DNA from: Ruminococcus sp. Phil15
GTDB lineage: Bacteria > Bacillota > Clostridia > Oscillospirales > Ruminococcaceae
DNA length: 64,000 nucleotides
NCBI GenBank assembly: GCA_001940995.1
Contig: MSHC01000021.1
Coordinates: 28,403-92,402 of the forward strand
Direction: 5' to 3'
Within the stretch, counting starts at the first letter, position 1, and every line of letters starts with the position of its first letter. A model generated the notes under the pieces. The model was not told where the DNA came from and ran no database searches. It was given only the letters and a program-made list of their open reading frames with translations. Below, piece by piece: positions 1 to 64,000 of the stretch. The position numbers and the translations under genes are program-made.

Positions 1-57
1 GTCCGATACGCAGGGAGCAAATCTAAGGATTTGCGTATCTGCGAGGACATAGAAATA

Positions 58-80
58 TAATAAACACTTTGTGTTTATTA
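58..80. repeat. perfect inverted repeat TAATAAACAC-TTT-GTGTTTATTA
   Basis: 10-bp arms read directly from the sequence. Confidence 0.7.
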
Positions 81-128
81 TACCACATATCCGCCCGTAA
101 AATCAACATACCTTATGTCCTATCGTAA

Positions 129-169
129 AAAACACACCGCAGAAGCCCTGAACTCCTCCGGTGTGTTTT
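129..169 (-). terminator. rho-independent terminator downstream of the GH127 gene
   Basis: AAAACACACCG...CGGTGTGTTTT stem; T-run on the minus strand. Confidence 0.75.
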
Positions 170-173
170 GCTT

Positions 174-2099
174 TTACTTACGAACAATAGGCGAGTCCTT
201 CTCGTCCATCCATACCCTCATCTGGTTTACGCCTCTGTTGCCCCATGTGTAGTACGGAACTGCGACTGCCTCACACTCTGCCGTATCAGGTGCGGTAAAG
301 CTGTACAGCGAGTCGCCTGCCGTGCGCCTTAACGCCTGTACGGTAAGCTTTGTCGTGCCGCAGAGCAAGGCTTCGTCGTATTCCCCCGCACTAATCTTTC
401 CGCCGCCTACAAGCGATATAGAAAGCACGTCGCCGCCGTTGTCTGCGCCCTCGAAGCAGTATACGAGAGGTCCTCTGCAAACCGCCGTCTTTCCGCTGAG
501 CTGCGGTATTTTTGTGCTTGCATATGCAAAGCGTGGCGAGCCGTCAAGAGTAAGCGCCACGGTGTCGCCGTCTGCAACGTCAATGTAACAGTAGCCGTCC
601 TTTATTTCGGGCGAGATTTCCTTGCCGCAAAGCTTTACGCCGTATGTCCCGCTCCACGCAGGTATTCTTACAGCAAGCCTGCCGCCCTTTTTAATATCGT
701 ATGTAACGTCAAAGCCGTAAGGATAGGCGGTTTTGCAGGTGAAAGACATTCCGTTTCTGAATTTAACGCTGCCGCCTGCAAAGAGGTGACAGAACGCCGT
801 GTCGCCGTTTTCGCCGTAGGCGTACTTACCGAGCGACGAAATAAGCCTTGCAACGTTAGGCGGACAGCAAGCGCAGGCGTACCACTGCGGCCTTTCGGGC
901 AGGTCGTGCCTGTGCGTAGGCGATACGCCTGAAATTCCGGGTACGACCTCAAGCGGATTTACATAGAAAAATCTCTTACCGTCAAGCTGCATACCTGCTA
1001 AAACAGTGTTGTAGAATGCCGTTTCCATAACGTCCGCATATTCGCCCCTGACCTCGTTTTCGAGCATTCTCGATGCGAAGAACATAAGTCCGATTGATGC
1101 GCAGGTTTCGGCGTATGCCGTGTCTGAGGGCAGGTCGTAATCAACGCTGAACGCTTCTCCCAGTACTGTCGAGCCTATTCCGCCCGTTATATACATCTGC
1201 TTTCTTGTAATGCTGTTCCAGAGCCGCCTGCAGGCTTCAAAAAGCTCACGGTCGGAGTTCTGCGACGAAAGGTCAGCCATTGCCGTATACAGATACACAG
1301 CACGCACGGCGTGACCCGTGGCATTCTCAGCCTGTCTGAGCGGAACGCCGCTCTGCTGATAGCTGTTGTCCTCAGCGTTGTTTTCCCATACGGTCCAGTC
1401 ACGGGAGGCACGTTCCCTCCTGAAAAAGTCTGGGTCTGTTCCCCGTGTGTTTATAAAATGCTCCGCAAGCTCTAAGCATTTTTTATCTCCCGTAAGGCGG
1501 TACATTTTCATTAACCCAAGCTCCACCTCCGGGTGTCCGGGACAGCCCTCGTGCGCCTGTTTTATGAAAACATCGTAGATATGGGCGGCATTTTTCAGCA
1601 TCACGTCCAAAAGCTTCCTTTTTCCCGTTGCCTCGTAGTAAGCGCAGGCAGCCTCCATCATATGCCCGGAGCAGTAAAGCTCATGCCCCTCCAACAGGTT
1701 CTTCCACCTTTTGTCCTTGTCTTTGACGGTGAAATATGTATCGAGGTATCCGTCCTCGTCCTGAGCATTTGCGATTATATCTATAAGCCCGTCAACGGTG
1801 ACTTCAAGGTCTTTGTCAGGGAAGCGGTGCAGGGAGTATGCGGCAGCTTCTATCCATTTGGCGGCGTCGCTGTCCTGAAAGACCATTCCGTAAAAGCCGT
1901 CGCCGACGTCCTCTCCTCTGACGGCTTTGGCGGCATTTATGAAATTCTGTATAACATGGCTTTTCTCTGCGCCCTTTGCCTTATCGCACAGAACCGAGTA
2001 CTGATACGGTATTACAGTGTCCTTGATAAGTCTTTGATATCTTCCGATAAAGCCCTCCGACCTGTAAGAGCTAAGGTCTATCCCTGACTGCGTTTTCAT
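174..2099 (-). CDS. glycoside hydrolase family 127-like (beta-L-arabinofuranosidase)
   Basis: 641 aa; DYDLPSDTAYAETCASIG and Cys-rich YACACCPPNVARL motifs typical of GH127/DUF1680. Confidence 0.88.
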   Translation of the reverse strand: MKTQSGIDLSSYRSEGFIGRYQRLIKDTVIPYQYSVLCDKAKGAEKSHVIQNFINAAKAVRGEDVGDGFYGMVFQDSDAAKWIEAAAYSLHRFPDKDLEVTVDGLIDIIANAQDEDGYLDTYFTVKDKDKRWKNLLEGHELYCSGHMMEAACAYYEATGKRKLLDVMLKNAAHIYDVFIKQAHEGCPGHPEVELGLMKMYRLTGDKKCLELAEHFINTRGTDPDFFRRERASRDWTVWENNAEDNSYQQSGVPLRQAENATGHAVRAVYLYTAMADLSSQNSDRELFEACRRLWNSITRKQMYITGGIGSTVLGEAFSVDYDLPSDTAYAETCASIGLMFFASRMLENEVRGEYADVMETAFYNTVLAGMQLDGKRFFYVNPLEVVPGISGVSPTHRHDLPERPQWYACACCPPNVARLISSLGKYAYGENGDTAFCHLFAGGSVKFRNGMSFTCKTAYPYGFDVTYDIKKGGRLAVRIPAWSGTYGVKLCGKEISPEIKDGYCYIDVADGDTVALTLDGSPRFAYASTKIPQLSGKTAVCRGPLVYCFEGADNGGDVLSISLVGGGKISAGEYDEALLCGTTKLTVQALRRTAGDSLYSFTAPDTAECEAVAVPYYTWGNRGVNQMRVWMDEKDSPIVRK

Positions 2100-2124
2100 A
2101 AAGCTTACTTCCTTTCAAAAGTAG

Positions 2125-2153
2125 TTGACAAGTGTTCTTGTATGTATTATAAT
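2125..2153 (+). promoter_or_regulatory. sigma70-type promoter for the AraC regulator
   Basis: TTGACA (2125-2130), 17-bp spacer, TATAAT (2148-2153). Confidence 0.75.
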
Positions 2154-2207
2154 CTTTTTATATTGCGATTTATATAGATTATTTTCACTTGTATATGGAG
2201 GATTGTC

Positions 2208-3074
2208 GTGTACAGCTTGACTTTCAGCAATACGGTAATGCCCGTTGTATCAATGTGCGACCTCTGCGCCGCATCAGAGCCATTCTATCATATAGACAGA
2301 GTGGCGGATTTTTATGTTCTCATATATGTCATAGAAGGCGTTATATATGTGACGGAGGACGATACCGATTATGAAATAAAACAGGGCGAGCTTCTGATAC
2401 TCAGAAAGGGCGTCCATCACTTCGGCAAAAGGGAATGTCCAAAGGGCACAAGATGGTATTACTTCCATTTTGATATGCGGGAGATAACTGATAATGCGGA
2501 ATACTCGGAGTTTTATCCCGACTCAGGAGCTTTGCCTCAGTATTGTCCTTTGGCATATAAAATAAAGCTGCCACAGTACAGTATAAACCTCCGTGGCAGC
2601 AGAATAGAAAAGAAGCTTGCGGATATTATTGAATACTCTATTTCAGATGACAGAACAAAGTGCTGGAGAATGAACAGCCTTTTGTTTGACCTTCTCACGG
2701 AAATAGCGATAGGCGAGGACGTGGAAGCAGGGGAGAAAAGCCTCTCTGCCCGTGTGAAAGAAAGCCTTGCAAAGCGTGTCAGAGAGCAGTTTTTCGCAGT
2801 TTCCTTAGAGCAGGAATTTTTCCTTAGCTATAAATATATGTCGGCAGTTTTTAAGCGTGACACGGGAACGACAATGCAGAGATATCATAACTCTCTGCGT
2901 ATGAACGAAGCCGCAAGACTTCTGCGTTCGACCATATCTCCGATAGGCGAGATCGCCCGGAGCTTGGGCTTTTCGGATATGCTATATTTCAGCAGGTGCT
3001 TCCATAGCTTTTTCGGAGTAAGCCCCACCGAATACCGCAGAAGCCTGCCCGTATTTCAAAAGACTGCGCATTGA
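2208..3074 (+). CDS. AraC family transcriptional regulator
   Basis: N-terminal cupin-like part; C-terminal HTH ...IGEIARSLGFSDMLYFSRCFHSFFGVSPTEYRR. Confidence 0.9.
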   Translation: MYSLTFSNTVMPVVSMCDLCAASEPFYHIDRVADFYVLIYVIEGVIYVTEDDTDYEIKQGELLILRKGVHHFGKRECPKGTRWYYFHFDMREITDNAEYSEFYPDSGALPQYCPLAYKIKLPQYSINLRGSRIEKKLADIIEYSISDDRTKCWRMNSLLFDLLTEIAIGEDVEAGEKSLSARVKESLAKRVREQFFAVSLEQEFFLSYKYMSAVFKRDTGTTMQRYHNSLRMNEAARLLRSTISPIGEIARSLGFSDMLYFSRCFHSFFGVSPTEYRRSLPVFQKTAH

Positions 3075-3110
3075 CGCTACGTCGTGCTGACGCTACGTCG
3101 TGCTGACGCT
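3072..3110. repeat. 16-bp tandem repeat TGACGCTACGTCGTGC (2.4 copies)
   Basis: Copies at 3072-3087 and 3088-3103, partial at 3104-3110; the first copy carries the AraC stop codon. Confidence 0.85.
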
Positions 3111-3144
3111 GTGGCTTGCCAAAGTTTTGCGGTGAAGCATTGTC

Positions 3145-3771
3145 TTATATTATCTCAAAAACCTCGGACAGCTCTTTCATAGCCTTTTCTCTGGGGGAGT
3201 AGGCAGGCTTTCCTACAGGAATAACGCTCATAAGCCTATGCCCATTAGGAACATTGAAAAGCTTCTCTACCTCGTCCCTCGCAATTATGGGGTCGTTCAT
3301 CCAGCAAGCGCCGAGTCCCATCTCCTCTGCCGTCAGCAGAAGGTTTTCGACCGCCGCACCGATTGACAGAATGTCAGGATTTCCAAGGCGGCTCAGCATC
3401 TCGTTCTTGTCATATCCAAGCGATGCGTAGTATTCCGTGACCCTGCTGTCGTAGTACGGCATCTCGGTCATAAACACTAAAATTACAAGAGGAGCTTTTT
3501 TGAAAAAGGTCATGTGCCTTATCCTGTTTGACAGAAACTGCTCGTCATTTATCCTGCCGTAAAACTTCCTTGCGCCTGCTTCGACAGCCTGCGAAAGAGC
3601 CTCGATTTTTTCGGGCGACTTTACGGCAATAAATCTCCAGCACTGACTGTTGCAGCCGCTCGGTGCGGAAGTAGCCGAAAGGATGAGCTTTTCTATATCC
3701 TCGTCGGGAATAGGGTCGGGCAGGTATTTTCTCCTGCTCCTGCGGTTTTTTATTGCGTCAAAAAGCTCCAT
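3145..3771 (-). CDS. nitroreductase family protein
   Basis: NRRSRRKYLPDPIPDEDIEKLILSATSAPSGCNSQCWRF; IGAAVENLLLTAEEMGLGACWM. Confidence 0.9.
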   Translation of the reverse strand: MELFDAIKNRRSRRKYLPDPIPDEDIEKLILSATSAPSGCNSQCWRFIAVKSPEKIEALSQAVEAGARKFYGRINDEQFLSNRIRHMTFFKKAPLVILVFMTEMPYYDSRVTEYYASLGYDKNEMLSRLGNPDILSIGAAVENLLLTAEEMGLGACWMNDPIIARDEVEKLFNVPNGHRLMSVIPVGKPAYSPREKAMKELSEVFEII

Positions 3772-3807
3772 AGCATATAATCCTCCGTAGTATTATAAAT
3801 AAAAAAA

Positions 3808-3850
3808 GCGGGCTTGCTCGCAGACGTGGGAGTCCAATTCTCCCGGTCCA
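3808..3850 (+). other. possible tRNA 3'-half remnant
   Basis: T-arm-like GGGAG-TCCAATT-CTCCC followed by GGTCCA; no matching 5' half nearby. Confidence 0.3.
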
Positions 3851-4058
3851 TAAACGAAACAGTGGCTCGCTGTTATGACAGTATATCATATTTTATTCAG
3901 CCTGTCAAGCGCCGTATAATGTAAAAAGCCGACAACGCTTCATTCCGAAAGGATACAATTGCCCGGGGAGAACACATTTGTCAGCTTAAATAATAAAATA
4001 TCACACTAAACGCAAAATGTCAAGTGCATAACGGGAGTAAGCTTAAAAAATGTATTTT

Positions 4059-4095
4059 GGAAATGCAACCTTTTGTCAGCTTGTATAGTGTTATA
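4059..4095 (+). promoter_or_regulatory. ECF-type promoter (autoregulatory candidate)
   Basis: GGAAATGCAACC-N20-TTATA; 30/37 identical to 5333-5369 with the same spacing. Confidence 0.7.
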
Positions 4096-4146
4096 AGCGA
4101 GATAAAATATCGGAAGGTTTGGCGAACGAAGGAAGGGAATTTCAGC

Positions 4147-4644
4147 TTGTCAGAAAAATTTGTGCAGGAGTTAACTGCGGGAGAGCTTATCGGTAAGTAT
4201 TCTCGGATGATTTACCGCCTCGCATACTCAAGACTGCAAAACGTAAGCGATGCGGAGGATATAACGCAGGACGTGCTTTTAAAGCTGGTAAGGTCGGACA
4301 AGACCTTTAAGGACGAGGAGCATAGAAAGGCGTGGCTCTTAAAGGTTGCAGTAAATACGATCAAAACCTTTGCTACCTCAGCGTACAGAAGGCACAGCGC
4401 CCCGTTTGAGGAAGCGGAAAATGTTACATATACGGACAATGAGCCAAGCGGCGTAGAGGACGCAGTAAAGCGTCTCCCCGAAAAATACCGCATAGTCATA
4501 CATCTGTTTTACTATGAGGATATCCCGATAAACAAAATAGCAAAAATTATCGGAAAATCCGAGGGCACGGTAAAATCTCAGCTTTCAAGGGGCAGGGATA
4601 AGCTCAAAGAAATTTTAATGGAGGGTGGATATTATGTCGGATAG
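4147..4644 (+). CDS. ECF sigma-70 family RNA polymerase sigma factor
   Basis: Region 2 DAEDITQDVLLKLVR; region 4 LPEKYRIVIHLFYYEDIPINKIAKIIGKSEGTVKSQLSRGRDKLK; TTG start with AGGAAGGG upstream; the ORF call at 4024 begins upstream of the promoter motif. Confidence 0.88.
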   Translation: MSEKFVQELTAGELIGKYSRMIYRLAYSRLQNVSDAEDITQDVLLKLVRSDKTFKDEEHRKAWLLKVAVNTIKTFATSAYRRHSAPFEEAENVTYTDNEPSGVEDAVKRLPEKYRIVIHLFYYEDIPINKIAKIIGKSEGTVKSQLSRGRDKLKEILMEGGYYVG

Positions 4645-5320
4645 AACTTCAAGCGAATATAAAAACGCATTTGATAAAATAGAACCGAGAGCCGAATTTC
4701 TGCAAAGCTTGGAAGAAACTCTCGACAAGGAAATCGCAGACAGGAAACGCTCGAAAATAAAGTCGGCAAGAAATTTAGGTATTATGACAGCCGCCGCCGC
4801 AAGCATCGTGCTTGTTCTGGGAGCCGCAATTATAATTCCTACGCTTGCAGGGATAGATTTTAAACCCGAAAATCCCGGCAGCATATCGGAAAGCAGTATT
4901 GACGACAACAGCAAAAATGATAATGACAATAATAACCATGCGTCGGACGATTTCAATAACTACTATGCAAATTCTTCGGCAGTCACAAAACCGCTGGAGA
5001 TAGAGGACTGGAATACCGAAAACCTCAGTCCGGCAGAGTGTGCGGCGCTTCTTGCGGATATGCTTTCGGGCGACGGTCTTTCTTACTGTAAAAAAAGCGA
5101 CACAAACGTGTTCACATCTGCCGAGCAAATCTCAGATGCCGAGATTGAGAATATCGCAGGGCTTCTCAGAAATGCAGAGGAAACGGACGAAACAGGCGAT
5201 AACTCCGCAAAGAGCTTCTATATGGCTGTTTTTAACAACGATATCGTAGTAAAGTTTACCGTTTCAGAGAGCGGAGTAATTAGTATTCCGGCTAAAAACA
5301 TAACGCTGAAAACAAATTGA
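4634..5320 (+). CDS. putative anti-sigma factor (single-TM protein)
   Basis: Overlaps the sigma gene; ~50 aa N-terminal cytoplasmic part, one TM (LGIMTAAAASIVLVLGAAIIIPTL), extracytoplasmic domain. Confidence 0.65.
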   Translation: MSDRTSSEYKNAFDKIEPRAEFLQSLEETLDKEIADRKRSKIKSARNLGIMTAAAASIVLVLGAAIIIPTLAGIDFKPENPGSISESSIDDNSKNDNDNNNHASDDFNNYYANSSAVTKPLEIEDWNTENLSPAECAALLADMLSGDGLSYCKKSDTNVFTSAEQISDAEIENIAGLLRNAEETDETGDNSAKSFYMAVFNNDIVVKFTVSESGVISIPAKNITLKTN

Positions 5321-5332
5321 ATATTTTTTTCG

Positions 5333-5369
5333 GGAAATGCAACCTTTGGCAAAGCTGTAAAGTGTTATA
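5333..5369 (+). promoter_or_regulatory. ECF-type promoter upstream of transglutaminase lipoprotein
   Basis: GGAAATGCAACC-N20-TTATA, copy of 4059-4095. Confidence 0.7.
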
Positions 5370-5424
5370 TGTGTAATAGCAAAACAAAATAGCATTACAC
5401 ATATATTTTTGGAGGAAAAGGAAA

Positions 5425-7875
5425 ATGAAAGATTACAGACGAATATCTGCATTAGCCCTCGCAGTATCAATACTTCTCACAGGCTGTTCGAGCGTTGAGG
5501 ACAGCAGCATAGGCTCGTCATCAGACGCAGGCTCAAGCAGTATCTCAGACAGCAGCAAGCCTGAAATAGGCGGACAGATTTCAGCGCTCGGCGCAACGGT
5601 AACGGTCGAGGACATCAAGAAGGCATACGGTGTAGACGATGCGACAGAGGTTATGCCGCTTTACAACGTGTCCCAGACAGAGAGCTTCACGTTCAATTTC
5701 AACTTCAGCTACTACGAAGCAAGCGATATAGACCTTTACGATTTCGTGAGCATACATACCGATTCAAAGTGCCTCGATGCAAGTTCAATTTACTACAATG
5801 CCGATATAATAGACAACGGCAACGGAACATCGACCCTCACGGTTGCTCCTATGGGTCCGGTTCTCGCAACGGATTCGCAGGATAAGGATTATGTCTATGA
5901 AAATGTTGACAGCTGGGGAAATGCGCCTATCTATTACATTGCACTCCACTACGACACAGAAAGTACAGAACCTGCGAAGCTCGATACTCCTATAATAATT
6001 CCTTTCACAGTTAAACACGAGGTCGATGCGCCTAACGTCAAGGCGGAAGTTGACTCCAAGGGAGTTTTCTCTCTCCGCTGGGAGCCTGTCGAGGGTGCTG
6101 AAAAGTACATCATCTATAAGCTTACGGATGACAGCCTTTATACAGGAAAGGATAACCACGCAATCTACGGTGCGGAAAACGGCTACGGCTCAGGCAATAT
6201 CCTTATTTCGCTTATCAGAGACGGCGAAACGACCGAGTGTATGTTCAGCGGTTTTGCAGGCAAAAACTCGCTGGCAGAGACTTATGACGAGGATACCGGC
6301 AGCTATTGTAACAGCGGACAGAATTTCTGCGTAAACGGAGAATACTATGTCAGCGCAGTTATAAACGGTAAAGAAAGCGGCCTTAGCAACGCAATTCCGA
6401 CAAGCGACCTCGTTTTACCGTATATGATGACCGACGAAACGGATATCCTTTTCGGCAGATATGAAACGGTAGAGGAATTTCCTGCAACGGTAGACGTTAT
6501 CAATATCGACGGAAGCGTTACAACAAGAAACGTAATATACGATGGACCTGTTACGGTTAACCTTTACGGATATGACGTAATCAGATACAACTACACAATC
6601 GAAGGCACTGCCCTCGCAGGCTATGTAACGCCTAACGACCTTAACACAGGCGCAAAGCTCCCCGATGCTGGAACTACCACAGAGAGCGGTAACACAAAGC
6701 CTGAGGATAATATTGATATGATTCCCGATAACGATATAGACACGATTATCCCTGTTGACCCGGAAAACGGCACAGGCGGAACATCTGAGAACGGACTCGT
6801 TCAGGAGCAGATTGAAAATACGCAGGAGCATATCGGTCAGGCGAACAGCGATACGGTCGCAAATGCTCCGGAGGGCGTTTATGTAAACGCAGACAGCGCA
6901 GAGGAAGAATGGCTCGCACTCAACCTTATTGAGGGCAATACAGAAATCTCGCTTGAGGCATTTCCCAAGCTTCAGGACCCCAACTATCTCGTTGACGTAA
7001 TGAACAAGGTATACTACCAGAACCCCTACGTTATCGGCGTGAGCCGTTATTCATACGACTACGAAACCTTTGTATTCAAGGTTCAGTACGCCTATACAGC
7101 GGAAGAAATCAAGACAATGCAGGCTGAGATGACAGAAAAGGCTGACAAAGTAATTTCTGAAATTATCACAGAAGGTATGACAGAGGAGGAGAAAATCAAG
7201 GCGATTTATCTCTACCTCGAAGAAAACTGCGTATATGACAACGACGCTCTGAAAGCGGCAGAAGAAGCAGGCTTTGTAAAGACCTACGATAAGCAGTATG
7301 AGTCGGCATTCAACACCTATGGCATACTAGTAGAGGGCGAGGGCGTGTGTATGTCTTATGCATATACCTTCAGAATGCTTTGCGATATGACGGGCGTTGA
7401 GTCGGTCGTTATTACAGGCTACCTCGACGGCAACCTCCCGCACGCATGGAATATGGTAAATCTTGACGGCGAATGGTACGAGATCGACTGCACCAATAAC
7501 GGCAAAACAACCGGCATACCGTTTTATCTCTATCAAGCGGACAGCGAAACAGCAAAGAACACCGGCTATACTAAGGACAATATCTTTGAACTTGATTCTG
7601 TCGTCGGAGAATTTACAGGCGACGATTCCTCTCGTGAATATTATGAAAATCATAACCTCACGGCAGAGAACAAGGAAGAATTAAAGAAGCTGATCACAGA
7701 CAACGTAACCGGTACGACAGGCGTTTTTGCAATCCGCTGGAACGGCGCACCGCTCGACAAGAGCGAGGTAGCGTCGGTGATAAACGTTGCGTTCAACGAG
7801 CTTGGTATTGAAGGCAAGCTTCCTGAAACGAGATTTTTAGTGACAAACAGCTTTGTAGTAATAGCAATTAAGTAA
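5425..7875 (+). CDS. lipoprotein with FN3-like region and transglutaminase-like domain
   Basis: Lipobox LLTGCSS; FN3-like VDSKGVFSLRWEPVEGAEKYIIYKL; GVCMSYAYTFRMLCDMTGVESVVITGY...HAWNMVNLDGEWYEIDCT (Cys-His-Asp). Confidence 0.85.
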   Translation: MKDYRRISALALAVSILLTGCSSVEDSSIGSSSDAGSSSISDSSKPEIGGQISALGATVTVEDIKKAYGVDDATEVMPLYNVSQTESFTFNFNFSYYEASDIDLYDFVSIHTDSKCLDASSIYYNADIIDNGNGTSTLTVAPMGPVLATDSQDKDYVYENVDSWGNAPIYYIALHYDTESTEPAKLDTPIIIPFTVKHEVDAPNVKAEVDSKGVFSLRWEPVEGAEKYIIYKLTDDSLYTGKDNHAIYGAENGYGSGNILISLIRDGETTECMFSGFAGKNSLAETYDEDTGSYCNSGQNFCVNGEYYVSAVINGKESGLSNAIPTSDLVLPYMMTDETDILFGRYETVEEFPATVDVINIDGSVTTRNVIYDGPVTVNLYGYDVIRYNYTIEGTALAGYVTPNDLNTGAKLPDAGTTTESGNTKPEDNIDMIPDNDIDTIIPVDPENGTGGTSENGLVQEQIENTQEHIGQANSDTVANAPEGVYVNADSAEEEWLALNLIEGNTEISLEAFPKLQDPNYLVDVMNKVYYQNPYVIGVSRYSYDYETFVFKVQYAYTAEEIKTMQAEMTEKADKVISEIITEGMTEEEKIKAIYLYLEENCVYDNDALKAAEEAGFVKTYDKQYESAFNTYGILVEGEGVCMSYAYTFRMLCDMTGVESVVITGYLDGNLPHAWNMVNLDGEWYEIDCTNNGKTTGIPFYLYQADSETAKNTGYTKDNIFELDSVVGEFTGDDSSREYYENHNLTAENKEELKKLITDNVTGTTGVFAIRWNGAPLDKSEVASVINVAFNELGIEGKLPETRFLVTNSFVVIAIK

Positions 7876-7936
7876 ATTTCCCCTTGACAAAACGAAAAAT
7901 CCGTGTTAGCTTATACTCGAAAAGAAAAATATCGGG

Positions 7937-7977
7937 CTATCCCGCTGAACTCAGTGTTCGGTGGGATAGCTTTTTTG
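7937..7977 (+). terminator. rho-independent terminator
   Basis: GCTATCCC...GGGATAGC followed by TTTTTT. Confidence 0.8.
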
Positions 7978-8048
7978 CAGGGCGATTTTTTCTTTTTATA
8001 CAGTTTAATGTATTTATGCAGGGAATTTTATTTTTGGAGGAAAGCTAT

Positions 8049-8690
8049 TTGATTATTACGGTAGACAATAACTATTATGCAGTGCCAAAGAGCAAGCTTC
8101 TCGGAAACTGCGGAGAAACAATGAGCCGAAGCGTCGAGGTCGTCTGCCCTGAGGTAGAGGGCGCTACAACCTATAAGCTCAGATTTTTACTGCCGGACAA
8201 GCAGACCTGCTACGATGCGGACGTGTCAGACGGAAGTATGACAGTAGGCGGAAGCCTTTTAGCGCAGACGGGCGAGGTGGAGTGCCAGTGGCTCGCTATG
8301 GGTTTTGACGGAAGCGGCAACGCATCTGTTATAGCGAAAAGCAACACTATGACGCTCGTTGTCGGGGAAAGCATCGGCTCTGAAACATCTTCGCCTGTTC
8401 CGACCTATGAGCAGGCGGCAGAGCTTTTTGACAGCGCACTCGCAGTACAGCAGGAGATAATGGAGATAAAGCCTGAGCTTGACGAAATTCACGACGCATT
8501 CGGCGGCTTCTCCTTTGTAAAATGCACTGAGTCGCAGTATAACGCCCTCTCGTCAAAGGACAGCAACACCCTCTATTATGTTCTTTTTGATAACGGCGTC
8601 ATAGGTCACTATATGGGCGATGTCGATATATATGAGGGCATAGGCGATTTGGAAGCCGCATTTGACAGAATAAACGGGGAGGCAGTCTGA
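8049..8690 (+). CDS. phage tail/baseplate-fibre-like protein
   Basis: N-terminal BppU-like beta region; coiled segment; position upstream of holin/endolysin; TTG start with GGAGGAAA upstream. Confidence 0.5.
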   Translation: MIITVDNNYYAVPKSKLLGNCGETMSRSVEVVCPEVEGATTYKLRFLLPDKQTCYDADVSDGSMTVGGSLLAQTGEVECQWLAMGFDGSGNASVIAKSNTMTLVVGESIGSETSSPVPTYEQAAELFDSALAVQQEIMEIKPELDEIHDAFGGFSFVKCTESQYNALSSKDSNTLYYVLFDNGVIGHYMGDVDIYEGIGDLEAAFDRINGEAV

Positions 8691-8908
8691 TGAGCGTTCT
8701 TGAAAAGTATAATTATCTTCTTGAAACAAAGCAGTTAATCCGTGAAAAGCTTGACCCGGACGGCACAAGGATCACGGACGCCACGCCGTTTCGTCAATAT
8801 GCGGAGTATATCGGCGGCAAGGGATATATTGAAGTTTCAAGCGTTGAAGAACTCGAAGCGACGCAAGCTCCCGACGGAACTCTTGCTCTTGTGACAGGAG
8901 GCGTATAA
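8690..8908 (+). CDS. small phage-like protein
   Basis: ATGA overlap with the previous gene; LIREKLDPDGTRITDATPFRQYAEYI resembles short phage tail-associated proteins. Confidence 0.45.
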   Translation: MSVLEKYNYLLETKQLIREKLDPDGTRITDATPFRQYAEYIGGKGYIEVSSVEELEATQAPDGTLALVTGGV

Positions 8909-9409
8909 ATGGCATACATAAGCGGAGTTTATACTTTTAAAGACACACTGACAGAGTATGACGGAGTGGGAGAGTGGAACTGGAACAACAGATATCACTA
9001 TCTGATTCCCGTCACGCATAGTTTTCCAAACCTCACGACAGGGGCGGGTTCACCCTCAGACCCAAACTGGCAGCTTATGATAGCTAAGCAAGGCACGCTT
9101 GAATTTTCTATCAACACGGCGAGAATGACAAATGCTATGAACGGCTCTTATACTTATGTGTACCGCTGGATCGGTTCGCCGTTAGGTTGGAACAGCAACC
9201 GAAACGCTAATCCGAAAGACGCCGCCTACAAGGTCATCGACTTCGGAGATACTCCGCAGGAGATAGACGACAGCGTGTATAACTGGCTGATGAAGAACGT
9301 AGTCGTGCAGGATATTACGCCCGTTTATCTTAAAGCTAACGGCGAATGGGTAAAACAGAACGGCTTTATCCGTGAAAGCGGAAGCTGGAAACAGGTAAGC
9401 TTTGCGTAG
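8909..9409 (+). CDS. phage tail-fibre-like protein
   Basis: C-terminus VYLKANGEWVKQNGFIRESGSWKQVSFA resembles phage tail C-termini. Confidence 0.45.
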   Translation: MAYISGVYTFKDTLTEYDGVGEWNWNNRYHYLIPVTHSFPNLTTGAGSPSDPNWQLMIAKQGTLEFSINTARMTNAMNGSYTYVYRWIGSPLGWNSNRNANPKDAAYKVIDFGDTPQEIDDSVYNWLMKNVVVQDITPVYLKANGEWVKQNGFIRESGSWKQVSFA

Positions 9410-9421
9410 GACGGTGATGAT

Positions 9422-9802
9422 ATGCTTAAATATGTTATAATGCTCGGAATTATCATAGGCCTTGCTGTCGCAGATTTTGCAACAGGATTTATAAAGGCAT
9501 ATGTCACAGACAGCGTGCAGAGCGCAAAAATGCGTAAAGGCGGACTGAACAAGCTGGGCGAAATTATCGTTATGCTCACAGCCTGCGGACTTGAAACGGG
9601 AGCGAAAATGCTTGGCAGACTTTCGGAAAACGAAGCGCTTTCCGAAACGGTAGGCGTGTTTGCTTCCTCTGCAATCTTTTGCTATATCGCACTTATGGAG
9701 GTAATAAGCATACTTGAGAACTATGCGGAAATAAACCCCGAGGCAAACGGCTGGATTTGCCTTGTTATCAGAAAATTGAAAGATAAAGATAAGGAGGACT
9801 GA
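9422..9802 (+). CDS. phage/toxin-secretion holin family protein
   Basis: Small membrane protein; GLAVADFATGFIKAYVTDSVQSAKMRKGGLNKLGEI matches holin family 4 style. Confidence 0.85.
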   Translation: MLKYVIMLGIIIGLAVADFATGFIKAYVTDSVQSAKMRKGGLNKLGEIIVMLTACGLETGAKMLGRLSENEALSETVGVFASSAIFCYIALMEVISILENYAEINPEANGWICLVIRKLKDKDKED

Positions 9803-9806
9803 TATA

Positions 9807-10466
9807 ATGGCAGAAAAAACAGCGCAGGGCTTAGTCGCTTTCGCAAAGACTAAGCTCGGCACACCCTACGTCTACGGCGCAAAGGGTCAACTTCTGACCG
9901 AGAGCCTGTACAACACGCTCAAAGCACGCTACGGCTCTCTGGTCTGGACCTCGGACAAAAAGAAAATCGGCAAAATCTGCACCGACTGTTCGGGACTCAT
10001 ATCGTGGTACACAGGCACAGTCCGCAATTCCACAAGCTACAAGAATACGGCAGCACAGGTCTTGACAATAGACAAGCTTTCACAGGCAGTACCTGGCTGT
10101 GCAGTGTGGCGGCAGGGTCATATCGGTATTTATATCGGCGACGGTTACTGCATCGAAGCGAGAGGCTCGGCGTACGGGGTCGTAAAAACGAAGGTAAAAT
10201 CCCGTGATTTCACGCATATCCTGTGGCTGTCGGAGATTGAGTATGTCAAAGAGCCAAAACCTCAGAACACAAAGCAGTATTTCCCGAAAGCTGCATACAA
10301 AGGATATTCAATTGTCGACGGCTTGAAATCAATAAATGCAGAAAGCTCGTTTTCCTACCGCAGAAAAATCGCCAAAGCAAACGGTATTACCGCCTACATC
10401 GGTACCGCCTCGCAGAACAACAAGCTGCTTTTTCTCCTCAAAGAGGGAAAGCTTTTAAAGCCGTAA
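9807..10466 (+). CDS. NlpC/P60 family endolysin-like peptidase
   Basis: KLGTPYVYGAKG...TDCSGLISWYTG...GHIGIYIGDGYCIEA (Cys/His of NlpC/P60). Confidence 0.88.
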   Translation: MAEKTAQGLVAFAKTKLGTPYVYGAKGQLLTESLYNTLKARYGSLVWTSDKKKIGKICTDCSGLISWYTGTVRNSTSYKNTAAQVLTIDKLSQAVPGCAVWRQGHIGIYIGDGYCIEARGSAYGVVKTKVKSRDFTHILWLSEIEYVKEPKPQNTKQYFPKAAYKGYSIVDGLKSINAESSFSYRRKIAKANGITAYIGTASQNNKLLFLLKEGKLLKP

Positions 10467-10473
10467 AAAAACT

Positions 10474-10512
10474 GCCCGTCCGGGTTTTATACTCGGATGG
10501 GCATATTTTATT
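10474..10512 (+). terminator. rho-independent terminator between convergent genes
   Basis: TGCCCGTCCG...CGGATGGGCA then TATTTTATTT. Confidence 0.75.
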
Positions 10513-11137
10513 TAGCTATGTTTTTGAAATAGAATACCGCAAGCTGCGTCCTGTCACGCAGACCAAGCTTTTCAAGTATAAGACTCACGGAGTTTCTCAC
10601 AGTACCCTCGCTCAGAAAAAGCTCGGAGGCGATCTCCTTATTGTTCAGACCGTTTCCTACAAGCTCGATGATCTGCATTTCACGCTCCAAAAGGTCGTAT
10701 TCTTCGGGAGAAAAGCTCTTTTTCTGAGATGACATAACGCTCGTAAGCTTGTTCATTACCGCATCTCCGAATACTCTCTGTCCTCGCATAACCGCTTCTA
10801 TCGCAGGCGCAATTCCCTCAAAGTCCTGCTTTAGTATGTAACCCTTAGCGCCGATTGAAAGAGCCTTTGAAATGTACTCGTCGTCGGAAAAGGTCGTAAG
10901 GAAAAGAATCCTTGCATCGGGGAAATCTTTAAGTATCTCCTCGGCGGACGCAATACCCGTCATTCCGTTCATTCTTATGTCGCTCAAAAGCACGTCGGGC
11001 TTGTATTCTCTGTAAAGAGATACAGCGTCCTCGCCGCTTTCGCCTACTGCGCATACCTCTATTCCGCCCGATGCCTCAAGTATCGTTTTCAGCGACACGG
11101 AAACCAGCCTGTCGTCATCAACTATTACAACTCTCAT
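10508..11137 (-). CDS. response regulator, NarL/LuxR type
   Basis: Receiver VIVDDDRLVSVSLKTIL...VLLSDIRMNGMTG; LuxR HTH VGNGLNNKEIASELFLSEGTVRNSVSLILEKLGLRDRTQLAV. Confidence 0.93.
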   Translation of the reverse strand: MRVVIVDDDRLVSVSLKTILEASGGIEVCAVGESGEDAVSLYREYKPDVLLSDIRMNGMTGIASAEEILKDFPDARILFLTTFSDDEYISKALSIGAKGYILKQDFEGIAPAIEAVMRGQRVFGDAVMNKLTSVMSSQKKSFSPEEYDLLEREMQIIELVGNGLNNKEIASELFLSEGTVRNSVSLILEKLGLRDRTQLAVFYFKNIAK

Positions 11138-12219
11138 TTATTCTCTATCCCTTCTCTGGGTACAGTGACAAATATCCTGTACCCCCTGCTGCTGTCAATA
11201 CGGCATACACCGTCAAGCGCCTCTATTCTGTCGCTTATGTTCTGCAAGCCTATTCCGTTTGAATTTTCTTTTTTTACGGGTGTTCCGTTGTCCTCGAAAA
11301 TAAGCTGCCAGAAAGCGGGGTGTTCCCTAAGGATAACAGATACCTTGGTGCAGTCCGAATGTTTTATGACATTTGAAACAGCTTCTTTCACAATCGCTAT
11401 AAAGCACATCTTGATTTGAGTCGGGGCGCTTTCAGGTATGTCGCAGTTAAGCTTTACCTCGCATTTTCCGTCGAGTGCTGAGAGTGCGTCGTTTACCGAG
11501 TACGATAGCTTTACAGACTCGTCGTGCAGCCTGTGTACGCTTGAGCGTATGCTGTCCATAGCGCCCGAGAGAGTGTCGCCGATGCTCGAAAGCTGTTCTT
11601 TCACAAGCTCGTCTTTTTCTATGACCTTTAGCGCGCCGACCTGTAAAATAGAGCGTGAAAGCATATGTCCTACGTTGTCGTGAATTTCTCTTGCAATCCT
11701 GTTTCTCTCCGCAAGAGTCGCAAGCTGTACCTCGTAGTCCTGCTTTTCGATAAGCTCCTTGTTTTTCGCATACAGGAGGTTTTGCTTTTCCGTATTATCG
11801 TCACGCAGAAGTATAAGCTTCTTTTCATGCTCCTCAAGCTTTGCGGATTTTATTCCGAGAAAAACAGCCGCCATTACCGTGCCTATCATGAAAAAAAGGT
11901 CTTTTGCGCCGTGAAGCCTGCCAAGGAAGAAAACTGCCGTGACAGCCGGTACGGTAAGTGTGTAGTAATCTCGGGACTCGCATAAATCGTAAATCACAAT
12001 CGGCAGGAAAAGTAACAGGGCAGGGTGACAAACGGATAATCCACAGAATATCAGAGTAAGAAAAAGCCGCACCCTCTTTATGTCCCTGAAAGCCTCAAAA
12101 AGACTCGTAAAGGTGACCGCCGCCAGAATTATCATAACAGGCACAGCAAAGCCGTCCGTTACGATAACCGGCGGCAGACAGCAGAGCAATATAGTAAGCT
12201 TGTCAAAAAGCCTTCTCAT
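11134..12219 (-). CDS. sensor histidine kinase (HisKA_3/NarX-like)
   Basis: AERNRIAREIHDNVGHMLSRSILQV; VKEAVSNVIKHSDCTKVSV; ATPase GIGLQNISDRIEALDG. Confidence 0.92.
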   Translation of the reverse strand: MRRLFDKLTILLCCLPPVIVTDGFAVPVMIILAAVTFTSLFEAFRDIKRVRLFLTLIFCGLSVCHPALLLFLPIVIYDLCESRDYYTLTVPAVTAVFFLGRLHGAKDLFFMIGTVMAAVFLGIKSAKLEEHEKKLILLRDDNTEKQNLLYAKNKELIEKQDYEVQLATLAERNRIAREIHDNVGHMLSRSILQVGALKVIEKDELVKEQLSSIGDTLSGAMDSIRSSVHRLHDESVKLSYSVNDALSALDGKCEVKLNCDIPESAPTQIKMCFIAIVKEAVSNVIKHSDCTKVSVILREHPAFWQLIFEDNGTPVKKENSNGIGLQNISDRIEALDGVCRIDSSRGYRIFVTVPREGIENK

Positions 12220-12232
12220 ATTTTACGCACAC

Positions 12233-13075
12233 CTATCTCATAAGCTTTTTGTATATAACGCCCGTCAGCGACGACGGAAGCGCAAACAGCAAAAGCTGCA
12301 TACCGCAAGGTATAATGAAGTCAAAAATACCTGAGAAACCGCTCCTCAGCATTCTGTACCTTACCTCGATAAACGCCTTTGTGTTTCTGAGATTTCTGCG
12401 TCTTTTAAGGTTGTCCTTTGTCACCCTGTACCGTACAAGAACCTTGGGAATGTTTCCTCCTACAGCGCCGTTCATCAGCATTCTTACAACAAAGTCATAG
12501 TCCTCGCAGCGAAGCAGCTCGTCGCAGTATCCTCCGCAGGAAAGAGCCTCCGAACGCCTGAAAAGAATTGTCTGATTGTTAAAGGGCATTCTCATTTTAG
12601 CATATTTCAGCACCGCCGCAGATGAAAGCGGTACTTTCCTTATTGCGATTTTCTCGCCCGTGTCAGAACTGAACTCTTCAATGTAAGAGCCTATTATGTC
12701 AAGCTTAGGGTACAGCATCATTCTGCGCACCTGCATCTCAAATCTTTCGGGCAGAGCAATATCGTCGCTGTCCATCTTTCCGATAAGCTCGTTTCTGCAA
12801 AGCCTTATCGCAAGGTTTGCCGCCTTTGCCGTGCCGACGTGATCTTTGAGCCTTATTACCCTTATTATGTCGGGGTGCGTTTCCTGTGCGCTGTGCAGTA
12901 CCTTGTAAAGCTCGTGCGACAGCTCTCCGTCGCAGATTATTACGAAGTCGTTTGTCAGGTGTGTCTGATTTAAAATACTTTTAATGCTTTCTTCTAAAAA
13001 CTCTGCGTCCTCCTTGCCGTATACCGACATAGTGACGCTGTAAGGCAAAAGCCTTGTGCGCTTGCTGGGAGTCAT
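12233..13075 (-). CDS. glycosyltransferase family 2
   Basis: SVTMSVYGKEDAEFLEESIKSILNQT...GKMDSDDIALPERFE. Confidence 0.9.
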   Translation of the reverse strand: MTPSKRTRLLPYSVTMSVYGKEDAEFLEESIKSILNQTHLTNDFVIICDGELSHELYKVLHSAQETHPDIIRVIRLKDHVGTAKAANLAIRLCRNELIGKMDSDDIALPERFEMQVRRMMLYPKLDIIGSYIEEFSSDTGEKIAIRKVPLSSAAVLKYAKMRMPFNNQTILFRRSEALSCGGYCDELLRCEDYDFVVRMLMNGAVGGNIPKVLVRYRVTKDNLKRRRNLRNTKAFIEVRYRMLRSGFSGIFDFIIPCGMQLLLFALPSSLTGVIYKKLMR

Positions 13076-13287
13076 ATCTTCCTGCCACTTTCTTTTTTAG
13101 TTTTATTGTGTTCCTATTTGTCAATAATATTATAGTATACCTGCACTAATTTGTCAATTATCGCAGATAAAGATGAAAAAAGAGTGATAAGCCTTGAAAA
13201 AAGAAATCAAATGTGTTAAAATATCCGCAGAGGAAGGACAGATAATATTTTTATATCACAGCAAAATGTGTGGAGGCATAGATATAA

Positions 13288-14667
13288 ATGAACAAGAGAG
13301 AGCAATTCAAGCATCTTATAATGTTTTTTGATTCGCTGGTGCTTATATCCTTTGTCGTAATAACATTCGGTATCCTGTGGAGCGGATATTATAATAACGA
13401 AATCCTTTTCAAACCGTTCGTAAGAAAGGGCAACTACCTCCTTGTTGCCGTTTATGCGCTCGTGTACGCAATATTCGGAAACCTGTTTTCAAGCTTTAAG
13501 GTGGGATTTGTAAAGCCTATAGGGCTCATAGGCTCGCAGACTCTTACGATTATAGGAACAAATGCCGTTACCTATCTCCAGATGAGCCTTATAGCAAGAG
13601 GCTTTATGCCGATTATGCCGCTTGTCGTTCTGACGCTCATTGACATAGGCTACGCCATAGTCTGGGCAATGTGCAGCTCGGTTTTCTACCGCAGGGTTTA
13701 CCCCGCAAGAAAAATGATTGTTGTATTTGGCAGCCAGAGCGCAAGAGATTTGGTCATCAAGATGAGCAGGCGTGTGGACAAGTATATTATCTGCTCGTCG
13801 GTAAGCTCGGACGAGGACCTTGAAACAATAAAGAAAAAGATCTTAGAGTATGAGGCTGTAATAATTTGCGACGTGCCTGCCGAAAAGCGTTCAAAGATTT
13901 TGAAATTTACGTTTGAAAAGTCTATCAGAACATATATCAACCCTAAGATTTCAGATATCATCGTAAGAGGTGCGGACGAATTTCATATGTTTGATACGCC
14001 GCTTCTCCTTGCAAGAAATCAGGGACTCAGCATCGAGCAGAGAATGGCGAAAAGACTCGTTGACATTGTAGGCTCGCTCGTCTGCATAATCATACTCTCG
14101 CCGGTTATGCTCGTTACGGCAATAGCGATAAAGCTGTACGACAGAGGCCCCGTTTTCTATAAGCAGGAAAGGCTTACCGAGGGCGGCAGAGTATTCAAGA
14201 TGCTGAAATTCAGAAGTATGATACAGGACGCCGAGAAGGACGGAGTAGCAAGGCTGTCAAGCGAGCACGACAGCCGCATAACACCGGTAGGCAAGTTCAT
14301 AAGAGCCTGCCGTATCGACGAGCTTCCGCAGTTTTTCAATATCTTGGCAGGCGATGTGTCGTTTGTAGGTCCAAGACCCGAAAGACCGGAAATTGCAAAG
14401 CGGTATGAGGAAACAATGCCGGAGTTTTCATTCAGACTTAAAGTAAAAGCAGGACTTACAGGCTTCGCTCAGGTTTTCGGAAAGTATAACACAACCCCGT
14501 ATGATAAGCTCAAGCTCGACCTTATGTATATCGAAAGACATTCCCTGACGCTGGATTTCAAGATTTTCCTTATGACAATAAAGACGGTCTTTATCCCCGA
14601 CAGCACGGAGGGAATTGCCGACGGCGCTACTACAGCATTGCCGGACGAGAAAAACAAGAAAATATAG
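13288..14667 (+). CDS. polyprenyl glycosylphosphotransferase (initiating sugar transferase)
   Basis: KRLVDIVGSLVCIIILSPVMLVTAIAIKLYDRGPVFYKQERLT...LRKFRSM-like, RIDELPQFFNILAGDVSFVGPRPERPE. Confidence 0.93.
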   Translation: MNKREQFKHLIMFFDSLVLISFVVITFGILWSGYYNNEILFKPFVRKGNYLLVAVYALVYAIFGNLFSSFKVGFVKPIGLIGSQTLTIIGTNAVTYLQMSLIARGFMPIMPLVVLTLIDIGYAIVWAMCSSVFYRRVYPARKMIVVFGSQSARDLVIKMSRRVDKYIICSSVSSDEDLETIKKKILEYEAVIICDVPAEKRSKILKFTFEKSIRTYINPKISDIIVRGADEFHMFDTPLLLARNQGLSIEQRMAKRLVDIVGSLVCIIILSPVMLVTAIAIKLYDRGPVFYKQERLTEGGRVFKMLKFRSMIQDAEKDGVARLSSEHDSRITPVGKFIRACRIDELPQFFNILAGDVSFVGPRPERPEIAKRYEETMPEFSFRLKVKAGLTGFAQVFGKYNTTPYDKLKLDLMYIERHSLTLDFKIFLMTIKTVFIPDSTEGIADGATTALPDEKNKKI

Positions 14668-14838
14668 CGTAATCGTAATATTGAAAAGTCGTTTCTGCGT
14701 TTTTGCAGGTGCGGCTTTTTTGTCGCATAGCGTGCGAAATTTTATATTGCAAAAAGCGCCGAAACGTGATATACTGTGTTATATGTATAAACTTTACTTT
14801 ACTCGGATACCACTCCGACAGAAAGGCAATAAGGAATT

Positions 14839-16425
14839 ATGAAAAATGTTGTGATAATAGGCGCAGGGCCTGCCGGCCTTACCGCCGCACATACCCTCCT
14901 TAAAGAAAGCAGTGACTTCCATCCTATCATTGTTGAGGCAAGCGGCCTCATCGGCGGAATTTCCCGTACGGAACGCTATAAGGGCAACAGAATAGATATA
15001 GGCGGACACCGCTTCTTCTCAAAGGACAAGGAGGTTATGAAGCTGTGGACGGAAATTCTTCCGCTTCAAGGCTCTCCGTCAAAGGACGATATCGTCCTCG
15101 GAAGAAAGCATACAATGTCCGATAACCCGGAAATCGACCCCGAAAAAATCGACGACGTATTCCTCGCCCGTACAAGAGTTTCAAGAATATACTTCAGAAA
15201 GAGGTTTTTTGACTATCCTATCTCGCTGAAGCCGCAGACGTTTATAAATATGGGCTTTGTAAATACAATGAAATCTGGCTTTGGCTATGTCGCAAGCGCA
15301 ATTCATAAAAGACCCGAGGACTCGCTTGAAAACTTTTACATAAACCGCTTCGGCAAGCCGCTGTACAGTATGTTCTTCGAGGACTATACAGAAAAGCTGT
15401 GGGGAGTGCATCCGAGCAATATCGCCGCAGATTGGGGCGCACAGCGTGTAAAGGGGCTTTCCGTCTGGAAGGTCATCACCTCCGCAATCACAAAGCCTTT
15501 CCGCAAAAAGGACGGGAAGGTCGAAACATCGCTAATCGAGGAATTTTATTACCCCAAGCACGGTCCCGGTCAGCTGTGGGAAAGGATGGCTGACATATGC
15601 GTGGAAAAGGGCGCAGAGCTTCTTACCTTCCGTGAGGTAGTAAGGATAAATGCAGAGAACGGCAGGGTTAAGTCGGTCGTCGTCAGAAATACCGACAAGG
15701 ATTCCGCTGACTTCGGCAGGGAAACCGAAATAGCCTGCGACTACCTCGTTTCGTCAATGGCAGTTAAGGATCTGGCACAATCGCTTCCCGATGTCCCGGA
15801 GGATATCTACAACATCGCCGTAAATCTTCCTTACCGTGACTTCATTACAGTGGGACTCCTGCTAAGCAGGCTCGAAATCAAGAATAAGACGAAGATGAAA
15901 ACCATAAACGATAACGTCCCCGACTGCTGGATCTATATTCAGGAAAGAGATGTAAAGCTGGGCAGACTCCAGATTTTCAACAACTGGTCGCCGTATATGG
16001 TAGACGATATGAACGAGCATATATGGGTAGGCCTTGAGTATTTCTGCAACGAGGGCGATAAAATGTGGAACACGCCGCCCGAGGAGTTTATGGACTTTGC
16101 CGCCGACGAATTACAGAAAATCGGCATCATAAAGAAAGAGAATATCCTCGACCGCTATACGACAAAGGTCAAGAAGGCTTATCCCGCTTACTTCGGCACC
16201 TACGCCGAGTTTGACAGGGTAAGGGAATATCTCGACAGCTATGAGAATATGTTCTGCGTCGGAAGAAACGGTCAGCACCGCTATAACAATATGGACCATT
16301 CAATGCTTACCGCAATAAATGCCGCAAGGTCGATAGTAAACGGCACGAACGATAAGTCCTCCGTGTGGAACGTGAATACTGAAAAGGAATACCACGAGGA
16401 AGCAAAGCAGGAAAAAAGCGAATAA
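14839..16425 (+). CDS. FAD/NAD(P)-dependent oxidoreductase (amine oxidase/UGM-like)
   Basis: N-terminal [19 protein letters not shown]-terminal [25 protein letters not shown]. Confidence 0.85.
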
Positions 16426-16493
16426 AAATATCCCTCCGTGCAGAAAGCCTTGTGCGGAGGATAATTTTTGCGATATATACGGGCAGGTGTATT

Positions 16494-18047
16494 ATGGAAA
16501 AAGTACTGAAAAACAGAAAATTTATACTGAGCGTTTGCGTGTTTTTGGCGTATGCGACAGCAACATTTATAGGCGCTTTGAACCACGAGATATGGTTTGA
16601 CGAAGGACAGGCTTGGTGCATAGCAAGAGATAATGACGTTATGGGTGTGATAGACCTTATGAAATATGAGGGACATTCGCCGCTGTGGCATTTTATTTTA
16701 TACCCCTTTGCAAAAGCAGGACTTAGCGCCGCAGTTTTGCCGTTTATAAGCTGGTTTGTCTGCGTGCTGACTGCCGCCCTCATTCTCTGGAAATCCCCGT
16801 TTGGTATGGCGATGAACATAGCCGCCGTTTTCTCAGGCGGAATGCTTTTCTATAACAGCGTCGTGTCAAGAGTATACTGCCTCATACATTTGTTTCTCTG
16901 CCTTATCGCAATAGTCTACCCCAAAAGAAAACAGCACCCGATAGCTTTCGGCTTCCTTGTCGCACTGATAACGAACACCCATGTAATTATGAGCGGCTTT
17001 GTCGCAGCAATCGGTATAGGTATGCTCATAGACCTGTTTTCCGACTGGAAAAGGAACACCGGAAAGCAGAACGTACTCAATATCGCAGGTCTTGGCATTG
17101 CAGGTATGGGAGTTGTCTTGCTGCTTTTGCCAACCGTGCAGTCGCTGTTTGTAAGCTATGCCGCAGACCAGAACAAAGCGCCGCTTGGAACTATGATTTC
17201 AAGAGCGGAAAACGGACTTTCCAACATATCCGCAGACGCAGCCCCATTGGGAGGAGCTATAGGCTATATCCTCAGCTATGCCGCAGTTATCGCAGTAATA
17301 GTAACGCTTATCCTCTTAAGGCATTACAGACGCTCGTTTGCGCTCGCTCTTTCGTTTACGGCGTTTTTCATCCTCACAACTCAGGTTATGTACAATAATC
17401 TCCTGCCAAACCGAACAATGCTGTTCTTCTTTACATTCTTTGTGATTTTGTGGATTGCAGAAGCAGGGGAGAAGCCAAAGGAATGTAACTATGAGAAAAT
17501 GCAGAAGCTTGCCGGCGAGGGCTTCGTGAAGAAGATAACAGATTTTGTTGTTAAGACAGACAGAAATTACAGTAGGATACTTTATGTTATCACAGCAGGC
17601 CTTATGGTCTACACAATTCCACGAGCCATAAGAATGTTGGTGTTCGACTATAAAAACGATTTTAGTTTATCAGAGTCGGTCGCAGAGTTTGTGGAAAACG
17701 ATCTGCCCGAAGGTTCGGTAATAATAGCCTCCGACTGGCACCTCGCACAGCTCTCGGCGCTTATGCCCGAGCAAAAGCTTTATTATATCGGCGCACAGGA
17801 TTTTGTCTCCTATCATACATATAAAGTTTACTCTGACAAAATCAATTGGCAAGAGGTTTATGACGACCTAATAGAGTATGAGAACGTGTATTACCTCGCT
17901 GTCGCAGGGGAAACGTATATCAGTAACGGAGTAGTGCCGATATATGAAAAAACCACCGATACAGAAAGCTTTGTATGTCTTAAAGAGGTAAAGCTTACCC
18001 CTTATGATGTGTATAAAGAGCTTGAAGTCTATCTGAACGGAGATTAA
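16494..18047 (+). CDS. GT39-like integral membrane glycosyltransferase (copy 1)
   Basis: Multi-TM; ALNHEIWFDEGQAWCIARDND motif; ATG 16494 is a better start than 16452. Confidence 0.75.
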   Translation: MEKVLKNRKFILSVCVFLAYATATFIGALNHEIWFDEGQAWCIARDNDVMGVIDLMKYEGHSPLWHFILYPFAKAGLSAAVLPFISWFVCVLTAALILWKSPFGMAMNIAAVFSGGMLFYNSVVSRVYCLIHLFLCLIAIVYPKRKQHPIAFGFLVALITNTHVIMSGFVAAIGIGMLIDLFSDWKRNTGKQNVLNIAGLGIAGMGVVLLLLPTVQSLFVSYAADQNKAPLGTMISRAENGLSNISADAAPLGGAIGYILSYAAVIAVIVTLILLRHYRRSFALALSFTAFFILTTQVMYNNLLPNRTMLFFFTFFVILWIAEAGEKPKECNYEKMQKLAGEGFVKKITDFVVKTDRNYSRILYVITAGLMVYTIPRAIRMLVFDYKNDFSLSESVAEFVENDLPEGSVIIASDWHLAQLSALMPEQKLYYIGAQDFVSYHTYKVYSDKINWQEVYDDLIEYENVYYLAVAGETYISNGVVPIYEKTTDTESFVCLKEVKLTPYDVYKELEVYLNGD

Positions 18048-18052
18048 CGCTA

Positions 18053-19594
18053 TTGAAAGAAACTAAAACCACAAGAAGAATAATATATCCGATAGCCCTC
18101 GCCGTCTATGCAATTCTTACGTTAGCAGGAGCATTAAACCACGAGCTTTGGTTTGACGAGGCGCAGGCGTGGACGATTGCCCGTGACAATGACCTGTCGG
18201 GCATAATCGGGATGATGAAATACGAGGGACATCCTCCCCTCTGGCACTTTATACTCCACGCATTTTCAACCCTCGGCTTCGGCTGCGGGGTAATGCCGAT
18301 AATAAGCTGGGCGTTTTCGGTTGTTACGGTAACTCTCATATTCTTTAAGCTCAGGCTGTCGCCTGTTTTAAAGCTGTCGCTCGCCTTTTCAAGCGGATTT
18401 CTCTACTCAAATTCCGTAATCTCCAGGAACTATTGCCTTATACCTCTCATACTCTGCCTTATCGCAATAGTCTATCCCAAAAGAAAGGAACATCCCATAG
18501 TTCTGGGTCTGCTGACGGGCATTTTGGCACTCACCCACGTCGCATTCAGCGGAATTGTCGGCGCAATCGGCATCTTTATGCTCGTCGATATCTTCTCCGA
18601 CTGGAGAAACAACACCAAAAAGCAGAATGTCCTGAATATTGCAGGACTCCTTACGGCAGGCGTCGGAGTGCTGTTTCTCGTCCTGCCGCTGCTGTCGTCG
18701 CTAAGCTATAATTCCGTCACCGCAGGAAAAAGCCTCGATTTTGTAACGGTTGTCAGAAAGATATGTCAAAGCCCGTTCGATATCGCCGCAGATTCCGTTG
18801 TCCTGTCTGGCGAGGTAAATCCGCTTGTCACGCTTGCCGCAATGGCAGTGCAGCTTTGTATGCTTTTTCTTATTCTGCTCCTGCGCAAAAGAAAAAGAGC
18901 ATTTGCAATGCTCCTCGTAAACCTTTTTGTCTATGTAATTGTCGGACACGTTGTGTTCTATGTAAACCCTAACCGTGCCGCAATCCTGCTTTTCAGCTTT
19001 GTGTTCTTTATCTGTATCGCAATGCAGGAGGAGAGCAGTCAGGTCAAGGATAGCAATCTCAAATCCGATTCTAAGCTTGTAAAAGTCCTCGTGAATTTCT
19101 TCTCCCAATGCAGGATGAAGAATATCGAGCTTGTCGCGTCGGTAATGCTTATAGTTACAATTCCGGCAGGCGTAAGCTACCTCGTAAGGGACTTATCCGA
19201 GCAGTTCTGCCCCGTAAAGAAAGCCGCAGAGTATATAGAAAGCGAGCTTCCGAAGGACGCCGTTTTCGTCACCTCAAGCGATTTTCTGCCGCAGCTCTCC
19301 GCATATCTTCCCGACGCAAAAATCTACTCCCTGAAGCACGGAGAGTTTTATACCTATACCTCGCATAAGGTTATGGACGATGATAAAAAGGTCAGCGACA
19401 ACGCACTTGCGGATTTGTCGCAGTATGAAAATCTCTATCTGGTGGATGTCAGGAACACAGAGTTCGGCTATAACCCCGATGCGGTATTCGTCCTCAACGA
19501 GGGTATGCGCTTCAGCGTGAATGTAATTGCCGTGGAAATTGAAGAATTCTCGGCAGAATATCTTGAAAGACAAAACGAGAGCCTCGCACTTTAA
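18053..19594 (+). CDS. GT39-like integral membrane glycosyltransferase (copy 2, paralogue)
   Basis: ALNHELWFDEAQAWTIARDND; collinear similarity with the preceding gene. Confidence 0.75.
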   Translation: MKETKTTRRIIYPIALAVYAILTLAGALNHELWFDEAQAWTIARDNDLSGIIGMMKYEGHPPLWHFILHAFSTLGFGCGVMPIISWAFSVVTVTLIFFKLRLSPVLKLSLAFSSGFLYSNSVISRNYCLIPLILCLIAIVYPKRKEHPIVLGLLTGILALTHVAFSGIVGAIGIFMLVDIFSDWRNNTKKQNVLNIAGLLTAGVGVLFLVLPLLSSLSYNSVTAGKSLDFVTVVRKICQSPFDIAADSVVLSGEVNPLVTLAAMAVQLCMLFLILLLRKRKRAFAMLLVNLFVYVIVGHVVFYVNPNRAAILLFSFVFFICIAMQEESSQVKDSNLKSDSKLVKVLVNFFSQCRMKNIELVASVMLIVTIPAGVSYLVRDLSEQFCPVKKAAEYIESELPKDAVFVTSSDFLPQLSAYLPDAKIYSLKHGEFYTYTSHKVMDDDKKVSDNALADLSQYENLYLVDVRNTEFGYNPDAVFVLNEGMRFSVNVIAVEIEEFSAEYLERQNESLAL

Positions 19595-19610
19595 CGTGCA
19601 AGGCTCTTTG
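19578..19610. terminator. bidirectional terminator between convergent genes
   Basis: AGAGCCTCGCAC...GTGCAAGGCTCT then TTTG. Confidence 0.65.
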
Positions 19611-19622
19611 TATGTGTGTCGT

Positions 19623-21332
19623 TTAGTCCTCGTATGCAAGAGGATAGCTTTTCCAGTCGGGAAGCTCGCTCAGCGTCAGGGCACGCTCGCTCTGATAGGA
19701 TTTAATCCACTGCTCCTCAGATGTGTAAATAGTCGAGAGGTACGGACCGTCAAGCGAGTATTCTCCGCTCCATACCGCAAACCAAGACCATCTTGCACCC
19801 TCGTCAAACGCAGTGTCTACATCGAATACAACGCCGTTTTCGGAAAGAGCAATAATCTTGTTAGTGTCGGTAGACCTCTTGATGTAGTTGAATGTATCCT
19901 CCTGAGAGTCGTAGTCGTAAGCGTCGGCGTAAAAATCAAAGCTTATTATATCGCAGTACTCGTCGCCGGGATACCAGTCAATGTTCTGTCCGTTCCATAC
20001 CCAGATGAGATTGTCAAGACCCCAGTAGTTCGTGAGTCTGTCGTACATTAGAACCCAGAGCTTCTTGTATGCGTCCGCTCCGCCTGAACCCCACCAGAAC
20101 CAAGGATTGTTCCACTTAGGGTCGCCGCCTGCCTCGTGGAGCGGCCTCCACAGAACGGGAATGTCTGCGTCCTCAAGCTTCTGAAGCTCTGCGGCAATTG
20201 CGTCAATGTCGCTCAGAAGAAGCTTGTAGCCCTCGCTGTTTTCGTCAGCCATAATTGCGGCAAGGTCAAGGTCTTTCGTAGCCTCTGTGTAGAAGCCCCT
20301 GTACCAAGGATTGTCGCCGTCGTTTTTGAGATAGATAGAAGGCGCATTCCAGTGCCATGAAAGAGTCACGATTCCGCCTTCCTTGTCCCACGCCTTGGCG
20401 GACGTAAGGAACATTTCTCCGTCAGACGAGCCGTTTTCTACACGGCTTGGCGAGTAATCCATAAGGTCAAGTCCTAAAACAGCAGGCAGGTCGCCGCAAA
20501 CCTCGTCGATTTTTGCAAATGTCCTATACTGGTCATAAATCAGATTATCGGCAAGCGGATACTTGTTGCTGTCGGAGTACTGACCCGTCAGGGTGTACTT
20601 TCCGTAAATGTCAACCATAAAGTTGTAAAGTCTCTGAGTCGAGTCGCTGGCATTCGGGTTTGAAAGCTTGTGGCTTACGTCATACATTGAAAGGTCAACG
20701 CCCGTTGCCGCAACAATTTCGATAGAGTCGATAGCAAATTCCTTGGTGTAGTCCGTCACGGTAACAACCTGTTCGCCCTTTTCAAGGTAGAGATTTTTAA
20801 CTACGCATTCGCAGAATTTTCCCTCCTCCGGAATACCGAAGGTCGAGCTTGCTCCGTCCTCGCCGAACTCAATTCTGCCCTGTGCGTTGTTTGAGCCTCT
20901 TGCGGCAGTTATGATAACGTCATATCTGCCCTCGTATTCCGAATTGAACGTGAAGGTAATAGGGTCTTTGTTGCTTGTTCCGTATGCGTAACCGCTTCCG
21001 GAAAACTGTCCGTAGGCAGAATCCGTTCCCTTAACGGCGTTTCCCGTAAGCTCGCACTCCTCCGCCTCGATAATAAAGCTGTATTCGGCAGGCACGCCGC
21101 TTTCTGGAATGTAGTCCGAGTAGTCAAGGTCTCCTACCGTTTCAACGATTGGTTCTTTCGGTTCTTCCGAGCTTGCCGCCTCGCTGCTTCCGCCGGAGCT
21201 TGCAGGTGATGACGACGAGTCTGAACCGGAACACGCAGTAGCGGAAAGCGCCGTAGTAGTTGCCAGCAGAGCGGATAATAATCTTTTATATTTCATCGAC
21301 AAACGTTCCTTTCGTATATTGTTTATGTACAT
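19623..21332 (-). CDS. GH26 beta-mannanase-like lipoprotein with N-terminal CBM35-like module
   Basis: Lipobox-like SATACSGS; EAEECELTGNAV...GRYDVIITAARGS (CBM35-like); WRPLHEAGGDPKWNNPWFWWGSGG acid/base and IALSENGVV nucleophile regions. Confidence 0.85.
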   Translation of the reverse strand: MYINNIRKERLSMKYKRLLSALLATTTALSATACSGSDSSSSPASSGGSSEAASSEEPKEPIVETVGDLDYSDYIPESGVPAEYSFIIEAEECELTGNAVKGTDSAYGQFSGSGYAYGTSNKDPITFTFNSEYEGRYDVIITAARGSNNAQGRIEFGEDGASSTFGIPEEGKFCECVVKNLYLEKGEQVVTVTDYTKEFAIDSIEIVAATGVDLSMYDVSHKLSNPNASDSTQRLYNFMVDIYGKYTLTGQYSDSNKYPLADNLIYDQYRTFAKIDEVCGDLPAVLGLDLMDYSPSRVENGSSDGEMFLTSAKAWDKEGGIVTLSWHWNAPSIYLKNDGDNPWYRGFYTEATKDLDLAAIMADENSEGYKLLLSDIDAIAAELQKLEDADIPVLWRPLHEAGGDPKWNNPWFWWGSGGADAYKKLWVLMYDRLTNYWGLDNLIWVWNGQNIDWYPGDEYCDIISFDFYADAYDYDSQEDTFNYIKRSTDTNKIIALSENGVVFDVDTAFDEGARWSWFAVWSGEYSLDGPYLSTIYTSEEQWIKSYQSERALTLSELPDWKSYPLAYED

Positions 21333-21473
21333 TTTACAACATCAGTTTACATTTGTCAACAAGGCTTAGAGCCTTATTTTACAGCTTTTTTTGCTGTAAA
21401 GGATTACATTTAAAATAGCCGTATGTTTGAGAATATTCTCGGCAATATCTTAGCAGTATCGCAGATGTTGCTA

Positions 21474-21502
21474 TTGACACCAAATCTCTTTTGTGTTACA
21501 AT
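21474..21502 (+). promoter_or_regulatory. promoter of the EAL gene
   Basis: TTGACA (21474-21479), 17 bp, TACAAT (21497-21502). Confidence 0.65.
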
Positions 21503-21546
21503 ATGTTATAACTATAAACGTATTAATGGAACGGCAGGTGAGTGGA

Positions 21547-24500
21547 GTGTTTAAGTATAAGTATATGAAAAGACTTTTCTGGGAATCAATAATTATCGCC
21601 ATGCTCTCGCTTGTCGGCTCAGTCGGTTCCTTTTTGATAAACGGCTTCGGCATAGTAATGCTCGCATTTATATTTGCCGGAATACTCGGCGTGTCTTTTG
21701 CCGTTTTCATAACGCTCTATTCAAGACTGTATCTCAGAATGGAAGTAATAATGGACGCCGCAGACCAGAGCTTTATTATGCTAAGACCTAGAAAGCACCA
21801 CTACAATGTCTACGGTTCAAAAGCCTTTGCAAAGAAGCTTGAAAAAATTCTGCCACAGCGTTCGGAAATTTCAATTGACGAGTATGAAAGCTTCTATACG
21901 ACCCTCTCGACCCACTCCGAAATGGTCGGCGGCGACGTGTATTACAGATACGGAAAGGGCGACGAGGAGCTGTGGGCAAGGGTAAAGCGTGTGCCGGACA
22001 GAGGAATTAATTCTCTCCTCGTTATAGATTCAACGGATATATATTTGCAGCGTGTTTATATGATGGAAAGCGACTACTTCGACTCTCAGACACGGCTTTT
22101 CAGCCGCGACGCAACGCTCACAAGAGCACAGCAGTTTATCGACGACGGCTGTAAGTCAGGCTGCTTTGCAATGCTCTCTGTCGAGGGTATCGAGAAGGAG
22201 CTGGGTACGGAGGCTTCCGAGCTTAATACCGCACTTACGGAAATCGGCGTCTACCTGAAATCACGTTCGACCAAGCATATTATAATCGGTAAGAATTCGC
22301 ATAACAGCTTTTTGTTCTTTTTCGCAGGTGCAAACCTCGATGTGAATTATGAGCTTTCGAGAATTATCGCCTCCGCAAGAAAGATACTCTCAGACTATGC
22401 GCCGTCCTTCAAGAGGCTCAGCGTTGCCTGCGGAGCCTGTATGTATCCCGAACACGCAGATACGGCTATCTCTCTTTCCTCAAAAGCGGAGTTTGCAATG
22501 CGTGACGCTTACTCAAGCGGCGCAAGAAATGCGGTAATGTTCTCGTCGGAGAGATTTGCTACCGAGGTTTTAGAGCAGGGCAAGGCAAAGGCGGTGCACG
22601 AGATTCTTTCATCGGGCAATATCGGGTACAGCTTCCAGCCTATCGTAAATGCCCATACAGGTAAGATTTTCGCATACGAAGCGCTTATGCGGCCAAAGGG
22701 CAACATAAAGCTCACGCCGACGGATATCTTAAATGTAGCGTCAAAGGATAACAGACTCCTTGAGGTCGAGAGGATTACATTCCTCGGCGTCCTCAGCAGG
22801 ATTGAGCAGTCGCAGGCGATACTCGGCGACAAAAAGGTGTTTATCAACAGTATCCCTAACTCGCTTATACCCGACGACGAGTTTTCACAGATCGTAGAAA
22901 AGTATAACAGACATTTCAAGAGGGCGGTAATCGAAATTACCGAGGATATCAACTTCAGCAATGAGAATTTTGATAAGTTCAAAGATAGATTTTTGTCGCT
23001 CGGCTGCCAGCTTGCACTTGACGACTACGGCACAGGCTATTCAAACGAAACAAACCTCTTGAAATTCCAGCCGTCGTTTCTCAAAATGGATAAGGCGCTT
23101 ATCGAGAATATTGATACCGACGTCCAGAAGCGTAACCTCGCAGAGGGCCTTATCAATTTTGCAAAGAAGCATAATATCAAGATTATTGCAGAGGGCGTGG
23201 AAACAAGAACGGAGCTTGAGTCTGCTATTTCTATGAATGTGGATTATATCCAGGGCTTCTATACCGCAAGACCGAACCCCGAAATCATAACCGAAATATC
23301 AAAGGAAATATCCGACTATATCGTGGCTCTTAACCTAAAGCTCAAGAGCGCAAACGCCAAGAGCATCTATGAAACGCAGGAGGCGGGCGAGCTTAACATT
23401 GTGGAGCTTGCACTGCGTGGATACTCGAATGTAATGGTAAGGCATTCGCCTGTTAAGTTTGTCGGCGATTTGACAAAGAGTGCGGAAATCAGTATAATAA
23501 CCGATGACGACTTCGATGCGGAAATCACCTTTGAGAACTGTATCTTTGCAAGACACTCAGGTCAGCAGTTCTTTATGACGGTGGGCGACGGCTCAAGCGT
23601 AACCGTCATAATTTCGGGCGAAAATAAGTTTGCGGGCGGATTTAATGTGTCAACAAGCTCTGAGCTTTCGGTAATAGGCGACGGCAGCTGTGAAATTACG
23701 CTTACGCACGTTGCTCCTCTTGCATTCGGAAGCCTTTCCGATAACGGATACGGAAAAATCGACTTTGCCCTTACGGGAAAATGTAAAATCACTTCAGTGG
23801 GCGACCGTTGCGTCGCATTCGGCGGCAGATACAGCGCTATGCTCTCTGATATTATCATCAGAAATGCAGATATGATAATCGACGAGCATGGACAAAGCTG
23901 TATAGGTATAGGCGCAGAAAGCGGAAATACTGCAATCGGTATCTATAATTCAAATATCAGAATCACCGCAAACGGCGATACGGTACTCGGTATAGGAGCA
24001 GAATCCGGCACAGTCGATGCCGAGCTGTGCGACTCGCAGATTTATGTAGAGCTGGGCGGCGACGTAGCAACCGCCGTAGGTATCCTCGGAGGAGGAAGCG
24101 GAAGTATCAATATAACCGATAACTGCATACTCAAAACCGATATCAAGGCGAAATCCGCACTCTCTGTCGGTTCAAGAGACGGAAGCCCGGAAATCTTCTG
24201 TAACGGCAGTATTATAGATATCCACGAGGAGGGCGAAGAGGCAGTCGGAATAGGCGATACGGACGGCAGGTCTGTTATCCAGATAAAGAACGCCTCGGTG
24301 ATTAGGGGCAATGTGGCTTCTGTTTCGCCAAAGATTATGTCAACCTGCCGTGGTCAGATCTATGTTGACAGCGGTAACATAATCACAAATACCGACCTCT
24401 CAAGAATGATAAACAGCCGTGGTAAAGAGCTTGTATACTACAAGCTTGATACAAAGGACGACTTCTTTATCGAGAATTACGATAACGGCGACAGCGGCTG

Positions 24501-24591
24501 TTACGTCGCACCGTTTTATGATGATGCGCCTCAGTATATCGGCGTCTGCCTGCCCGAGGGTACGCTTCCGGAAAATGTAAATCTTATGTAA
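21547..24591 (+). CDS. membrane degenerate-GGDEF/EAL c-di-GMP phosphodiesterase with C-terminal beta-helix-like repeats
   Basis: Two TMs; FAYEALMRPKG, LALDDYGTGYSN, FLKMDKALIENI, IIAEGVETRTELE, DYIQGFYTARP; GGDEF position reads GKNSHNSFLFFF; repeats of (A/V)xGIG...; start moved to GTG 21547 because the called start lies between promoter elements. Confidence 0.88.
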   Translation: MFKYKYMKRLFWESIIIAMLSLVGSVGSFLINGFGIVMLAFIFAGILGVSFAVFITLYSRLYLRMEVIMDAADQSFIMLRPRKHHYNVYGSKAFAKKLEKILPQRSEISIDEYESFYTTLSTHSEMVGGDVYYRYGKGDEELWARVKRVPDRGINSLLVIDSTDIYLQRVYMMESDYFDSQTRLFSRDATLTRAQQFIDDGCKSGCFAMLSVEGIEKELGTEASELNTALTEIGVYLKSRSTKHIIIGKNSHNSFLFFFAGANLDVNYELSRIIASARKILSDYAPSFKRLSVACGACMYPEHADTAISLSSKAEFAMRDAYSSGARNAVMFSSERFATEVLEQGKAKAVHEILSSGNIGYSFQPIVNAHTGKIFAYEALMRPKGNIKLTPTDILNVASKDNRLLEVERITFLGVLSRIEQSQAILGDKKVFINSIPNSLIPDDEFSQIVEKYNRHFKRAVIEITEDINFSNENFDKFKDRFLSLGCQLALDDYGTGYSNETNLLKFQPSFLKMDKALIENIDTDVQKRNLAEGLINFAKKHNIKIIAEGVETRTELESAISMNVDYIQGFYTARPNPEIITEISKEISDYIVALNLKLKSANAKSIYETQEAGELNIVELALRGYSNVMVRHSPVKFVGDLTKSAEISIITDDDFDAEITFENCIFARHSGQQFFMTVGDGSSVTVIISGENKFAGGFNVSTSSELSVIGDGSCEITLTHVAPLAFGSLSDNGYGKIDFALTGKCKITSVGDRCVAFGGRYSAMLSDIIIRNADMIIDEHGQSCIGIGAESGNTAIGIYNSNIRITANGDTVLGIGAESGTVDAELCDSQIYVELGGDVATAVGILGGGSGSINITDNCILKTDIKAKSALSVGSRDGSPEIFCNGSIIDIHEEGEEAVGIGDTDGRSVIQIKNASVIRGNVASVSPKIMSTCRGQIYVDSGNIITNTDLSRMINSRGKELVYYKLDTKDDFFIENYDNGDSGCYVAPFYDDAPQYIGVCLPEGTLPENVNLM

Positions 24592-24596
24592 TACAA

Positions 24597-24631
24597 AAAA
24601 GCTCACGAAACATTATGTTCCGTGAGCTTTT
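24597..24631. terminator. bidirectional terminator
   Basis: AAAAGCTCACG...CGTGAGCTTTT between convergent genes. Confidence 0.75.
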
Positions 24632-24644
24632 GCTTTCTAGCAGC

Positions 24645-25205
24645 CTATTCCGTTATGAGTGCGGCATAGTAGTCGCTGAGAAGCTTTGCCGACTTGTTCA
24701 TAAGACGCATACTTTCCTCAGCACGTTCGCTGTTTGAGTAAAGTCCCTCCTGGGCATACTCGTTAGCCTGCTTTGCATAATTTACAGCGTCCTGAAGCGC
24801 TCCCGATGCCTGCGCCTGCTTCGCAAGCTCTAAGCAAGCTATGCAGCGAAGTGCGCTGTACTCGTCGTTGAAGCTCTCGCTTCCGTTTTTGAGAAGCGTA
24901 ACAGCCTTTTCGTATTCCTCGTTCTCGATAGCTTTCTTAGCCGCAATAATCGAGTAAGCCTCAGAGCTTCCGGCGCCCTTTTCGTCGTCCTCCGGAATAA
25001 GCGAGGACATTGAAATCTCCAGTACGCCCGCAAGATATTCGAGCGTCTTGATCGACGGGGTAGCAACTCCGCTTTCAATCTGGCTTAGCATATTCCTTGT
25101 GATAAAATCTCCGACGACTTCGCTCTGTGTCATCTTCTTTGCAAGTCTTGCTTCCTTCAGTCTGCGTCCGAGTTCAACTGAATTCATTGTAAAACCTCCC
25201 CACAA
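24645..25205 (-). CDS. XRE family regulator with C-terminal helical region
   Basis: LGRRLKEARLAKKMTQSEVVGDFITRNMLSQIESGVATPSIKTLEYLAGVLEIS. Confidence 0.9.
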   Translation of the reverse strand: MWGGFTMNSVELGRRLKEARLAKKMTQSEVVGDFITRNMLSQIESGVATPSIKTLEYLAGVLEISMSSLIPEDDEKGAGSSEAYSIIAAKKAIENEEYEKAVTLLKNGSESFNDEYSALRCIACLELAKQAQASGALQDAVNYAKQANEYAQEGLYSNSERAEESMRLMNKSAKLLSDYYAALITE

Positions 25206-25376
25206 GCAGTATGATTACCTATCGGTAAATATGCTTACTGCGTGTTAAAACATTTTCCTAAAAAGATAATCTTGTAAACTTCATTTACATTATAACAGAT
25301 ATTTGTTTGCTTTGCAAGGGGTTATTCAAAGATTTTTAAAAAATTGATACTTCTGCACATTATTTTCCCATTGTCC

Positions 25377-25405
25377 TTGACAAAATGCACATATTGAAGT
25401 ACAAT
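25377..25405 (+). promoter_or_regulatory. promoter of the LtaS-like gene
   Basis: TTGACA (25377-25382), 17 bp, TACAAT (25400-25405). Confidence 0.6.
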
Positions 25406-25445
25406 TTTATCATAGCCTTATTATAGGCATATACCGATTCAGGAC

Positions 25446-25475
25446 CTTCGCTGTGAAAGAAAAGCGGAGCTTTTT
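25446..25475 (+). terminator. leader terminator/attenuator-like hairpin
   Basis: CTTCGCT...AGCGGAG-C-TTTTT in the 5' UTR of the LtaS-like gene. Confidence 0.45.
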
Positions 25476-25498
25476 GTTAATTAAAGAGAGGAGCGGTT

Positions 25499-27130
25499 AT
25501 GCGTAAAATAAAAAATTTTTTATTAAAGCTTCTGCTTTTCCTCTTAGCAATCATAGGTCTGCCAATTGCTAAAAAGGAAACGGCCGAGAGTGTGAATACC
25601 GGACATAAAGCAGTAGTAACAGCGCTGCTTTCTTTTGTTGTATTTCTGCTTTCGTTATTGCTTTTTATTGCAATATGGGTAAGAAGTTCGTTTGGATATA
25701 TCAGTATAAACTCGATACTTTTTACCTTGGAGTTTGCCCAGGACGGCTTTACAGCAGGTGATATTCTGGAATGTATAGCAAAATGCTTCGTTCCGGCAAT
25801 TTCTGTTACATATATTGTAATGAGATTAATTTACCTAAGTCTTACATATAAAAGTATTACATATAAATTGAAAAAGTCGTCAGCTTCGTTGACGCTTCGT
25901 TTTCGCAAGCTGTCTGTCCCGATAATCAGTACGGGTGTCTGCCTTATCTGTGCGGTAGTGCCGCTTTTGATAATCCCGATTGTTCCGTATATACAGTCTT
26001 TGGGCAAGGGTACGCAGATTTATGACAATTTTTATGTCGCACCAACAAGCGATATACTCACTTTTCCCGAGCAGAAAAGAAACCTCGTTTTCATCTATCT
26101 TGAATCAATGGAAAACACCTATGCCGATAAGGACAATGCAGGCGCATACGATGAAAACTATATCCCAAATCTGACCGCAATGGCATACGATAAAGAAAAC
26201 GTCAGCTTTTCAAATACCGATAAGCTTGGCGGCGCTTCCTGTTTCAGCAGCGGTATGGAGTATACAATGGGTGCGTTCGTCGCCTCAACCTCGGGTGTTC
26301 CGGCAAATTCTCCAAATAAGCTTAACAAGAAAGACTATAAGTATAAGTCGTTCCTTCCGGGCATCGCAACATTGGAGGATATCCTCCACGAGCAGGGCTA
26401 TAACCAGATACTTATTCAGGGAAGCACAGGTTACTTTGCAGGCATGAATTTGTACTACGGGAGATATGATGATACGGTTTTCTTCCCGTATGAGTCGTTT
26501 ACCTCTGAGGGAGTGGTTGACGAGGACTATGAGGTCTTTTGGGGAGTTGAAGACATAAAGGTATATGACTACGCAAAGCAGCAGCTTGGCGAGTTGTCAA
26601 AGCAGGATGAGCCGTTCGCCCTGACCTTGTTTACGATAGACACACATCGTCCGGAGGGGTATTTGTGTCCGCTTTGCAAAAATGAGTATGACGAGAAGTA
26701 CGCAAATGTAATCTCCTGTGCGGACAGACAAATCGCTGACTTTATAACCTGGCTGAAAGAGCAGGATTTCTACGATAATACAACAGTTATCGTTATGGGC
26801 GACCACCCCAGCATGAATGAGAAGTTTTTCGCTGATATAGGAAATTACCGGCGCACTACCTATAACTGCTTTTTAAATTCTGAGGCAAAGCCGTTTAAAA
26901 CAAACGGCAGGGTGTTCACATCAGCCGATATTTTTCCGACAACTCTTTCTGCTATGGGCGTTGAAATAAAGGGCGACAGATTAGGCCTTGGCACAAATCT
27001 GTTTTCTGACAGGAAAACGCTCGCTGAAGAAATGGGCGGAGAAAGCTTTGTTGCCGAACTTGACCGTCAGTCGGATTACTATGATGAGCATTTTTGGAAA
27101 GAAAAGGAGATAAAAAATAATGGAGCTTGA
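25499..27130 (+). CDS. LTA synthase family protein (sulfatase/alkaline phosphatase superfamily)
   Basis: Multi-TM N-terminus; FIYLESMENTYAD...PNLTAMA; TIDTHRPEGYLCPLC; TTVIVMGDHPSM. Confidence 0.88.
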   Translation: MRKIKNFLLKLLLFLLAIIGLPIAKKETAESVNTGHKAVVTALLSFVVFLLSLLLFIAIWVRSSFGYISINSILFTLEFAQDGFTAGDILECIAKCFVPAISVTYIVMRLIYLSLTYKSITYKLKKSSASLTLRFRKLSVPIISTGVCLICAVVPLLIIPIVPYIQSLGKGTQIYDNFYVAPTSDILTFPEQKRNLVFIYLESMENTYADKDNAGAYDENYIPNLTAMAYDKENVSFSNTDKLGGASCFSSGMEYTMGAFVASTSGVPANSPNKLNKKDYKYKSFLPGIATLEDILHEQGYNQILIQGSTGYFAGMNLYYGRYDDTVFFPYESFTSEGVVDEDYEVFWGVEDIKVYDYAKQQLGELSKQDEPFALTLFTIDTHRPEGYLCPLCKNEYDEKYANVISCADRQIADFITWLKEQDFYDNTTVIVMGDHPSMNEKFFADIGNYRRTTYNCFLNSEAKPFKTNGRVFTSADIFPTTLSAMGVEIKGDRLGLGTNLFSDRKTLAEEMGGESFVAELDRQSDYYDEHFWKEKEIKNNGA

Positions 27131-27629
27131 CAGAATGGCTAAGTTTACTGCGAAGAGCTTAATTTTGTTTGTTATCGTAAATTTTGCAATGTCGGCGCTG
27201 TCACCGGTTTTAGTGGGCGTCGTAAACAATTTAATAGGTAAGAACGAAGTCCAGAGATTTCTAGGCTCTCAAAGCTTCCAGTCATTCTTTGCATGGCTGT
27301 GTATGACGCTTATTATGATGTGGGTGCTGTCCGAGGACTCAAGAAAGAATACCGCCTATAAATGCTGGGACGGAATAAACACCGCAATTACTTTTATGCT
27401 GATTTTTGCAGCATACCTCTTGCCCGTTTTCTATGTCGAAGAAGCAGTCGAGAATACTGAAGTAGTGCTTTTGAGATATTTCTATTCCTGCGAGTGGCTC
27501 AGAAAAGGAGGATCCTATGAAACGGCAGCTATGCTGTCGGCGGGAATATCCATTGCTTTTATGCTCGCCACCTATGTAACGGTGCATCTGATTTATGTAA
27601 AAAAGCACCCGGAGGTTAAAGAAAAATAA
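27120..27629 (+). CDS. conserved membrane protein of unknown function
   Basis: Overlaps the preceding gene by 11 nt; about four predicted TMs. Confidence 0.6.
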   Translation: MELDRMAKFTAKSLILFVIVNFAMSALSPVLVGVVNNLIGKNEVQRFLGSQSFQSFFAWLCMTLIMMWVLSEDSRKNTAYKCWDGINTAITFMLIFAAYLLPVFYVEEAVENTEVVLLRYFYSCEWLRKGGSYETAAMLSAGISIAFMLATYVTVHLIYVKKHPEVKEK

Positions 27630-27734
27630 ATTTTTTCTCATTTGTCAAGGTTTTTTGTGTAAATTCGTCAATGTTCATAAATTTTTTCACGAAATTTTTA
27701 CACCTTTAAGAAAGAAATAATTAGTAAAAAAATC

Positions 27735-27764
27735 TTGATTGTTACCCCTTGGTTATGGTATAAT
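27735..27764 (+). promoter_or_regulatory. promoter of the pilC operon
   Basis: TTGATT, 18 bp, TATAAT (27759-27764). Confidence 0.55.
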
Positions 27765-27848
27765 ATAAAAAATGCGTCATTGCGCTTATTTTCAGCGACG
27801 CAGCTTTTATTTGGCAATTTATTATTGTGGAGGTGTAATTAGAAAGAA

Positions 27849-29036
27849 ATGAAGAAGTTTGTTTATGTTGCAAAGGATACGTCCGGCAAAACCATAAAAG
27901 GCTCGATGGAAGCTGACACCAGAGAAGAGGTCAATGCGAAAATTTATGACCAAGGCTGGTTCCCGGTTAAAATCACCGCCGATCTTGGTAAGGGCGTTGA
28001 CGGAATGCACAAATTTTCGACAAAGGAACTTTCTTTCTGCTGCCGACAGCTATCGGCAATGATGTCCTCGGGACTCACAATCGTAAAGGCTCTCGATATC
28101 CTTTACAAACAGATGGATAAAAAATCCGCACAGCAGACATGGCTAGACGTTTACGAGAATGTACAGAAGGGTGCTACCCTCACGGAAGCACTCCAGGAAA
28201 AGGAAGGCGCGTTCCCTGATTTTTTTATCAGTATGATAAGCGCAGGCGAATCCTCCGGTACTCTCGATACCGTTATGGCAAGACTTCAAGACCACTATGC
28301 TAAAGAAAACAAGACAGCAAACCAGGTCAAGGGTGCTATGACATACCCTATCGTGCTTGCAATACTCTGCGTAGTAATGGTAATCGGTATGTTTACCCTC
28401 ATTCTTCCGAACTTCAGAGATATGGGAAGTGAAGAAGATATGAGTATTATCACAAAGGCGCTTTTTGCATTCAGCGACTTTGTAATTGAGAAGTGGTACA
28501 TACTCCTTATTATAGTTGCGATTATCGTGTTTGCAATTATCTACGGTATGAAGATAAAGTCGGTAAGACTCAAGTGGGATGAGCTGAAGCTCAAAATGCC
28601 TAAGGTCGGCGGACTTATCAAGATTATCTATACCGGACGTTTTGCAAGAACAATGTCTTCGCTATATTCCTCCGGTATCCCGATGGTTGAATGCTTAGAG
28701 CGTTCCTCCAAGATTCTCGGCAACTCGTACGTTGACGAAGCATTTATCCAGATTGTAGACGAGGTTAAGCAGGGTCAGCCTCTTTCAACTTCGATTCAGA
28801 AGACAGAAGTGTTTGACTCGATGTTCTGCTCCATCATATATGTAGGTGAAGAGTCAGGCGCCCTCGACGAAATCCTCGCTAAAACAGCCGACTACTACGA
28901 AGAAGAATCAGAATCCGCTATCGGACGTCTTGTAGGACTTATGAATCCGCTTATGATCGTTATCATGGGTTGTGCAATCGGCCTTTGTCTTGCAGGTATC
29001 TTCCCGCTACTTTATACCGGTTTGGATGTTGAGTAA
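27849..29036 (+). CDS. pilC: type IV pilus inner membrane platform protein (type II secretion F family)
   Basis: STKELSFCCRQLSAMMSSGLTIVKALDIL; FARTMSSLYSSGIPMVECLE; VGEESGALDEILAKTADYYEEE. Confidence 0.95.
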   Translation: MKKFVYVAKDTSGKTIKGSMEADTREEVNAKIYDQGWFPVKITADLGKGVDGMHKFSTKELSFCCRQLSAMMSSGLTIVKALDILYKQMDKKSAQQTWLDVYENVQKGATLTEALQEKEGAFPDFFISMISAGESSGTLDTVMARLQDHYAKENKTANQVKGAMTYPIVLAILCVVMVIGMFTLILPNFRDMGSEEDMSIITKALFAFSDFVIEKWYILLIIVAIIVFAIIYGMKIKSVRLKWDELKLKMPKVGGLIKIIYTGRFARTMSSLYSSGIPMVECLERSSKILGNSYVDEAFIQIVDEVKQGQPLSTSIQKTEVFDSMFCSIIYVGEESGALDEILAKTADYYEEESESAIGRLVGLMNPLMIVIMGCAIGLCLAGIFPLLYTGLDVE

Positions 29037-29084
29037 CCGCAAGGAAAAGTTCTTGCTTAATAAAACAGAGAGGTGAATTAAAAA

Positions 29085-30662
29085 ATGCTGTCATTTGATA
29101 TATCTGATAGAAAAATTTACGCCGTAAAGGGCGAAAATGCCGGCGGCAAAATCAAGATCGAGCGTTCATGCGAGATCGACGTGCCGGCAGACATGATTGT
29201 AAGCGGTGAGGTCGTAAACCTTACAGGAGTAAGCGACGTTATCCTTACAAAAATCCGTGAGGAAAGTATGTTTGACAAGAACGCAATCATTACCTTCTCC
29301 TCAAGCAACATCGTGTTTAAGGAACTTGTAATTCCAAAGGCAAAGCCTGACCAGTTCCTTTCAATGGTACAGAACCAGATGGTTCACGAAATGGGTATCA
29401 CAAACGACTTCAGTATTTCCTATACAATCGTAGGCGAAGCCGGTCCTGAGAATCCGGGCTCTATGAAGGTTCTCGCAACAGCTTGTCCTTTCGCAGTAGT
29501 TGAAAGCTACAGAAAGCTGTTCAATATTATGAACATCAACCTCAAGAGCGCTAATATCAGCTGTAACTCAATCTCCAGAATCGTTATCGCCGATAAGGCA
29601 AACGCTAATAAGATGCCGCTTCTCGTTGCACAGCTTGACCCTAACTCGCTCGGTATGACGCTGTTCGAGAACGGTCAGATGGCATTCGCAAGATATGTGC
29701 CTATCTCTGAAGAGGACTATGACTCAGAGGATTACCTTATCGAGGCGCTTACAGAAAATATCTTCAGAATGACTCAGTTCAATAAGGCAAGAGGAGGCCC
29801 GGGCATCAGTAACGTTATCCTCTACGGTCAGATCGACGACTATATCAAGTATGCCGACGAGCTTGCTAAAATGGATATCTCTGTGTCTATCCTCCCTGTA
29901 CCTTCACAGATTACAGGTTATGAAAACTTCGAGTTTACACTCTATGCTAACGCAATCGGCGCTCTCTATAAGAGGAATAAGCTTACAGAGCGTATCAACC
30001 TCCTCGAGGTTGACTCCACCACAGGACGTTCTTCCGCCGCTAATAAGCAGTTCCTCGTTTACCTCCTCGCAGCAGTTGCAATCGTGGTCGTAATCGTCGG
30101 AGCAGGCAAGATTGCCCTCAGCGCTTGGAACTCTTCAGTAAAGGACGACATCGATGATATTGATAAGAAGATAAGCGCAGCAAATGAGCAGATTAATCAG
30201 AGCTATGTATATGAGGATATGCTCAATAAGCTCAATAACTATTACACAACCGCTGATAATGCTGCCAAGGCATTTGAAACGCTTCCGCTTCTTACACTTG
30301 ATGCATACGAAAAGATTTCCGAGCTTGCTATTTCCAACGGCGCTATCGTAACCGAAACGTCGTCAGGCTTCGCAGATTTCTCTTACAGCATCTCAGGTAC
30401 AATTACAATCAGTAACGTTAAGTTCAACTCCGAAGCAGAGCTTACTAACTTCGTTAAGGCAGTGGCTGAATGCGAGGACTTCTATGACTACACATTCACA
30501 GGCTTTAATACGGAAGCATCTGCAACTGGAGAGGTTGACGATGACGGAAAACCAATACTCGATAACAACAAGCTCACATACATTGTTCCTTCAATGACAG
30601 TAACCCTCAAGGAAGGCGACTATGCAGAGAATGTTGCACCAAAGGAAGGAGCTGACGCATAA
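29085..30662 (+). CDS. type IV pilus PilM-PilN fusion protein
   Basis: N-terminal PilM-like (LSFDISDRKIYAVKGE), then ERINLLEVD, TM FLVYLLAAVAIVVVIVGAGKIAL, coiled coil and PilN-like C-terminal domain. Confidence 0.8.
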   Translation: MLSFDISDRKIYAVKGENAGGKIKIERSCEIDVPADMIVSGEVVNLTGVSDVILTKIREESMFDKNAIITFSSSNIVFKELVIPKAKPDQFLSMVQNQMVHEMGITNDFSISYTIVGEAGPENPGSMKVLATACPFAVVESYRKLFNIMNINLKSANISCNSISRIVIADKANANKMPLLVAQLDPNSLGMTLFENGQMAFARYVPISEEDYDSEDYLIEALTENIFRMTQFNKARGGPGISNVILYGQIDDYIKYADELAKMDISVSILPVPSQITGYENFEFTLYANAIGALYKRNKLTERINLLEVDSTTGRSSAANKQFLVYLLAAVAIVVVIVGAGKIALSAWNSSVKDDIDDIDKKISAANEQINQSYVYEDMLNKLNNYYTTADNAAKAFETLPLLTLDAYEKISELAISNGAIVTETSSGFADFSYSISGTITISNVKFNSEAELTNFVKAVAECEDFYDYTFTGFNTEASATGEVDDDGKPILDNNKLTYIVPSMTVTLKEGDYAENVAPKEGADA

Positions 30663-31375
30663 TGAATCTCACACAGAAGGATAAAATCACACTTATTGTG
30701 CTTCTCGTTGCTCTCGCATTGTTCATCGGCATATGGTTCATAATCAAGCCGGCATGGTCAGAGGTTCAGGACAGCAAGAAAACTTACAACGACAGAAAAA
30801 GTACATATACCACTCTCCAGGCACAGGTAGAGCAGAGAGCTTCAATCAAGCAGGACGTTCAGAAAAGACACGAGGAATGTGTTGATGTAGCCCAGATGTT
30901 CTACGACGATACCGATGACTTCGTTCTCCAGCAGGAGCTTTATAACCAACTTACAAACGTTGGTATAACAGTTACTTCCAATACTCTTTCTAAGTCTACA
31001 AAGATTCTTTCGCCTTACAGATACAGACCGAATGAGATTCAGATTCCAAGTAACGACTACGCTAACATCAATCCTGTTGACGAAACAACTTCTGATATCG
31101 TTATTCTCCCTCAGACAGTAGGTTGCTACACCTTTAACGTAGAGTTTACAGGTGCAAACAAGGAAAAGATATTTAAGTTTGTAGAAAACCTCACAACCTA
31201 TGACCACACAACAATGGTAGTAACGAGCCTTTCCTTTAAGGTTCCTGAGTTCGATAACGCTGCCGCCGTTACAAATCCGTCCGGCGACGCAGCAGACGTT
31301 TCTTCGCTTGGTGTGGGCAGCATCTCTCTCGAGCTTTACTATATGAAGACACCTGAAGAACCGGTGTTTAATTAA
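30662..31375 (+). CDS. PilO-like type IV pilus assembly protein
   Basis: N-terminal TM followed by coiled coil (WSEVQDSKKTYNDRKSTYTTLQAQV); located after the PilMN gene. Confidence 0.72.
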   Translation: MNLTQKDKITLIVLLVALALFIGIWFIIKPAWSEVQDSKKTYNDRKSTYTTLQAQVEQRASIKQDVQKRHEECVDVAQMFYDDTDDFVLQQELYNQLTNVGITVTSNTLSKSTKILSPYRYRPNEIQIPSNDYANINPVDETTSDIVILPQTVGCYTFNVEFTGANKEKIFKFVENLTTYDHTTMVVTSLSFKVPEFDNAAAVTNPSGDAADVSSLGVGSISLELYYMKTPEEPVFN

Positions 31376-31471
31376 TTTAACTATTGCACGACCCGGTGAA
31401 GGCGAGAAATTGCTTTCACCAAATCGTGTTTATAGCAGAAAACCAACAAATCATCAGAAAGGATGGTAATT

Positions 31472-33787
31472 ATGGCTGAGACAAAACAATCCAGAAACAG
31501 TAATAAGCGTGGTTCGACCCTGCTTACCGTTGTAACCGTTTCTAGCTTTGCCGCAATCCTTATCGCAGCCGTATTGGGCTTCGTAAGCCGTGCGCACAAG
31601 AATGCGTATGACAACCACAATTCCGAGCAGGCGTATTACATCGCAACTTCAGCCCTCGATAGTATCCATGACTATCTCGAAAAGGACGGCTCAGACTATA
31701 CAACGCTCCTCAGTATGGCAGGAGCTAACGGCGGCGCCGGTTCAAACGGTACAGTAAAGCTTGGCGACCTCAATATGGAAGATGTCATTCCGGGTAGCGA
31801 ATGTACTGTGAATGTAAGCTATATGGGTACGGCATATATCAAGGTTGCCGTAACAGGTACCTGCAACGGTCAGTCCAAGACGATCAATGCTTATTATTCA
31901 GTAGTAACAAACTCCGTGCCTGCACAGATCGACAACGCTATCTACGCTGAAGGCGATATTACATTCTCGCTCTCCGCAGAATCGGCAGGCGCAGTTACAT
32001 CACAGGGTAACTACAAGACATCAAACAACTCCAAGGCATCAGGTTCTATCGTTACAGACGGCGACTTTATAGTCGATACGTCTTACACATGGACAGATGA
32101 CCCTGACGGATGCGGAAGCTTTATCGTTGCAGGCGGAAACTTCTATAACAACAACTCCGGCACAACCTTCTATCCGTCATTCACCAAGAACGAGTTCCAG
32201 AATACTTCCGAATTTATTGCCATAAAGGGCGGCTTCGTTCCTATGCAGAGTATGTCAATCGGTACTGCTGCTAAGGTAATGGATCTATATGCTAATTCAG
32301 TATACCTCGGCGGCGCAAAGTCGGGCGATACATTCTATAAGTCAGGCATCGGCGGCGTTAACTCTATGTCGCTCGTGATGTTCGGAAATATGTATTGCTA
32401 TAAGATCGAAAATTCCGCCGACCCTAATTTCGGTCATACAGACGACGGCGACTTTATCGTAAACAATGACGCTACGTCCCTGAAACTCAAGGGCGATATG
32501 TTTGTTGAAGGCGATATCAGAGCTATGACAAACCACGAGGTAAGAATTACAGGTACTCTCTACATCAGTGATACAACTACAATCACAACAATGAATAACA
32601 GAGGAGTTATCTGTGACTCTATCAGCTATTCAACAAACACTGCCGCTAAGGTTCTCGATATGATCAAGAACAACAAGATCAGAATTCCTAAGTACAAGGA
32701 TAACGCTTCCTGTAACGAATTCTATACAGCAGCAGAGTTTGAAACGCTTATGAACAGCACACTGGACGCTGATAAGGCAAGAATTGCCGAAATCGTAAAG
32801 ACTGACGCTATCGTTCATACAGTTTCAAACAACAGAAACTATATGCCGTCCACAGACTATAACGATTATAAGCGTGACTACCAGTCAACAAAGGAATTTG
32901 TTGAGAATACTGCAACAATCAAGAATCTCTACAACAGCGCACTTTCCACAACAACAAATAAGCTCAACAACTTCAAGCTTTCAAGCGAGATGAACGATTC
33001 TGAACTTGGACTCAATTTCAAGTACGTTATCAACGACAACTATTGCCTCGTTGACAATGCAGATTTGAGCCAGTCGCAGAACAGCAATATCCTTGTTGAT
33101 ATGACACAGTTTACAGGCGACTGCGTTATCGTTGTTAATACGGAAAACGGAACAAACGGCTTCAGCAACGTCAATCTCATCGTTAAGAACGAGGTCAGAA
33201 ACGACGACGGCTCAGTTGCACAGGCAGGCGAAGGCTTCTGCTACATTATCCTCGCTTATGACAATGATGACTCAACCTCCAGCGAGCTTACAATGAACAA
33301 GGTCAACATCTACGACTACTATACATATAAGAATGTAATCAAGGGCGGAAAGGCTATCAACCTTACTACTTATATAGGTGCAAATGATGAAGTGATCAAC
33401 AGCATCACAACAGATAAGGTATGGACTCCGTCACTCGGAAGAACCTACCTCATGGCAAATGTGGGCGACTCTGTCAACTTCAACCAGAATACCAGTAACA
33501 ACCTCTGTGAGGCGATCCTCTACGCTCCCGGAGTAACAATTTATGACGCAGGCTGCGGTAACTCAAATCTTCAGTACCTTTTCGACGCAACAAAGCCGGA
33601 CGAGGTAAAGAAGTTTACAAGCGATAAGAGAGTATCCTTCCTCGGAGCTATGGTATGTGCAAACTATGTAGGTTCATCAAATACCTTTGCGGTTGCATTC
33701 TCCGCTCCTGCACCGGGTTCTGGAGTAGGTGCGTCAGGATCCGCTAACAAGACCCTTGTAACGTTCAGCCACTATGAATCCAGATAA
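31472..33787 (+). CDS. large PilX-like minor pilin/assembly protein
   Basis: RGSTLLTVVTVSSFAAILIAAVLGFVSRAHKNAYDNHNSEQAYYIATSALD; PilX-type N-terminus with a ~700 aa C-terminal region. Confidence 0.65.
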   Translation: MAETKQSRNSNKRGSTLLTVVTVSSFAAILIAAVLGFVSRAHKNAYDNHNSEQAYYIATSALDSIHDYLEKDGSDYTTLLSMAGANGGAGSNGTVKLGDLNMEDVIPGSECTVNVSYMGTAYIKVAVTGTCNGQSKTINAYYSVVTNSVPAQIDNAIYAEGDITFSLSAESAGAVTSQGNYKTSNNSKASGSIVTDGDFIVDTSYTWTDDPDGCGSFIVAGGNFYNNNSGTTFYPSFTKNEFQNTSEFIAIKGGFVPMQSMSIGTAAKVMDLYANSVYLGGAKSGDTFYKSGIGGVNSMSLVMFGNMYCYKIENSADPNFGHTDDGDFIVNNDATSLKLKGDMFVEGDIRAMTNHEVRITGTLYISDTTTITTMNNRGVICDSISYSTNTAAKVLDMIKNNKIRIPKYKDNASCNEFYTAAEFETLMNSTLDADKARIAEIVKTDAIVHTVSNNRNYMPSTDYNDYKRDYQSTKEFVENTATIKNLYNSALSTTTNKLNNFKLSSEMNDSELGLNFKYVINDNYCLVDNADLSQSQNSNILVDMTQFTGDCVIVVNTENGTNGFSNVNLIVKNEVRNDDGSVAQAGEGFCYIILAYDNDDSTSSELTMNKVNIYDYYTYKNVIKGGKAINLTTYIGANDEVINSITTDKVWTPSLGRTYLMANVGDSVNFNQNTSNNLCEAILYAPGVTIYDAGCGNSNLQYLFDATKPDEVKKFTSDKRVSFLGAMVCANYVGSSNTFAVAFSAPAPGSGVGASGSANKTLVTFSHYESR

Positions 33788-33799
33788 GGGGGTGTCCGT

Positions 33800-34222
33800 A
33801 TGAAATTCTTTCAAAAGCTTAAAATGAAAAAGAAGAATAATGAAGGCATGACCCTTGTCGAAGTGCTTGTATCTACAACATTGTTTGCTATAATGGCGGG
33901 AATGATTCTCGCCGCAGCAAACTACTCACTCAAGGTACAGACCGAAACCGAGGAATGGAATGAGCAGACCGATAATCAGTCAACATACCTTTCCAAAAAT
34001 CGTTCAAATGCAGTAGTAGACCCGGCAGGCGACCCGACCGGCATCAAGTTTTCCGGCGGACTTACACAGTATAACCTCGCAATTGTGGTTGACGGTCACA
34101 TCAATTACACAGGCGCAATGGTTTCTGTTTACGACGTTGACACTCAGATCAAATACAACGACGACGGAATCGCTCTTCCTACTGACCAGGATACCCACCT
34201 GAGATTTTTCAGAGTCGATTAA
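33800..34222 (+). CDS. type IV prepilin (PilV-like)
   Basis: NEGMTLVEVLVSTTLFAIMAGMILAAAN class III signal peptide. Confidence 0.85.
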   Translation: MKFFQKLKMKKKNNEGMTLVEVLVSTTLFAIMAGMILAAANYSLKVQTETEEWNEQTDNQSTYLSKNRSNAVVDPAGDPTGIKFSGGLTQYNLAIVVDGHINYTGAMVSVYDVDTQIKYNDDGIALPTDQDTHLRFFRVD

Positions 34223-34234
34223 GGAGGAGTAGCT

Positions 34235-36112
34235 ATGAACAGATTAAAGAAATCAAATAGTTCTGGTTTTACACTCATTGAGCTTATTGTTGTTATGGCG
34301 CTTATGGGCATCATTATGGGTGCGATCCTCAATTTTATTCAACCAACGGCAAGGCTGTATTCAACAACCAATGCCTACCTTAACCAGGAAGAGGCTGTCG
34401 CCTCAATCTATAACGTCCTTAACGACGACCTCACATACGCTACCGACATCTATGTGTACGTTTGTCCTGACGGAAGTACAATGAGCGTTAATGAGGCAGC
34501 AGCAGAGGTTAAGCAGGAACTTATCGACCTCGGTGAACCGCCAAAACAGTACAATAACTGTATCGTGCTCGACAACGTTACTGTCCGTGACGATACGAGC
34601 AGAGCTGTAGCGAAGCGTTCAACAGGTTCTATCCGTAAGTATGCGCTTACAGACCCCACAAACCTTGCCTACACCGACGTTACTACAGACCCGAGCCTTA
34701 CAGCCGGAAATAAGATTTTCGTAAACTACTTCGCGCTTGATAACCTTGCTTTTATGGACGACTATAAATTCCTGTTTAAAGTAACGGCTCCTGTCAGCGG
34801 CGAAGATCAGGTGCTTACGCTTACAACAAATATCCTTGCACCTACCTACGACGAGTCAACTATGAAGTATGTTTTCACAGAACATCACTTCTCATCTGAC
34901 AATGCTATCGAATTTATCAACATTAATTCGGGCGCAGCTACAAGTAACTGCCGACTCGCAACAAGTACAGACAATACCCCTTATATCTATATCTTCTACA
35001 ACAGAAAAGATAGGATTCCTGAGTCAACAGTTAACGTAAAGTATGAGTGCTATATCCTCGACGCAACAGGTTCAGGTTATCAGAATTCTTATAACTTCAC
35101 CGCTGCACAGGGTACGGATATCTCTCAGCAGGTTATTGATAATTCTGAATCCAAAAATACAATGAATCCTGAAAGCGATACACATGTTTACTACATCACA
35201 GGTATGTATTCCACAACGCCAAATGACCCGTACATAGACGGAAAGGTTTACTATGACCTTACAAGCGCAAGCGGTACAGGCACGGTAAAGCTCTACGCCG
35301 TTTATAAGAAGGAACTTAAGTCCGCAGTTATGTATAATATAAATATTTACAGCGACTCGGCTAAGACATCTCTGGTTTCAACATACCAGAAGGCCCACGG
35401 AGCTTCCTTCAACCTGTCTGTTAGCGTTCCTTCCGGATATGACGGAGGATACTACGCACATTGCGGTACTACAAATCAGGCTGACCTCACAAGTATAAAG
35501 AACAATATGGATATCTATCCTTATTACTATCATAACTATGATGTAAAGTTTGAGCTTGAGGACGGTACGCCGTTCGTTAGCAGAGCAACAGGCGCATCAT
35601 TTGATATCTCCGATATACAGGAGGGTACATTCGTCGCACAGCCTGACGGACTCCTCGATAGCTTTGCGGATGTCGCAAACAGCAAGCTGTATACCTACTC
35701 GCTTGTTGACCCCGATGCGTTTGTAGACGCCATTACATCTGATAAGGTAATCTTGATTAGGGAAACTGAAACCGCGATCATCGCTCCTGAAATTGAAGTT
35801 ACAAGATCAGGAGGATGGAACGACCTCGATCAGTTTACAATTTCAAATACAACGTCTGAAACGCTTCAGTCTGCTAAGATTGTAATTACTTATAATCAGC
35901 CGCTTACATATTGTAACCTCGGCGGCGCAACCGGTCTGTATTCCGTTACTTACAGCGGCAATACGGCAACCGTTATTTTCAGACCTCATAAGGATGAAAA
36001 TGACTGGGGTATAGAAGCTCTCCCACCGAACGGCACAAATAACGGAAGCCTGTGGCTCTCAACAAACAGTGCAAACAATATTGAAAAGATCGAAGCAACT
36101 GTTATTGAGTAA
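34235..36112 (+). CDS. large type IV minor prepilin with multidomain C-terminus
   Basis: SSGFTLIELIVVMALMGIIMGAILNF; 625 aa with InlB-like GTVKLYAVYKKE and beta-rich C-terminal domain. Confidence 0.85.
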   Translation: MNRLKKSNSSGFTLIELIVVMALMGIIMGAILNFIQPTARLYSTTNAYLNQEEAVASIYNVLNDDLTYATDIYVYVCPDGSTMSVNEAAAEVKQELIDLGEPPKQYNNCIVLDNVTVRDDTSRAVAKRSTGSIRKYALTDPTNLAYTDVTTDPSLTAGNKIFVNYFALDNLAFMDDYKFLFKVTAPVSGEDQVLTLTTNILAPTYDESTMKYVFTEHHFSSDNAIEFININSGAATSNCRLATSTDNTPYIYIFYNRKDRIPESTVNVKYECYILDATGSGYQNSYNFTAAQGTDISQQVIDNSESKNTMNPESDTHVYYITGMYSTTPNDPYIDGKVYYDLTSASGTGTVKLYAVYKKELKSAVMYNINIYSDSAKTSLVSTYQKAHGASFNLSVSVPSGYDGGYYAHCGTTNQADLTSIKNNMDIYPYYYHNYDVKFELEDGTPFVSRATGASFDISDIQEGTFVAQPDGLLDSFADVANSKLYTYSLVDPDAFVDAITSDKVILIRETETAIIAPEIEVTRSGGWNDLDQFTISNTTSETLQSAKIVITYNQPLTYCNLGGATGLYSVTYSGNTATVIFRPHKDENDWGIEALPPNGTNNGSLWLSTNSANNIEKIEATVIE

Positions 36113-36238
36113 TCCGTAAATGTACTTTATGTAATTTAAGTAGAGTATCCGCTCCAATGCGGGGCGGGTACTACTCTTAAAGGACATAAAAAACCCCACC
36201 GAATTTCTTCGGCAGGGAAGCTTTGAATATGTTCTTTT

Positions 36239-37117
36239 TTAGTGAATGAAGCCTGCAAATCTTAAATAAAGGTCTGCCAGCTGATTTCCCCAGATTGCGC
36301 ATACCGCAATACCAAGAGAAAGCCACGGTCCGAATGCAAATTTTGAGCCGCCGGTAGTCTTCTTTATTATAATTCCGGCAATCGAGCCTGTGATAAGTCC
36401 TATCATAAATGCGGCAGCAACCGCCTTGACTCCCAGGAATAAACCTGCGGCAGCCATAAGGTAAACGTCGCCCCTGCCCATAGCCTTGCCTTTAGAAGCA
36501 AGCTCTATAATCAGCAGAATAAGACTTACAGCGAAAAATCCGATTATTCGGCTCTTGAGGTCTGCGTCGTCGATGTGAAAAAGATCAACTTTAAACTGCC
36601 ATCTGAGATAATCAAGTATACCAAGTATACCGATGAATAGCACAACATAGTTTGAAATAAGCTGTGTGTCCCAGTCCATAAAGAAAACCACAATAAGCGC
36701 AGAAAGTAAAAGACAAACTAAAATTGCCTTGACAGGACTGTACATAAAGTCGTAGTACATGAATACAAGAACATAGAGTATTCCGTTCAGCGACTCAATA
36801 ATACAATACCTAGGAGAAATCTTTTCTCCGCAGCTTCTGCATTTTCCCTTCAGAATAAGCCAGCTGAAAACAGGAATAAGGTCGTAACGCTTTATTTCTG
36901 CTCCGCAGGTCATGCAGTGGGAATTACGCTTAATAAGGGATTCTTCTTTAGGAAGGCGGTAGATGCAAACGTTCAGAAAGCTTCCGATCGTTATTCCGAA
37001 CAGGAAAATGAAAATGTATACTATAATAGCGTATACAAGCTCTGAAACGGGCATATAAATCCTCCTAATATTTAATTTTATTATATTGTACCACATTATG
37101 CAAAATTTTACAAGCAA
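36239..37117 (-). CDS. pilD: prepilin peptidase (A24)
   Basis: GSFLNVCIYRLPKEESLIKRNSHCMTCGAEIKRYDLIPVFSWLILKGKCRSCGEKISPRY; GRGDVYLMAAAGLFLG. Confidence 0.95.
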   Translation of the reverse strand: MLVKFCIMWYNIIKLNIRRIYMPVSELVYAIIVYIFIFLFGITIGSFLNVCIYRLPKEESLIKRNSHCMTCGAEIKRYDLIPVFSWLILKGKCRSCGEKISPRYCIIESLNGILYVLVFMYYDFMYSPVKAILVCLLLSALIVVFFMDWDTQLISNYVVLFIGILGILDYLRWQFKVDLFHIDDADLKSRIIGFFAVSLILLIIELASKGKAMGRGDVYLMAAAGLFLGVKAVAAAFMIGLITGSIAGIIIKKTTGGSKFAFGPWLSLGIAVCAIWGNQLADLYLRFAGFIH

Positions 37118-37154
37118 TTAACGAAATTTAAGAAATAAAAAGGAAGGTAATAAT

Positions 37155-38840
37155 ATGAAGAATATGCCAATCGGACAATACCTCGTAGAAAAGGGTATGC
37201 TGTCCGAAGAAAATCTTGAAAAGGTTTTAGCGAAGCAAAAAGAAACCAAGGGTAAAATGTTCGGTGACGTTGTTGTCGATATGGGCTTTATTTCTGATAA
37301 GGATTTCGCAAAAATCCTCGCAGAAAGAATTAACGTCCAGTATGTAGACCTCGACGAAACAGAGTTCATTCCCGAAATCGTAAAGAAAATTCCTGAGGCA
37401 GTCGCAAGGAAGTATAACCTCATCGCCATAAGCCTCGTAGGAAAGCGCCTTACAGTCGCAACAAGCGACCCGGCAAACTTCTATATCTTCGAGGACGTAA
37501 GAATTATCACAGGCTGTAACGTAGTGCCTGTCCTCGCAACAAAGATGTCCATCGCTAAGTATATCGGTAAGATGTACTCGGCAGGAAGCGCCGAAAATAT
37601 CGCAACCGAAGCCGTTCAGGCAGCCGAGGATATGGGCGATATCGACGTTACCGACCTCGACCTCTCCGCAGACAGAATTGAAAACGCCCCTATCGTTAAG
37701 CTTGCAAATACAATTATCGAAAACTCTCACCGCCACGAGGCGACAGACATACATATCGAGCCGTTTGAGCATTATACAAGAATCAGAGTCCGTGTAAACG
37801 GCGACCTTGTAGAGCTTATGCCGCCGATTTCTCCGCTTATCCACGGCCCGCTTATTACAAGATATAAAATCCTCAGCGGTATGAATATCGCTGAGAAGCG
37901 TATACCGCAGGACGGACGTATGTCAGCCGACGTAGACGGAACACACCTCGACCTCCGTGTATCTAACCTTCCTACGGTTCACGGCGAAAAGGTCGTTATC
38001 CGTATCCTCGCAACAGGTAACGTTGCTTCCCGTAAGGTTACAGACCTCGGTATGAACGATACCAACTACGAAAAGTTTATTTCAATGCTTAAAGTACCGC
38101 AGGGCGTTATGCTCGTAACAGGCCCTACAGGTTCCGGTAAAACAACAACCCTATACGCCGCCTTAGGTGAAATGGCAAAGCCGCACGTTAACGTAATCAC
38201 CGTTGAGGACCCGGTCGAAAAGGAAATCGAGGGCATCAACCAGTGTCAGATCAACGATAAGGCAGGTATGACCTTCGCCGCAGCCCTCCGTTCAATCCTC
38301 CGTCAGGACCCTGATATCATAATGGTCGGAGAAATGCGTGACCAGGAAACATCTGAAATCGCTATCCGTGCCGCTATCACAGGACATATGGTGCTTTCAA
38401 CACTCCATACAAACGACGCCGCATCAACCGTAACCCGTCTTGTGGATATGGGCGTCGCCCCGTATATGGTTGCTACATCGCTTATCGGTATCGTAGCACA
38501 GCGTCTTACTAAGGTTCTTTGCAAAGATTGTAAGAAGCTCAGAATGTCTGCACCTGAGGATAACCAGCTCCTCGGTATAGACCACAGCGTTCCGATCTAT
38601 GACGCAGTAGGCTGTCCGAGCTGTAATAATACAGGATACAGAGGACGTACCGCTATCCACGAAATTCTTCTCTGTACATCGAGAATGGCGTCACTCATCA
38701 CTTCGGGCGCTAAGGCGGACCAGATTGCCGAGCTTGCAAAGGAAGAGGGAACAAGACTTCTTCGTGATAACGTTGCCGACCTCGTTATGGAGGGCAGGAC
38801 ATCTATGGATGAGCTTATCCGTGTAACATACGCAGTTTAA
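37155..38840 (+). CDS. pilB: type IV pilus assembly ATPase
   Basis: GPTGSGKTTTLYAAL; DPDIIMVGEMRDQETSEIAIRAAITGHMVLSTLHTNDA; CKDC...CPSC zinc motif. Confidence 0.96.
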   Translation: MKNMPIGQYLVEKGMLSEENLEKVLAKQKETKGKMFGDVVVDMGFISDKDFAKILAERINVQYVDLDETEFIPEIVKKIPEAVARKYNLIAISLVGKRLTVATSDPANFYIFEDVRIITGCNVVPVLATKMSIAKYIGKMYSAGSAENIATEAVQAAEDMGDIDVTDLDLSADRIENAPIVKLANTIIENSHRHEATDIHIEPFEHYTRIRVRVNGDLVELMPPISPLIHGPLITRYKILSGMNIAEKRIPQDGRMSADVDGTHLDLRVSNLPTVHGEKVVIRILATGNVASRKVTDLGMNDTNYEKFISMLKVPQGVMLVTGPTGSGKTTTLYAALGEMAKPHVNVITVEDPVEKEIEGINQCQINDKAGMTFAAALRSILRQDPDIIMVGEMRDQETSEIAIRAAITGHMVLSTLHTNDAASTVTRLVDMGVAPYMVATSLIGIVAQRLTKVLCKDCKKLRMSAPEDNQLLGIDHSVPIYDAVGCPSCNNTGYRGRTAIHEILLCTSRMASLITSGAKADQIAELAKEEGTRLLRDNVADLVMEGRTSMDELIRVTYAV

Positions 38841-38858
38841 ATATAGGAGGAAAAATAA

Positions 38859-39929
38859 ATGCCAGCAGTTGATATTGATAAGATTTTGGACGAGTCCAGA
38901 GCGCTCGGATGCTCTGACTTGCACTTTACAGTAGGTATTCCGCCAATCGTAAGACAGGGCGGCAGCCTCCGTAAGCTCTCGTCCTACCAGGAAATGACCG
39001 AGATTGATATTCTCCGTATCTGTGAAGCAATGTGTAACGAGATGCAGAAAAAGTCGATCAAGGAGCATGTCGACACCGACTTTACATTCGTTTCCAAAAG
39101 AGGCTTCCGTCACAGAGTTAACGTCTACCGCCAAAGAGGAAACACGGCAATCGCTATCCGTCTTCTCAGAAACGATATTCCAACGCTCGCCGACCTAAAT
39201 CTTCCGCCTGTGCTAGCTGATTTCGCAATGCGTCCCCGTGGACTCGTACTTGTAACAGGTCCTACCGGTTCAGGTAAGTCTACAACGCTCGCCGCTATGA
39301 TCGACCACGTTAACGTAAATAAATCTGCGCATATCATCACAATCGAAGACCCTATCGAGTATATGCACGGCCATAAGAGATGTATGGTAAACCAGAGAGA
39401 AATCGGTCAGGACGTCCAGAGCTTCTCGCTCGCCCTGCGTGCCGCTCTCCGTGAAGACCCTGATATTATCCTCGTAGGAGAAATGCGTGACTACGAAACA
39501 ATCGAAGCCGCAGTAACAGCCGCTGAAACAGGACACCTCGTAATGTCTACACTTCATACAACGGACGCCGCTTCTACAATCGACCGTATCATCGACGTTT
39601 TCCCTGCCCATCAGCAGCACCAGATCAGAACACAGCTCGCATCTGTCCTCGTAGGCATCTGTACACAGACGCTCTGCCCGACAATGGACGGACTCAGCCG
39701 TGTAGCCTGCTGTGAAATTCTTAATGCAACCGACTCTATCAAGGCAATGGTCCGTGACGATAAGGTACACCTCATCGGCTCGGCTATGCAGACAGGAAAG
39801 CAGTTCGGAATGCAGACAATGGACCAGGAGCTTGCCAGACTCGTAAAGAATAAGACAATCTCTATGGAAACTGCAAGAGATAAGTGTATCAGCTATACAG
39901 AGCTGAAGAGATTTATCGCGCAGGCATAA
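38859..39929 (+). CDS. pilT: type IV pilus twitching/retraction ATPase
   Basis: VTGPTGSGKSTTLAAMIDHVN; EDPDIILVGEMRDYETIEAAVTAAETGHLVMSTLHTTDAASTIDRIIDVFP. Confidence 0.95.
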   Translation: MPAVDIDKILDESRALGCSDLHFTVGIPPIVRQGGSLRKLSSYQEMTEIDILRICEAMCNEMQKKSIKEHVDTDFTFVSKRGFRHRVNVYRQRGNTAIAIRLLRNDIPTLADLNLPPVLADFAMRPRGLVLVTGPTGSGKSTTLAAMIDHVNVNKSAHIITIEDPIEYMHGHKRCMVNQREIGQDVQSFSLALRAALREDPDIILVGEMRDYETIEAAVTAAETGHLVMSTLHTTDAASTIDRIIDVFPAHQQHQIRTQLASVLVGICTQTLCPTMDGLSRVACCEILNATDSIKAMVRDDKVHLIGSAMQTGKQFGMQTMDQELARLVKNKTISMETARDKCISYTELKRFIAQA

Positions 39930-39945
39930 TTTTTTCGGTAATTTG

Positions 39946-39979
39946 AAGTGCTTTCCGTTAAAAACAGGGAAGCACTTTT
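39946..39979 (+). terminator. terminator after pilT
   Basis: AAGTGCTTTCC...GGGAAGCACTTTT. Confidence 0.75.
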
Positions 39980-40066
39980 GCGGTTTGCTTCCCGAAATAA
40001 GAATTTTCAAACGTTGTAAACAGTGCGAAAAAATTAAATTCTGTGTTGAAAAACTACACAATAATT

Positions 40067-40086
40067 AATTTGTTTGTGAACAAATT
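40067..40086. promoter_or_regulatory. operator-like inverted repeat AATTTGTT-TGTG-AACAAATT
   Basis: Perfect 8-bp arms upstream of the first pilin promoter. Confidence 0.4.
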
Positions 40087-40178
40087 ATCAAACTTGTGCT
40101 ATTAGTATAAAAGTTTAGCTATAATTTAGTCAAAAGTACAAAAGAGATTACAAATTGGTTACAGGTTTGAACTTTTTA

Positions 40179-40207
40179 TTGACAGGTGACTAAATTAAGG
40201 CTATAAT
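40179..40207 (+). promoter_or_regulatory. perfect sigma70 promoter, pilin 1
   Basis: TTGACA (40179-40184), 17 bp, TATAAT (40202-40207). Confidence 0.85.
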
Positions 40208-40296
40208 GTTAACAAGAGGTGAAGAAAACGACGGATTTGTAACAGTTCGTTCATAAACCAAACCTCGAAAAAATTTTATTATGGAGGGATTTCTGT

Positions 40297-40776
40297 ATGA
40301 AGAAGTCATCTAAGGGCTTTACTCTCGTAGAGCTTATCGTTGTAATCGCAATCATCGGTATCCTCGCTGCTATCCTTGTTCCAGCACTTCTCGGATACAT
40401 CCAGGATTCCAAGCTCACATCTGCAAACTCTTCTGCTAAGACAATTTACACTGCAGCTAATAACTATGCTCAGAAGTGTCTTACAGCTGGTTACCCAATC
40501 GCAGGTAACACAACTCAGTCTGGTACTGTTGGTACAGCTACTCATGACTCAGCTCCGGCTCCAACAGCTACGCCAACTGCTGCTGATATCCAGGAAGCTA
40601 TCAACTGCTCAATGGGTTCTGACGCTAAGGATTCTAGCTACTCAATCCACTTCAACGCAAAGGGCTTCCCTGATGGCGCTATCTGGTCTAAGTCTGCAAG
40701 CGACCCATATGTAGGCGGCTATCCAAACAAGGCTGACGATACTGGCTGGACACTTGATCAGGCTAAGGCTTCCTAA
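40297..40776 (+). CDS. pilA: type IV major pilin-like protein 1
   Basis: KKSSKGFTLVELIVVIAIIGILAAILVPALLGYIQDSK. Confidence 0.93.
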   Translation: MKKSSKGFTLVELIVVIAIIGILAAILVPALLGYIQDSKLTSANSSAKTIYTAANNYAQKCLTAGYPIAGNTTQSGTVGTATHDSAPAPTATPTAADIQEAINCSMGSDAKDSSYSIHFNAKGFPDGAIWSKSASDPYVGGYPNKADDTGWTLDQAKAS

Positions 40777-40811
40777 TAGTTAGTATTTATACTTAACTAC
40801 ATAAGTGATTT

Positions 40812-40839
40812 AAACCGTCGTAGAAATACGGCGGTTTTT
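40812..40839 (+). terminator. terminator after pilin 1
   Basis: AAACCGTCGTA-GAAA-TACGGCGGTTT-TT. Confidence 0.85.
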
Positions 40840-40875
40840 ATTTTATTAAAATCTTTAAATTTGTTCAAAAATTTC

Positions 40876-40904
40876 TTGACATTTGAAAACGTTTAAGCTA
40901 TAAT
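40876..40904 (+). promoter_or_regulatory. perfect sigma70 promoter, pilin 2
   Basis: TTGACA (40876-40881), 17 bp, TATAAT (40899-40904). Confidence 0.85.
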
Positions 40905-40962
40905 AATTACATTAGATTGTAAATCATACTTACAGTATACGCTTTGAAAGGAAAGAAATACT

Positions 40963-41451
40963 ATGAAAAAATCAACTAAAGGTTTTACCCTCGTTGAGCT
41001 TATCGTTGTAATCGCAATCATCGGTATCCTCGCCGCTATCCTCGTTCCTGCGCTTTTAGGATACATACAGGACGCAAAGCTCGCATCAGCAAATTCCTCC
41101 GCAAAAACTGTCTATACCGCACTTAATAACTATGGACAAAAGACCCTCGCAGCAGGTTACCCGATTGCAGATTGTACCTTGACAAACGGCACGGTTGCTT
41201 CCACCAACTACACATCTGCTCCCGTTATGACTACAACAGGCGTTTCCATAGAACTTAACCGAAATCTCCAGATTGCCGTAAACTGCTCTCTCGGCGAAGA
41301 TGCAATCGGCTCAAAGTGGGATGCAAAATTTGAGAACGGTTTTCCTGTCGCAGTAGTTTGGGCTAAGTCTTCAGGCGACCCTTATATAGGCGCCTATCCA
41401 AACAAAGCTGAAGATACTGAATGGACGCTTGCGCAGGCTGAAATTTCCTAA
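40963..41451 (+). CDS. pilA: type IV pilin-like protein 2
   Basis: KKSTKGFTLVELIVVIAIIGILAAILVPALLGYIQDAK. Confidence 0.93.
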   Translation: MKKSTKGFTLVELIVVIAIIGILAAILVPALLGYIQDAKLASANSSAKTVYTALNNYGQKTLAAGYPIADCTLTNGTVASTNYTSAPVMTTTGVSIELNRNLQIAVNCSLGEDAIGSKWDAKFENGFPVAVVWAKSSGDPYIGAYPNKAEDTEWTLAQAEIS

Positions 41452-41479
41452 TATTGTGCTGACACTATATTTCGACAAT

Positions 41480-41509
41480 AACCGTCACTTTTAATGAGTG
41501 GCGGTTTTA
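41480..41509 (+). terminator. terminator after pilin 2
   Basis: AACCGTCACT...AGTGGCGGTTTT. Confidence 0.8.
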
Positions 41510-41524
41510 TTTTCAGCTAAGATA

Positions 41525-41553
41525 TTGACAAATTGTGATTTTGTTGCTATAAT
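41525..41553 (+). promoter_or_regulatory. perfect sigma70 promoter, pilin 3
   Basis: TTGACA (41525-41530), 17 bp, TATAAT (41548-41553). Confidence 0.85.
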
Positions 41554-41620
41554 GTATTTAGACTATTAACATTTAATTAAGTAAACGTTTTTGTAAAAAT
41601 AAATTTGGGAGGTGTGGAGT

Positions 41621-42151
41621 TTGAAAAACAGAATGGGCTTTACGCTTGTAGAGCTGATAGTCGTTATAGCAATAATCGGTATTCTCGCCGCAATACTTGT
41701 ACCTGCTATGCTCGGATATATTAGCGACGCAAAGATTACCTCGGCTAACGCCAATGCGAAAACTATATATAACGCAGTAAATAATTACTGTCAGAAAGTT
41801 CTGGGCGTCGGATATAAAATACCTCAGGGCGTTTTGGGCGGTTCTGCAGGCGGCGGAATAGACGGTTCTATGGTTGTCGGCACACCCGATTCTATCGCAA
41901 TCGTCGTACCTCAGAATTCACCGGGAAATACGCTTGCAGACTGGTCTGATTGCCTTTCGGTAGCGGTAAATGCGTCTATGAATGAAGACTCAAGAGGAAC
42001 AGTGTATGCCTTTGAAATTAATGATACAGGCTTTCCCGATGCGGTAATCTTTTCTAAAACAGAAGAGGAAGTTTATATCGGCGGCTATCCTATCCCTGCA
42101 AATGAAACAGGCTGGACGCTTTCAAAAGCAGCCGATTCGTCTGAAACATAA
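41621..42151 (+). CDS. pilA: type IV pilin-like protein 3
   Basis: KNRMGFTLVELIVVIAIIGILAAILVPAMLGYISDAK; likely TTG start at 41621 (ORF call begins at 41612). Confidence 0.92.
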   Translation: MKNRMGFTLVELIVVIAIIGILAAILVPAMLGYISDAKITSANANAKTIYNAVNNYCQKVLGVGYKIPQGVLGGSAGGGIDGSMVVGTPDSIAIVVPQNSPGNTLADWSDCLSVAVNASMNEDSRGTVYAFEINDTGFPDAVIFSKTEEEVYIGGYPIPANETGWTLSKAADSSET

Positions 42152-42158
42152 AAATGTC

Positions 42159-42187
42159 AGAGCCTTGTTGTCAAGGCTCTTTTTTTA
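42159..42187 (+). terminator. terminator after pilin 3
   Basis: AGAGCCTTG-TTGT-CAAGGCTCT-TTTTTTT. Confidence 0.85.
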
Positions 42188-42196
42188 TGCTATAAT
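42168..42196 (+). promoter_or_regulatory. promoter overlapping the pilin 3 terminator
   Basis: TTGTCA (42168-42173), 17 bp, TATAAT (42191-42196). Confidence 0.55.
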
Positions 42197-42233
42197 TATA
42201 ATGTTCTGTAGTAATCAATAGGAGGTGACGTGC

Positions 42234-44567
42234 TTGAAAAAAACTCTGCCTTATAGCGTCAAGGTTTTCGGAATATCTTTTTTCTGCTTTCTCATAGCAG
42301 TCCTGCCGATGATGATAAGCGGCAACGGGCTTTTTATGCTATATTCCGACTACGATAACCAGAATTTGGAGTTTATGTCAAACCTCCATTATGGCCTCAG
42401 AAACGGCGGACTGGGTTGGGACTGGTATACAGACCTCGGTACGTCGCACCTCTCATCATACAGCTATTACGGACTCGGAAGCATATATTTCTGGATACTT
42501 ATGCTCCTGCCGCAGAGCCTTGTCCTGCCTGCAATGCCTGTGATGCTCGCCCTCAAAACGGCAGTCGCTTCTACTGCCGCATACCTGTTCATTCGCAGAT
42601 TCAATAACTCGGAAAACGCCTCGGCGGTCGGCGGCATACTCTACGGCTTCTCAGGATTTATCCTCTATAACACCCTGTTTTACAGCTTCCACGACGCTAT
42701 CTCTCTATTTCCGCTCCTTCTGATTGCAGTAGAGCTTCACGTCAAGGACGGCAAAAGGGGAGCGTTTGCAGCGGTAACGGCACTGTGCGCAGTGACGAAT
42801 TTCTATTTCTTTTTCGGACAGGTCGTGTTCCTGCTTATCTACATAGCCGTACGCTCAACCGATAAGACCTTTGAAATGACCGCAAAAAAGTTTCTCACCC
42901 TCTCGATAGAGGCAGTATTAGGCGCTCTCATTGCCTGCGTTATCCTGTATCCAAGCTTTGTAGCAGTTTCCGAAAGCGGCAGAGCGAGCGAAAAAATAGC
43001 ACTTGGCGATATGTTTCTCTATAACGGAATTGGCTTTTACCTGCGTTTTCTCCAGATGGCAGTTATGTCGCCCGACCCCTGCCTCATCTCCAACCTTATC
43101 GAAACCCCGCAGTATAAGTTCGGCTCTCTCGCAATCTACCTGCCGCTGTTTTCGGGAGTGTTTGCGCTTGCTTATGCCAGAAAGCACAGAAAATCTTGGC
43201 AGACAAAACTCATAGCCGTGTCAGCTGTTATGGCGTTAGTGCCTGTCCTCAACAGCGTGTTCTCGCTGTTCAACAGCACCTACTATGCCAGATGGCTCTA
43301 TATGCCGATACTGATAGCCTGCCTTATGACTTCAACAGTCACAGATAACCCGGACGACTATCCTGTAAAATCAAGCTTTTGGGTGTATGCGGTACTGTTT
43401 CTCGCTTTCGCAGTCAGCCTGTTTATCCCCGTAACCGACAACGGGCAAAGAGTACCGTATTTTGAAACGCTCGATAAGGTGCTTTTAGTCCCGCAGTTTG
43501 CTGTAACAGCGGCTTTGTATATCGCACTCGCATTTGTCGTTTTCAAGCTCAAGCGTGACCGCCAGTTTGCACTTAATTGCGTGAGCTTTGCAGCGGTAGG
43601 CGCAATAGCCTTTTCCTGCGGATTTCTTTATCCCTGCACCTCGCTCGACAACGGCAGAAAGCTGATCGCAGACAACTATAAGCCCGAAACCTTTGACGAA
43701 TACCGCAGCGAAAGCTTTGAAAGAATAGAGCTTATAGATGCGTACAGCAACTTCAATATGTTCTGGCATCTCCCGTCAAGCAGGTCATATATCAGCCTGT
43801 GCAACAGCTCTGTCTCAGATTTCTATGACATAATCGGACAAACCTATGACGTAGGCACAAGCTATTCTAGCGGTATATTCGCCCTGCGTGGACTCCTCTC
43901 CGTTAAGTATGTCGCAGACGACGTGCCGCCGTCTGAAATATCAAAGAATGATACAACGGGAGAGGCGACAGGCTACTTTGGCTGTGTCTATGACGGTACC
44001 GCAGGCGATTTTTATATCTATGAAAACAGGCACTTTATCCCTATGGGCATAGCCTACGACAGCTATATCACATACGATGATATAGAGAGCCTTGCAACTT
44101 CTGATGAAAAAGCTATGGCTCTGCTTGAAGCGGTAGCCCTCACCGATGACCAGATTGCGGAATATGGCGGAAGCCTCACGCATTTTGACGTATCGTCTGT
44201 TTCAACGGACGTTAGTTATTATTTTGACCTCTGCGATAAACAGGCCCGTACCACCTGCTATGAGTTTAAATACAGCGCAGACGGCTTCGACGCAAAAATC
44301 AATCTCGAAAGCGGCAGATTGGTGCTTTTCAGTATGCCATATGACGACGGCTTTTCCGTCACAGTAAACGGGAAGCAGGCAGACTGGGAAAAGGTATCGG
44401 GCGGCCTTTGCGCAGTGTGGTGCGAGGCAGGGGAGAGCGAAATCTCCGCACGCTATAAATCAAAGGATTTGCCGATAGGCGCTGCTATGTCAGCAGTCGG
44501 AGCGGCAGGTCTTGCAGTATATCTGATTTTGTCATTCCGAAAATCTAAGCATAATAAAAACAGCTAA
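42234..44567 (+). CDS. YfhO-like multi-TM membrane protein
   Basis: FYSDYDNQN-like LYSDYDNQNLEFMSNLHYGLRNGG...TDLGTSHLSSYSYYGLGS; TTG start after AGGAGG. Confidence 0.8.
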   Translation: MKKTLPYSVKVFGISFFCFLIAVLPMMISGNGLFMLYSDYDNQNLEFMSNLHYGLRNGGLGWDWYTDLGTSHLSSYSYYGLGSIYFWILMLLPQSLVLPAMPVMLALKTAVASTAAYLFIRRFNNSENASAVGGILYGFSGFILYNTLFYSFHDAISLFPLLLIAVELHVKDGKRGAFAAVTALCAVTNFYFFFGQVVFLLIYIAVRSTDKTFEMTAKKFLTLSIEAVLGALIACVILYPSFVAVSESGRASEKIALGDMFLYNGIGFYLRFLQMAVMSPDPCLISNLIETPQYKFGSLAIYLPLFSGVFALAYARKHRKSWQTKLIAVSAVMALVPVLNSVFSLFNSTYYARWLYMPILIACLMTSTVTDNPDDYPVKSSFWVYAVLFLAFAVSLFIPVTDNGQRVPYFETLDKVLLVPQFAVTAALYIALAFVVFKLKRDRQFALNCVSFAAVGAIAFSCGFLYPCTSLDNGRKLIADNYKPETFDEYRSESFERIELIDAYSNFNMFWHLPSSRSYISLCNSSVSDFYDIIGQTYDVGTSYSSGIFALRGLLSVKYVADDVPPSEISKNDTTGEATGYFGCVYDGTAGDFYIYENRHFIPMGIAYDSYITYDDIESLATSDEKAMALLEAVALTDDQIAEYGGSLTHFDVSSVSTDVSYYFDLCDKQARTTCYEFKYSADGFDAKINLESGRLVLFSMPYDDGFSVTVNGKQADWEKVSGGLCAVWCEAGESEISARYKSKDLPIGAAMSAVGAAGLAVYLILSFRKSKHNKNS

Positions 44568-44605
44568 GCCTTAATTGACTTAGCTGTTTTCTTTGTAAGT
44601 AGGAA

Positions 44606-45088
44606 TTATTCCTCGATTGCGATAGCGGCAACTGCTTCCTTAGCTTCCTCTGAAACAATGCCGTTTTGAGCCTTGAGCAGATCTCTGATTTCTTCAAGAA
44701 GAACTACATCGTCAGGCTTCTTTGGCGGTTCAGCAGGAGCTTCTTCCTTCTTGCGCTTAAACTTGTTGACAGCCTTAACCAGCAGGAAGATGCAGAATGC
44801 AGTGATAAGGAAAGTGATTGTGTTCTGAATAAAGTTACCGAATGCAATAAACGGCTTGTTGCCCCAAGGGACAGTAACGCCAAGGGTAGTGAAGTTAATG
44901 CCTGCCATAATCATTCCGATGAACGGCATGAAAATATCATCAACAAGCGATTTTACGATCGCCGTAAATGCACTACCGATAATCATACCGACAGCAAGGT
45001 CGATTACGTTGCCTCTTGCGATGAATTCCTTGAATTCAGTAAAGAAGCCGCCGGTCTTTTTCAGAAGATTGTTATCCTTGTTTGCCAT
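44606..45088 (-). CDS. mscL: large-conductance mechanosensitive channel
   Basis: [46 protein letters not shown]. Confidence 0.96.
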
Positions 45089-45272
45089 AAACTTTTACCT
45101 CCACGTTTATTTGATAACTAAAGTATAGCAAAAAACGTTACAAAAATCAAGATTTTTCGGCAGGATTTTATAAGAAATAAAAATATGAATTTTTTGTAAA
45201 CAAACAGTCTGCGTACTTGAAATATGTGCAAAAAGCTGATATAATATTAAAGCAACGTTGAGATAAGAACAT

Positions 45273-45348
45273 TGGGGTATAGCCAAGTGGTAAGGCAGTG
45301 GACTCTGACTCCACCATTCCAAAGGTTCGAATCCTTTTACCCCAACCA
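45273..45348 (+). tRNA. tRNA-Gln (CTG)
   Basis: Acceptor TGGGGTA/TACCCCA, anticodon loop CTCTGAC, T-arm GGTTCGAATCC, encoded CCA. Confidence 0.95.
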
Positions 45349-45395
45349 TAAAGCAAAATAAGCCGTCAGTATTGGCGGCTTGTTTTTATATTTGC

Positions 45396-45471
45396 TGCCC
45401 CGTAGCCAAGCGGTAAGGCAACGGACTTTGACTCCGTCATTCCATGCGTTCGAGTCGCATCGGGGCAACCA
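45396..45471 (+). tRNA. tRNA-Gln (TTG)
   Basis: Acceptor TGCCCCG/CGGGGCA, anticodon loop CTTTGAC, encoded CCA. Confidence 0.95.
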
Positions 45472-45475
45472 GAAA

Positions 45476-45508
45476 ATGCTGTGATACATTGTGTCACAGC
45501 ATTTTTTT
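45476..45508 (+). terminator. terminator after tRNA-Gln
   Basis: ATGCTGTGA...TCACAGCATTTTTTT. Confidence 0.8.
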
Positions 45509-45512
45509 GCAG

Positions 45513-46001
45513 CTATAAAATTTTCTCCATGCCAATCTTTTGAACCTCAAGACCGCACTTCCTGTAAAAACCGATCGCCGCCTCGTTGCAAGCCCATACG
45601 TTAAGCGTAACATTGTAGCAGCCGCTCTCCCTCGCAAAGCTTAGAACATATTCGTAAAGTCCGCTGCCGATGTGCCTGCCCCTCGTGTTTTCGTCTACGC
45701 AAAGGTCGTCTATGTAAAGCGTCTTTATGTCGGTCATCATATTGTCATTTACAAACTGCTTGAAAATGCAGAACGCATACCCCTGTACGACATCTCCGTC
45801 GTCCGCCCATACAAAAACAGGAGTAGAATCGTCGGCAATGATCCCGATAATCTCGTCGTCTGTGTATTTTGTCGCCGCATTGAAAATGTCGGGCCTGCCG
45901 ACGTGGTGTACCATATTTACCTGCGTAAGAAGCTCCGTTATCCTTGGGATATCTTTAATTTCCGCACGTCTTATCATTGCTTTGTTCCTCCGTTGCAGCA
46001 C
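45513..46001 (-). CDS. GNAT family N-acetyltransferase
   Basis: IRRAEIKDIPRITELLTQV; LCVDENTRGRHIGSGLYEYVLSFARESGCYNVTLNVWACNEAAIGFYRKCGLE. Confidence 0.9.
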   Translation of the reverse strand: MLQRRNKAMIRRAEIKDIPRITELLTQVNMVHHVGRPDIFNAATKYTDDEIIGIIADDSTPVFVWADDGDVVQGYAFCIFKQFVNDNMMTDIKTLYIDDLCVDENTRGRHIGSGLYEYVLSFARESGCYNVTLNVWACNEAAIGFYRKCGLEVQKIGMEKIL

Positions 46002-46079
46002 TGTTTCTTAAGCAATATTTTATCACAAAAATCCCCTCAATTCAATAGCGCTTTTCATCGGAGCGGTAATTTAAAATAA

Positions 46080-46108
46080 TTGACATATACAGCCGGCTGT
46101 GATATAAT
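46080..46108 (+). promoter_or_regulatory. perfect sigma70 promoter with 12-bp palindrome in the spacer
   Basis: TTGACA (46080-46085), 17 bp, TATAAT (46103-46108); ACAGCCGGCTGT at 46089-46100. Confidence 0.8.
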
Positions 46109-46255
46109 TATAAATAAGTGTGCATTGCTGTAATGGGCTTTCAAAAACGGAGGCCCATATAGAGTATATAATTTTCTAAAATCAATAGGTAGGTTTTCGG
46201 TTGTCTGTTGTGTATAGCTGACGATTTTTCAATACCGGTAAGGAGATTTTATATA

Positions 46256-48523
46256 ATGTCAAAGCAAAAGAAGATTTCCCTTGTTATTTTGATATTTCTG
46301 CTGTCGTTTGTCCTGTTACTATTGTATACGGGATTTGAAGGCGAGGCTTTTTTGTATGATGATAACCGTACACAGTGGTTTCCCGTCACCGAAAAAGCGT
46401 ATGAACAGCTGTTCGAGGACGGCAGTCTTCCGTCATACAGCTTTTATTTAGGCAAAGGTCTTCCTATAGCTGAACCTGGATATTACGATATACTTAATCC
46501 GTTTATGTTTGTTTCGTATATTATCGCTCATGCTCTGCCGTGGAATACAAATATAATGGCAGTGTATGTATGTCTTATGTCGGCTCTGGGTTCGGTTTTC
46601 CTTTTTGGCGTCTGCCAACGCCTGAAATTCGATACAAAGACCTCTTTGCTTGCTGTTGCGGCGCTTTTAACAAGCAGTACTTTTACTGCGCATTTTTACT
46701 GGAAATATATATACAACAACGTGTTTTTTATTCCTCTGCTTATTTATGTATTTCTGAAATTCAGGAACACAAAGGCGGAGTATTTTGCCTGCGGATTGGT
46801 TCTGGCACTTGATGTATTCTGCGGAAACGTGCAGTATACATTTTACCATTACATGGTATACGGCATTATATCGCTGATTATGATACTTGCCAGGAAGAAA
46901 AACAGTTTCAAGGCGGCAGTATCTAATGTTGTTGTGGGAATAGGCTTGTCTGTCCCTGTATTCATTCTGCTTTTGAATGCTTCAACTGATTTCGGTGGAG
47001 GAGAATTTATGTCAAGCGCCACCCGCTTGTGGAAATATCTCCCGAATACGCTTTTCCCTGCAGGAATATTCAAACAATTCGGTATAGACCCTATTGTGCC
47101 TGCACCGGTCGTTATGAGCAGAGCTGACGGATTTCTTTGCTATTGCGCACCGTGTATACTACCGGTAATAATTTGCGCAGTACCTTTTGCCAGACGTGAG
47201 TTTAAGAATGCAAAAACCGACGGATTAGATAAATATGTCAGAGCAATACCCGCAAGGGTAAGAGAATACGCTAAAGATGAAAATAAGCTTATTGTGATTG
47301 GCGTACTTGTTTCGTATCTGGTGATGATGAACATATGTGACAGAAATATCATCGCTGTTATATTGAGTAAGGTGCCTGTTGTCAATAACTTTAGATATCT
47401 TTTTAAGGCGCTCTTTGTGGCTGTACCATTGCTGGCATTATTGACTGCCGTACTGCTGTCCGGCGCAAAGAAAAAGCTTCGTACAGTCGCTGCTTGGGCT
47501 TGCGTCGTTTGTTCATTAATAGGAGTTGTCAATAATATCTTTGTGTACAGGGAAGTCCGTGGATTTTTTGAAGCGCCTCAGCAGAAAACTATTGCAGAGG
47601 AAAAAGATTACCTTCAGGAAATGATTTCGGAAAACAAAATGGATTTGAAGAATTACCGTTCTGTATGTATGTACTGCCATAACAGAATAACGCCGCAGAT
47701 GTTTGATTATTCAAAGGGCGTTATGAGAAATTTCCCCGCTTATGTTGAGATGTTTACACTGTCGGCATATGAAATCTCGCTTGGCGTCGATGTCCGTGAA
47801 CAGTTCGATATGATATATGACCCTGAAAGATTTTTAACAGTGTACCTAAACGGAGGCACTATTGAATACTTAGATGAGAATTTGTCTGATTTTCCGGATG
47901 AAACAGAGCAGCAGCTTATCGCAAACGGCGTAAAGTATGTTATTGTCCAGAGAAAATCTGACCAGGAGTCTTTGTATGCGCAAGATGCGGCGGAAGTTGC
48001 TTTGGGATATGAATTTTATACAGACGAGCTTGCTGAGAAGCTTGACAGCCTTGAGAACATTTCGGTCGAGGATGTCAGAGAGCTTAACGAGATATACGAC
48101 GTTATCGTGCTGTCCGGCGTGAACTCTATCTGTACCGATAATGACGGCAACAGTGTGCCAATTAGCGACGAGCGTATGGATTTAATTTCATTTGAGGCCA
48201 GCGGAAAAGAAAGCTACACAGTGCAGATGGCATATAACGAAAAGCTTTATGCCGAGTACGTTGACGCTTCGGGCAGTATTACTAAGCTGGATATAACGGC
48301 TGACGAAACAGGAAATACAGTTATATCTGCCGAGAACCGCTCAGGCGGCAGAATCCGTCTTGGCTATTCGGATAAGGTGTTTACCATGGGAATCGTTTGT
48401 GAAATTACTGTTTCTGCTCTGCTCGTGCTGCTCCTTGCTATGTCGTTTCTGCCCGACCGAAAAAAGGTTCGGAAAGCCTCGGATATAGCCGGGGATTCTG
48501 TGAAAGGAGTTGACGAACCGTGA
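46256..48523 (+). CDS. YfhO-like multi-TM membrane protein
   Basis: LLLYTGFEGEAFLYDDNRTQWFPV; many TMs; ATG 46256 after AAGGAG. Confidence 0.7.
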   Translation: MSKQKKISLVILIFLLSFVLLLLYTGFEGEAFLYDDNRTQWFPVTEKAYEQLFEDGSLPSYSFYLGKGLPIAEPGYYDILNPFMFVSYIIAHALPWNTNIMAVYVCLMSALGSVFLFGVCQRLKFDTKTSLLAVAALLTSSTFTAHFYWKYIYNNVFFIPLLIYVFLKFRNTKAEYFACGLVLALDVFCGNVQYTFYHYMVYGIISLIMILARKKNSFKAAVSNVVVGIGLSVPVFILLLNASTDFGGGEFMSSATRLWKYLPNTLFPAGIFKQFGIDPIVPAPVVMSRADGFLCYCAPCILPVIICAVPFARREFKNAKTDGLDKYVRAIPARVREYAKDENKLIVIGVLVSYLVMMNICDRNIIAVILSKVPVVNNFRYLFKALFVAVPLLALLTAVLLSGAKKKLRTVAAWACVVCSLIGVVNNIFVYREVRGFFEAPQQKTIAEEKDYLQEMISENKMDLKNYRSVCMYCHNRITPQMFDYSKGVMRNFPAYVEMFTLSAYEISLGVDVREQFDMIYDPERFLTVYLNGGTIEYLDENLSDFPDETEQQLIANGVKYVIVQRKSDQESLYAQDAAEVALGYEFYTDELAEKLDSLENISVEDVRELNEIYDVIVLSGVNSICTDNDGNSVPISDERMDLISFEASGKESYTVQMAYNEKLYAEYVDASGSITKLDITADETGNTVISAENRSGGRIRLGYSDKVFTMGIVCEITVSALLVLLLAMSFLPDRKKVRKASDIAGDSVKGVDEP

Positions 48524-49296
48524 AGATAATTATTCCAATGACAGGCTATGGCTCTCGCTTTGTGGCGGCAGGATATGAAAAGCTTAAGCCTTTTATCGAA
48601 GTGCAGGGAATACCTATAATCGAGTGGATCGTAAAGGGTATGTACAAGGATGAATCGGACTTTTTGTTTATCTGCCGAAAAGAGCATTTGGATGCCCTGC
48701 CGTATATGAGAAAAACTCTTGAGCGAATTGCTCCCACCGGTAAAATCGTTGAAATCGACAATTGGGTAAAAAAAGGCCCCGTGTATGACGTGCTGCGTGC
48801 TGAAAAATATATCGACGATGATAAGCCGTGTATTATAAATTATTGCGATTTTTATATGGATTGGGACTATGCCGGATTTGCTGGGGAAGCTGCAAAACGA
48901 GACTGCGGCGGGAGTGTTCCCTGTTATACCGGGTTTCACCCTCATCTTCGCATAAAAAAGAACCTCTATGCCTCATGCAGGGTGGACGGGAATAACGACC
49001 TTATTGAAATAAGAGAAAAGTATTCGTTTGAGGACGATAAAACGAAGTCTCTGCACTCTCCGGGGGTATACTATTTTCAAAGCGGAAGCTTGATGAAAAA
49101 ATACTGCGGTATGCTTGTTGAAAAAGGCCCTGCGATAAACGGCGAATACTATGCAAGCCTGCCTTATAATTATATGGTTGCAGACGGTGTAAAGGTCTGG
49201 GTTCCCGCAAACGTCAGGAGATTTTGCCAATGGGGTACGCCTGAGGACCTTCAGGATTATCTGTTCTGGACAGACGGCTTGCTGTCATTGAAATGA
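48520..49296 (+). CDS. sugar-phosphate nucleotidyltransferase-like protein
   Basis: MKIIIPMTGYGSRFVAAGYEKLKPFIEVQGIPIIEWIV...RRFCQWGTPEDLQDY; GTGA overlap with the upstream gene. Confidence 0.8.
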   Translation: MKIIIPMTGYGSRFVAAGYEKLKPFIEVQGIPIIEWIVKGMYKDESDFLFICRKEHLDALPYMRKTLERIAPTGKIVEIDNWVKKGPVYDVLRAEKYIDDDKPCIINYCDFYMDWDYAGFAGEAAKRDCGGSVPCYTGFHPHLRIKKNLYASCRVDGNNDLIEIREKYSFEDDKTKSLHSPGVYYFQSGSLMKKYCGMLVEKGPAINGEYYASLPYNYMVADGVKVWVPANVRRFCQWGTPEDLQDYLFWTDGLLSLK

Positions 49297-49316
49297 TGCT
49301 AAGGAGGATATGAAAG

Positions 49317-50111
49317 GTGAATATATTGATCCCTATGGCAGGCGCCGGAAAGAGATTTTCTGACGCAGGATATACCGTACCAAAGCCTATGATACCTACA
49401 TATTGCAGACACGACGGCAATGAATATCCTATGGCAGTCTGCGCAGTAAAAGATATTATACATCTTATCGGAAACGGAAGGCTTATACTGGCACTTCGCA
49501 GTGATAATTATAAGAATATGCAGGAGTATTTTCCCGATGCGGAGTATATTATCGTCGATTACCTTACCGAAGGTCAGGCTTGTACCTGTCTGCTGGCAAA
49601 GGAACTTATAAATTCTGACGAGCCGCTCTTTATAGGCGGATGTGACAGCGGAATGGCAGCGGATAAGGCAAAGCTTGAGGAAATATATGCAAACTCCGAT
49701 GCTGTGATTTTTACATACCGTAATAACGACTGTGTAACTGATAACCCTAACGCCTATGGTTGGGTCGTCACAGACGGAAGCACAAAAGCCGTGGATATAT
49801 CCGTAAAGAAAGCGATCTCTGATAACCCAATGAACGACCATGCAATATCGGCGTCATTTCTTTTCAGGCGTGGCAGAGATTTTGTGCGCTGTGCTGAAAA
49901 AATGATTGCTTGTAACGACAGAATAAATAATGAGTTTTATGCGGATTTGGTTATGAAATACTGTATTGACGAAGGATTGACTGTCAACGTGTTTGAGATA
50001 GATAAGTATATCTGCTGGGGAACACCCGCAGACTATGAGGATTATATGAGGACTGCCGAATATTGGAAGGGCTTCGTCGAGAGCGATGCGTTTGTTCCTG
50101 CAAAAGGGTAG
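49317..50111 (+). CDS. sugar-phosphate nucleotidyltransferase-like protein
   Basis: MNILIPMAGAGKRFSDAGYTVPKPMIP...KYICWGTPADYEDY. Confidence 0.82.
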   Translation: MNILIPMAGAGKRFSDAGYTVPKPMIPTYCRHDGNEYPMAVCAVKDIIHLIGNGRLILALRSDNYKNMQEYFPDAEYIIVDYLTEGQACTCLLAKELINSDEPLFIGGCDSGMAADKAKLEEIYANSDAVIFTYRNNDCVTDNPNAYGWVVTDGSTKAVDISVKKAISDNPMNDHAISASFLFRRGRDFVRCAEKMIACNDRINNEFYADLVMKYCIDEGLTVNVFEIDKYICWGTPADYEDYMRTAEYWKGFVESDAFVPAKG

Positions 50112-50135
50112 AGATTTTTTGAAAGGTGCATTTAA

Positions 50136-52217
50136 ATGAGTACCAGTGCAAACACAATGAAAAAGTCCGAGTGGAGAGAACTTATACCGCTTGTGGCAAT
50201 ATTCATTTTAAAAATAGTGCTTATGGGGCTTTTTTCTTCGGACTATCAGCAAAAGATGTTTGAACCGTTTGTTAACGAATGGCTGGATGGTCTTTCACGA
50301 GGAGAGCTTAATCCGTATCAGGCGTTTTATGACAGAGGGGAAAGCTTTGACTTCCCGTATCCCTGCGGAATGCTTATTATAATGAGCATAGGCGCATTTG
50401 TCAATAGACTGTTTCCGTCAGCGCCCATGTTCATTCATAATGTGATTTTCAAGTTCCCGCTTCTTGTTTTTGATACAATCGGATATATAGTCCTGAAAAA
50501 GCTGTATCCCGGAAAAAGAAGGAATTGCTTTTACATATACCTCTTATCTCCTATCGTTCTATATAGTGTGTTTATGCACGGACAGCTCGACATTATCCCA
50601 ATGGTGCTTCTTTTGGTATCGCTGTATAATATTTCGGGATCGTATTCTAGCCGTAGGTTTGCCCTTTCGGTGACTTTTCTTGCGGCTTCTGTCACGACGA
50701 AGCTTCATATTATCGCAGTAGTTCCGCTCATAATAATATATATATTCAAAAGATTCGGCAGCTTTAAGGCTCTGATATATACAGTCACCCTTTGCGTTGC
50801 CGATGGACTTGCTCTGAGCCTTATCGGAGGCAATGGATTTATGGAGGGCGTTGTTTTTAACCGAGAGGTAAACAGTGCCTTGCTTGTTGTGTTTGAATTT
50901 GGTACGCTCAATCTTTATCTTTCGCTGTTTGCTATCGGCTTCATCTATTTGTATATACTGAATTTGAAGCTTATAAACAGAGAAGTCCTGTTTACGCTGT
51001 GCGGAATGATATTTGCGGTTTTTCTTGCACTGTGCTTCCCAATGCCTGCGTGGTATACATGGGTAGTGCCGTTTATGGCTGTGTTCCTGATAAATGTTAA
51101 TTCCCGTACAGATTCGTTCTGGATGCACTTTTTCCTCAATGGCGCCTACTTGCTGTATTTCGTGTTCTTCCATAAAAGAGCGGGAGTATGCGATCTCTAT
51201 TTTTGCGGAATAAGCTGCGATTTTCTTAAAGTCGATAGCCCGACCCTCGTAAATATTTGTTTTACTGTCCTTACCTGTATTCTTGTTTGGAATATTTATA
51301 TCATGCATAAGCTCGGTATTGCGAATATGGGAATATACAGATTCCATGACAAGAATTTTGTTATCGGAATAAGCGGCGACAGCGGTGCCGGCAAATCAAC
51401 AATGCAGCAGAAGCTTTCTTCGCTTTTTATGCGCAATTACCTGCTTGTCATTGAGGGCGATGGAGACCATAAATGGGAGCGTGGTGACGAGAACTGGAAT
51501 GAATACACCCATTTAGACCCGAAAGCAAATTTTCTTTACCGTCAGGCTCAGGATATACTAAAGCTGAAAAAAAGCGAATGTGTTCGTAGAGTCGATTACG
51601 ACCATTCTACGGGAAGATTTACAGAGGAAAAGATAATAGTCCCCAAGAAATTTATCTCTATCAGTGGTTTGCATACCCTTTATCTTCCTCAGCTCCGTGA
51701 AAGCCTTGATTTGAAGATTTTCTTAGAAGCCGATGAGGAACTGCGTTGCTATTGGAAGGTCAGCCGTGATTCAGGCGAAAGGGCGCAAACCGAGGAGGAC
51801 ATCAGAAGAAAAATATGCGAGAGATATGAAGACGCAAAAAAGTATATTATTCCTCAGAAGGAATATGCAGATATTGTTTTTCGCCATACGTTGGAGAGCA
51901 AAGATCCGCTTCGTATCGGAATGCAAATATGGGTAAATACGCAGATAGATATAGGCGATATTATTGAAGCGCTTCATAATCTCGGCGTAGATATTGAATA
52001 CTCGTTCTCGGAAAACCTGCGTTATCAGGTGGTTGAGTATCATCCGTCTGAGAATGGCGGTGATCCGGAAATTGATTTTAAAAAGCTGTACTATAACATA
52101 GTAGAGTCGAACTATGAGATACTCGGAGTGGATTTCAAAGCCGATGATATAGCTGACGGAATTGAAAAGCTTATAATAATGCGTGCGCTGAGTGAAAAAA
52201 TGAGGTTTTCAATATGA
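50136..52217 (+). CDS. fusion: integral membrane glycosyltransferase-like domain + uridine kinase-like P-loop domain
   Basis: About 400 aa multi-TM N-terminus; C-terminal NFVIGISGDSGAGKSTMQQKLSSLF Walker A and kinase region. Confidence 0.8.
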   Translation: MSTSANTMKKSEWRELIPLVAIFILKIVLMGLFSSDYQQKMFEPFVNEWLDGLSRGELNPYQAFYDRGESFDFPYPCGMLIIMSIGAFVNRLFPSAPMFIHNVIFKFPLLVFDTIGYIVLKKLYPGKRRNCFYIYLLSPIVLYSVFMHGQLDIIPMVLLLVSLYNISGSYSSRRFALSVTFLAASVTTKLHIIAVVPLIIIYIFKRFGSFKALIYTVTLCVADGLALSLIGGNGFMEGVVFNREVNSALLVVFEFGTLNLYLSLFAIGFIYLYILNLKLINREVLFTLCGMIFAVFLALCFPMPAWYTWVVPFMAVFLINVNSRTDSFWMHFFLNGAYLLYFVFFHKRAGVCDLYFCGISCDFLKVDSPTLVNICFTVLTCILVWNIYIMHKLGIANMGIYRFHDKNFVIGISGDSGAGKSTMQQKLSSLFMRNYLLVIEGDGDHKWERGDENWNEYTHLDPKANFLYRQAQDILKLKKSECVRRVDYDHSTGRFTEEKIIVPKKFISISGLHTLYLPQLRESLDLKIFLEADEELRCYWKVSRDSGERAQTEEDIRRKICERYEDAKKYIIPQKEYADIVFRHTLESKDPLRIGMQIWVNTQIDIGDIIEALHNLGVDIEYSFSENLRYQVVEYHPSENGGDPEIDFKKLYYNIVESNYEILGVDFKADDIADGIEKLIIMRALSEKMRFSI

Positions 52218-52891
52218 GGGCTGTAATATTTGATATTGATGATACGTTATATCCGTATGACGTATGCGATAAAAAGGGTATGAACGAGCTTTATGCCGCT
52301 TTTCTCGAATATAAGGAGATGTCCCGCAGCGAATTTGATTTGCTTGTGTCACAGGCTAAAAAAGCCGTAAAGTTACGCACAGGGAATACAGCGGCAAGTC
52401 ATAACAGAATGTTGTACGTTCAGGCTATGTGCGAACTGAGAGGTATATTTTCACCCGAAAAGTGTATAAGGCTCTATAACAGCTATTGGGATGCCTTTCT
52501 TGATAATATGCGTTTGTATGACGGTGCGATAGAGCTTCTGGAAAAGCTTAAAACAATGGGCGTAGCAATAGGGTTTTGCACAGACCTTACTGTTCATATT
52601 CAAATGAGAAAGCTTGTTAAACTCGGTATATCGCATATTCCGAACGCAGTGGTCACAAGCGAGGAATGCGGGTTCGAAAAACCGGATAAGAGTATGTTTA
52701 TCACGATGCTTGAAAAGCTTCATGCCTCGCCGAGCGAAGCAATAATGGTAGGGGATAGCATAGAAAAGGATATGGAGGGTGCCGCAAATTGCGGAATATA
52801 CCCTGTGCTTTTCGGGAAAAAGTCGGACAAATATGAGTATGCAGAGAATTTTGAAGCCCTGTATAAAATTCTGGAAGGAATATGCAGATGA
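52214..52891 (+). CDS. HAD superfamily hydrolase
   Basis: MRAVIFDIDDTLYPYD; CGFEKPDKSMF; IMVGDSIEKDMEGAANCGI. Confidence 0.93.
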   Translation: MRAVIFDIDDTLYPYDVCDKKGMNELYAAFLEYKEMSRSEFDLLVSQAKKAVKLRTGNTAASHNRMLYVQAMCELRGIFSPEKCIRLYNSYWDAFLDNMRLYDGAIELLEKLKTMGVAIGFCTDLTVHIQMRKLVKLGISHIPNAVVTSEECGFEKPDKSMFITMLEKLHASPSEAIMVGDSIEKDMEGAANCGIYPVLFGKKSDKYEYAENFEALYKILEGICR

Positions 52892-53304
52892 ATGAGTTCT
52901 TAAAAAAATTCAGCATTAAGGAATGTGCCAAGTTCCTCGTGGGCGGAGGAAGCGCAGTATTAACTGATTTTACGCTGTATTATCTGCTTATGCACTTGGG
53001 CATGGGAACGGATATCTCGAAGCTTATATCTTATGTCTCAGGAGCGGCGGTAGGCTTTGTTATCAACAAGCTGTGGACTTTCCAAAGCAAGAAATTCAAA
53101 ACCTCTGAGATTGTAAAATACATAATCCTTTATGCTGTATCAGCAGTTGCAAATTCGCTGGTGAATAATCTGGTGCTGAGGATTTTCAGTATATCCTTGA
53201 TTGCGTTTCTTGCCGCAACGGGAGTAAGCACGGTGATAAACTTTCTCGGGCAAAAGTTTTTTGTCTTTACAAAGGAAAAGTCCGATAAATGTGTGTTGAA
53301 ATAA
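52882..53304 (+). CDS. GtrA-like family protein
   Basis: KFLVGGGSAVLTDFTLYYLL...GAAVGFVINKLWTFQSK; four TMs. Confidence 0.9.
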   Translation: MQMNEFLKKFSIKECAKFLVGGGSAVLTDFTLYYLLMHLGMGTDISKLISYVSGAAVGFVINKLWTFQSKKFKTSEIVKYIILYAVSAVANSLVNNLVLRIFSISLIAFLAATGVSTVINFLGQKFFVFTKEKSDKCVLK

Positions 53305-53327
53305 ATATAAAACAGGGAGAAGCAGTT

Positions 53328-54056
53328 ATGTTGTTTTCAATTATTATTCCTTGCTACAATGAGGAGAAGAATATCCCATTGCTGCTTAGCAGGTTTTCTG
53401 AGGTTATCAAAGAACGTCAAGATATCGAGGTTTTGCTTGTTGATAACGGTTCTACGGATAATTCCGCAGAGGTATTGAATAGGCTAATAGGCGAATATAG
53501 CTTTGCACGAAAGGTCACGGTGGAGGTAAACCAAGGCTACGGATACGGGATTCTTAGCGGACTTGCCCAAGCAAAAGGGGATTTTCTTGGCTGGACTCAC
53601 GCCGATATGCAGACCGACCCGCTTGACGTTGTAAAGGCTGTCGATATAATAAAAAAGAATAAGTGCAAAAAGAACATTTATGTGAAAGGAAAAAGACGTG
53701 GAAGAAGTCTGTTTGACCTTGTTTTCACATGGGGAATGGGCGTGTTTGAAACGCTGTACTTGGGTGAAAAGCTCTCAGACATAAATGCACAGCCCAATAT
53801 GTTCAGCAGAAGCTTTTATGAGAAATGGATAGATCCGCCTTACGATTTTTCGCTGGATCTTTACGCTTTTTATTTGGCGAGAAAAAAGCATTGCAGACTA
53901 ATAAGATTTGACGTGTTTTTTCCAAAGCGTATCCATGGAGAGTCCAAGTGGAATACGGGATTTAAGTCAAAGCTGAAATTTATCAAAAGAACCTTGGATT
54001 TTTCGGTAAGCCTGAAAAATAGAATAAAAAGCAATAAAGGGGATAATGAGGTATGA
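53328..54056 (+). CDS. glycosyltransferase family 2 (DPM1-like)
   Basis: LFSIIIPCYNEEKNIPLLLSRF...LLVDNGSTDNS...GWTHADMQTDP. Confidence 0.92.
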   Translation: MLFSIIIPCYNEEKNIPLLLSRFSEVIKERQDIEVLLVDNGSTDNSAEVLNRLIGEYSFARKVTVEVNQGYGYGILSGLAQAKGDFLGWTHADMQTDPLDVVKAVDIIKKNKCKKNIYVKGKRRGRSLFDLVFTWGMGVFETLYLGEKLSDINAQPNMFSRSFYEKWIDPPYDFSLDLYAFYLARKKHCRLIRFDVFFPKRIHGESKWNTGFKSKLKFIKRTLDFSVSLKNRIKSNKGDNEV

Positions 54057-54694
54057 CAGAATATATTGCACACAGAATAAATACTGTCAGAGAACTTCAC
54101 GAAGTTCCGTGCGAATACGGCGTGGAGCTTGATTTGAGAGATGACTGTGACGGCAGTATCTACATAAACCACGATCCGTTTGTTAGGGGAGAATCCTTTG
54201 AGGAGTATCTCAAGATATATTCCCAAAATCAAAGGGGAACAATGATACTTAACGTCAAAAGCGAGCGTATCGAGCATAAGGTGCTTGAGCTTATCAAAAA
54301 ATACGGGATCGAAAAATACTTTTTCCTTGACAGCAGTTTTCCTATGATAAAGCTATTATCCGATAGTGGGGGGAAGAATATTGCGCTGAGATTTTCGGAG
54401 TATGAGGGAATGGACACCGCTTTGGCAATGAAAAATAAAATTGACTGGGTGTGGGTCGATTGCTTTTCGATACTCCCTCTGAACAAAATGGTTTACTCCA
54501 AATTAAAAGAATTGAATTACAAAATATGTGTTGTATCTCCCGAGTTACAAGGACAGCCTGAAAAAATTGAGGAGTATGGACGGTATATGGCGGATAACGG
54601 TATTGTTCCCGATGCCGTATGCACAAAGCAGTGTAATATCGAAAAATGGAAAAATATTCTGAGCAAGGAGAACGCTTTAGATGCTAAATATTAA
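54053..54694 (+). CDS. GDPD-like phosphodiesterase-fold protein
   Basis: IAHRINTVRELHEVPCEYGVELDLRDDCDGSIYINHDPF resembles the GDPD N-terminal motif. Confidence 0.6.
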   Translation: MTEYIAHRINTVRELHEVPCEYGVELDLRDDCDGSIYINHDPFVRGESFEEYLKIYSQNQRGTMILNVKSERIEHKVLELIKKYGIEKYFFLDSSFPMIKLLSDSGGKNIALRFSEYEGMDTALAMKNKIDWVWVDCFSILPLNKMVYSKLKELNYKICVVSPELQGQPEKIEEYGRYMADNGIVPDAVCTKQCNIEKWKNILSKENALDAKY

Positions 54695-55718
54695 TGAAAT
54701 TAATGCTAAGGAGCTTTCATATATGTCCAAATGGGCAAGCTGCTGCGAGGACATTGTGCAGGCAGGAGGGGGAAATACTTCCGTAAAGCAGGACAACGGA
54801 GTGATGCTTATTAAAGCATCCGGATACTCCCTTTCCGACGTTACCGTAAGCGAGGGCTATTCCGCTGTCAATCTTCGCATGATAAGCGAGTGCGTGTATA
54901 GTGACTATTGCAATGATATACCAAAAGAAGCGCTAATCAGCGGCAAAAGACCGTCAATCGAAACGTTTCTTCATTCAATGACAAAAAAGTATACCATACA
55001 CACCCACCCTCTTTGCGTCACAAGGCTTGCAGTGAGGAAAGATGGTATGGATACATTAAAAAAGCTGTTTCCCCAGTCGGTTACCGTTGGGTATGCAGTT
55101 CCGGGTATCGCCCTTGCAAGGAAGATAGCCGAAGCAATGAAACGCAGCGGTAATGCTGACGTTGTGTTTTTGCAGAATCATGGGCTTATCGTAAGCGCCG
55201 ACACCCCGAAAGAAGCTGTTAAGCTCCATACCGAGGTTATAACAAGAATTTGCGGTTTTCTCGAAATGCCTTCGGAAAAATTTCTGCTTGCCTGTAGATT
55301 GTTTGAAACCATGCATTCTGCAGATAACGAAATGATAGTATGTCCCGTCGATAATGAGTATGTAAGTCGGGCGCTTAAAATTACAGACGGCAGGGAGTGG
55401 GAATATAGGTATTCTCCAGATTGCGTGGTCTACTGCGGCGAAAGGTTTGCCGTCCTTAATTCGGATGATAAAATACAGGAACAGCTAGCTTCGTTTATTT
55501 CAGACCACGGAATGCCAAAGGTTATAATATGCGGGGGACTTGCGTTCGTCACAGCCAAAAATGTAAAGAGCTTTAAGGATACCGAGAGCGTACTCGGCTT
55601 TACCGCAAAAATATTTATGAGTGAACAGGAAAACGATGTTAACGTACTGGGTCAATCAGATTGCGCCATGCTTTTGAATTGGGAACCGGAAAAATATCGC
55701 AGGCGTGTGAATTCCTGA
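54681..55718 (+). CDS. class II aldolase/adducin family protein
   Basis: AGGGNTSVKQ...YTIHTHPLCVTRLAVR...VVFLQNHGLIVSADTP. Confidence 0.88.
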   Translation: MLNINEINAKELSYMSKWASCCEDIVQAGGGNTSVKQDNGVMLIKASGYSLSDVTVSEGYSAVNLRMISECVYSDYCNDIPKEALISGKRPSIETFLHSMTKKYTIHTHPLCVTRLAVRKDGMDTLKKLFPQSVTVGYAVPGIALARKIAEAMKRSGNADVVFLQNHGLIVSADTPKEAVKLHTEVITRICGFLEMPSEKFLLACRLFETMHSADNEMIVCPVDNEYVSRALKITDGREWEYRYSPDCVVYCGERFAVLNSDDKIQEQLASFISDHGMPKVIICGGLAFVTAKNVKSFKDTESVLGFTAKIFMSEQENDVNVLGQSDCAMLLNWEPEKYRRRVNS

Positions 55719-55868
55719 TATCCAAACGACCCGGATAAGTCTATCGCTGTCAAAGCTTAATATAGACTGAAATATGGCCAAATGCAAACCCAACGGATTT
55801 ATTCCGATGAGCTAATGCCGGTAGTCAATATAAAATGAGGCGCAAAAAAACCATAGCGCCGCTCCGCC

Positions 55869-56648
55869 TTAAATTATCTGTGTAACAAACTGAGGGAAGC
55901 CCTTTTCACAAGGGCTTCCCTCAGTTTTCAAAAAACGGGAGCAGAGATTTTTTCTCTGCCTCAGATATTCTTCCTTTTGCTTATGCGGAACGGCAGGCAA
56001 AGGTTTAACACCATTCTGAGCTTTCAGGCATTCGTTCCAGTCCTTAAACTCAGGTGCAAGCCGTTTAACGTTTGAATATCCGTTTTCATGAAGAATATCC
56101 CTTAGACGGTCAACAGCCTCAATTCCACCCTCATCGTTATCTACACAAAGTATAATTCCACGGAGGTTAGAATGGTTCTTCAAAGCCGTTAAAACAGCGT
56201 TTTCATAGACACCGTTCATTGCAATATATGAGTGCTGCTGCCAGTCTTTCGGATAGAGGGTGAGGAAACTCATCATATCTATGGGAGCTTCAAACACAAA
56301 CAGCTTTTCCGACTTACCGAAGTGAGAAAAGCTGTATCTTGTGTCCGAACCCTCGCAGGTTATGCGGAATGCATTCCCAAAAGAATTGGTTGAACGCTTG
56401 CTTGCCTGTCTTGGAACTCTGTTTTCATCAATGCCCACAAAGACCGCATTGTGATGTTCCTTATCCTCATAGAGAGTATGTTGCTTTGCAAAATGGCTGA
56501 TAATATCGGGAGAAATGAATCTTTGCTTGATTAGGTAAGCGAAAACTCTATGCATATTCGGATTTGCGACCGGAAGCTTGAAATCTTTCTTTTTTTCCTT
56601 TGCAGTAGCTTTCGGCGGACTGTGGGACAGCGGAGTTACTGCTGTCAC
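55869..56648 (-). pseudogene. DUF3991/TOPRIM-like mobile-element protein, C-terminal part
   Basis: NAVFVGIDENRVPRQASKRS; KLFVFEAPIDMMSFLTLYPKDWQQHSYIAMNG; GIILCVDNDEGGIEAVDRL; separated by stop/GTGA overlap from its N-terminal part. Confidence 0.65.
55887..55927. repeat. perfect 18-bp inverted repeat with 5-nt loop
   Basis: AAACTGAGGGAAGCCCTT-TTCAC-AAGGGCTTCCCTCAGTTT. Confidence 0.9.
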
Positions 56649-56914
56649 AGCAATTCCTGCACCGCCGTCTGAAAGTCCATATCATAGAATTCCTGCATAA
56701 ATTTTATTGCTCCGCCGCCGACCTGATTTTTATGGTCAAACCAGGTCGAGCCACAGAGCGTTATGCTGTCGTGCTTTCCTGAGCTGTCATAGTAAATGAG
56801 CTTATGCTCTCTGCCGACACGTTCTAATTTTTCACCTCTCATTCGTAAAAACTCCGCTAAATCTACGGAGTTTGCTATTACTTTTTGTTCGTCTGTGAAT
56901 GGGATATATGGCAT
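56645..56914 (-). pseudogene. DUF3991/TOPRIM-like protein, N-terminal (CHC2-like) part
   Basis: MPYIPFTDEQKVIANSVDLAEFLRMRGEKL...CGSTWFDHKNQVGGGAIKFMQEFYDMDFQTAVQELL. Confidence 0.6.
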
Positions 56915-57016
56915 GGAAACCTCCTTTCGTGGGTTGATTTTTCGGGTTTGGTGTGGTATAATGAATGATAATATAATGAAATTTCTATTTTATATGAATG
57001 GAAGATGTGAGAAAAA

Positions 57017-57514
57017 GTGGAAATAAATAGTGAATTTATTGAAAATATAAATGGGATTGGTTGGTTTTGTAATTGTGGGAATAATATTCCTGAAAATTTG
57101 GGGCTAAAAGTTAAATCCGCAGGTGAAGCAAAGAAAACAATATCAAGTCTAAGATGGGAAAATATTATTCTCGATAATCAAGGAGAATTGACATCTCAGT
57201 TGTCAATTCGTTCTTGTAAAGGTTTGGGAAAAGAGTACCAAGAATGGAATGAGCTCGTAAAGAAAGTGAAAAGGTGTTATATGCCCATTTGGAGGAAAAC
57301 TTGGAACAAAGAACTTAAAAAAATAGAATTAGCAGATAAAGAAGTATTGGACAATGTTTGCTTTAATATATTGACATTAGTTATGGTTGATGTGTACAAA
57401 GATATTATTCCAGCCACACCGTTTTGGGAAAAACTTTTAGAAATATATCGTTTAGGATATCTTCCGTGTGGTTGGAAAGGAAAGAAAGATAAAGGAGTAT
57501 TTCTAGTGTACTAA
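57017..57514 (+). CDS. hypothetical protein, possible orphan immunity-type protein
   Basis: 165 aa; C-terminal FWEKLLEIYRLGYLPCGWKGKKDKGVFLVY resembles polymorphic-toxin immunity proteins; AT-rich. Confidence 0.45.
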   Translation: MEINSEFIENINGIGWFCNCGNNIPENLGLKVKSAGEAKKTISSLRWENIILDNQGELTSQLSIRSCKGLGKEYQEWNELVKKVKRCYMPIWRKTWNKELKKIELADKEVLDNVCFNILTLVMVDVYKDIIPATPFWEKLLEIYRLGYLPCGWKGKKDKGVFLVY

Positions 57515-57608
57515 CCCCAAATCGCTAATTGGATATTGCCTATAATTCTAATTTCTACCTCTAAAATATAGAAGGACTGAGTACCCCCTCAGTCCTTTTT
57601 CTGTTACC

Positions 57609-57899
57609 TCAATACTTCACATTCTCCGCAAATTTCACTATCAGCTGCGAAAAGCTCTGCCTTTCCATCATATCCGTACTGAGATATGCACCCGAAACAA
57701 CGGTCAGCTTGTTCTCCGAAAGCACAGCGTAAGTTTCGGTGTACCCGAACTGCGTCGCCATGCCGTCGGACTTCTGAACAGAGCCATAACGCTGATACTT
57801 GCCCTTAGAAACAACACTGCCGGTCATTCGGTAGCTTGACACAAAATCGTCCTCGTTTACCGTAAACTTTATCTCGTTTGCAATTTCGTCAAGTGACAT
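57609..57899 (-). CDS. hypothetical protein
   Basis: 96 aa ORF on the minus strand with plausible composition. Confidence 0.45.
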   Translation of the reverse strand: MSLDEIANEIKFTVNEDDFVSSYRMTGSVVSKGKYQRYGSVQKSDGMATQFGYTETYAVLSENKLTVVSGAYLSTDMMERQSFSQLIVKFAENVKY

Positions 57900-57913
57900 T
57901 TTGCCTTTCCTAA

Positions 57914-58066
57914 TTAACTTTTTTGCCGTTTTTTCGCTTCCCTAAGGGTAGCATTATCATCAATATCCTTTGCAAATGCTTACAAAATCTGTTCATCGTC
58001 AAACAATGTCATCATAATATCCACAACCTCCTGTTCCTTATTTTCCGGATATTCTTTCAACACAGA
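57914..58066 (-). pseudogene. possible Rpn/PD-(D/E)XK transposase-family C-terminal remnant
   Basis: Reads VLKEYPENKEQEVVDIMMTLFDDEQIL*AFAKDIDDNATLREAKKRQKS*, with an in-frame stop. Confidence 0.35.
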
Positions 58067-58130
58067 TAAACAATATTTAATTTTTATGTACTAATTCTAC
58101 AAATACGAATTTGTCCTTTTGTAAATTGTG

Positions 58131-58891
58131 CTAATAATCTGCCTTTGTTGTTTTGCTACATAAAGTAAATATATGTGTAGCAAATATAATTTGAATACAT
58201 GTGGAAATGGCAATTCCTACACCCTCATTAATTGATATCCCATAACTTACAATCGCATTACAAATAGAATGAAAGAGAATGCATGGTAATATACTTCCTC
58301 CTATTTTATTGATAGCTGCAAGTGAAAAGGCTGAGCCTACCGATGAAACTGCAAACCATAAATAATTCCCCGAATATTGATATGTGCCTTTAATAAAACA
58401 AAGTGGAATATGCCATACAATCCATATAGCACTATTTATCAAAGTGGCAACAAAAAATCCAAACTTTTTTCCAGTTTAGGTTGCAAATACCCTCTCCACC
58501 CAATTTCTTCAAGCCCACCAAATAATAACATTACAGGTGTAAAAACAACTACTTGCCACCAATTGCCAATGATACTTACATCACCAAATAAAAATGGTAT
58601 TCCAAATCGAATTGCCATAAAGATACCAATTAATAAAATTTCTAAAATTGGCTGATTAAACTTAAAAGAAGATTTTATAAAATAACATATTCCGCTTTCG
58701 TCAGATTCATTTTGCATAACAACATATCCACTGATTGCAGGAGCGCATACAGCAATGACATAAAAAATAATTCCTATATTGTATGTGGGATGTTCATATA
58801 ATCCTACTTTGCTTAAAATTATATCAAATCCCCAAAATAAATAGGTTATAGTGAATGTTAAAACCAAATATTGATAAATTTTTTTAGACAT
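58131..58891 (-). pseudogene. CPBP family intramembrane protease, frameshifted
   Basis: Upstream ORF ends EEIGWRGYLQPKLEKSLDFLLPL*; downstream ORF starts INSAIWIVWHIPLCF; one added A in the A6 tract joins them. Confidence 0.85.
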
Positions 58892-58929
58892 TTTACTACC
58901 TCTTAAAACTTAAAATCCATAAACAAAAA

Positions 58930-59190
58930 CTACACCATTGTTCCTGCAATGCCATTGCCTTGATAGTCGGGATGTACCAATACATAGTGGATATATGTGA
59001 CCATTTCACTGTCGTCTAATGCTCGGAGCAATCCAACTAATTTATCGTTATCCCAAGCAGTTATAACGGTAGACGAGTGTTTAAGCGCCTTGCGTAATCT
59101 TGACGGATAATTGCCTGATACCCAGTTTACTGACAAAGATAAATCCTGTGCCTGCTTTTCTGAAAATCGTTTTTCTTTTGTAAACGTAAT
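58930..59190 (-). pseudogene. truncated GNAT acetyltransferase
   Basis: TAWDNDKLVGLLRALDDSEMVTYIHYVLVHPDYQGNGIAGTMV* stops just after the acetyl-CoA-binding motif. Confidence 0.6.
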
Positions 59191-59215
59191 ATTGCCTATA
59201 ATAAACCCCTTATTT

Positions 59216-59362
59216 TTATTCGTGTTTCTTGCATTGTATCATCTTGCTTTCGCCGTCCTCTTTGCAGAAAGCTCCCAACCGCTTACAAATGCTATGTGTA
59301 ATCGGAACAACCGATTTACCCTTTTCGGTCAGTGAATATTCAACCTTTTTGATGCTCACAGC
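59216..59362 (-). pseudogene. HxlR family regulator C-terminal fragment
   Basis: Minus strand reads AVSIKKVEYSLTEKGKSVVPITHSICKRLGAFCKEDGESKMIQCKKHE*. Confidence 0.6.
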
Positions 59363-59497
59363 ACATTTATCATATATTTTCTCTCAAACATAATATAATC
59401 TGCTGTATACTCTGTTACTCGGTAATTTTGATTCCGTCGCTTTAAAATTCGTCCTGTTATTTTCCATTTAGGTATGTAAAATATCTTTGCTTACGAA

Positions 59498-59536
59498 AAA
59501 CCCTCTCTTGCTTTGAAAGACAAAAGAGGGTTTTTC
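59498..59536 (-). terminator. terminator of tRNA-Ala
   Basis: AAAACCCTCT...AGAGGGTTTTT. Confidence 0.75.
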
Positions 59537-59538
59537 CA

Positions 59539-59614
59539 TGGTGGAGCATACGGGATTCGAACCCGTGACCTCCACACTGCCAGTGTGGCGCGCTCCCAAC
59601 TGCGCTAATACCCC
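59539..59614 (-). tRNA. tRNA-Ala (GGC)
   Basis: Reverse complement GGGGTAT...TGGCAGT anticodon loop...GGGTTCGAATCCC...ATGCTCCACCA; G3:U70 pair typical of tRNA-Ala. Confidence 0.93.
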
Positions 59615-59770
59615 TTGCATCCATATCTATATAATAACAGCTGGGCGCTATTTTGTCAATACTTTTTTATTTTGTTTTGAGACTCAAAAATGCCTCTGAA
59701 GCCTTGCAAATCGGTACTGTTCGTGATATAATTAATGTGTTATAGCTTTGAAAAAAGCGCTTTGTTCTGA

Positions 59771-59898
59771 ATATACATTATTTTTATGCATAAAATTGTG
59801 TAATTTTGCATAGAAATCACAGAAAGTATGCGTTTCTATGTATAACTAGCTGAAATTATACATAAAAGCTTGCATATATCTATGAAATGATGTATAAT
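59771..59898 (+). promoter_or_regulatory. argG promoter with ARG-box-like repeats
   Basis: TTGCAT (59870-59875), 17 bp, TATAAT (59893-59898); repeated TATGCAT/TATACAT motifs; palindrome TTTTATGCATAAAA at 59782-59795. Confidence 0.6.
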
Positions 59899-59938
59899 CA
59901 TAATAACATCACAATAACATTCAAAGGAGAAATTTGTT

Positions 59939-61168
59939 ATGGCTAAGGAAATCAAAAAGGTAGTTCTTGCTTATTCGGGAGGACTTGACACATCTATCAT
60001 CATTCCGTGGCTCAAGGAAAACTACAATAACTGCGAGGTAATTGCCGTATCAGGTAACGTAGGACAGGGAACGGAGCTTGACGGCCTTGAAGAAAAGGCA
60101 ATCAAGACAGGCGCTTCCAAGCTCTACATCGAGGACCTCACAGAAGAATTTATCACAGACTATGTTTACCCAACCGTACAGGCAGGCGCAATCTACGAGA
60201 ACAGATATATGCTCGGCACATCGTTCGCACGTCCTATCATCGCTAAGAGAATTGCCGAAATCGCAATCAAGGAAGGCGCAGACGCTATCTGCCACGGCTG
60301 CACAGGCAAGGGCAACGACCAGGTAAGATTTGAGCTTGCTATCAAGGCTTTCGCTCCCGATATGGAAATTATCGCACCTTGGAGAATTTGGGACCTCAAG
60401 TCAAGAGATGAAGAAATCGACTACGCCGAGGCTCACAACATTCCTCTCAAGATAAACAGAGAAACAAACTACTCTAAGGATAAGAACATCTGGCACCTCT
60501 CGCACGAGGGACTTGACCTCGAAAACCCTGCAAACGAGCCGCAGTACGAAAAGCCGGGCTTCCTCGAAATGGGCGTTTCCCCGATTCAGGCTCCCGACAA
60601 GCCGACTTATGTTACAATTCACTTTGAAAAGGGCGTTCCTACCGCAATCGACGGCAAGGAAATGAACGGCACAGAGCTTGTTTCAACACTCAATAAGCTC
60701 GGCGGCGAAAACGGTATCGGCCTTGCAGACCTCGTTGAAAACCGTCTTGTAGGTATGAAGTCAAGAGGCGTTTATGAAACGCCGGGCGGAGCAATCCTCT
60801 ACCATGCTCACGAGGTTCTTGAAACAATTACACTCGATAAGGAAACCGCTAGAGTTAAGCAGTATCTCTCAATCAAGTTTGCCGATATCGTATATAACGG
60901 TCAGTGGTATACGCCTCTCCGTGAAGCTATGAGCGCATTCGTTGCCGAAACGCAGAAAACCGTTACAGGCGACGTAAGACTCAAGCTCTATAAGGGCAAC
61001 ATTATCAACGCAGGCGTTACATCTCCGTACACCCTCTATGATGAAGAAGTTGCAACCTTTGACGCTGACGAGGTTTATAACCAGAAGGACAGCGCAGGCT
61101 TCATCAACCTCTTCGGACTCCCGATCAAGGTAAGAGCAAAGCTTGAGCAAAAGAGAAATAATAAGTAA
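59939..61168 (+). CDS. argG: argininosuccinate synthase
   Basis: [50 protein letters not shown]. Confidence 0.97.
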
Positions 61169-61208
61169 CAGCAGGTACTCAGATAAAATCTAAAAGGAGG
61201 ATTTTACA

Positions 61209-61649
61209 ATGGCTGACAATATCAAATACGAACACGAGCTCGACAAGAAGGTTGCTATCTCATACGACAGCCTTCCGAACTCCTCATTCGAGGACGTTAA
61301 CCTCGGAGATACAAAGTTCAAGAATGTAAACCTCAAGGGAGCTTATTTTGACGACGTAAACCTTTGCGACGCTAAGCTCAACAACATCAATATGAAGAAC
61401 GCAGATTTTACGGACATCTATATGGCAGATGCAAGATTTCTCGGCGTTAATATGACCGGTACAAGATTCGGCTGCAGCATTATGAACAACTGCGAATTTA
61501 AGAACCCTGTTATGAGAGGCGCAACCTTTGCACATTGCGACCTCACGAATGTCGAAATCAACGACTGCATTATCGACGGACTTAAAATCAACGGAATTGA
61601 CGTTTCCAAGCTCATTGAGCAGTACCTTATGGAAACAGGCAAGGAATAA
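61209..61649 (+). CDS. pentapeptide repeat protein
   Basis: FKNVNLKGAYFDDVNLCDAKLNNINMKNADFTDIYMADARF. Confidence 0.88.
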   Translation: MADNIKYEHELDKKVAISYDSLPNSSFEDVNLGDTKFKNVNLKGAYFDDVNLCDAKLNNINMKNADFTDIYMADARFLGVNMTGTRFGCSIMNNCEFKNPVMRGATFAHCDLTNVEINDCIIDGLKINGIDVSKLIEQYLMETGKE

Positions 61650-61780
61650 ATCCTTAGAGTCAAAATCCCAAAGAATACAACAGGGCAGAGCGCCGGAGCT
61701 GAGGAACATACCCTCGGTTTCCCGCTTTGCCCATGTGGTTTTTTAAAGAATACAAAATTTCGTTAAAGAGGGTGCTTTTT

Positions 61781-62344
61781 ATGGCAAACAATAAGCTTGT
61801 AGGAACAGTTTTCAGAGTTGCGGTAATCGTAGGCGCGGTAGGTTATCTCATCTCGTTTGCAGGACTTATGGCACTCGCTGCAACAGACGGCGACATCTTT
61901 GCGGAGGATACCGTTTCCTCGCTCCTGCGAATGACAACCGGTTTTAATATCGGATTTATCGCAGGCATTGCTGCGTTTTTCCTCAGTATCTTTTGCGCCA
62001 ACAATTACTGTAAAAAGATAAGCGCAATAGTAAGAACAGGCTTTGTCGGCATAGTAATGGGCATCTCATTTGTTGCATTCAAGCTTAACTCTATGCTCTA
62101 TACAATGTCAGGAGCAATTAAAGAGTATGGCGAAGGAGTCCTCGATATGACAGACAGAGAGCTTATCGACCTTCTTGATATCAGCAAGAAAAAGGCGGAT
62201 GAGTTTATCGAATTATCAAAATCCGACCCCGAAGAAAAGATGGCGGCGCTCCTTATCACAATTTTACTCGGCGCAGTAGTCTATGGTATATTAACGTTTA
62301 CCTCGATTCATTGGCTTGCAAAGGATAAGTCATCGGAAGCTTAA
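61781..62344 (+). CDS. hypothetical membrane protein
   Basis: About four TMs; ATG at 61781 preceded by AAAGAGGGTG. Confidence 0.65.
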   Translation: MANNKLVGTVFRVAVIVGAVGYLISFAGLMALAATDGDIFAEDTVSSLLRMTTGFNIGFIAGIAAFFLSIFCANNYCKKISAIVRTGFVGIVMGISFVAFKLNSMLYTMSGAIKEYGEGVLDMTDRELIDLLDISKKKADEFIELSKSDPEEKMAALLITILLGAVVYGILTFTSIHWLAKDKSSEA

Positions 62345-62601
62345 GACCACTTTCGCACGGCAGGGAATTTGCCGAACAGAGCAAATCGCCATGCTGGGCG
62401 TAATGAAACATAAGAACGCAGAAAACAGATATTAGTAGAATTAGCGTGAACAACTACGCAGAACAAAGTTTAAGGATAACCTGTTCACGCTTCAAATTCA
62501 ACTTAAAAATGAGACCCAGCCCATTTTTGTTTCCTTTGGAAACGCAGTTGAATTTAATGATTATTTTGTGCCGCCGCAGGGCGGCGGAATGGAGATTTTT
62601 T

Positions 62602-63978
62602 ATGGCAGATATGATGTGGGCAGGAAGATTTTCAAAGGAAGTCGATGAAAGAGTAAACGACTTTAATTCGTCTATTTCCTTTGACGCAAGAATGTATAAG
62701 CACGATATTATGGGCTCTATCGCACACGCTACAATGCTCGGAGAAAGCGGCATTATCGAAATGAGCGAGAGCTTGGCAATTATCGAAGGATTAAAGGGAA
62801 TTCTTGCGGATCTGGAAAGCGGAGAGCTTGCCGTTGACCCTAACGCCGAAGATATACATATGTTTGTAGAAGCGGAGCTTACTGAAAGAATAGGCTACGC
62901 AGGTAAAAGACTCCATACAGCAAGAAGCCGTAACGACCAGGTCGCTCTCGATATCAGAATGTATCTGAGAGATGAAATAGACAGTATCGTAAAGCTTGCG
63001 GAAAGCCTTATCGAAACAATAATAAAGCTTGCAGAGCAGAATATGACAACTATTATGCCGGGCTATACGCATCTGCAAAGAGCGCAGCCGATTACTTTCG
63101 CCCACCACGTTATGGCTTATGCACAGATGCTTCTGCGTGACAGAGAAAGACTTCAGGACGCAAAGAAGCGTATGAACGTCCTGCCGCTCGGAAGCGGAGC
63201 GCTCGCTTCGACGACCTACCCCATAAACAGAAAACGTGTCTGCGAGCTTTTAGGCTTTGACGATATCTCGCAGAACTCTTTGGACGGAGTCTCGGACAGA
63301 GATTTCTGTATCGAGCTTGCAAACGTTATCTCGATACTTATGATGCACCTTTCAAGATTTTCCGAGGAGATCGTTATGTGGTGTTCGTGGGAATTCAAAT
63401 TCATAGAGCTTGACGATGCCTTCGCAACAGGCTCGTCCATTATGCCGCAGAAGAAAAACCCCGATATTACAGAGCTTATCAGAGGTAAAACGGGCAGAGT
63501 GTACGGCGATTTGAATACGCTTCTCACAATGATGAAAGGCACTCCGCTTGCCTATAACAAGGATATGCAGGAGGATAAGCCTGCTATATTCGACGCAGTA
63601 GATACCGTTAAGCTGTGCCTTAAAACATTTGTCCCTATGCTTGACACAATGAGGGTGCTTCCCGAAAATATGAGAAATGCCGCCGCAAAAGGTTTTATAA
63701 ACGCTACCGACTGCGCAGACTACCTCGTTAAAAAGGGACTTGCATTCAGGGACGCATATAAGATTACAGGTACGCTCGTCGCTAAGTGTATCGAAAAGGG
63801 TCTGACCCTTGAAACGCTTCCGCTTTCCGAGTATAAGGCGCTCTGCGAAACCTTCGATAACGATGTCTATGACGCAATAAACCTTGAAACCTGCGTTATG
63901 CAGAGAAAAGCGGACGGCGGTCCCGCACCCGAGTGCGTTAAGGCACAGATTGAATATGTAAAAGCAAAGCTTTCGTAA
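62602..63978 (+). CDS. argH: argininosuccinate lyase
   Basis: MWAGRFSKEVDERVNDFNSSISFD; HTARSRNDQVALD; GSSIMPQKKNPD; ATG 62602 is the likely start. Confidence 0.97.
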   Translation: MADMMWAGRFSKEVDERVNDFNSSISFDARMYKHDIMGSIAHATMLGESGIIEMSESLAIIEGLKGILADLESGELAVDPNAEDIHMFVEAELTERIGYAGKRLHTARSRNDQVALDIRMYLRDEIDSIVKLAESLIETIIKLAEQNMTTIMPGYTHLQRAQPITFAHHVMAYAQMLLRDRERLQDAKKRMNVLPLGSGALASTTYPINRKRVCELLGFDDISQNSLDGVSDRDFCIELANVISILMMHLSRFSEEIVMWCSWEFKFIELDDAFATGSSIMPQKKNPDITELIRGKTGRVYGDLNTLLTMMKGTPLAYNKDMQEDKPAIFDAVDTVKLCLKTFVPMLDTMRVLPENMRNAAAKGFINATDCADYLVKKGLAFRDAYKITGTLVAKCIEKGLTLETLPLSEYKALCETFDNDVYDAINLETCVMQRKADGGPAPECVKAQIEYVKAKLS

Positions 63979-64000
63979 AAGGATATGAATTAAGATGAAA

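Follow-up and report, generated by a model that had tools for sequence, protein, structure and literature searches.

A recurrent candidate surface-glycan cassette in Ruminococcus sp. Phil15 with a phosphoribulokinase-like kinase joined to a putative membrane glycosyltransferase

Within a 64,000-nucleotide stretch of DNA from Ruminococcus sp. Phil15, hereafter the window, nine same-strand genes form an operon in which a kinase related to phosphoribulokinase (PRK) is fused to a membrane protein, and eight of the encoded functions recur together in other genomes. We propose, with a probability of roughly 0.55, that the products of this cassette synthesize an activated sugar of pentulose origin and link it to a surface glycan on the outer side of the membrane. 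By comparison with known modules, the cassette is very probably a surface-glycan modification module of the GtrA/GtrB/GT-C kind to which donor-synthesis enzymes have been added. The original prediction of a surface-glycan operon with lipid-linked transfer is supported, by a GT2 glycosyltransferase and GtrA, as is its description of the enzyme set as unusual; the residue transferred would be an unusual sugar. We found no described match or pathway for this gene combination in the literature searched.

Checks of open reading frames, starts and stops gave nine genes rather than the eight originally counted, with better-placed starts for the first gene (ATG 46256, AAGGAG upstream) and the GT2 gene (ATG 53328, GGGAG upstream). 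Overlaps between neighbouring genes were as first described, i.e., 48520/48523 (4 nt), 52214/52217 (4 nt), 52882/52891 (10 nt), 54053/54056 (4 nt) and 54681/54694 (14 nt), and gaps of 20 nt and 24 nt precede the nucleotidyltransferase (NTase) B and fusion genes, respectively. The promoter is a perfect TTGACA-17-TATAAT with a TG extension; only two sites matching at 12/12 positions occur in 11.3 kb, the other being intragenic and on the opposite strand. The features are as follows.

45273–45471, + strand: pair of tRNA-Gln genes, left border of the operon-bearing variable region
46080–46108, + strand: perfect promoter of sigma-70 type, extended -10, lying 147 nt ahead of the first gene
46256–48523, + strand: large multi-TM protein, probable GT-C glycosyltransferase (open reading frame, TM scan)
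48520–49296, + strand: nucleotidyltransferase A, sugar/alcohol-phosphate (GxGxR, K, Asp and Glu motifs kept)
49317–50111, + strand: nucleotidyltransferase B (motifs, PDB profile match)
50136–51344, + strand: putative GT87-like GT-C glycosyltransferase, N-terminal membrane half of the fusion (weak profiles, multi-helix model, TM scan)
51345–52217, + strand: C-terminal half of the fusion, a phosphoribulokinase domain with the PRK C-terminal region (profile, fold, motifs, tree)
52214–52891, + strand: HAD-IA phosphatase (nearest curated model ribulose-1,5-bisphosphate 5-phosphatase)
52882–53304, + strand: GtrA-family flippase (Pfam GtrA_DPMS_TM, 1e-20)
53328–54056, + strand: GT2 polyprenyl-phosphate glycosyltransferase, DPM1/GtrB type (PF00535, 3e-22)
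54053–54694, + strand: GDPD-fold phosphodiesterase-like protein (invariant H7, R8, E25, D27, H40 and K69)
54681–55718, + strand: class II aldolase, FucA/RhaD type (motifs PSxE, HxH...H, GN.S and SG)
59539–59614, - strand: tRNA-Ala gene, right border of the operon-bearing variable region

Strong co-conservation in other genomes, the lack of which was to count against the original prediction, was borne out by a neighbourhood search. NTase A, NTase B, the glycosyltransferase/kinase fusion, the HAD phosphatase, GtrA, GT2, the GDPD-like protein and the class II aldolase are encoded together, in varying gene order, in Bacillota genomes, on Hirschia and Azospirillum plasmids, on two E. coli plasmids and on two phage-like contigs. 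The PRK-type domain is inherited with this constant glycan enzyme set, which spans Bacillota and Proteobacteria as well as plasmids and phage-like contigs. Across the ten loci covering the cassette (the window, L014, L015, L016, L018 and L029–L033), all of these functions are present in 10/10 except GtrA, which is found in nine and was not detected within 22 kb in L015; the aldolase is present in every locus that extends far enough. NTases A and B are fused in the proteobacterial and phage-like copies and in genome G762 (L024). The ninth gene encodes another large membrane protein and differs between loci, and the neighbours of the cassette include ABC export genes and glycosyltransferases. 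A viral scan found no relatives with the window fusion as query and found relatives with the E. coli fusion as query. We propose that the operon moves horizontally as a self-contained unit; a search for direct repeats serving as attachment sites around the tRNA borders found no shared 14-mers.

The main new point is the kinase, which is joined to the putative membrane glycosyltransferase in every full-length copy. As judged from profile, tree, fold and active-site motifs, the kinase is phosphoribulokinase-like: its best PDB profile match is to PRK (4e-59, vs 2e-24 for uridine kinase), its AlphaFold model matches PRK over ~310 alignment columns (8e-14), and in the tree the cassette kinases group with PRKs of RuBisCO-bearing genomes (93/92), apart from uridine kinases. 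The motifs D..H...R, YDH and K..RD...R are invariant in the cassette kinases and common to the four RuBisCO-linked PRKs compared, and D..H...R is missing from uridine kinases; on profile, tree and motifs we reject uridine kinase, the name that annotators gave to the E. coli copy. PRK is known mainly from CO2 fixation, in addition to a related archaeal pathway. In the cassette, a PRK-type domain is fused to a putative glycosyltransferase, and genomes G000, G036 and G762 gave no RuBisCO match.

The original calls of HAD phosphatase, GtrA, GT2, kinase and class II aldolase were all confirmed above Pfam cut-offs. The HAD phosphatase scored 200 bits against the RuBP 5-phosphatase model (NF053830), short of its cut-off of 330, with the next model at 121, and the E. 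coli copy gave 168 bits vs 97. The aldolase reached 22 bits against ribulose-1-P aldolase (NF053831; cut-off 300) and carries FucA/RhaD-type motifs only, by which it is placed in the ketose-1-phosphate type. Both scores fall well short of the curated cut-offs, which counts against the pentulose proposal. Since the kinase, HAD phosphatase and aldolase are nearest to enzymes of ribulose-5-P, RuBP and ketose-1-P, a pentulose-1-phosphate intermediate is pointed to. Both nucleotidyltransferases lie below Pfam thresholds, but they stand as first named on their motifs and PDB profile matches. Likewise, the GDPD-like protein, which has no Pfam or NCBIfam match and none in a PDB sequence search, merits its name by fold search and residue conservation, with a GDPD TIM barrel and the H..E.D..H catalytic set.

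For the membrane genes, the initial description of the first gene as YfhO-like finds no support in the sequence: this large multi-TM protein has no YfhO (PF09586) match at E<=5, and the true YfhO-family gene, with a Pfam match, lies upstream at 42225–44567. A homologue of the first gene was found only in L014 among the loci compared, with unrelated large multi-TM proteins in its place elsewhere; presumably it is the variable, acceptor-specific member. The membrane half of the fusion is multi-helix in the structure model and multi-TM in the TM scan, matching GT87 in the Azospirillum copy (L031; 2.6e-4, 21.2 bits, below the Pfam cut-off of 25) and PMT_2 in L014 (0.0024). The best NCBIfam model for GT2 is undecaprenyl-phosphate Ara4FN transferase, and its homologue on a phage-like contig (L033) matches the GtrB O-antigen conversion PHROG.

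The set of genes and its recurrence, the fusion, and the kinship of the kinase with PRK are established here; from them we infer the substrates and an order of steps. The kinase domain would phosphorylate C1 of ribulose-5-phosphate or a close pentulose-5-phosphate, and the HAD phosphatase would take off the 5-phosphate to leave pentulose-1-phosphate. At the same ketose-1-phosphate node the class II aldolase may reshape the sugar by a retro-aldol/aldol reaction, or build it by joining DHAP to an aldehyde. A nucleotide-activated glycosyl donor would then be produced by the two nucleotidyltransferases together with the GDPD-like phosphodiesterase. GT2 is predicted to transfer the residue to undecaprenyl phosphate, GtrA to flip the lipid-linked residue, and either or both of the GT87-like part of the fusion and the variable membrane protein from the ninth gene to attach it to an acceptor, these last steps being assigned because they follow known GtrA/GtrB/GT-C logic. 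PRK places the phosphate on C1, whereas in a donor for GT2 it is the anomeric carbon (C2 of a ketose) that must be activated; the scheme therefore calls for a further, unproven step. A rather improbable reading is a route to a nucleotide-activated ketopentofuranose, in which one NTase, acting first and with the GDPD-like enzyme, would shift the phosphate of pentulose-1-phosphate from C1 to the anomeric C2 via a cyclic phosphate and the other NTase would activate C2, whereupon polyprenyl-phosphate-pentulofuranose could be made and exported. If true, this would explain the constant company of two NTases and a phosphodiesterase, and we know of no established enzymology for such donors.

The original prediction had also envisaged a non-standard polyol or phospho-sugar decoration. 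The unusual sugar is supported and the polyol is not: the cassette has no dehydrogenase or reductase gene, and the closest relatives of its kinase, phosphatase and aldolase act on ribulose-5-P, RuBP and ketose-1-P. A phospho-linked product is a less likely alternative: in L049/L050 a group of four, comprising GDPD, HAD and two NTases without kinase and aldolase, adjoins LicD-family phosphotransferases, a ribulose-phosphate 3-epimerase homologue and a glycerol-3-phosphate cytidylyltransferase-like domain. The product could be the phosphate of a small alcohol or keto-alcohol (e.g., ribulose- or glycerol-like), activated with CDP and joined by a phosphodiester rather than a glycosidic link in a teichoic-acid-like or capsule polymer, and PRK plus HAD would directly yield a primary 1-phosphate fit for a cytidylyltransferase. 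However, the cassette lacks a LicD or TagF-type transferase and a reductase for a polyol, and its GT2, GtrA and GT-C set is found where polyprenyl-phosphate-sugars serve; we consider this unlikely.

It is distinctly improbable that the kinase, HAD phosphatase and aldolase are a branch for salvage or overflow (Ru5P to RuBP to Ru1P to DHAP and glycolaldehyde) that was co-transferred with an otherwise ordinary glycosylation cassette and does not supply the sugar. This reaction logic equals that of the haloarchaeal pentose bisphosphate pathway (PMC9700705), but the constant fusion of the kinase and the constant presence of the aldolase argue against it. So do cyanophages S-SM2 and Bellamy, where the same tandem NTase is paired with a class II aldolase, in S-SM2 alongside GT61, which links the aldolase with glycan functions. 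Alternatively, the kinase domain could be a repurposed PRK fold whose substrate is a lipid- or nucleotide-linked intermediate instead of free ribulose-5-P, in which case the sugar need not be a pentulose. In favour of this are the fusion of the kinase to a membrane enzyme working with lipid-linked sugars, the separate clade that the cassette kinases form, with private signatures (GD[DG] and THL rather than LDD and TAL), and the presence of nucleoside kinases in the PRK superfamily. Yet the D..H...R and R/D/R positions, which we take to bind substrate or serve catalysis in R. sphaeroides PRK (D42, H45, R49, R168, D169 and R173), are invariant in 12/12 sequences aligned, and we regard this explanation as quite improbable.

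Bacterial polysaccharides contain ketopentoses such as xylulose (PMC8707391). Xylulose O-antigen loci offer no ready answer, as the Y. enterocolitica O:10 locus is accounted for without such enzymes and lacks the cassette genes (PMC11380512), a point against the pentulose proposal. The C. jejuni HS1 fructose branch was also set aside as a precedent, just a transferase being identified there. We know of no established donor pathway for the ketopentose residues of polysaccharides, and the cassette on small E. coli plasmids provides a compact way to test one.

Among known systems, ADP-heptose activation (HldE/GmhB) proceeds from a kinase giving a bisphosphate, through a HAD phosphatase giving a 1-phosphate, to an NTase giving the nucleotide donor. 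The proposed route shares this sequence of steps, but the cassette kinase belongs to an unrelated family, its substrate would be a ketose, and an additional NTase, a GDPD-like protein and an aldolase are present. In haloarchaea, a RuBP phosphatase/ribulose-1-P aldolase pair has been demonstrated experimentally in the non-carboxylating pentose bisphosphate pathway; the cassette HAD is nearest to that phosphatase and the aldolases share a superfamily, whereas ribose-1,5-bisphosphate isomerase supplies RuBP in that catabolic pathway (PMC9700705) and in the cassette the kinase would make it in a glycan setting. Class II PRK of the Calvin cycle resembles the cassette kinase in fold, including the C-terminal region, tree placement and active-site motifs, but the latter is fused to a GT87-like membrane protein, has private motif changes and comes without a RuBisCO match in the carrier genomes searched. 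Systems of the CsbB-GtcA-YfhO type glycosylate LTA/teichoic acid in Listeria and Bacillus. They too combine GT2, GtrA and a large multi-TM transferase in a Gram-positive-type genome, unlike the cassette in that its first gene has no detectable YfhO similarity and donor-synthesis enzymes are added. The phage and chromosomal gtrABC seroconversion modules consist of the GtrA flippase, the GtrB polyprenyl-phosphate glycosyltransferase and a type-specific GT-C Gtr, by which a lipid-linked sugar is moved outside and attached to a surface glycan. The cassette is alike in its GtrA, GT2 and putative membrane glycosyltransferase, its mobility, phage-borne copies and variable, probable membrane transferase; however, gtrABC donors are host-made, whereas the cassette adds two NTases, PRK, HAD, a GDPD-like protein and an aldolase, and its putative membrane glycosyltransferase is fused to the kinase.

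The operon consists of nine same-strand genes at 46256-55718, as found by an ORF and start/stop check of the window, and its surroundings are listed below.

42225-44567: genuine YfhO-family gene (PF09586, 6.5e-62), upstream of the operon
45472-59538: variable stretch bounded by tRNA-Gln and tRNA-Ala, with other DNA following both tRNA genes in G004, the closest relative
46080-46108: perfect promoter with an extended -10, ahead of the first operon gene
55869-56648, minus strand: DUF3991/Toprim_2 gene, directly after the operon

The gene overlaps described in the original prediction were confirmed by the ORF check, although the prediction counted eight genes while naming nine, and nine are present. 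It also called the first gene YfhO-like, which is not supported: by sequence this large multi-TM protein is no YfhO homologue. The genuine YfhO-family gene keeps its synteny in G004 and is therefore core, outside the cassette. Close by, a type IV pilin-like gene (N_methyl) lies at 41612-42151, and a related locus, L052, has at least three such tandem genes here.

The remaining eight genes, i.e., two nucleotidyltransferases (NTase A and NTase B), a glycosyltransferase (GT)/kinase fusion, HAD, GtrA, GT2, a GDPD-like protein and a class II aldolase, form the cassette. Homology to G004 stops at the second tRNA-Gln (45471) and resumes at tRNA-Ala (59539), the G004 flanks being on different contigs; these breaks at both tRNA genes, followed by different DNA, suggest an integration hotspot. 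The 14 kb between the tRNA borders has a lower GC than most of the window. DUF3991/Toprim genes are typical of mobile elements, and the copy here is possibly a relic of the mobile vehicle. Taken together, the homology breaks, lower GC and DUF3991/Toprim gene indicate that the operon is probably recently acquired island cargo. A CPBP/Rce1-like protease at 58131-58891 seems to be broken into two ORFs that overlap, and may be a frameshifted gene.

The full-length fusion protein was found in 2/394 sampled genomes of the order, 3/391 of the class and 0/9 of the same genus, as well as on five more named contigs. A tblastn search against plasmids recovered the same gene set on an Escherichia coli IncR plasmid, Hirschia baltica pHbal01 and Azospirillum brasilense p5. 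The fusion gene is 100% identical on another E. coli plasmid, from frog-farm sediment in China, where IS26 flanks the cassette; among 5,426 complete genomes of the species, two carry such a plasmid. Both (L029, L036) are small, one is IncR, and their sources are human stool and frog-farm sediment, the latter having AIDA-repeat remnants adjoining the cassette. The cassette is also on two IMG/VR contigs: its neighbours in L032 are terminase, portal, scaffold and capsid genes, and those in L033 are baseplate, endolysin and repressor genes, which makes phage-like carriage likely.

Gene presence was scored with profiles built from the cassette alignments at ten loci covering the cassette. Seven genes were present in 10/10, and GtrA in 9/10, the profile finding none in locus L015. 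The genes stand in different orders in different lineages, and NTase A and NTase B are a single protein in proteobacterial copies, phage-like copies and locus L024. The GDPD-like subfamily occurs in only 4/341 class genomes, two with cassettes and two with a related GDPD-HAD-NTase-NTase quartet. This quartet, a sister module that lacks both the kinase and the aldolase, adjoins LicD genes at both loci, alongside a ribulose-phosphate 3-epimerase homologue in L049 and a fused TagD-like/oxidoreductase gene in L050. The same type is found on Rhizobium, Azospirillum, Pseudomonas and Scandinavium plasmids, where the HAD is beta-PGM/YqaB-like. Cyanophages S-SM2 and Bellamy encode the tandem NTase, which shares 40% identity with the E. 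coli protein, and a class II aldolase; S-SM2 also has GT61. Part of the pathway thus apparently exists in a version carried by lytic phages. Given this recurrence in ten loci, together with the related quartets and cyanophage sets, the genes are a linked module and not a chance cluster. In L013, the closest relative (fusion 72% identical), the HAD gene (2824-3504) is split into two ORFs, possibly through decay or assembly error.

The N-terminal half of the fusion is a GT87/PMT-like membrane protein. On sequence evidence, the C-terminal half matches phosphoribulokinase (PRK) rather than uridine kinase, with an NCBIfam PRK subfamily scoring 166 bits vs 73, and PDB profiles giving 4e-59 vs 2e-24. 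The predicted fold matches cyanobacterial PRK, including the C-terminal region (Foldseek 8e-14). In an alignment with four PRKs from RuBisCO-bearing genomes and ten uridine-kinase relatives, the motifs D..H...R, YDH..G and K..RD...R were common to the cassette kinase and PRKs, and the tree gathered 12/12 cassette kinases into a single clade (96/93) that grouped with the PRKs (93/92). RuBisCO lies close to the PRK gene in three of the four comparison genomes (G1101, G1085, G970). It had no match in genomes G000, G036 and G762 (the last holding L024), the absence from G000 being provisional because that genome is 89% complete. The best fold matches, PDB 9qko and 9qkn, are PRK-like structures from cyanobacteria, of which one was deposited under the name 'uridine kinase'; this hints that the PRK-like family is wider.

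Active-site motifs are recognisable in both NTases, and the FucA/RhaD motifs are conserved in the aldolase. For the HAD, RuBP 5-phosphatase is by far the nearest model, but the score is under that model's cut-off. The GDPD-like protein is modelled as a GDPD-like TIM barrel (pLDDT 89; Foldseek 2.5e-8), with H7, R8, E25, D27, H40 and K69 kept in 13/13 sequences. Taken as a set, the kinase, HAD and aldolase indicate a single common node, a pentulose-1-phosphate. Read from these enzymes with the NTases, GT2, GtrA and GT-C, the sugar would be made, activated, lipid-linked, flipped and attached. The presence of two NTases and a phosphodiesterase suggests, speculatively, a phosphate rearrangement during activation. 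Context genes in relatives, read from sequences and unscored, include polysaccharide ABC export and other glycosyltransferases, and the acceptor is therefore probably a local surface polysaccharide.

No described pathway matching the cassette was found in the open-access literature searched. To our knowledge, there is no earlier example of the donor module or of a PRK-glycosyltransferase fusion. In kind, the cassette is a gtr-like modification module, and by analogy its last three steps would follow known gtr logic, in which a GtrA flippase, a GtrB-type GT2 and a GT-C transferase move a lipid-linked sugar outside and onto a surface glycan.
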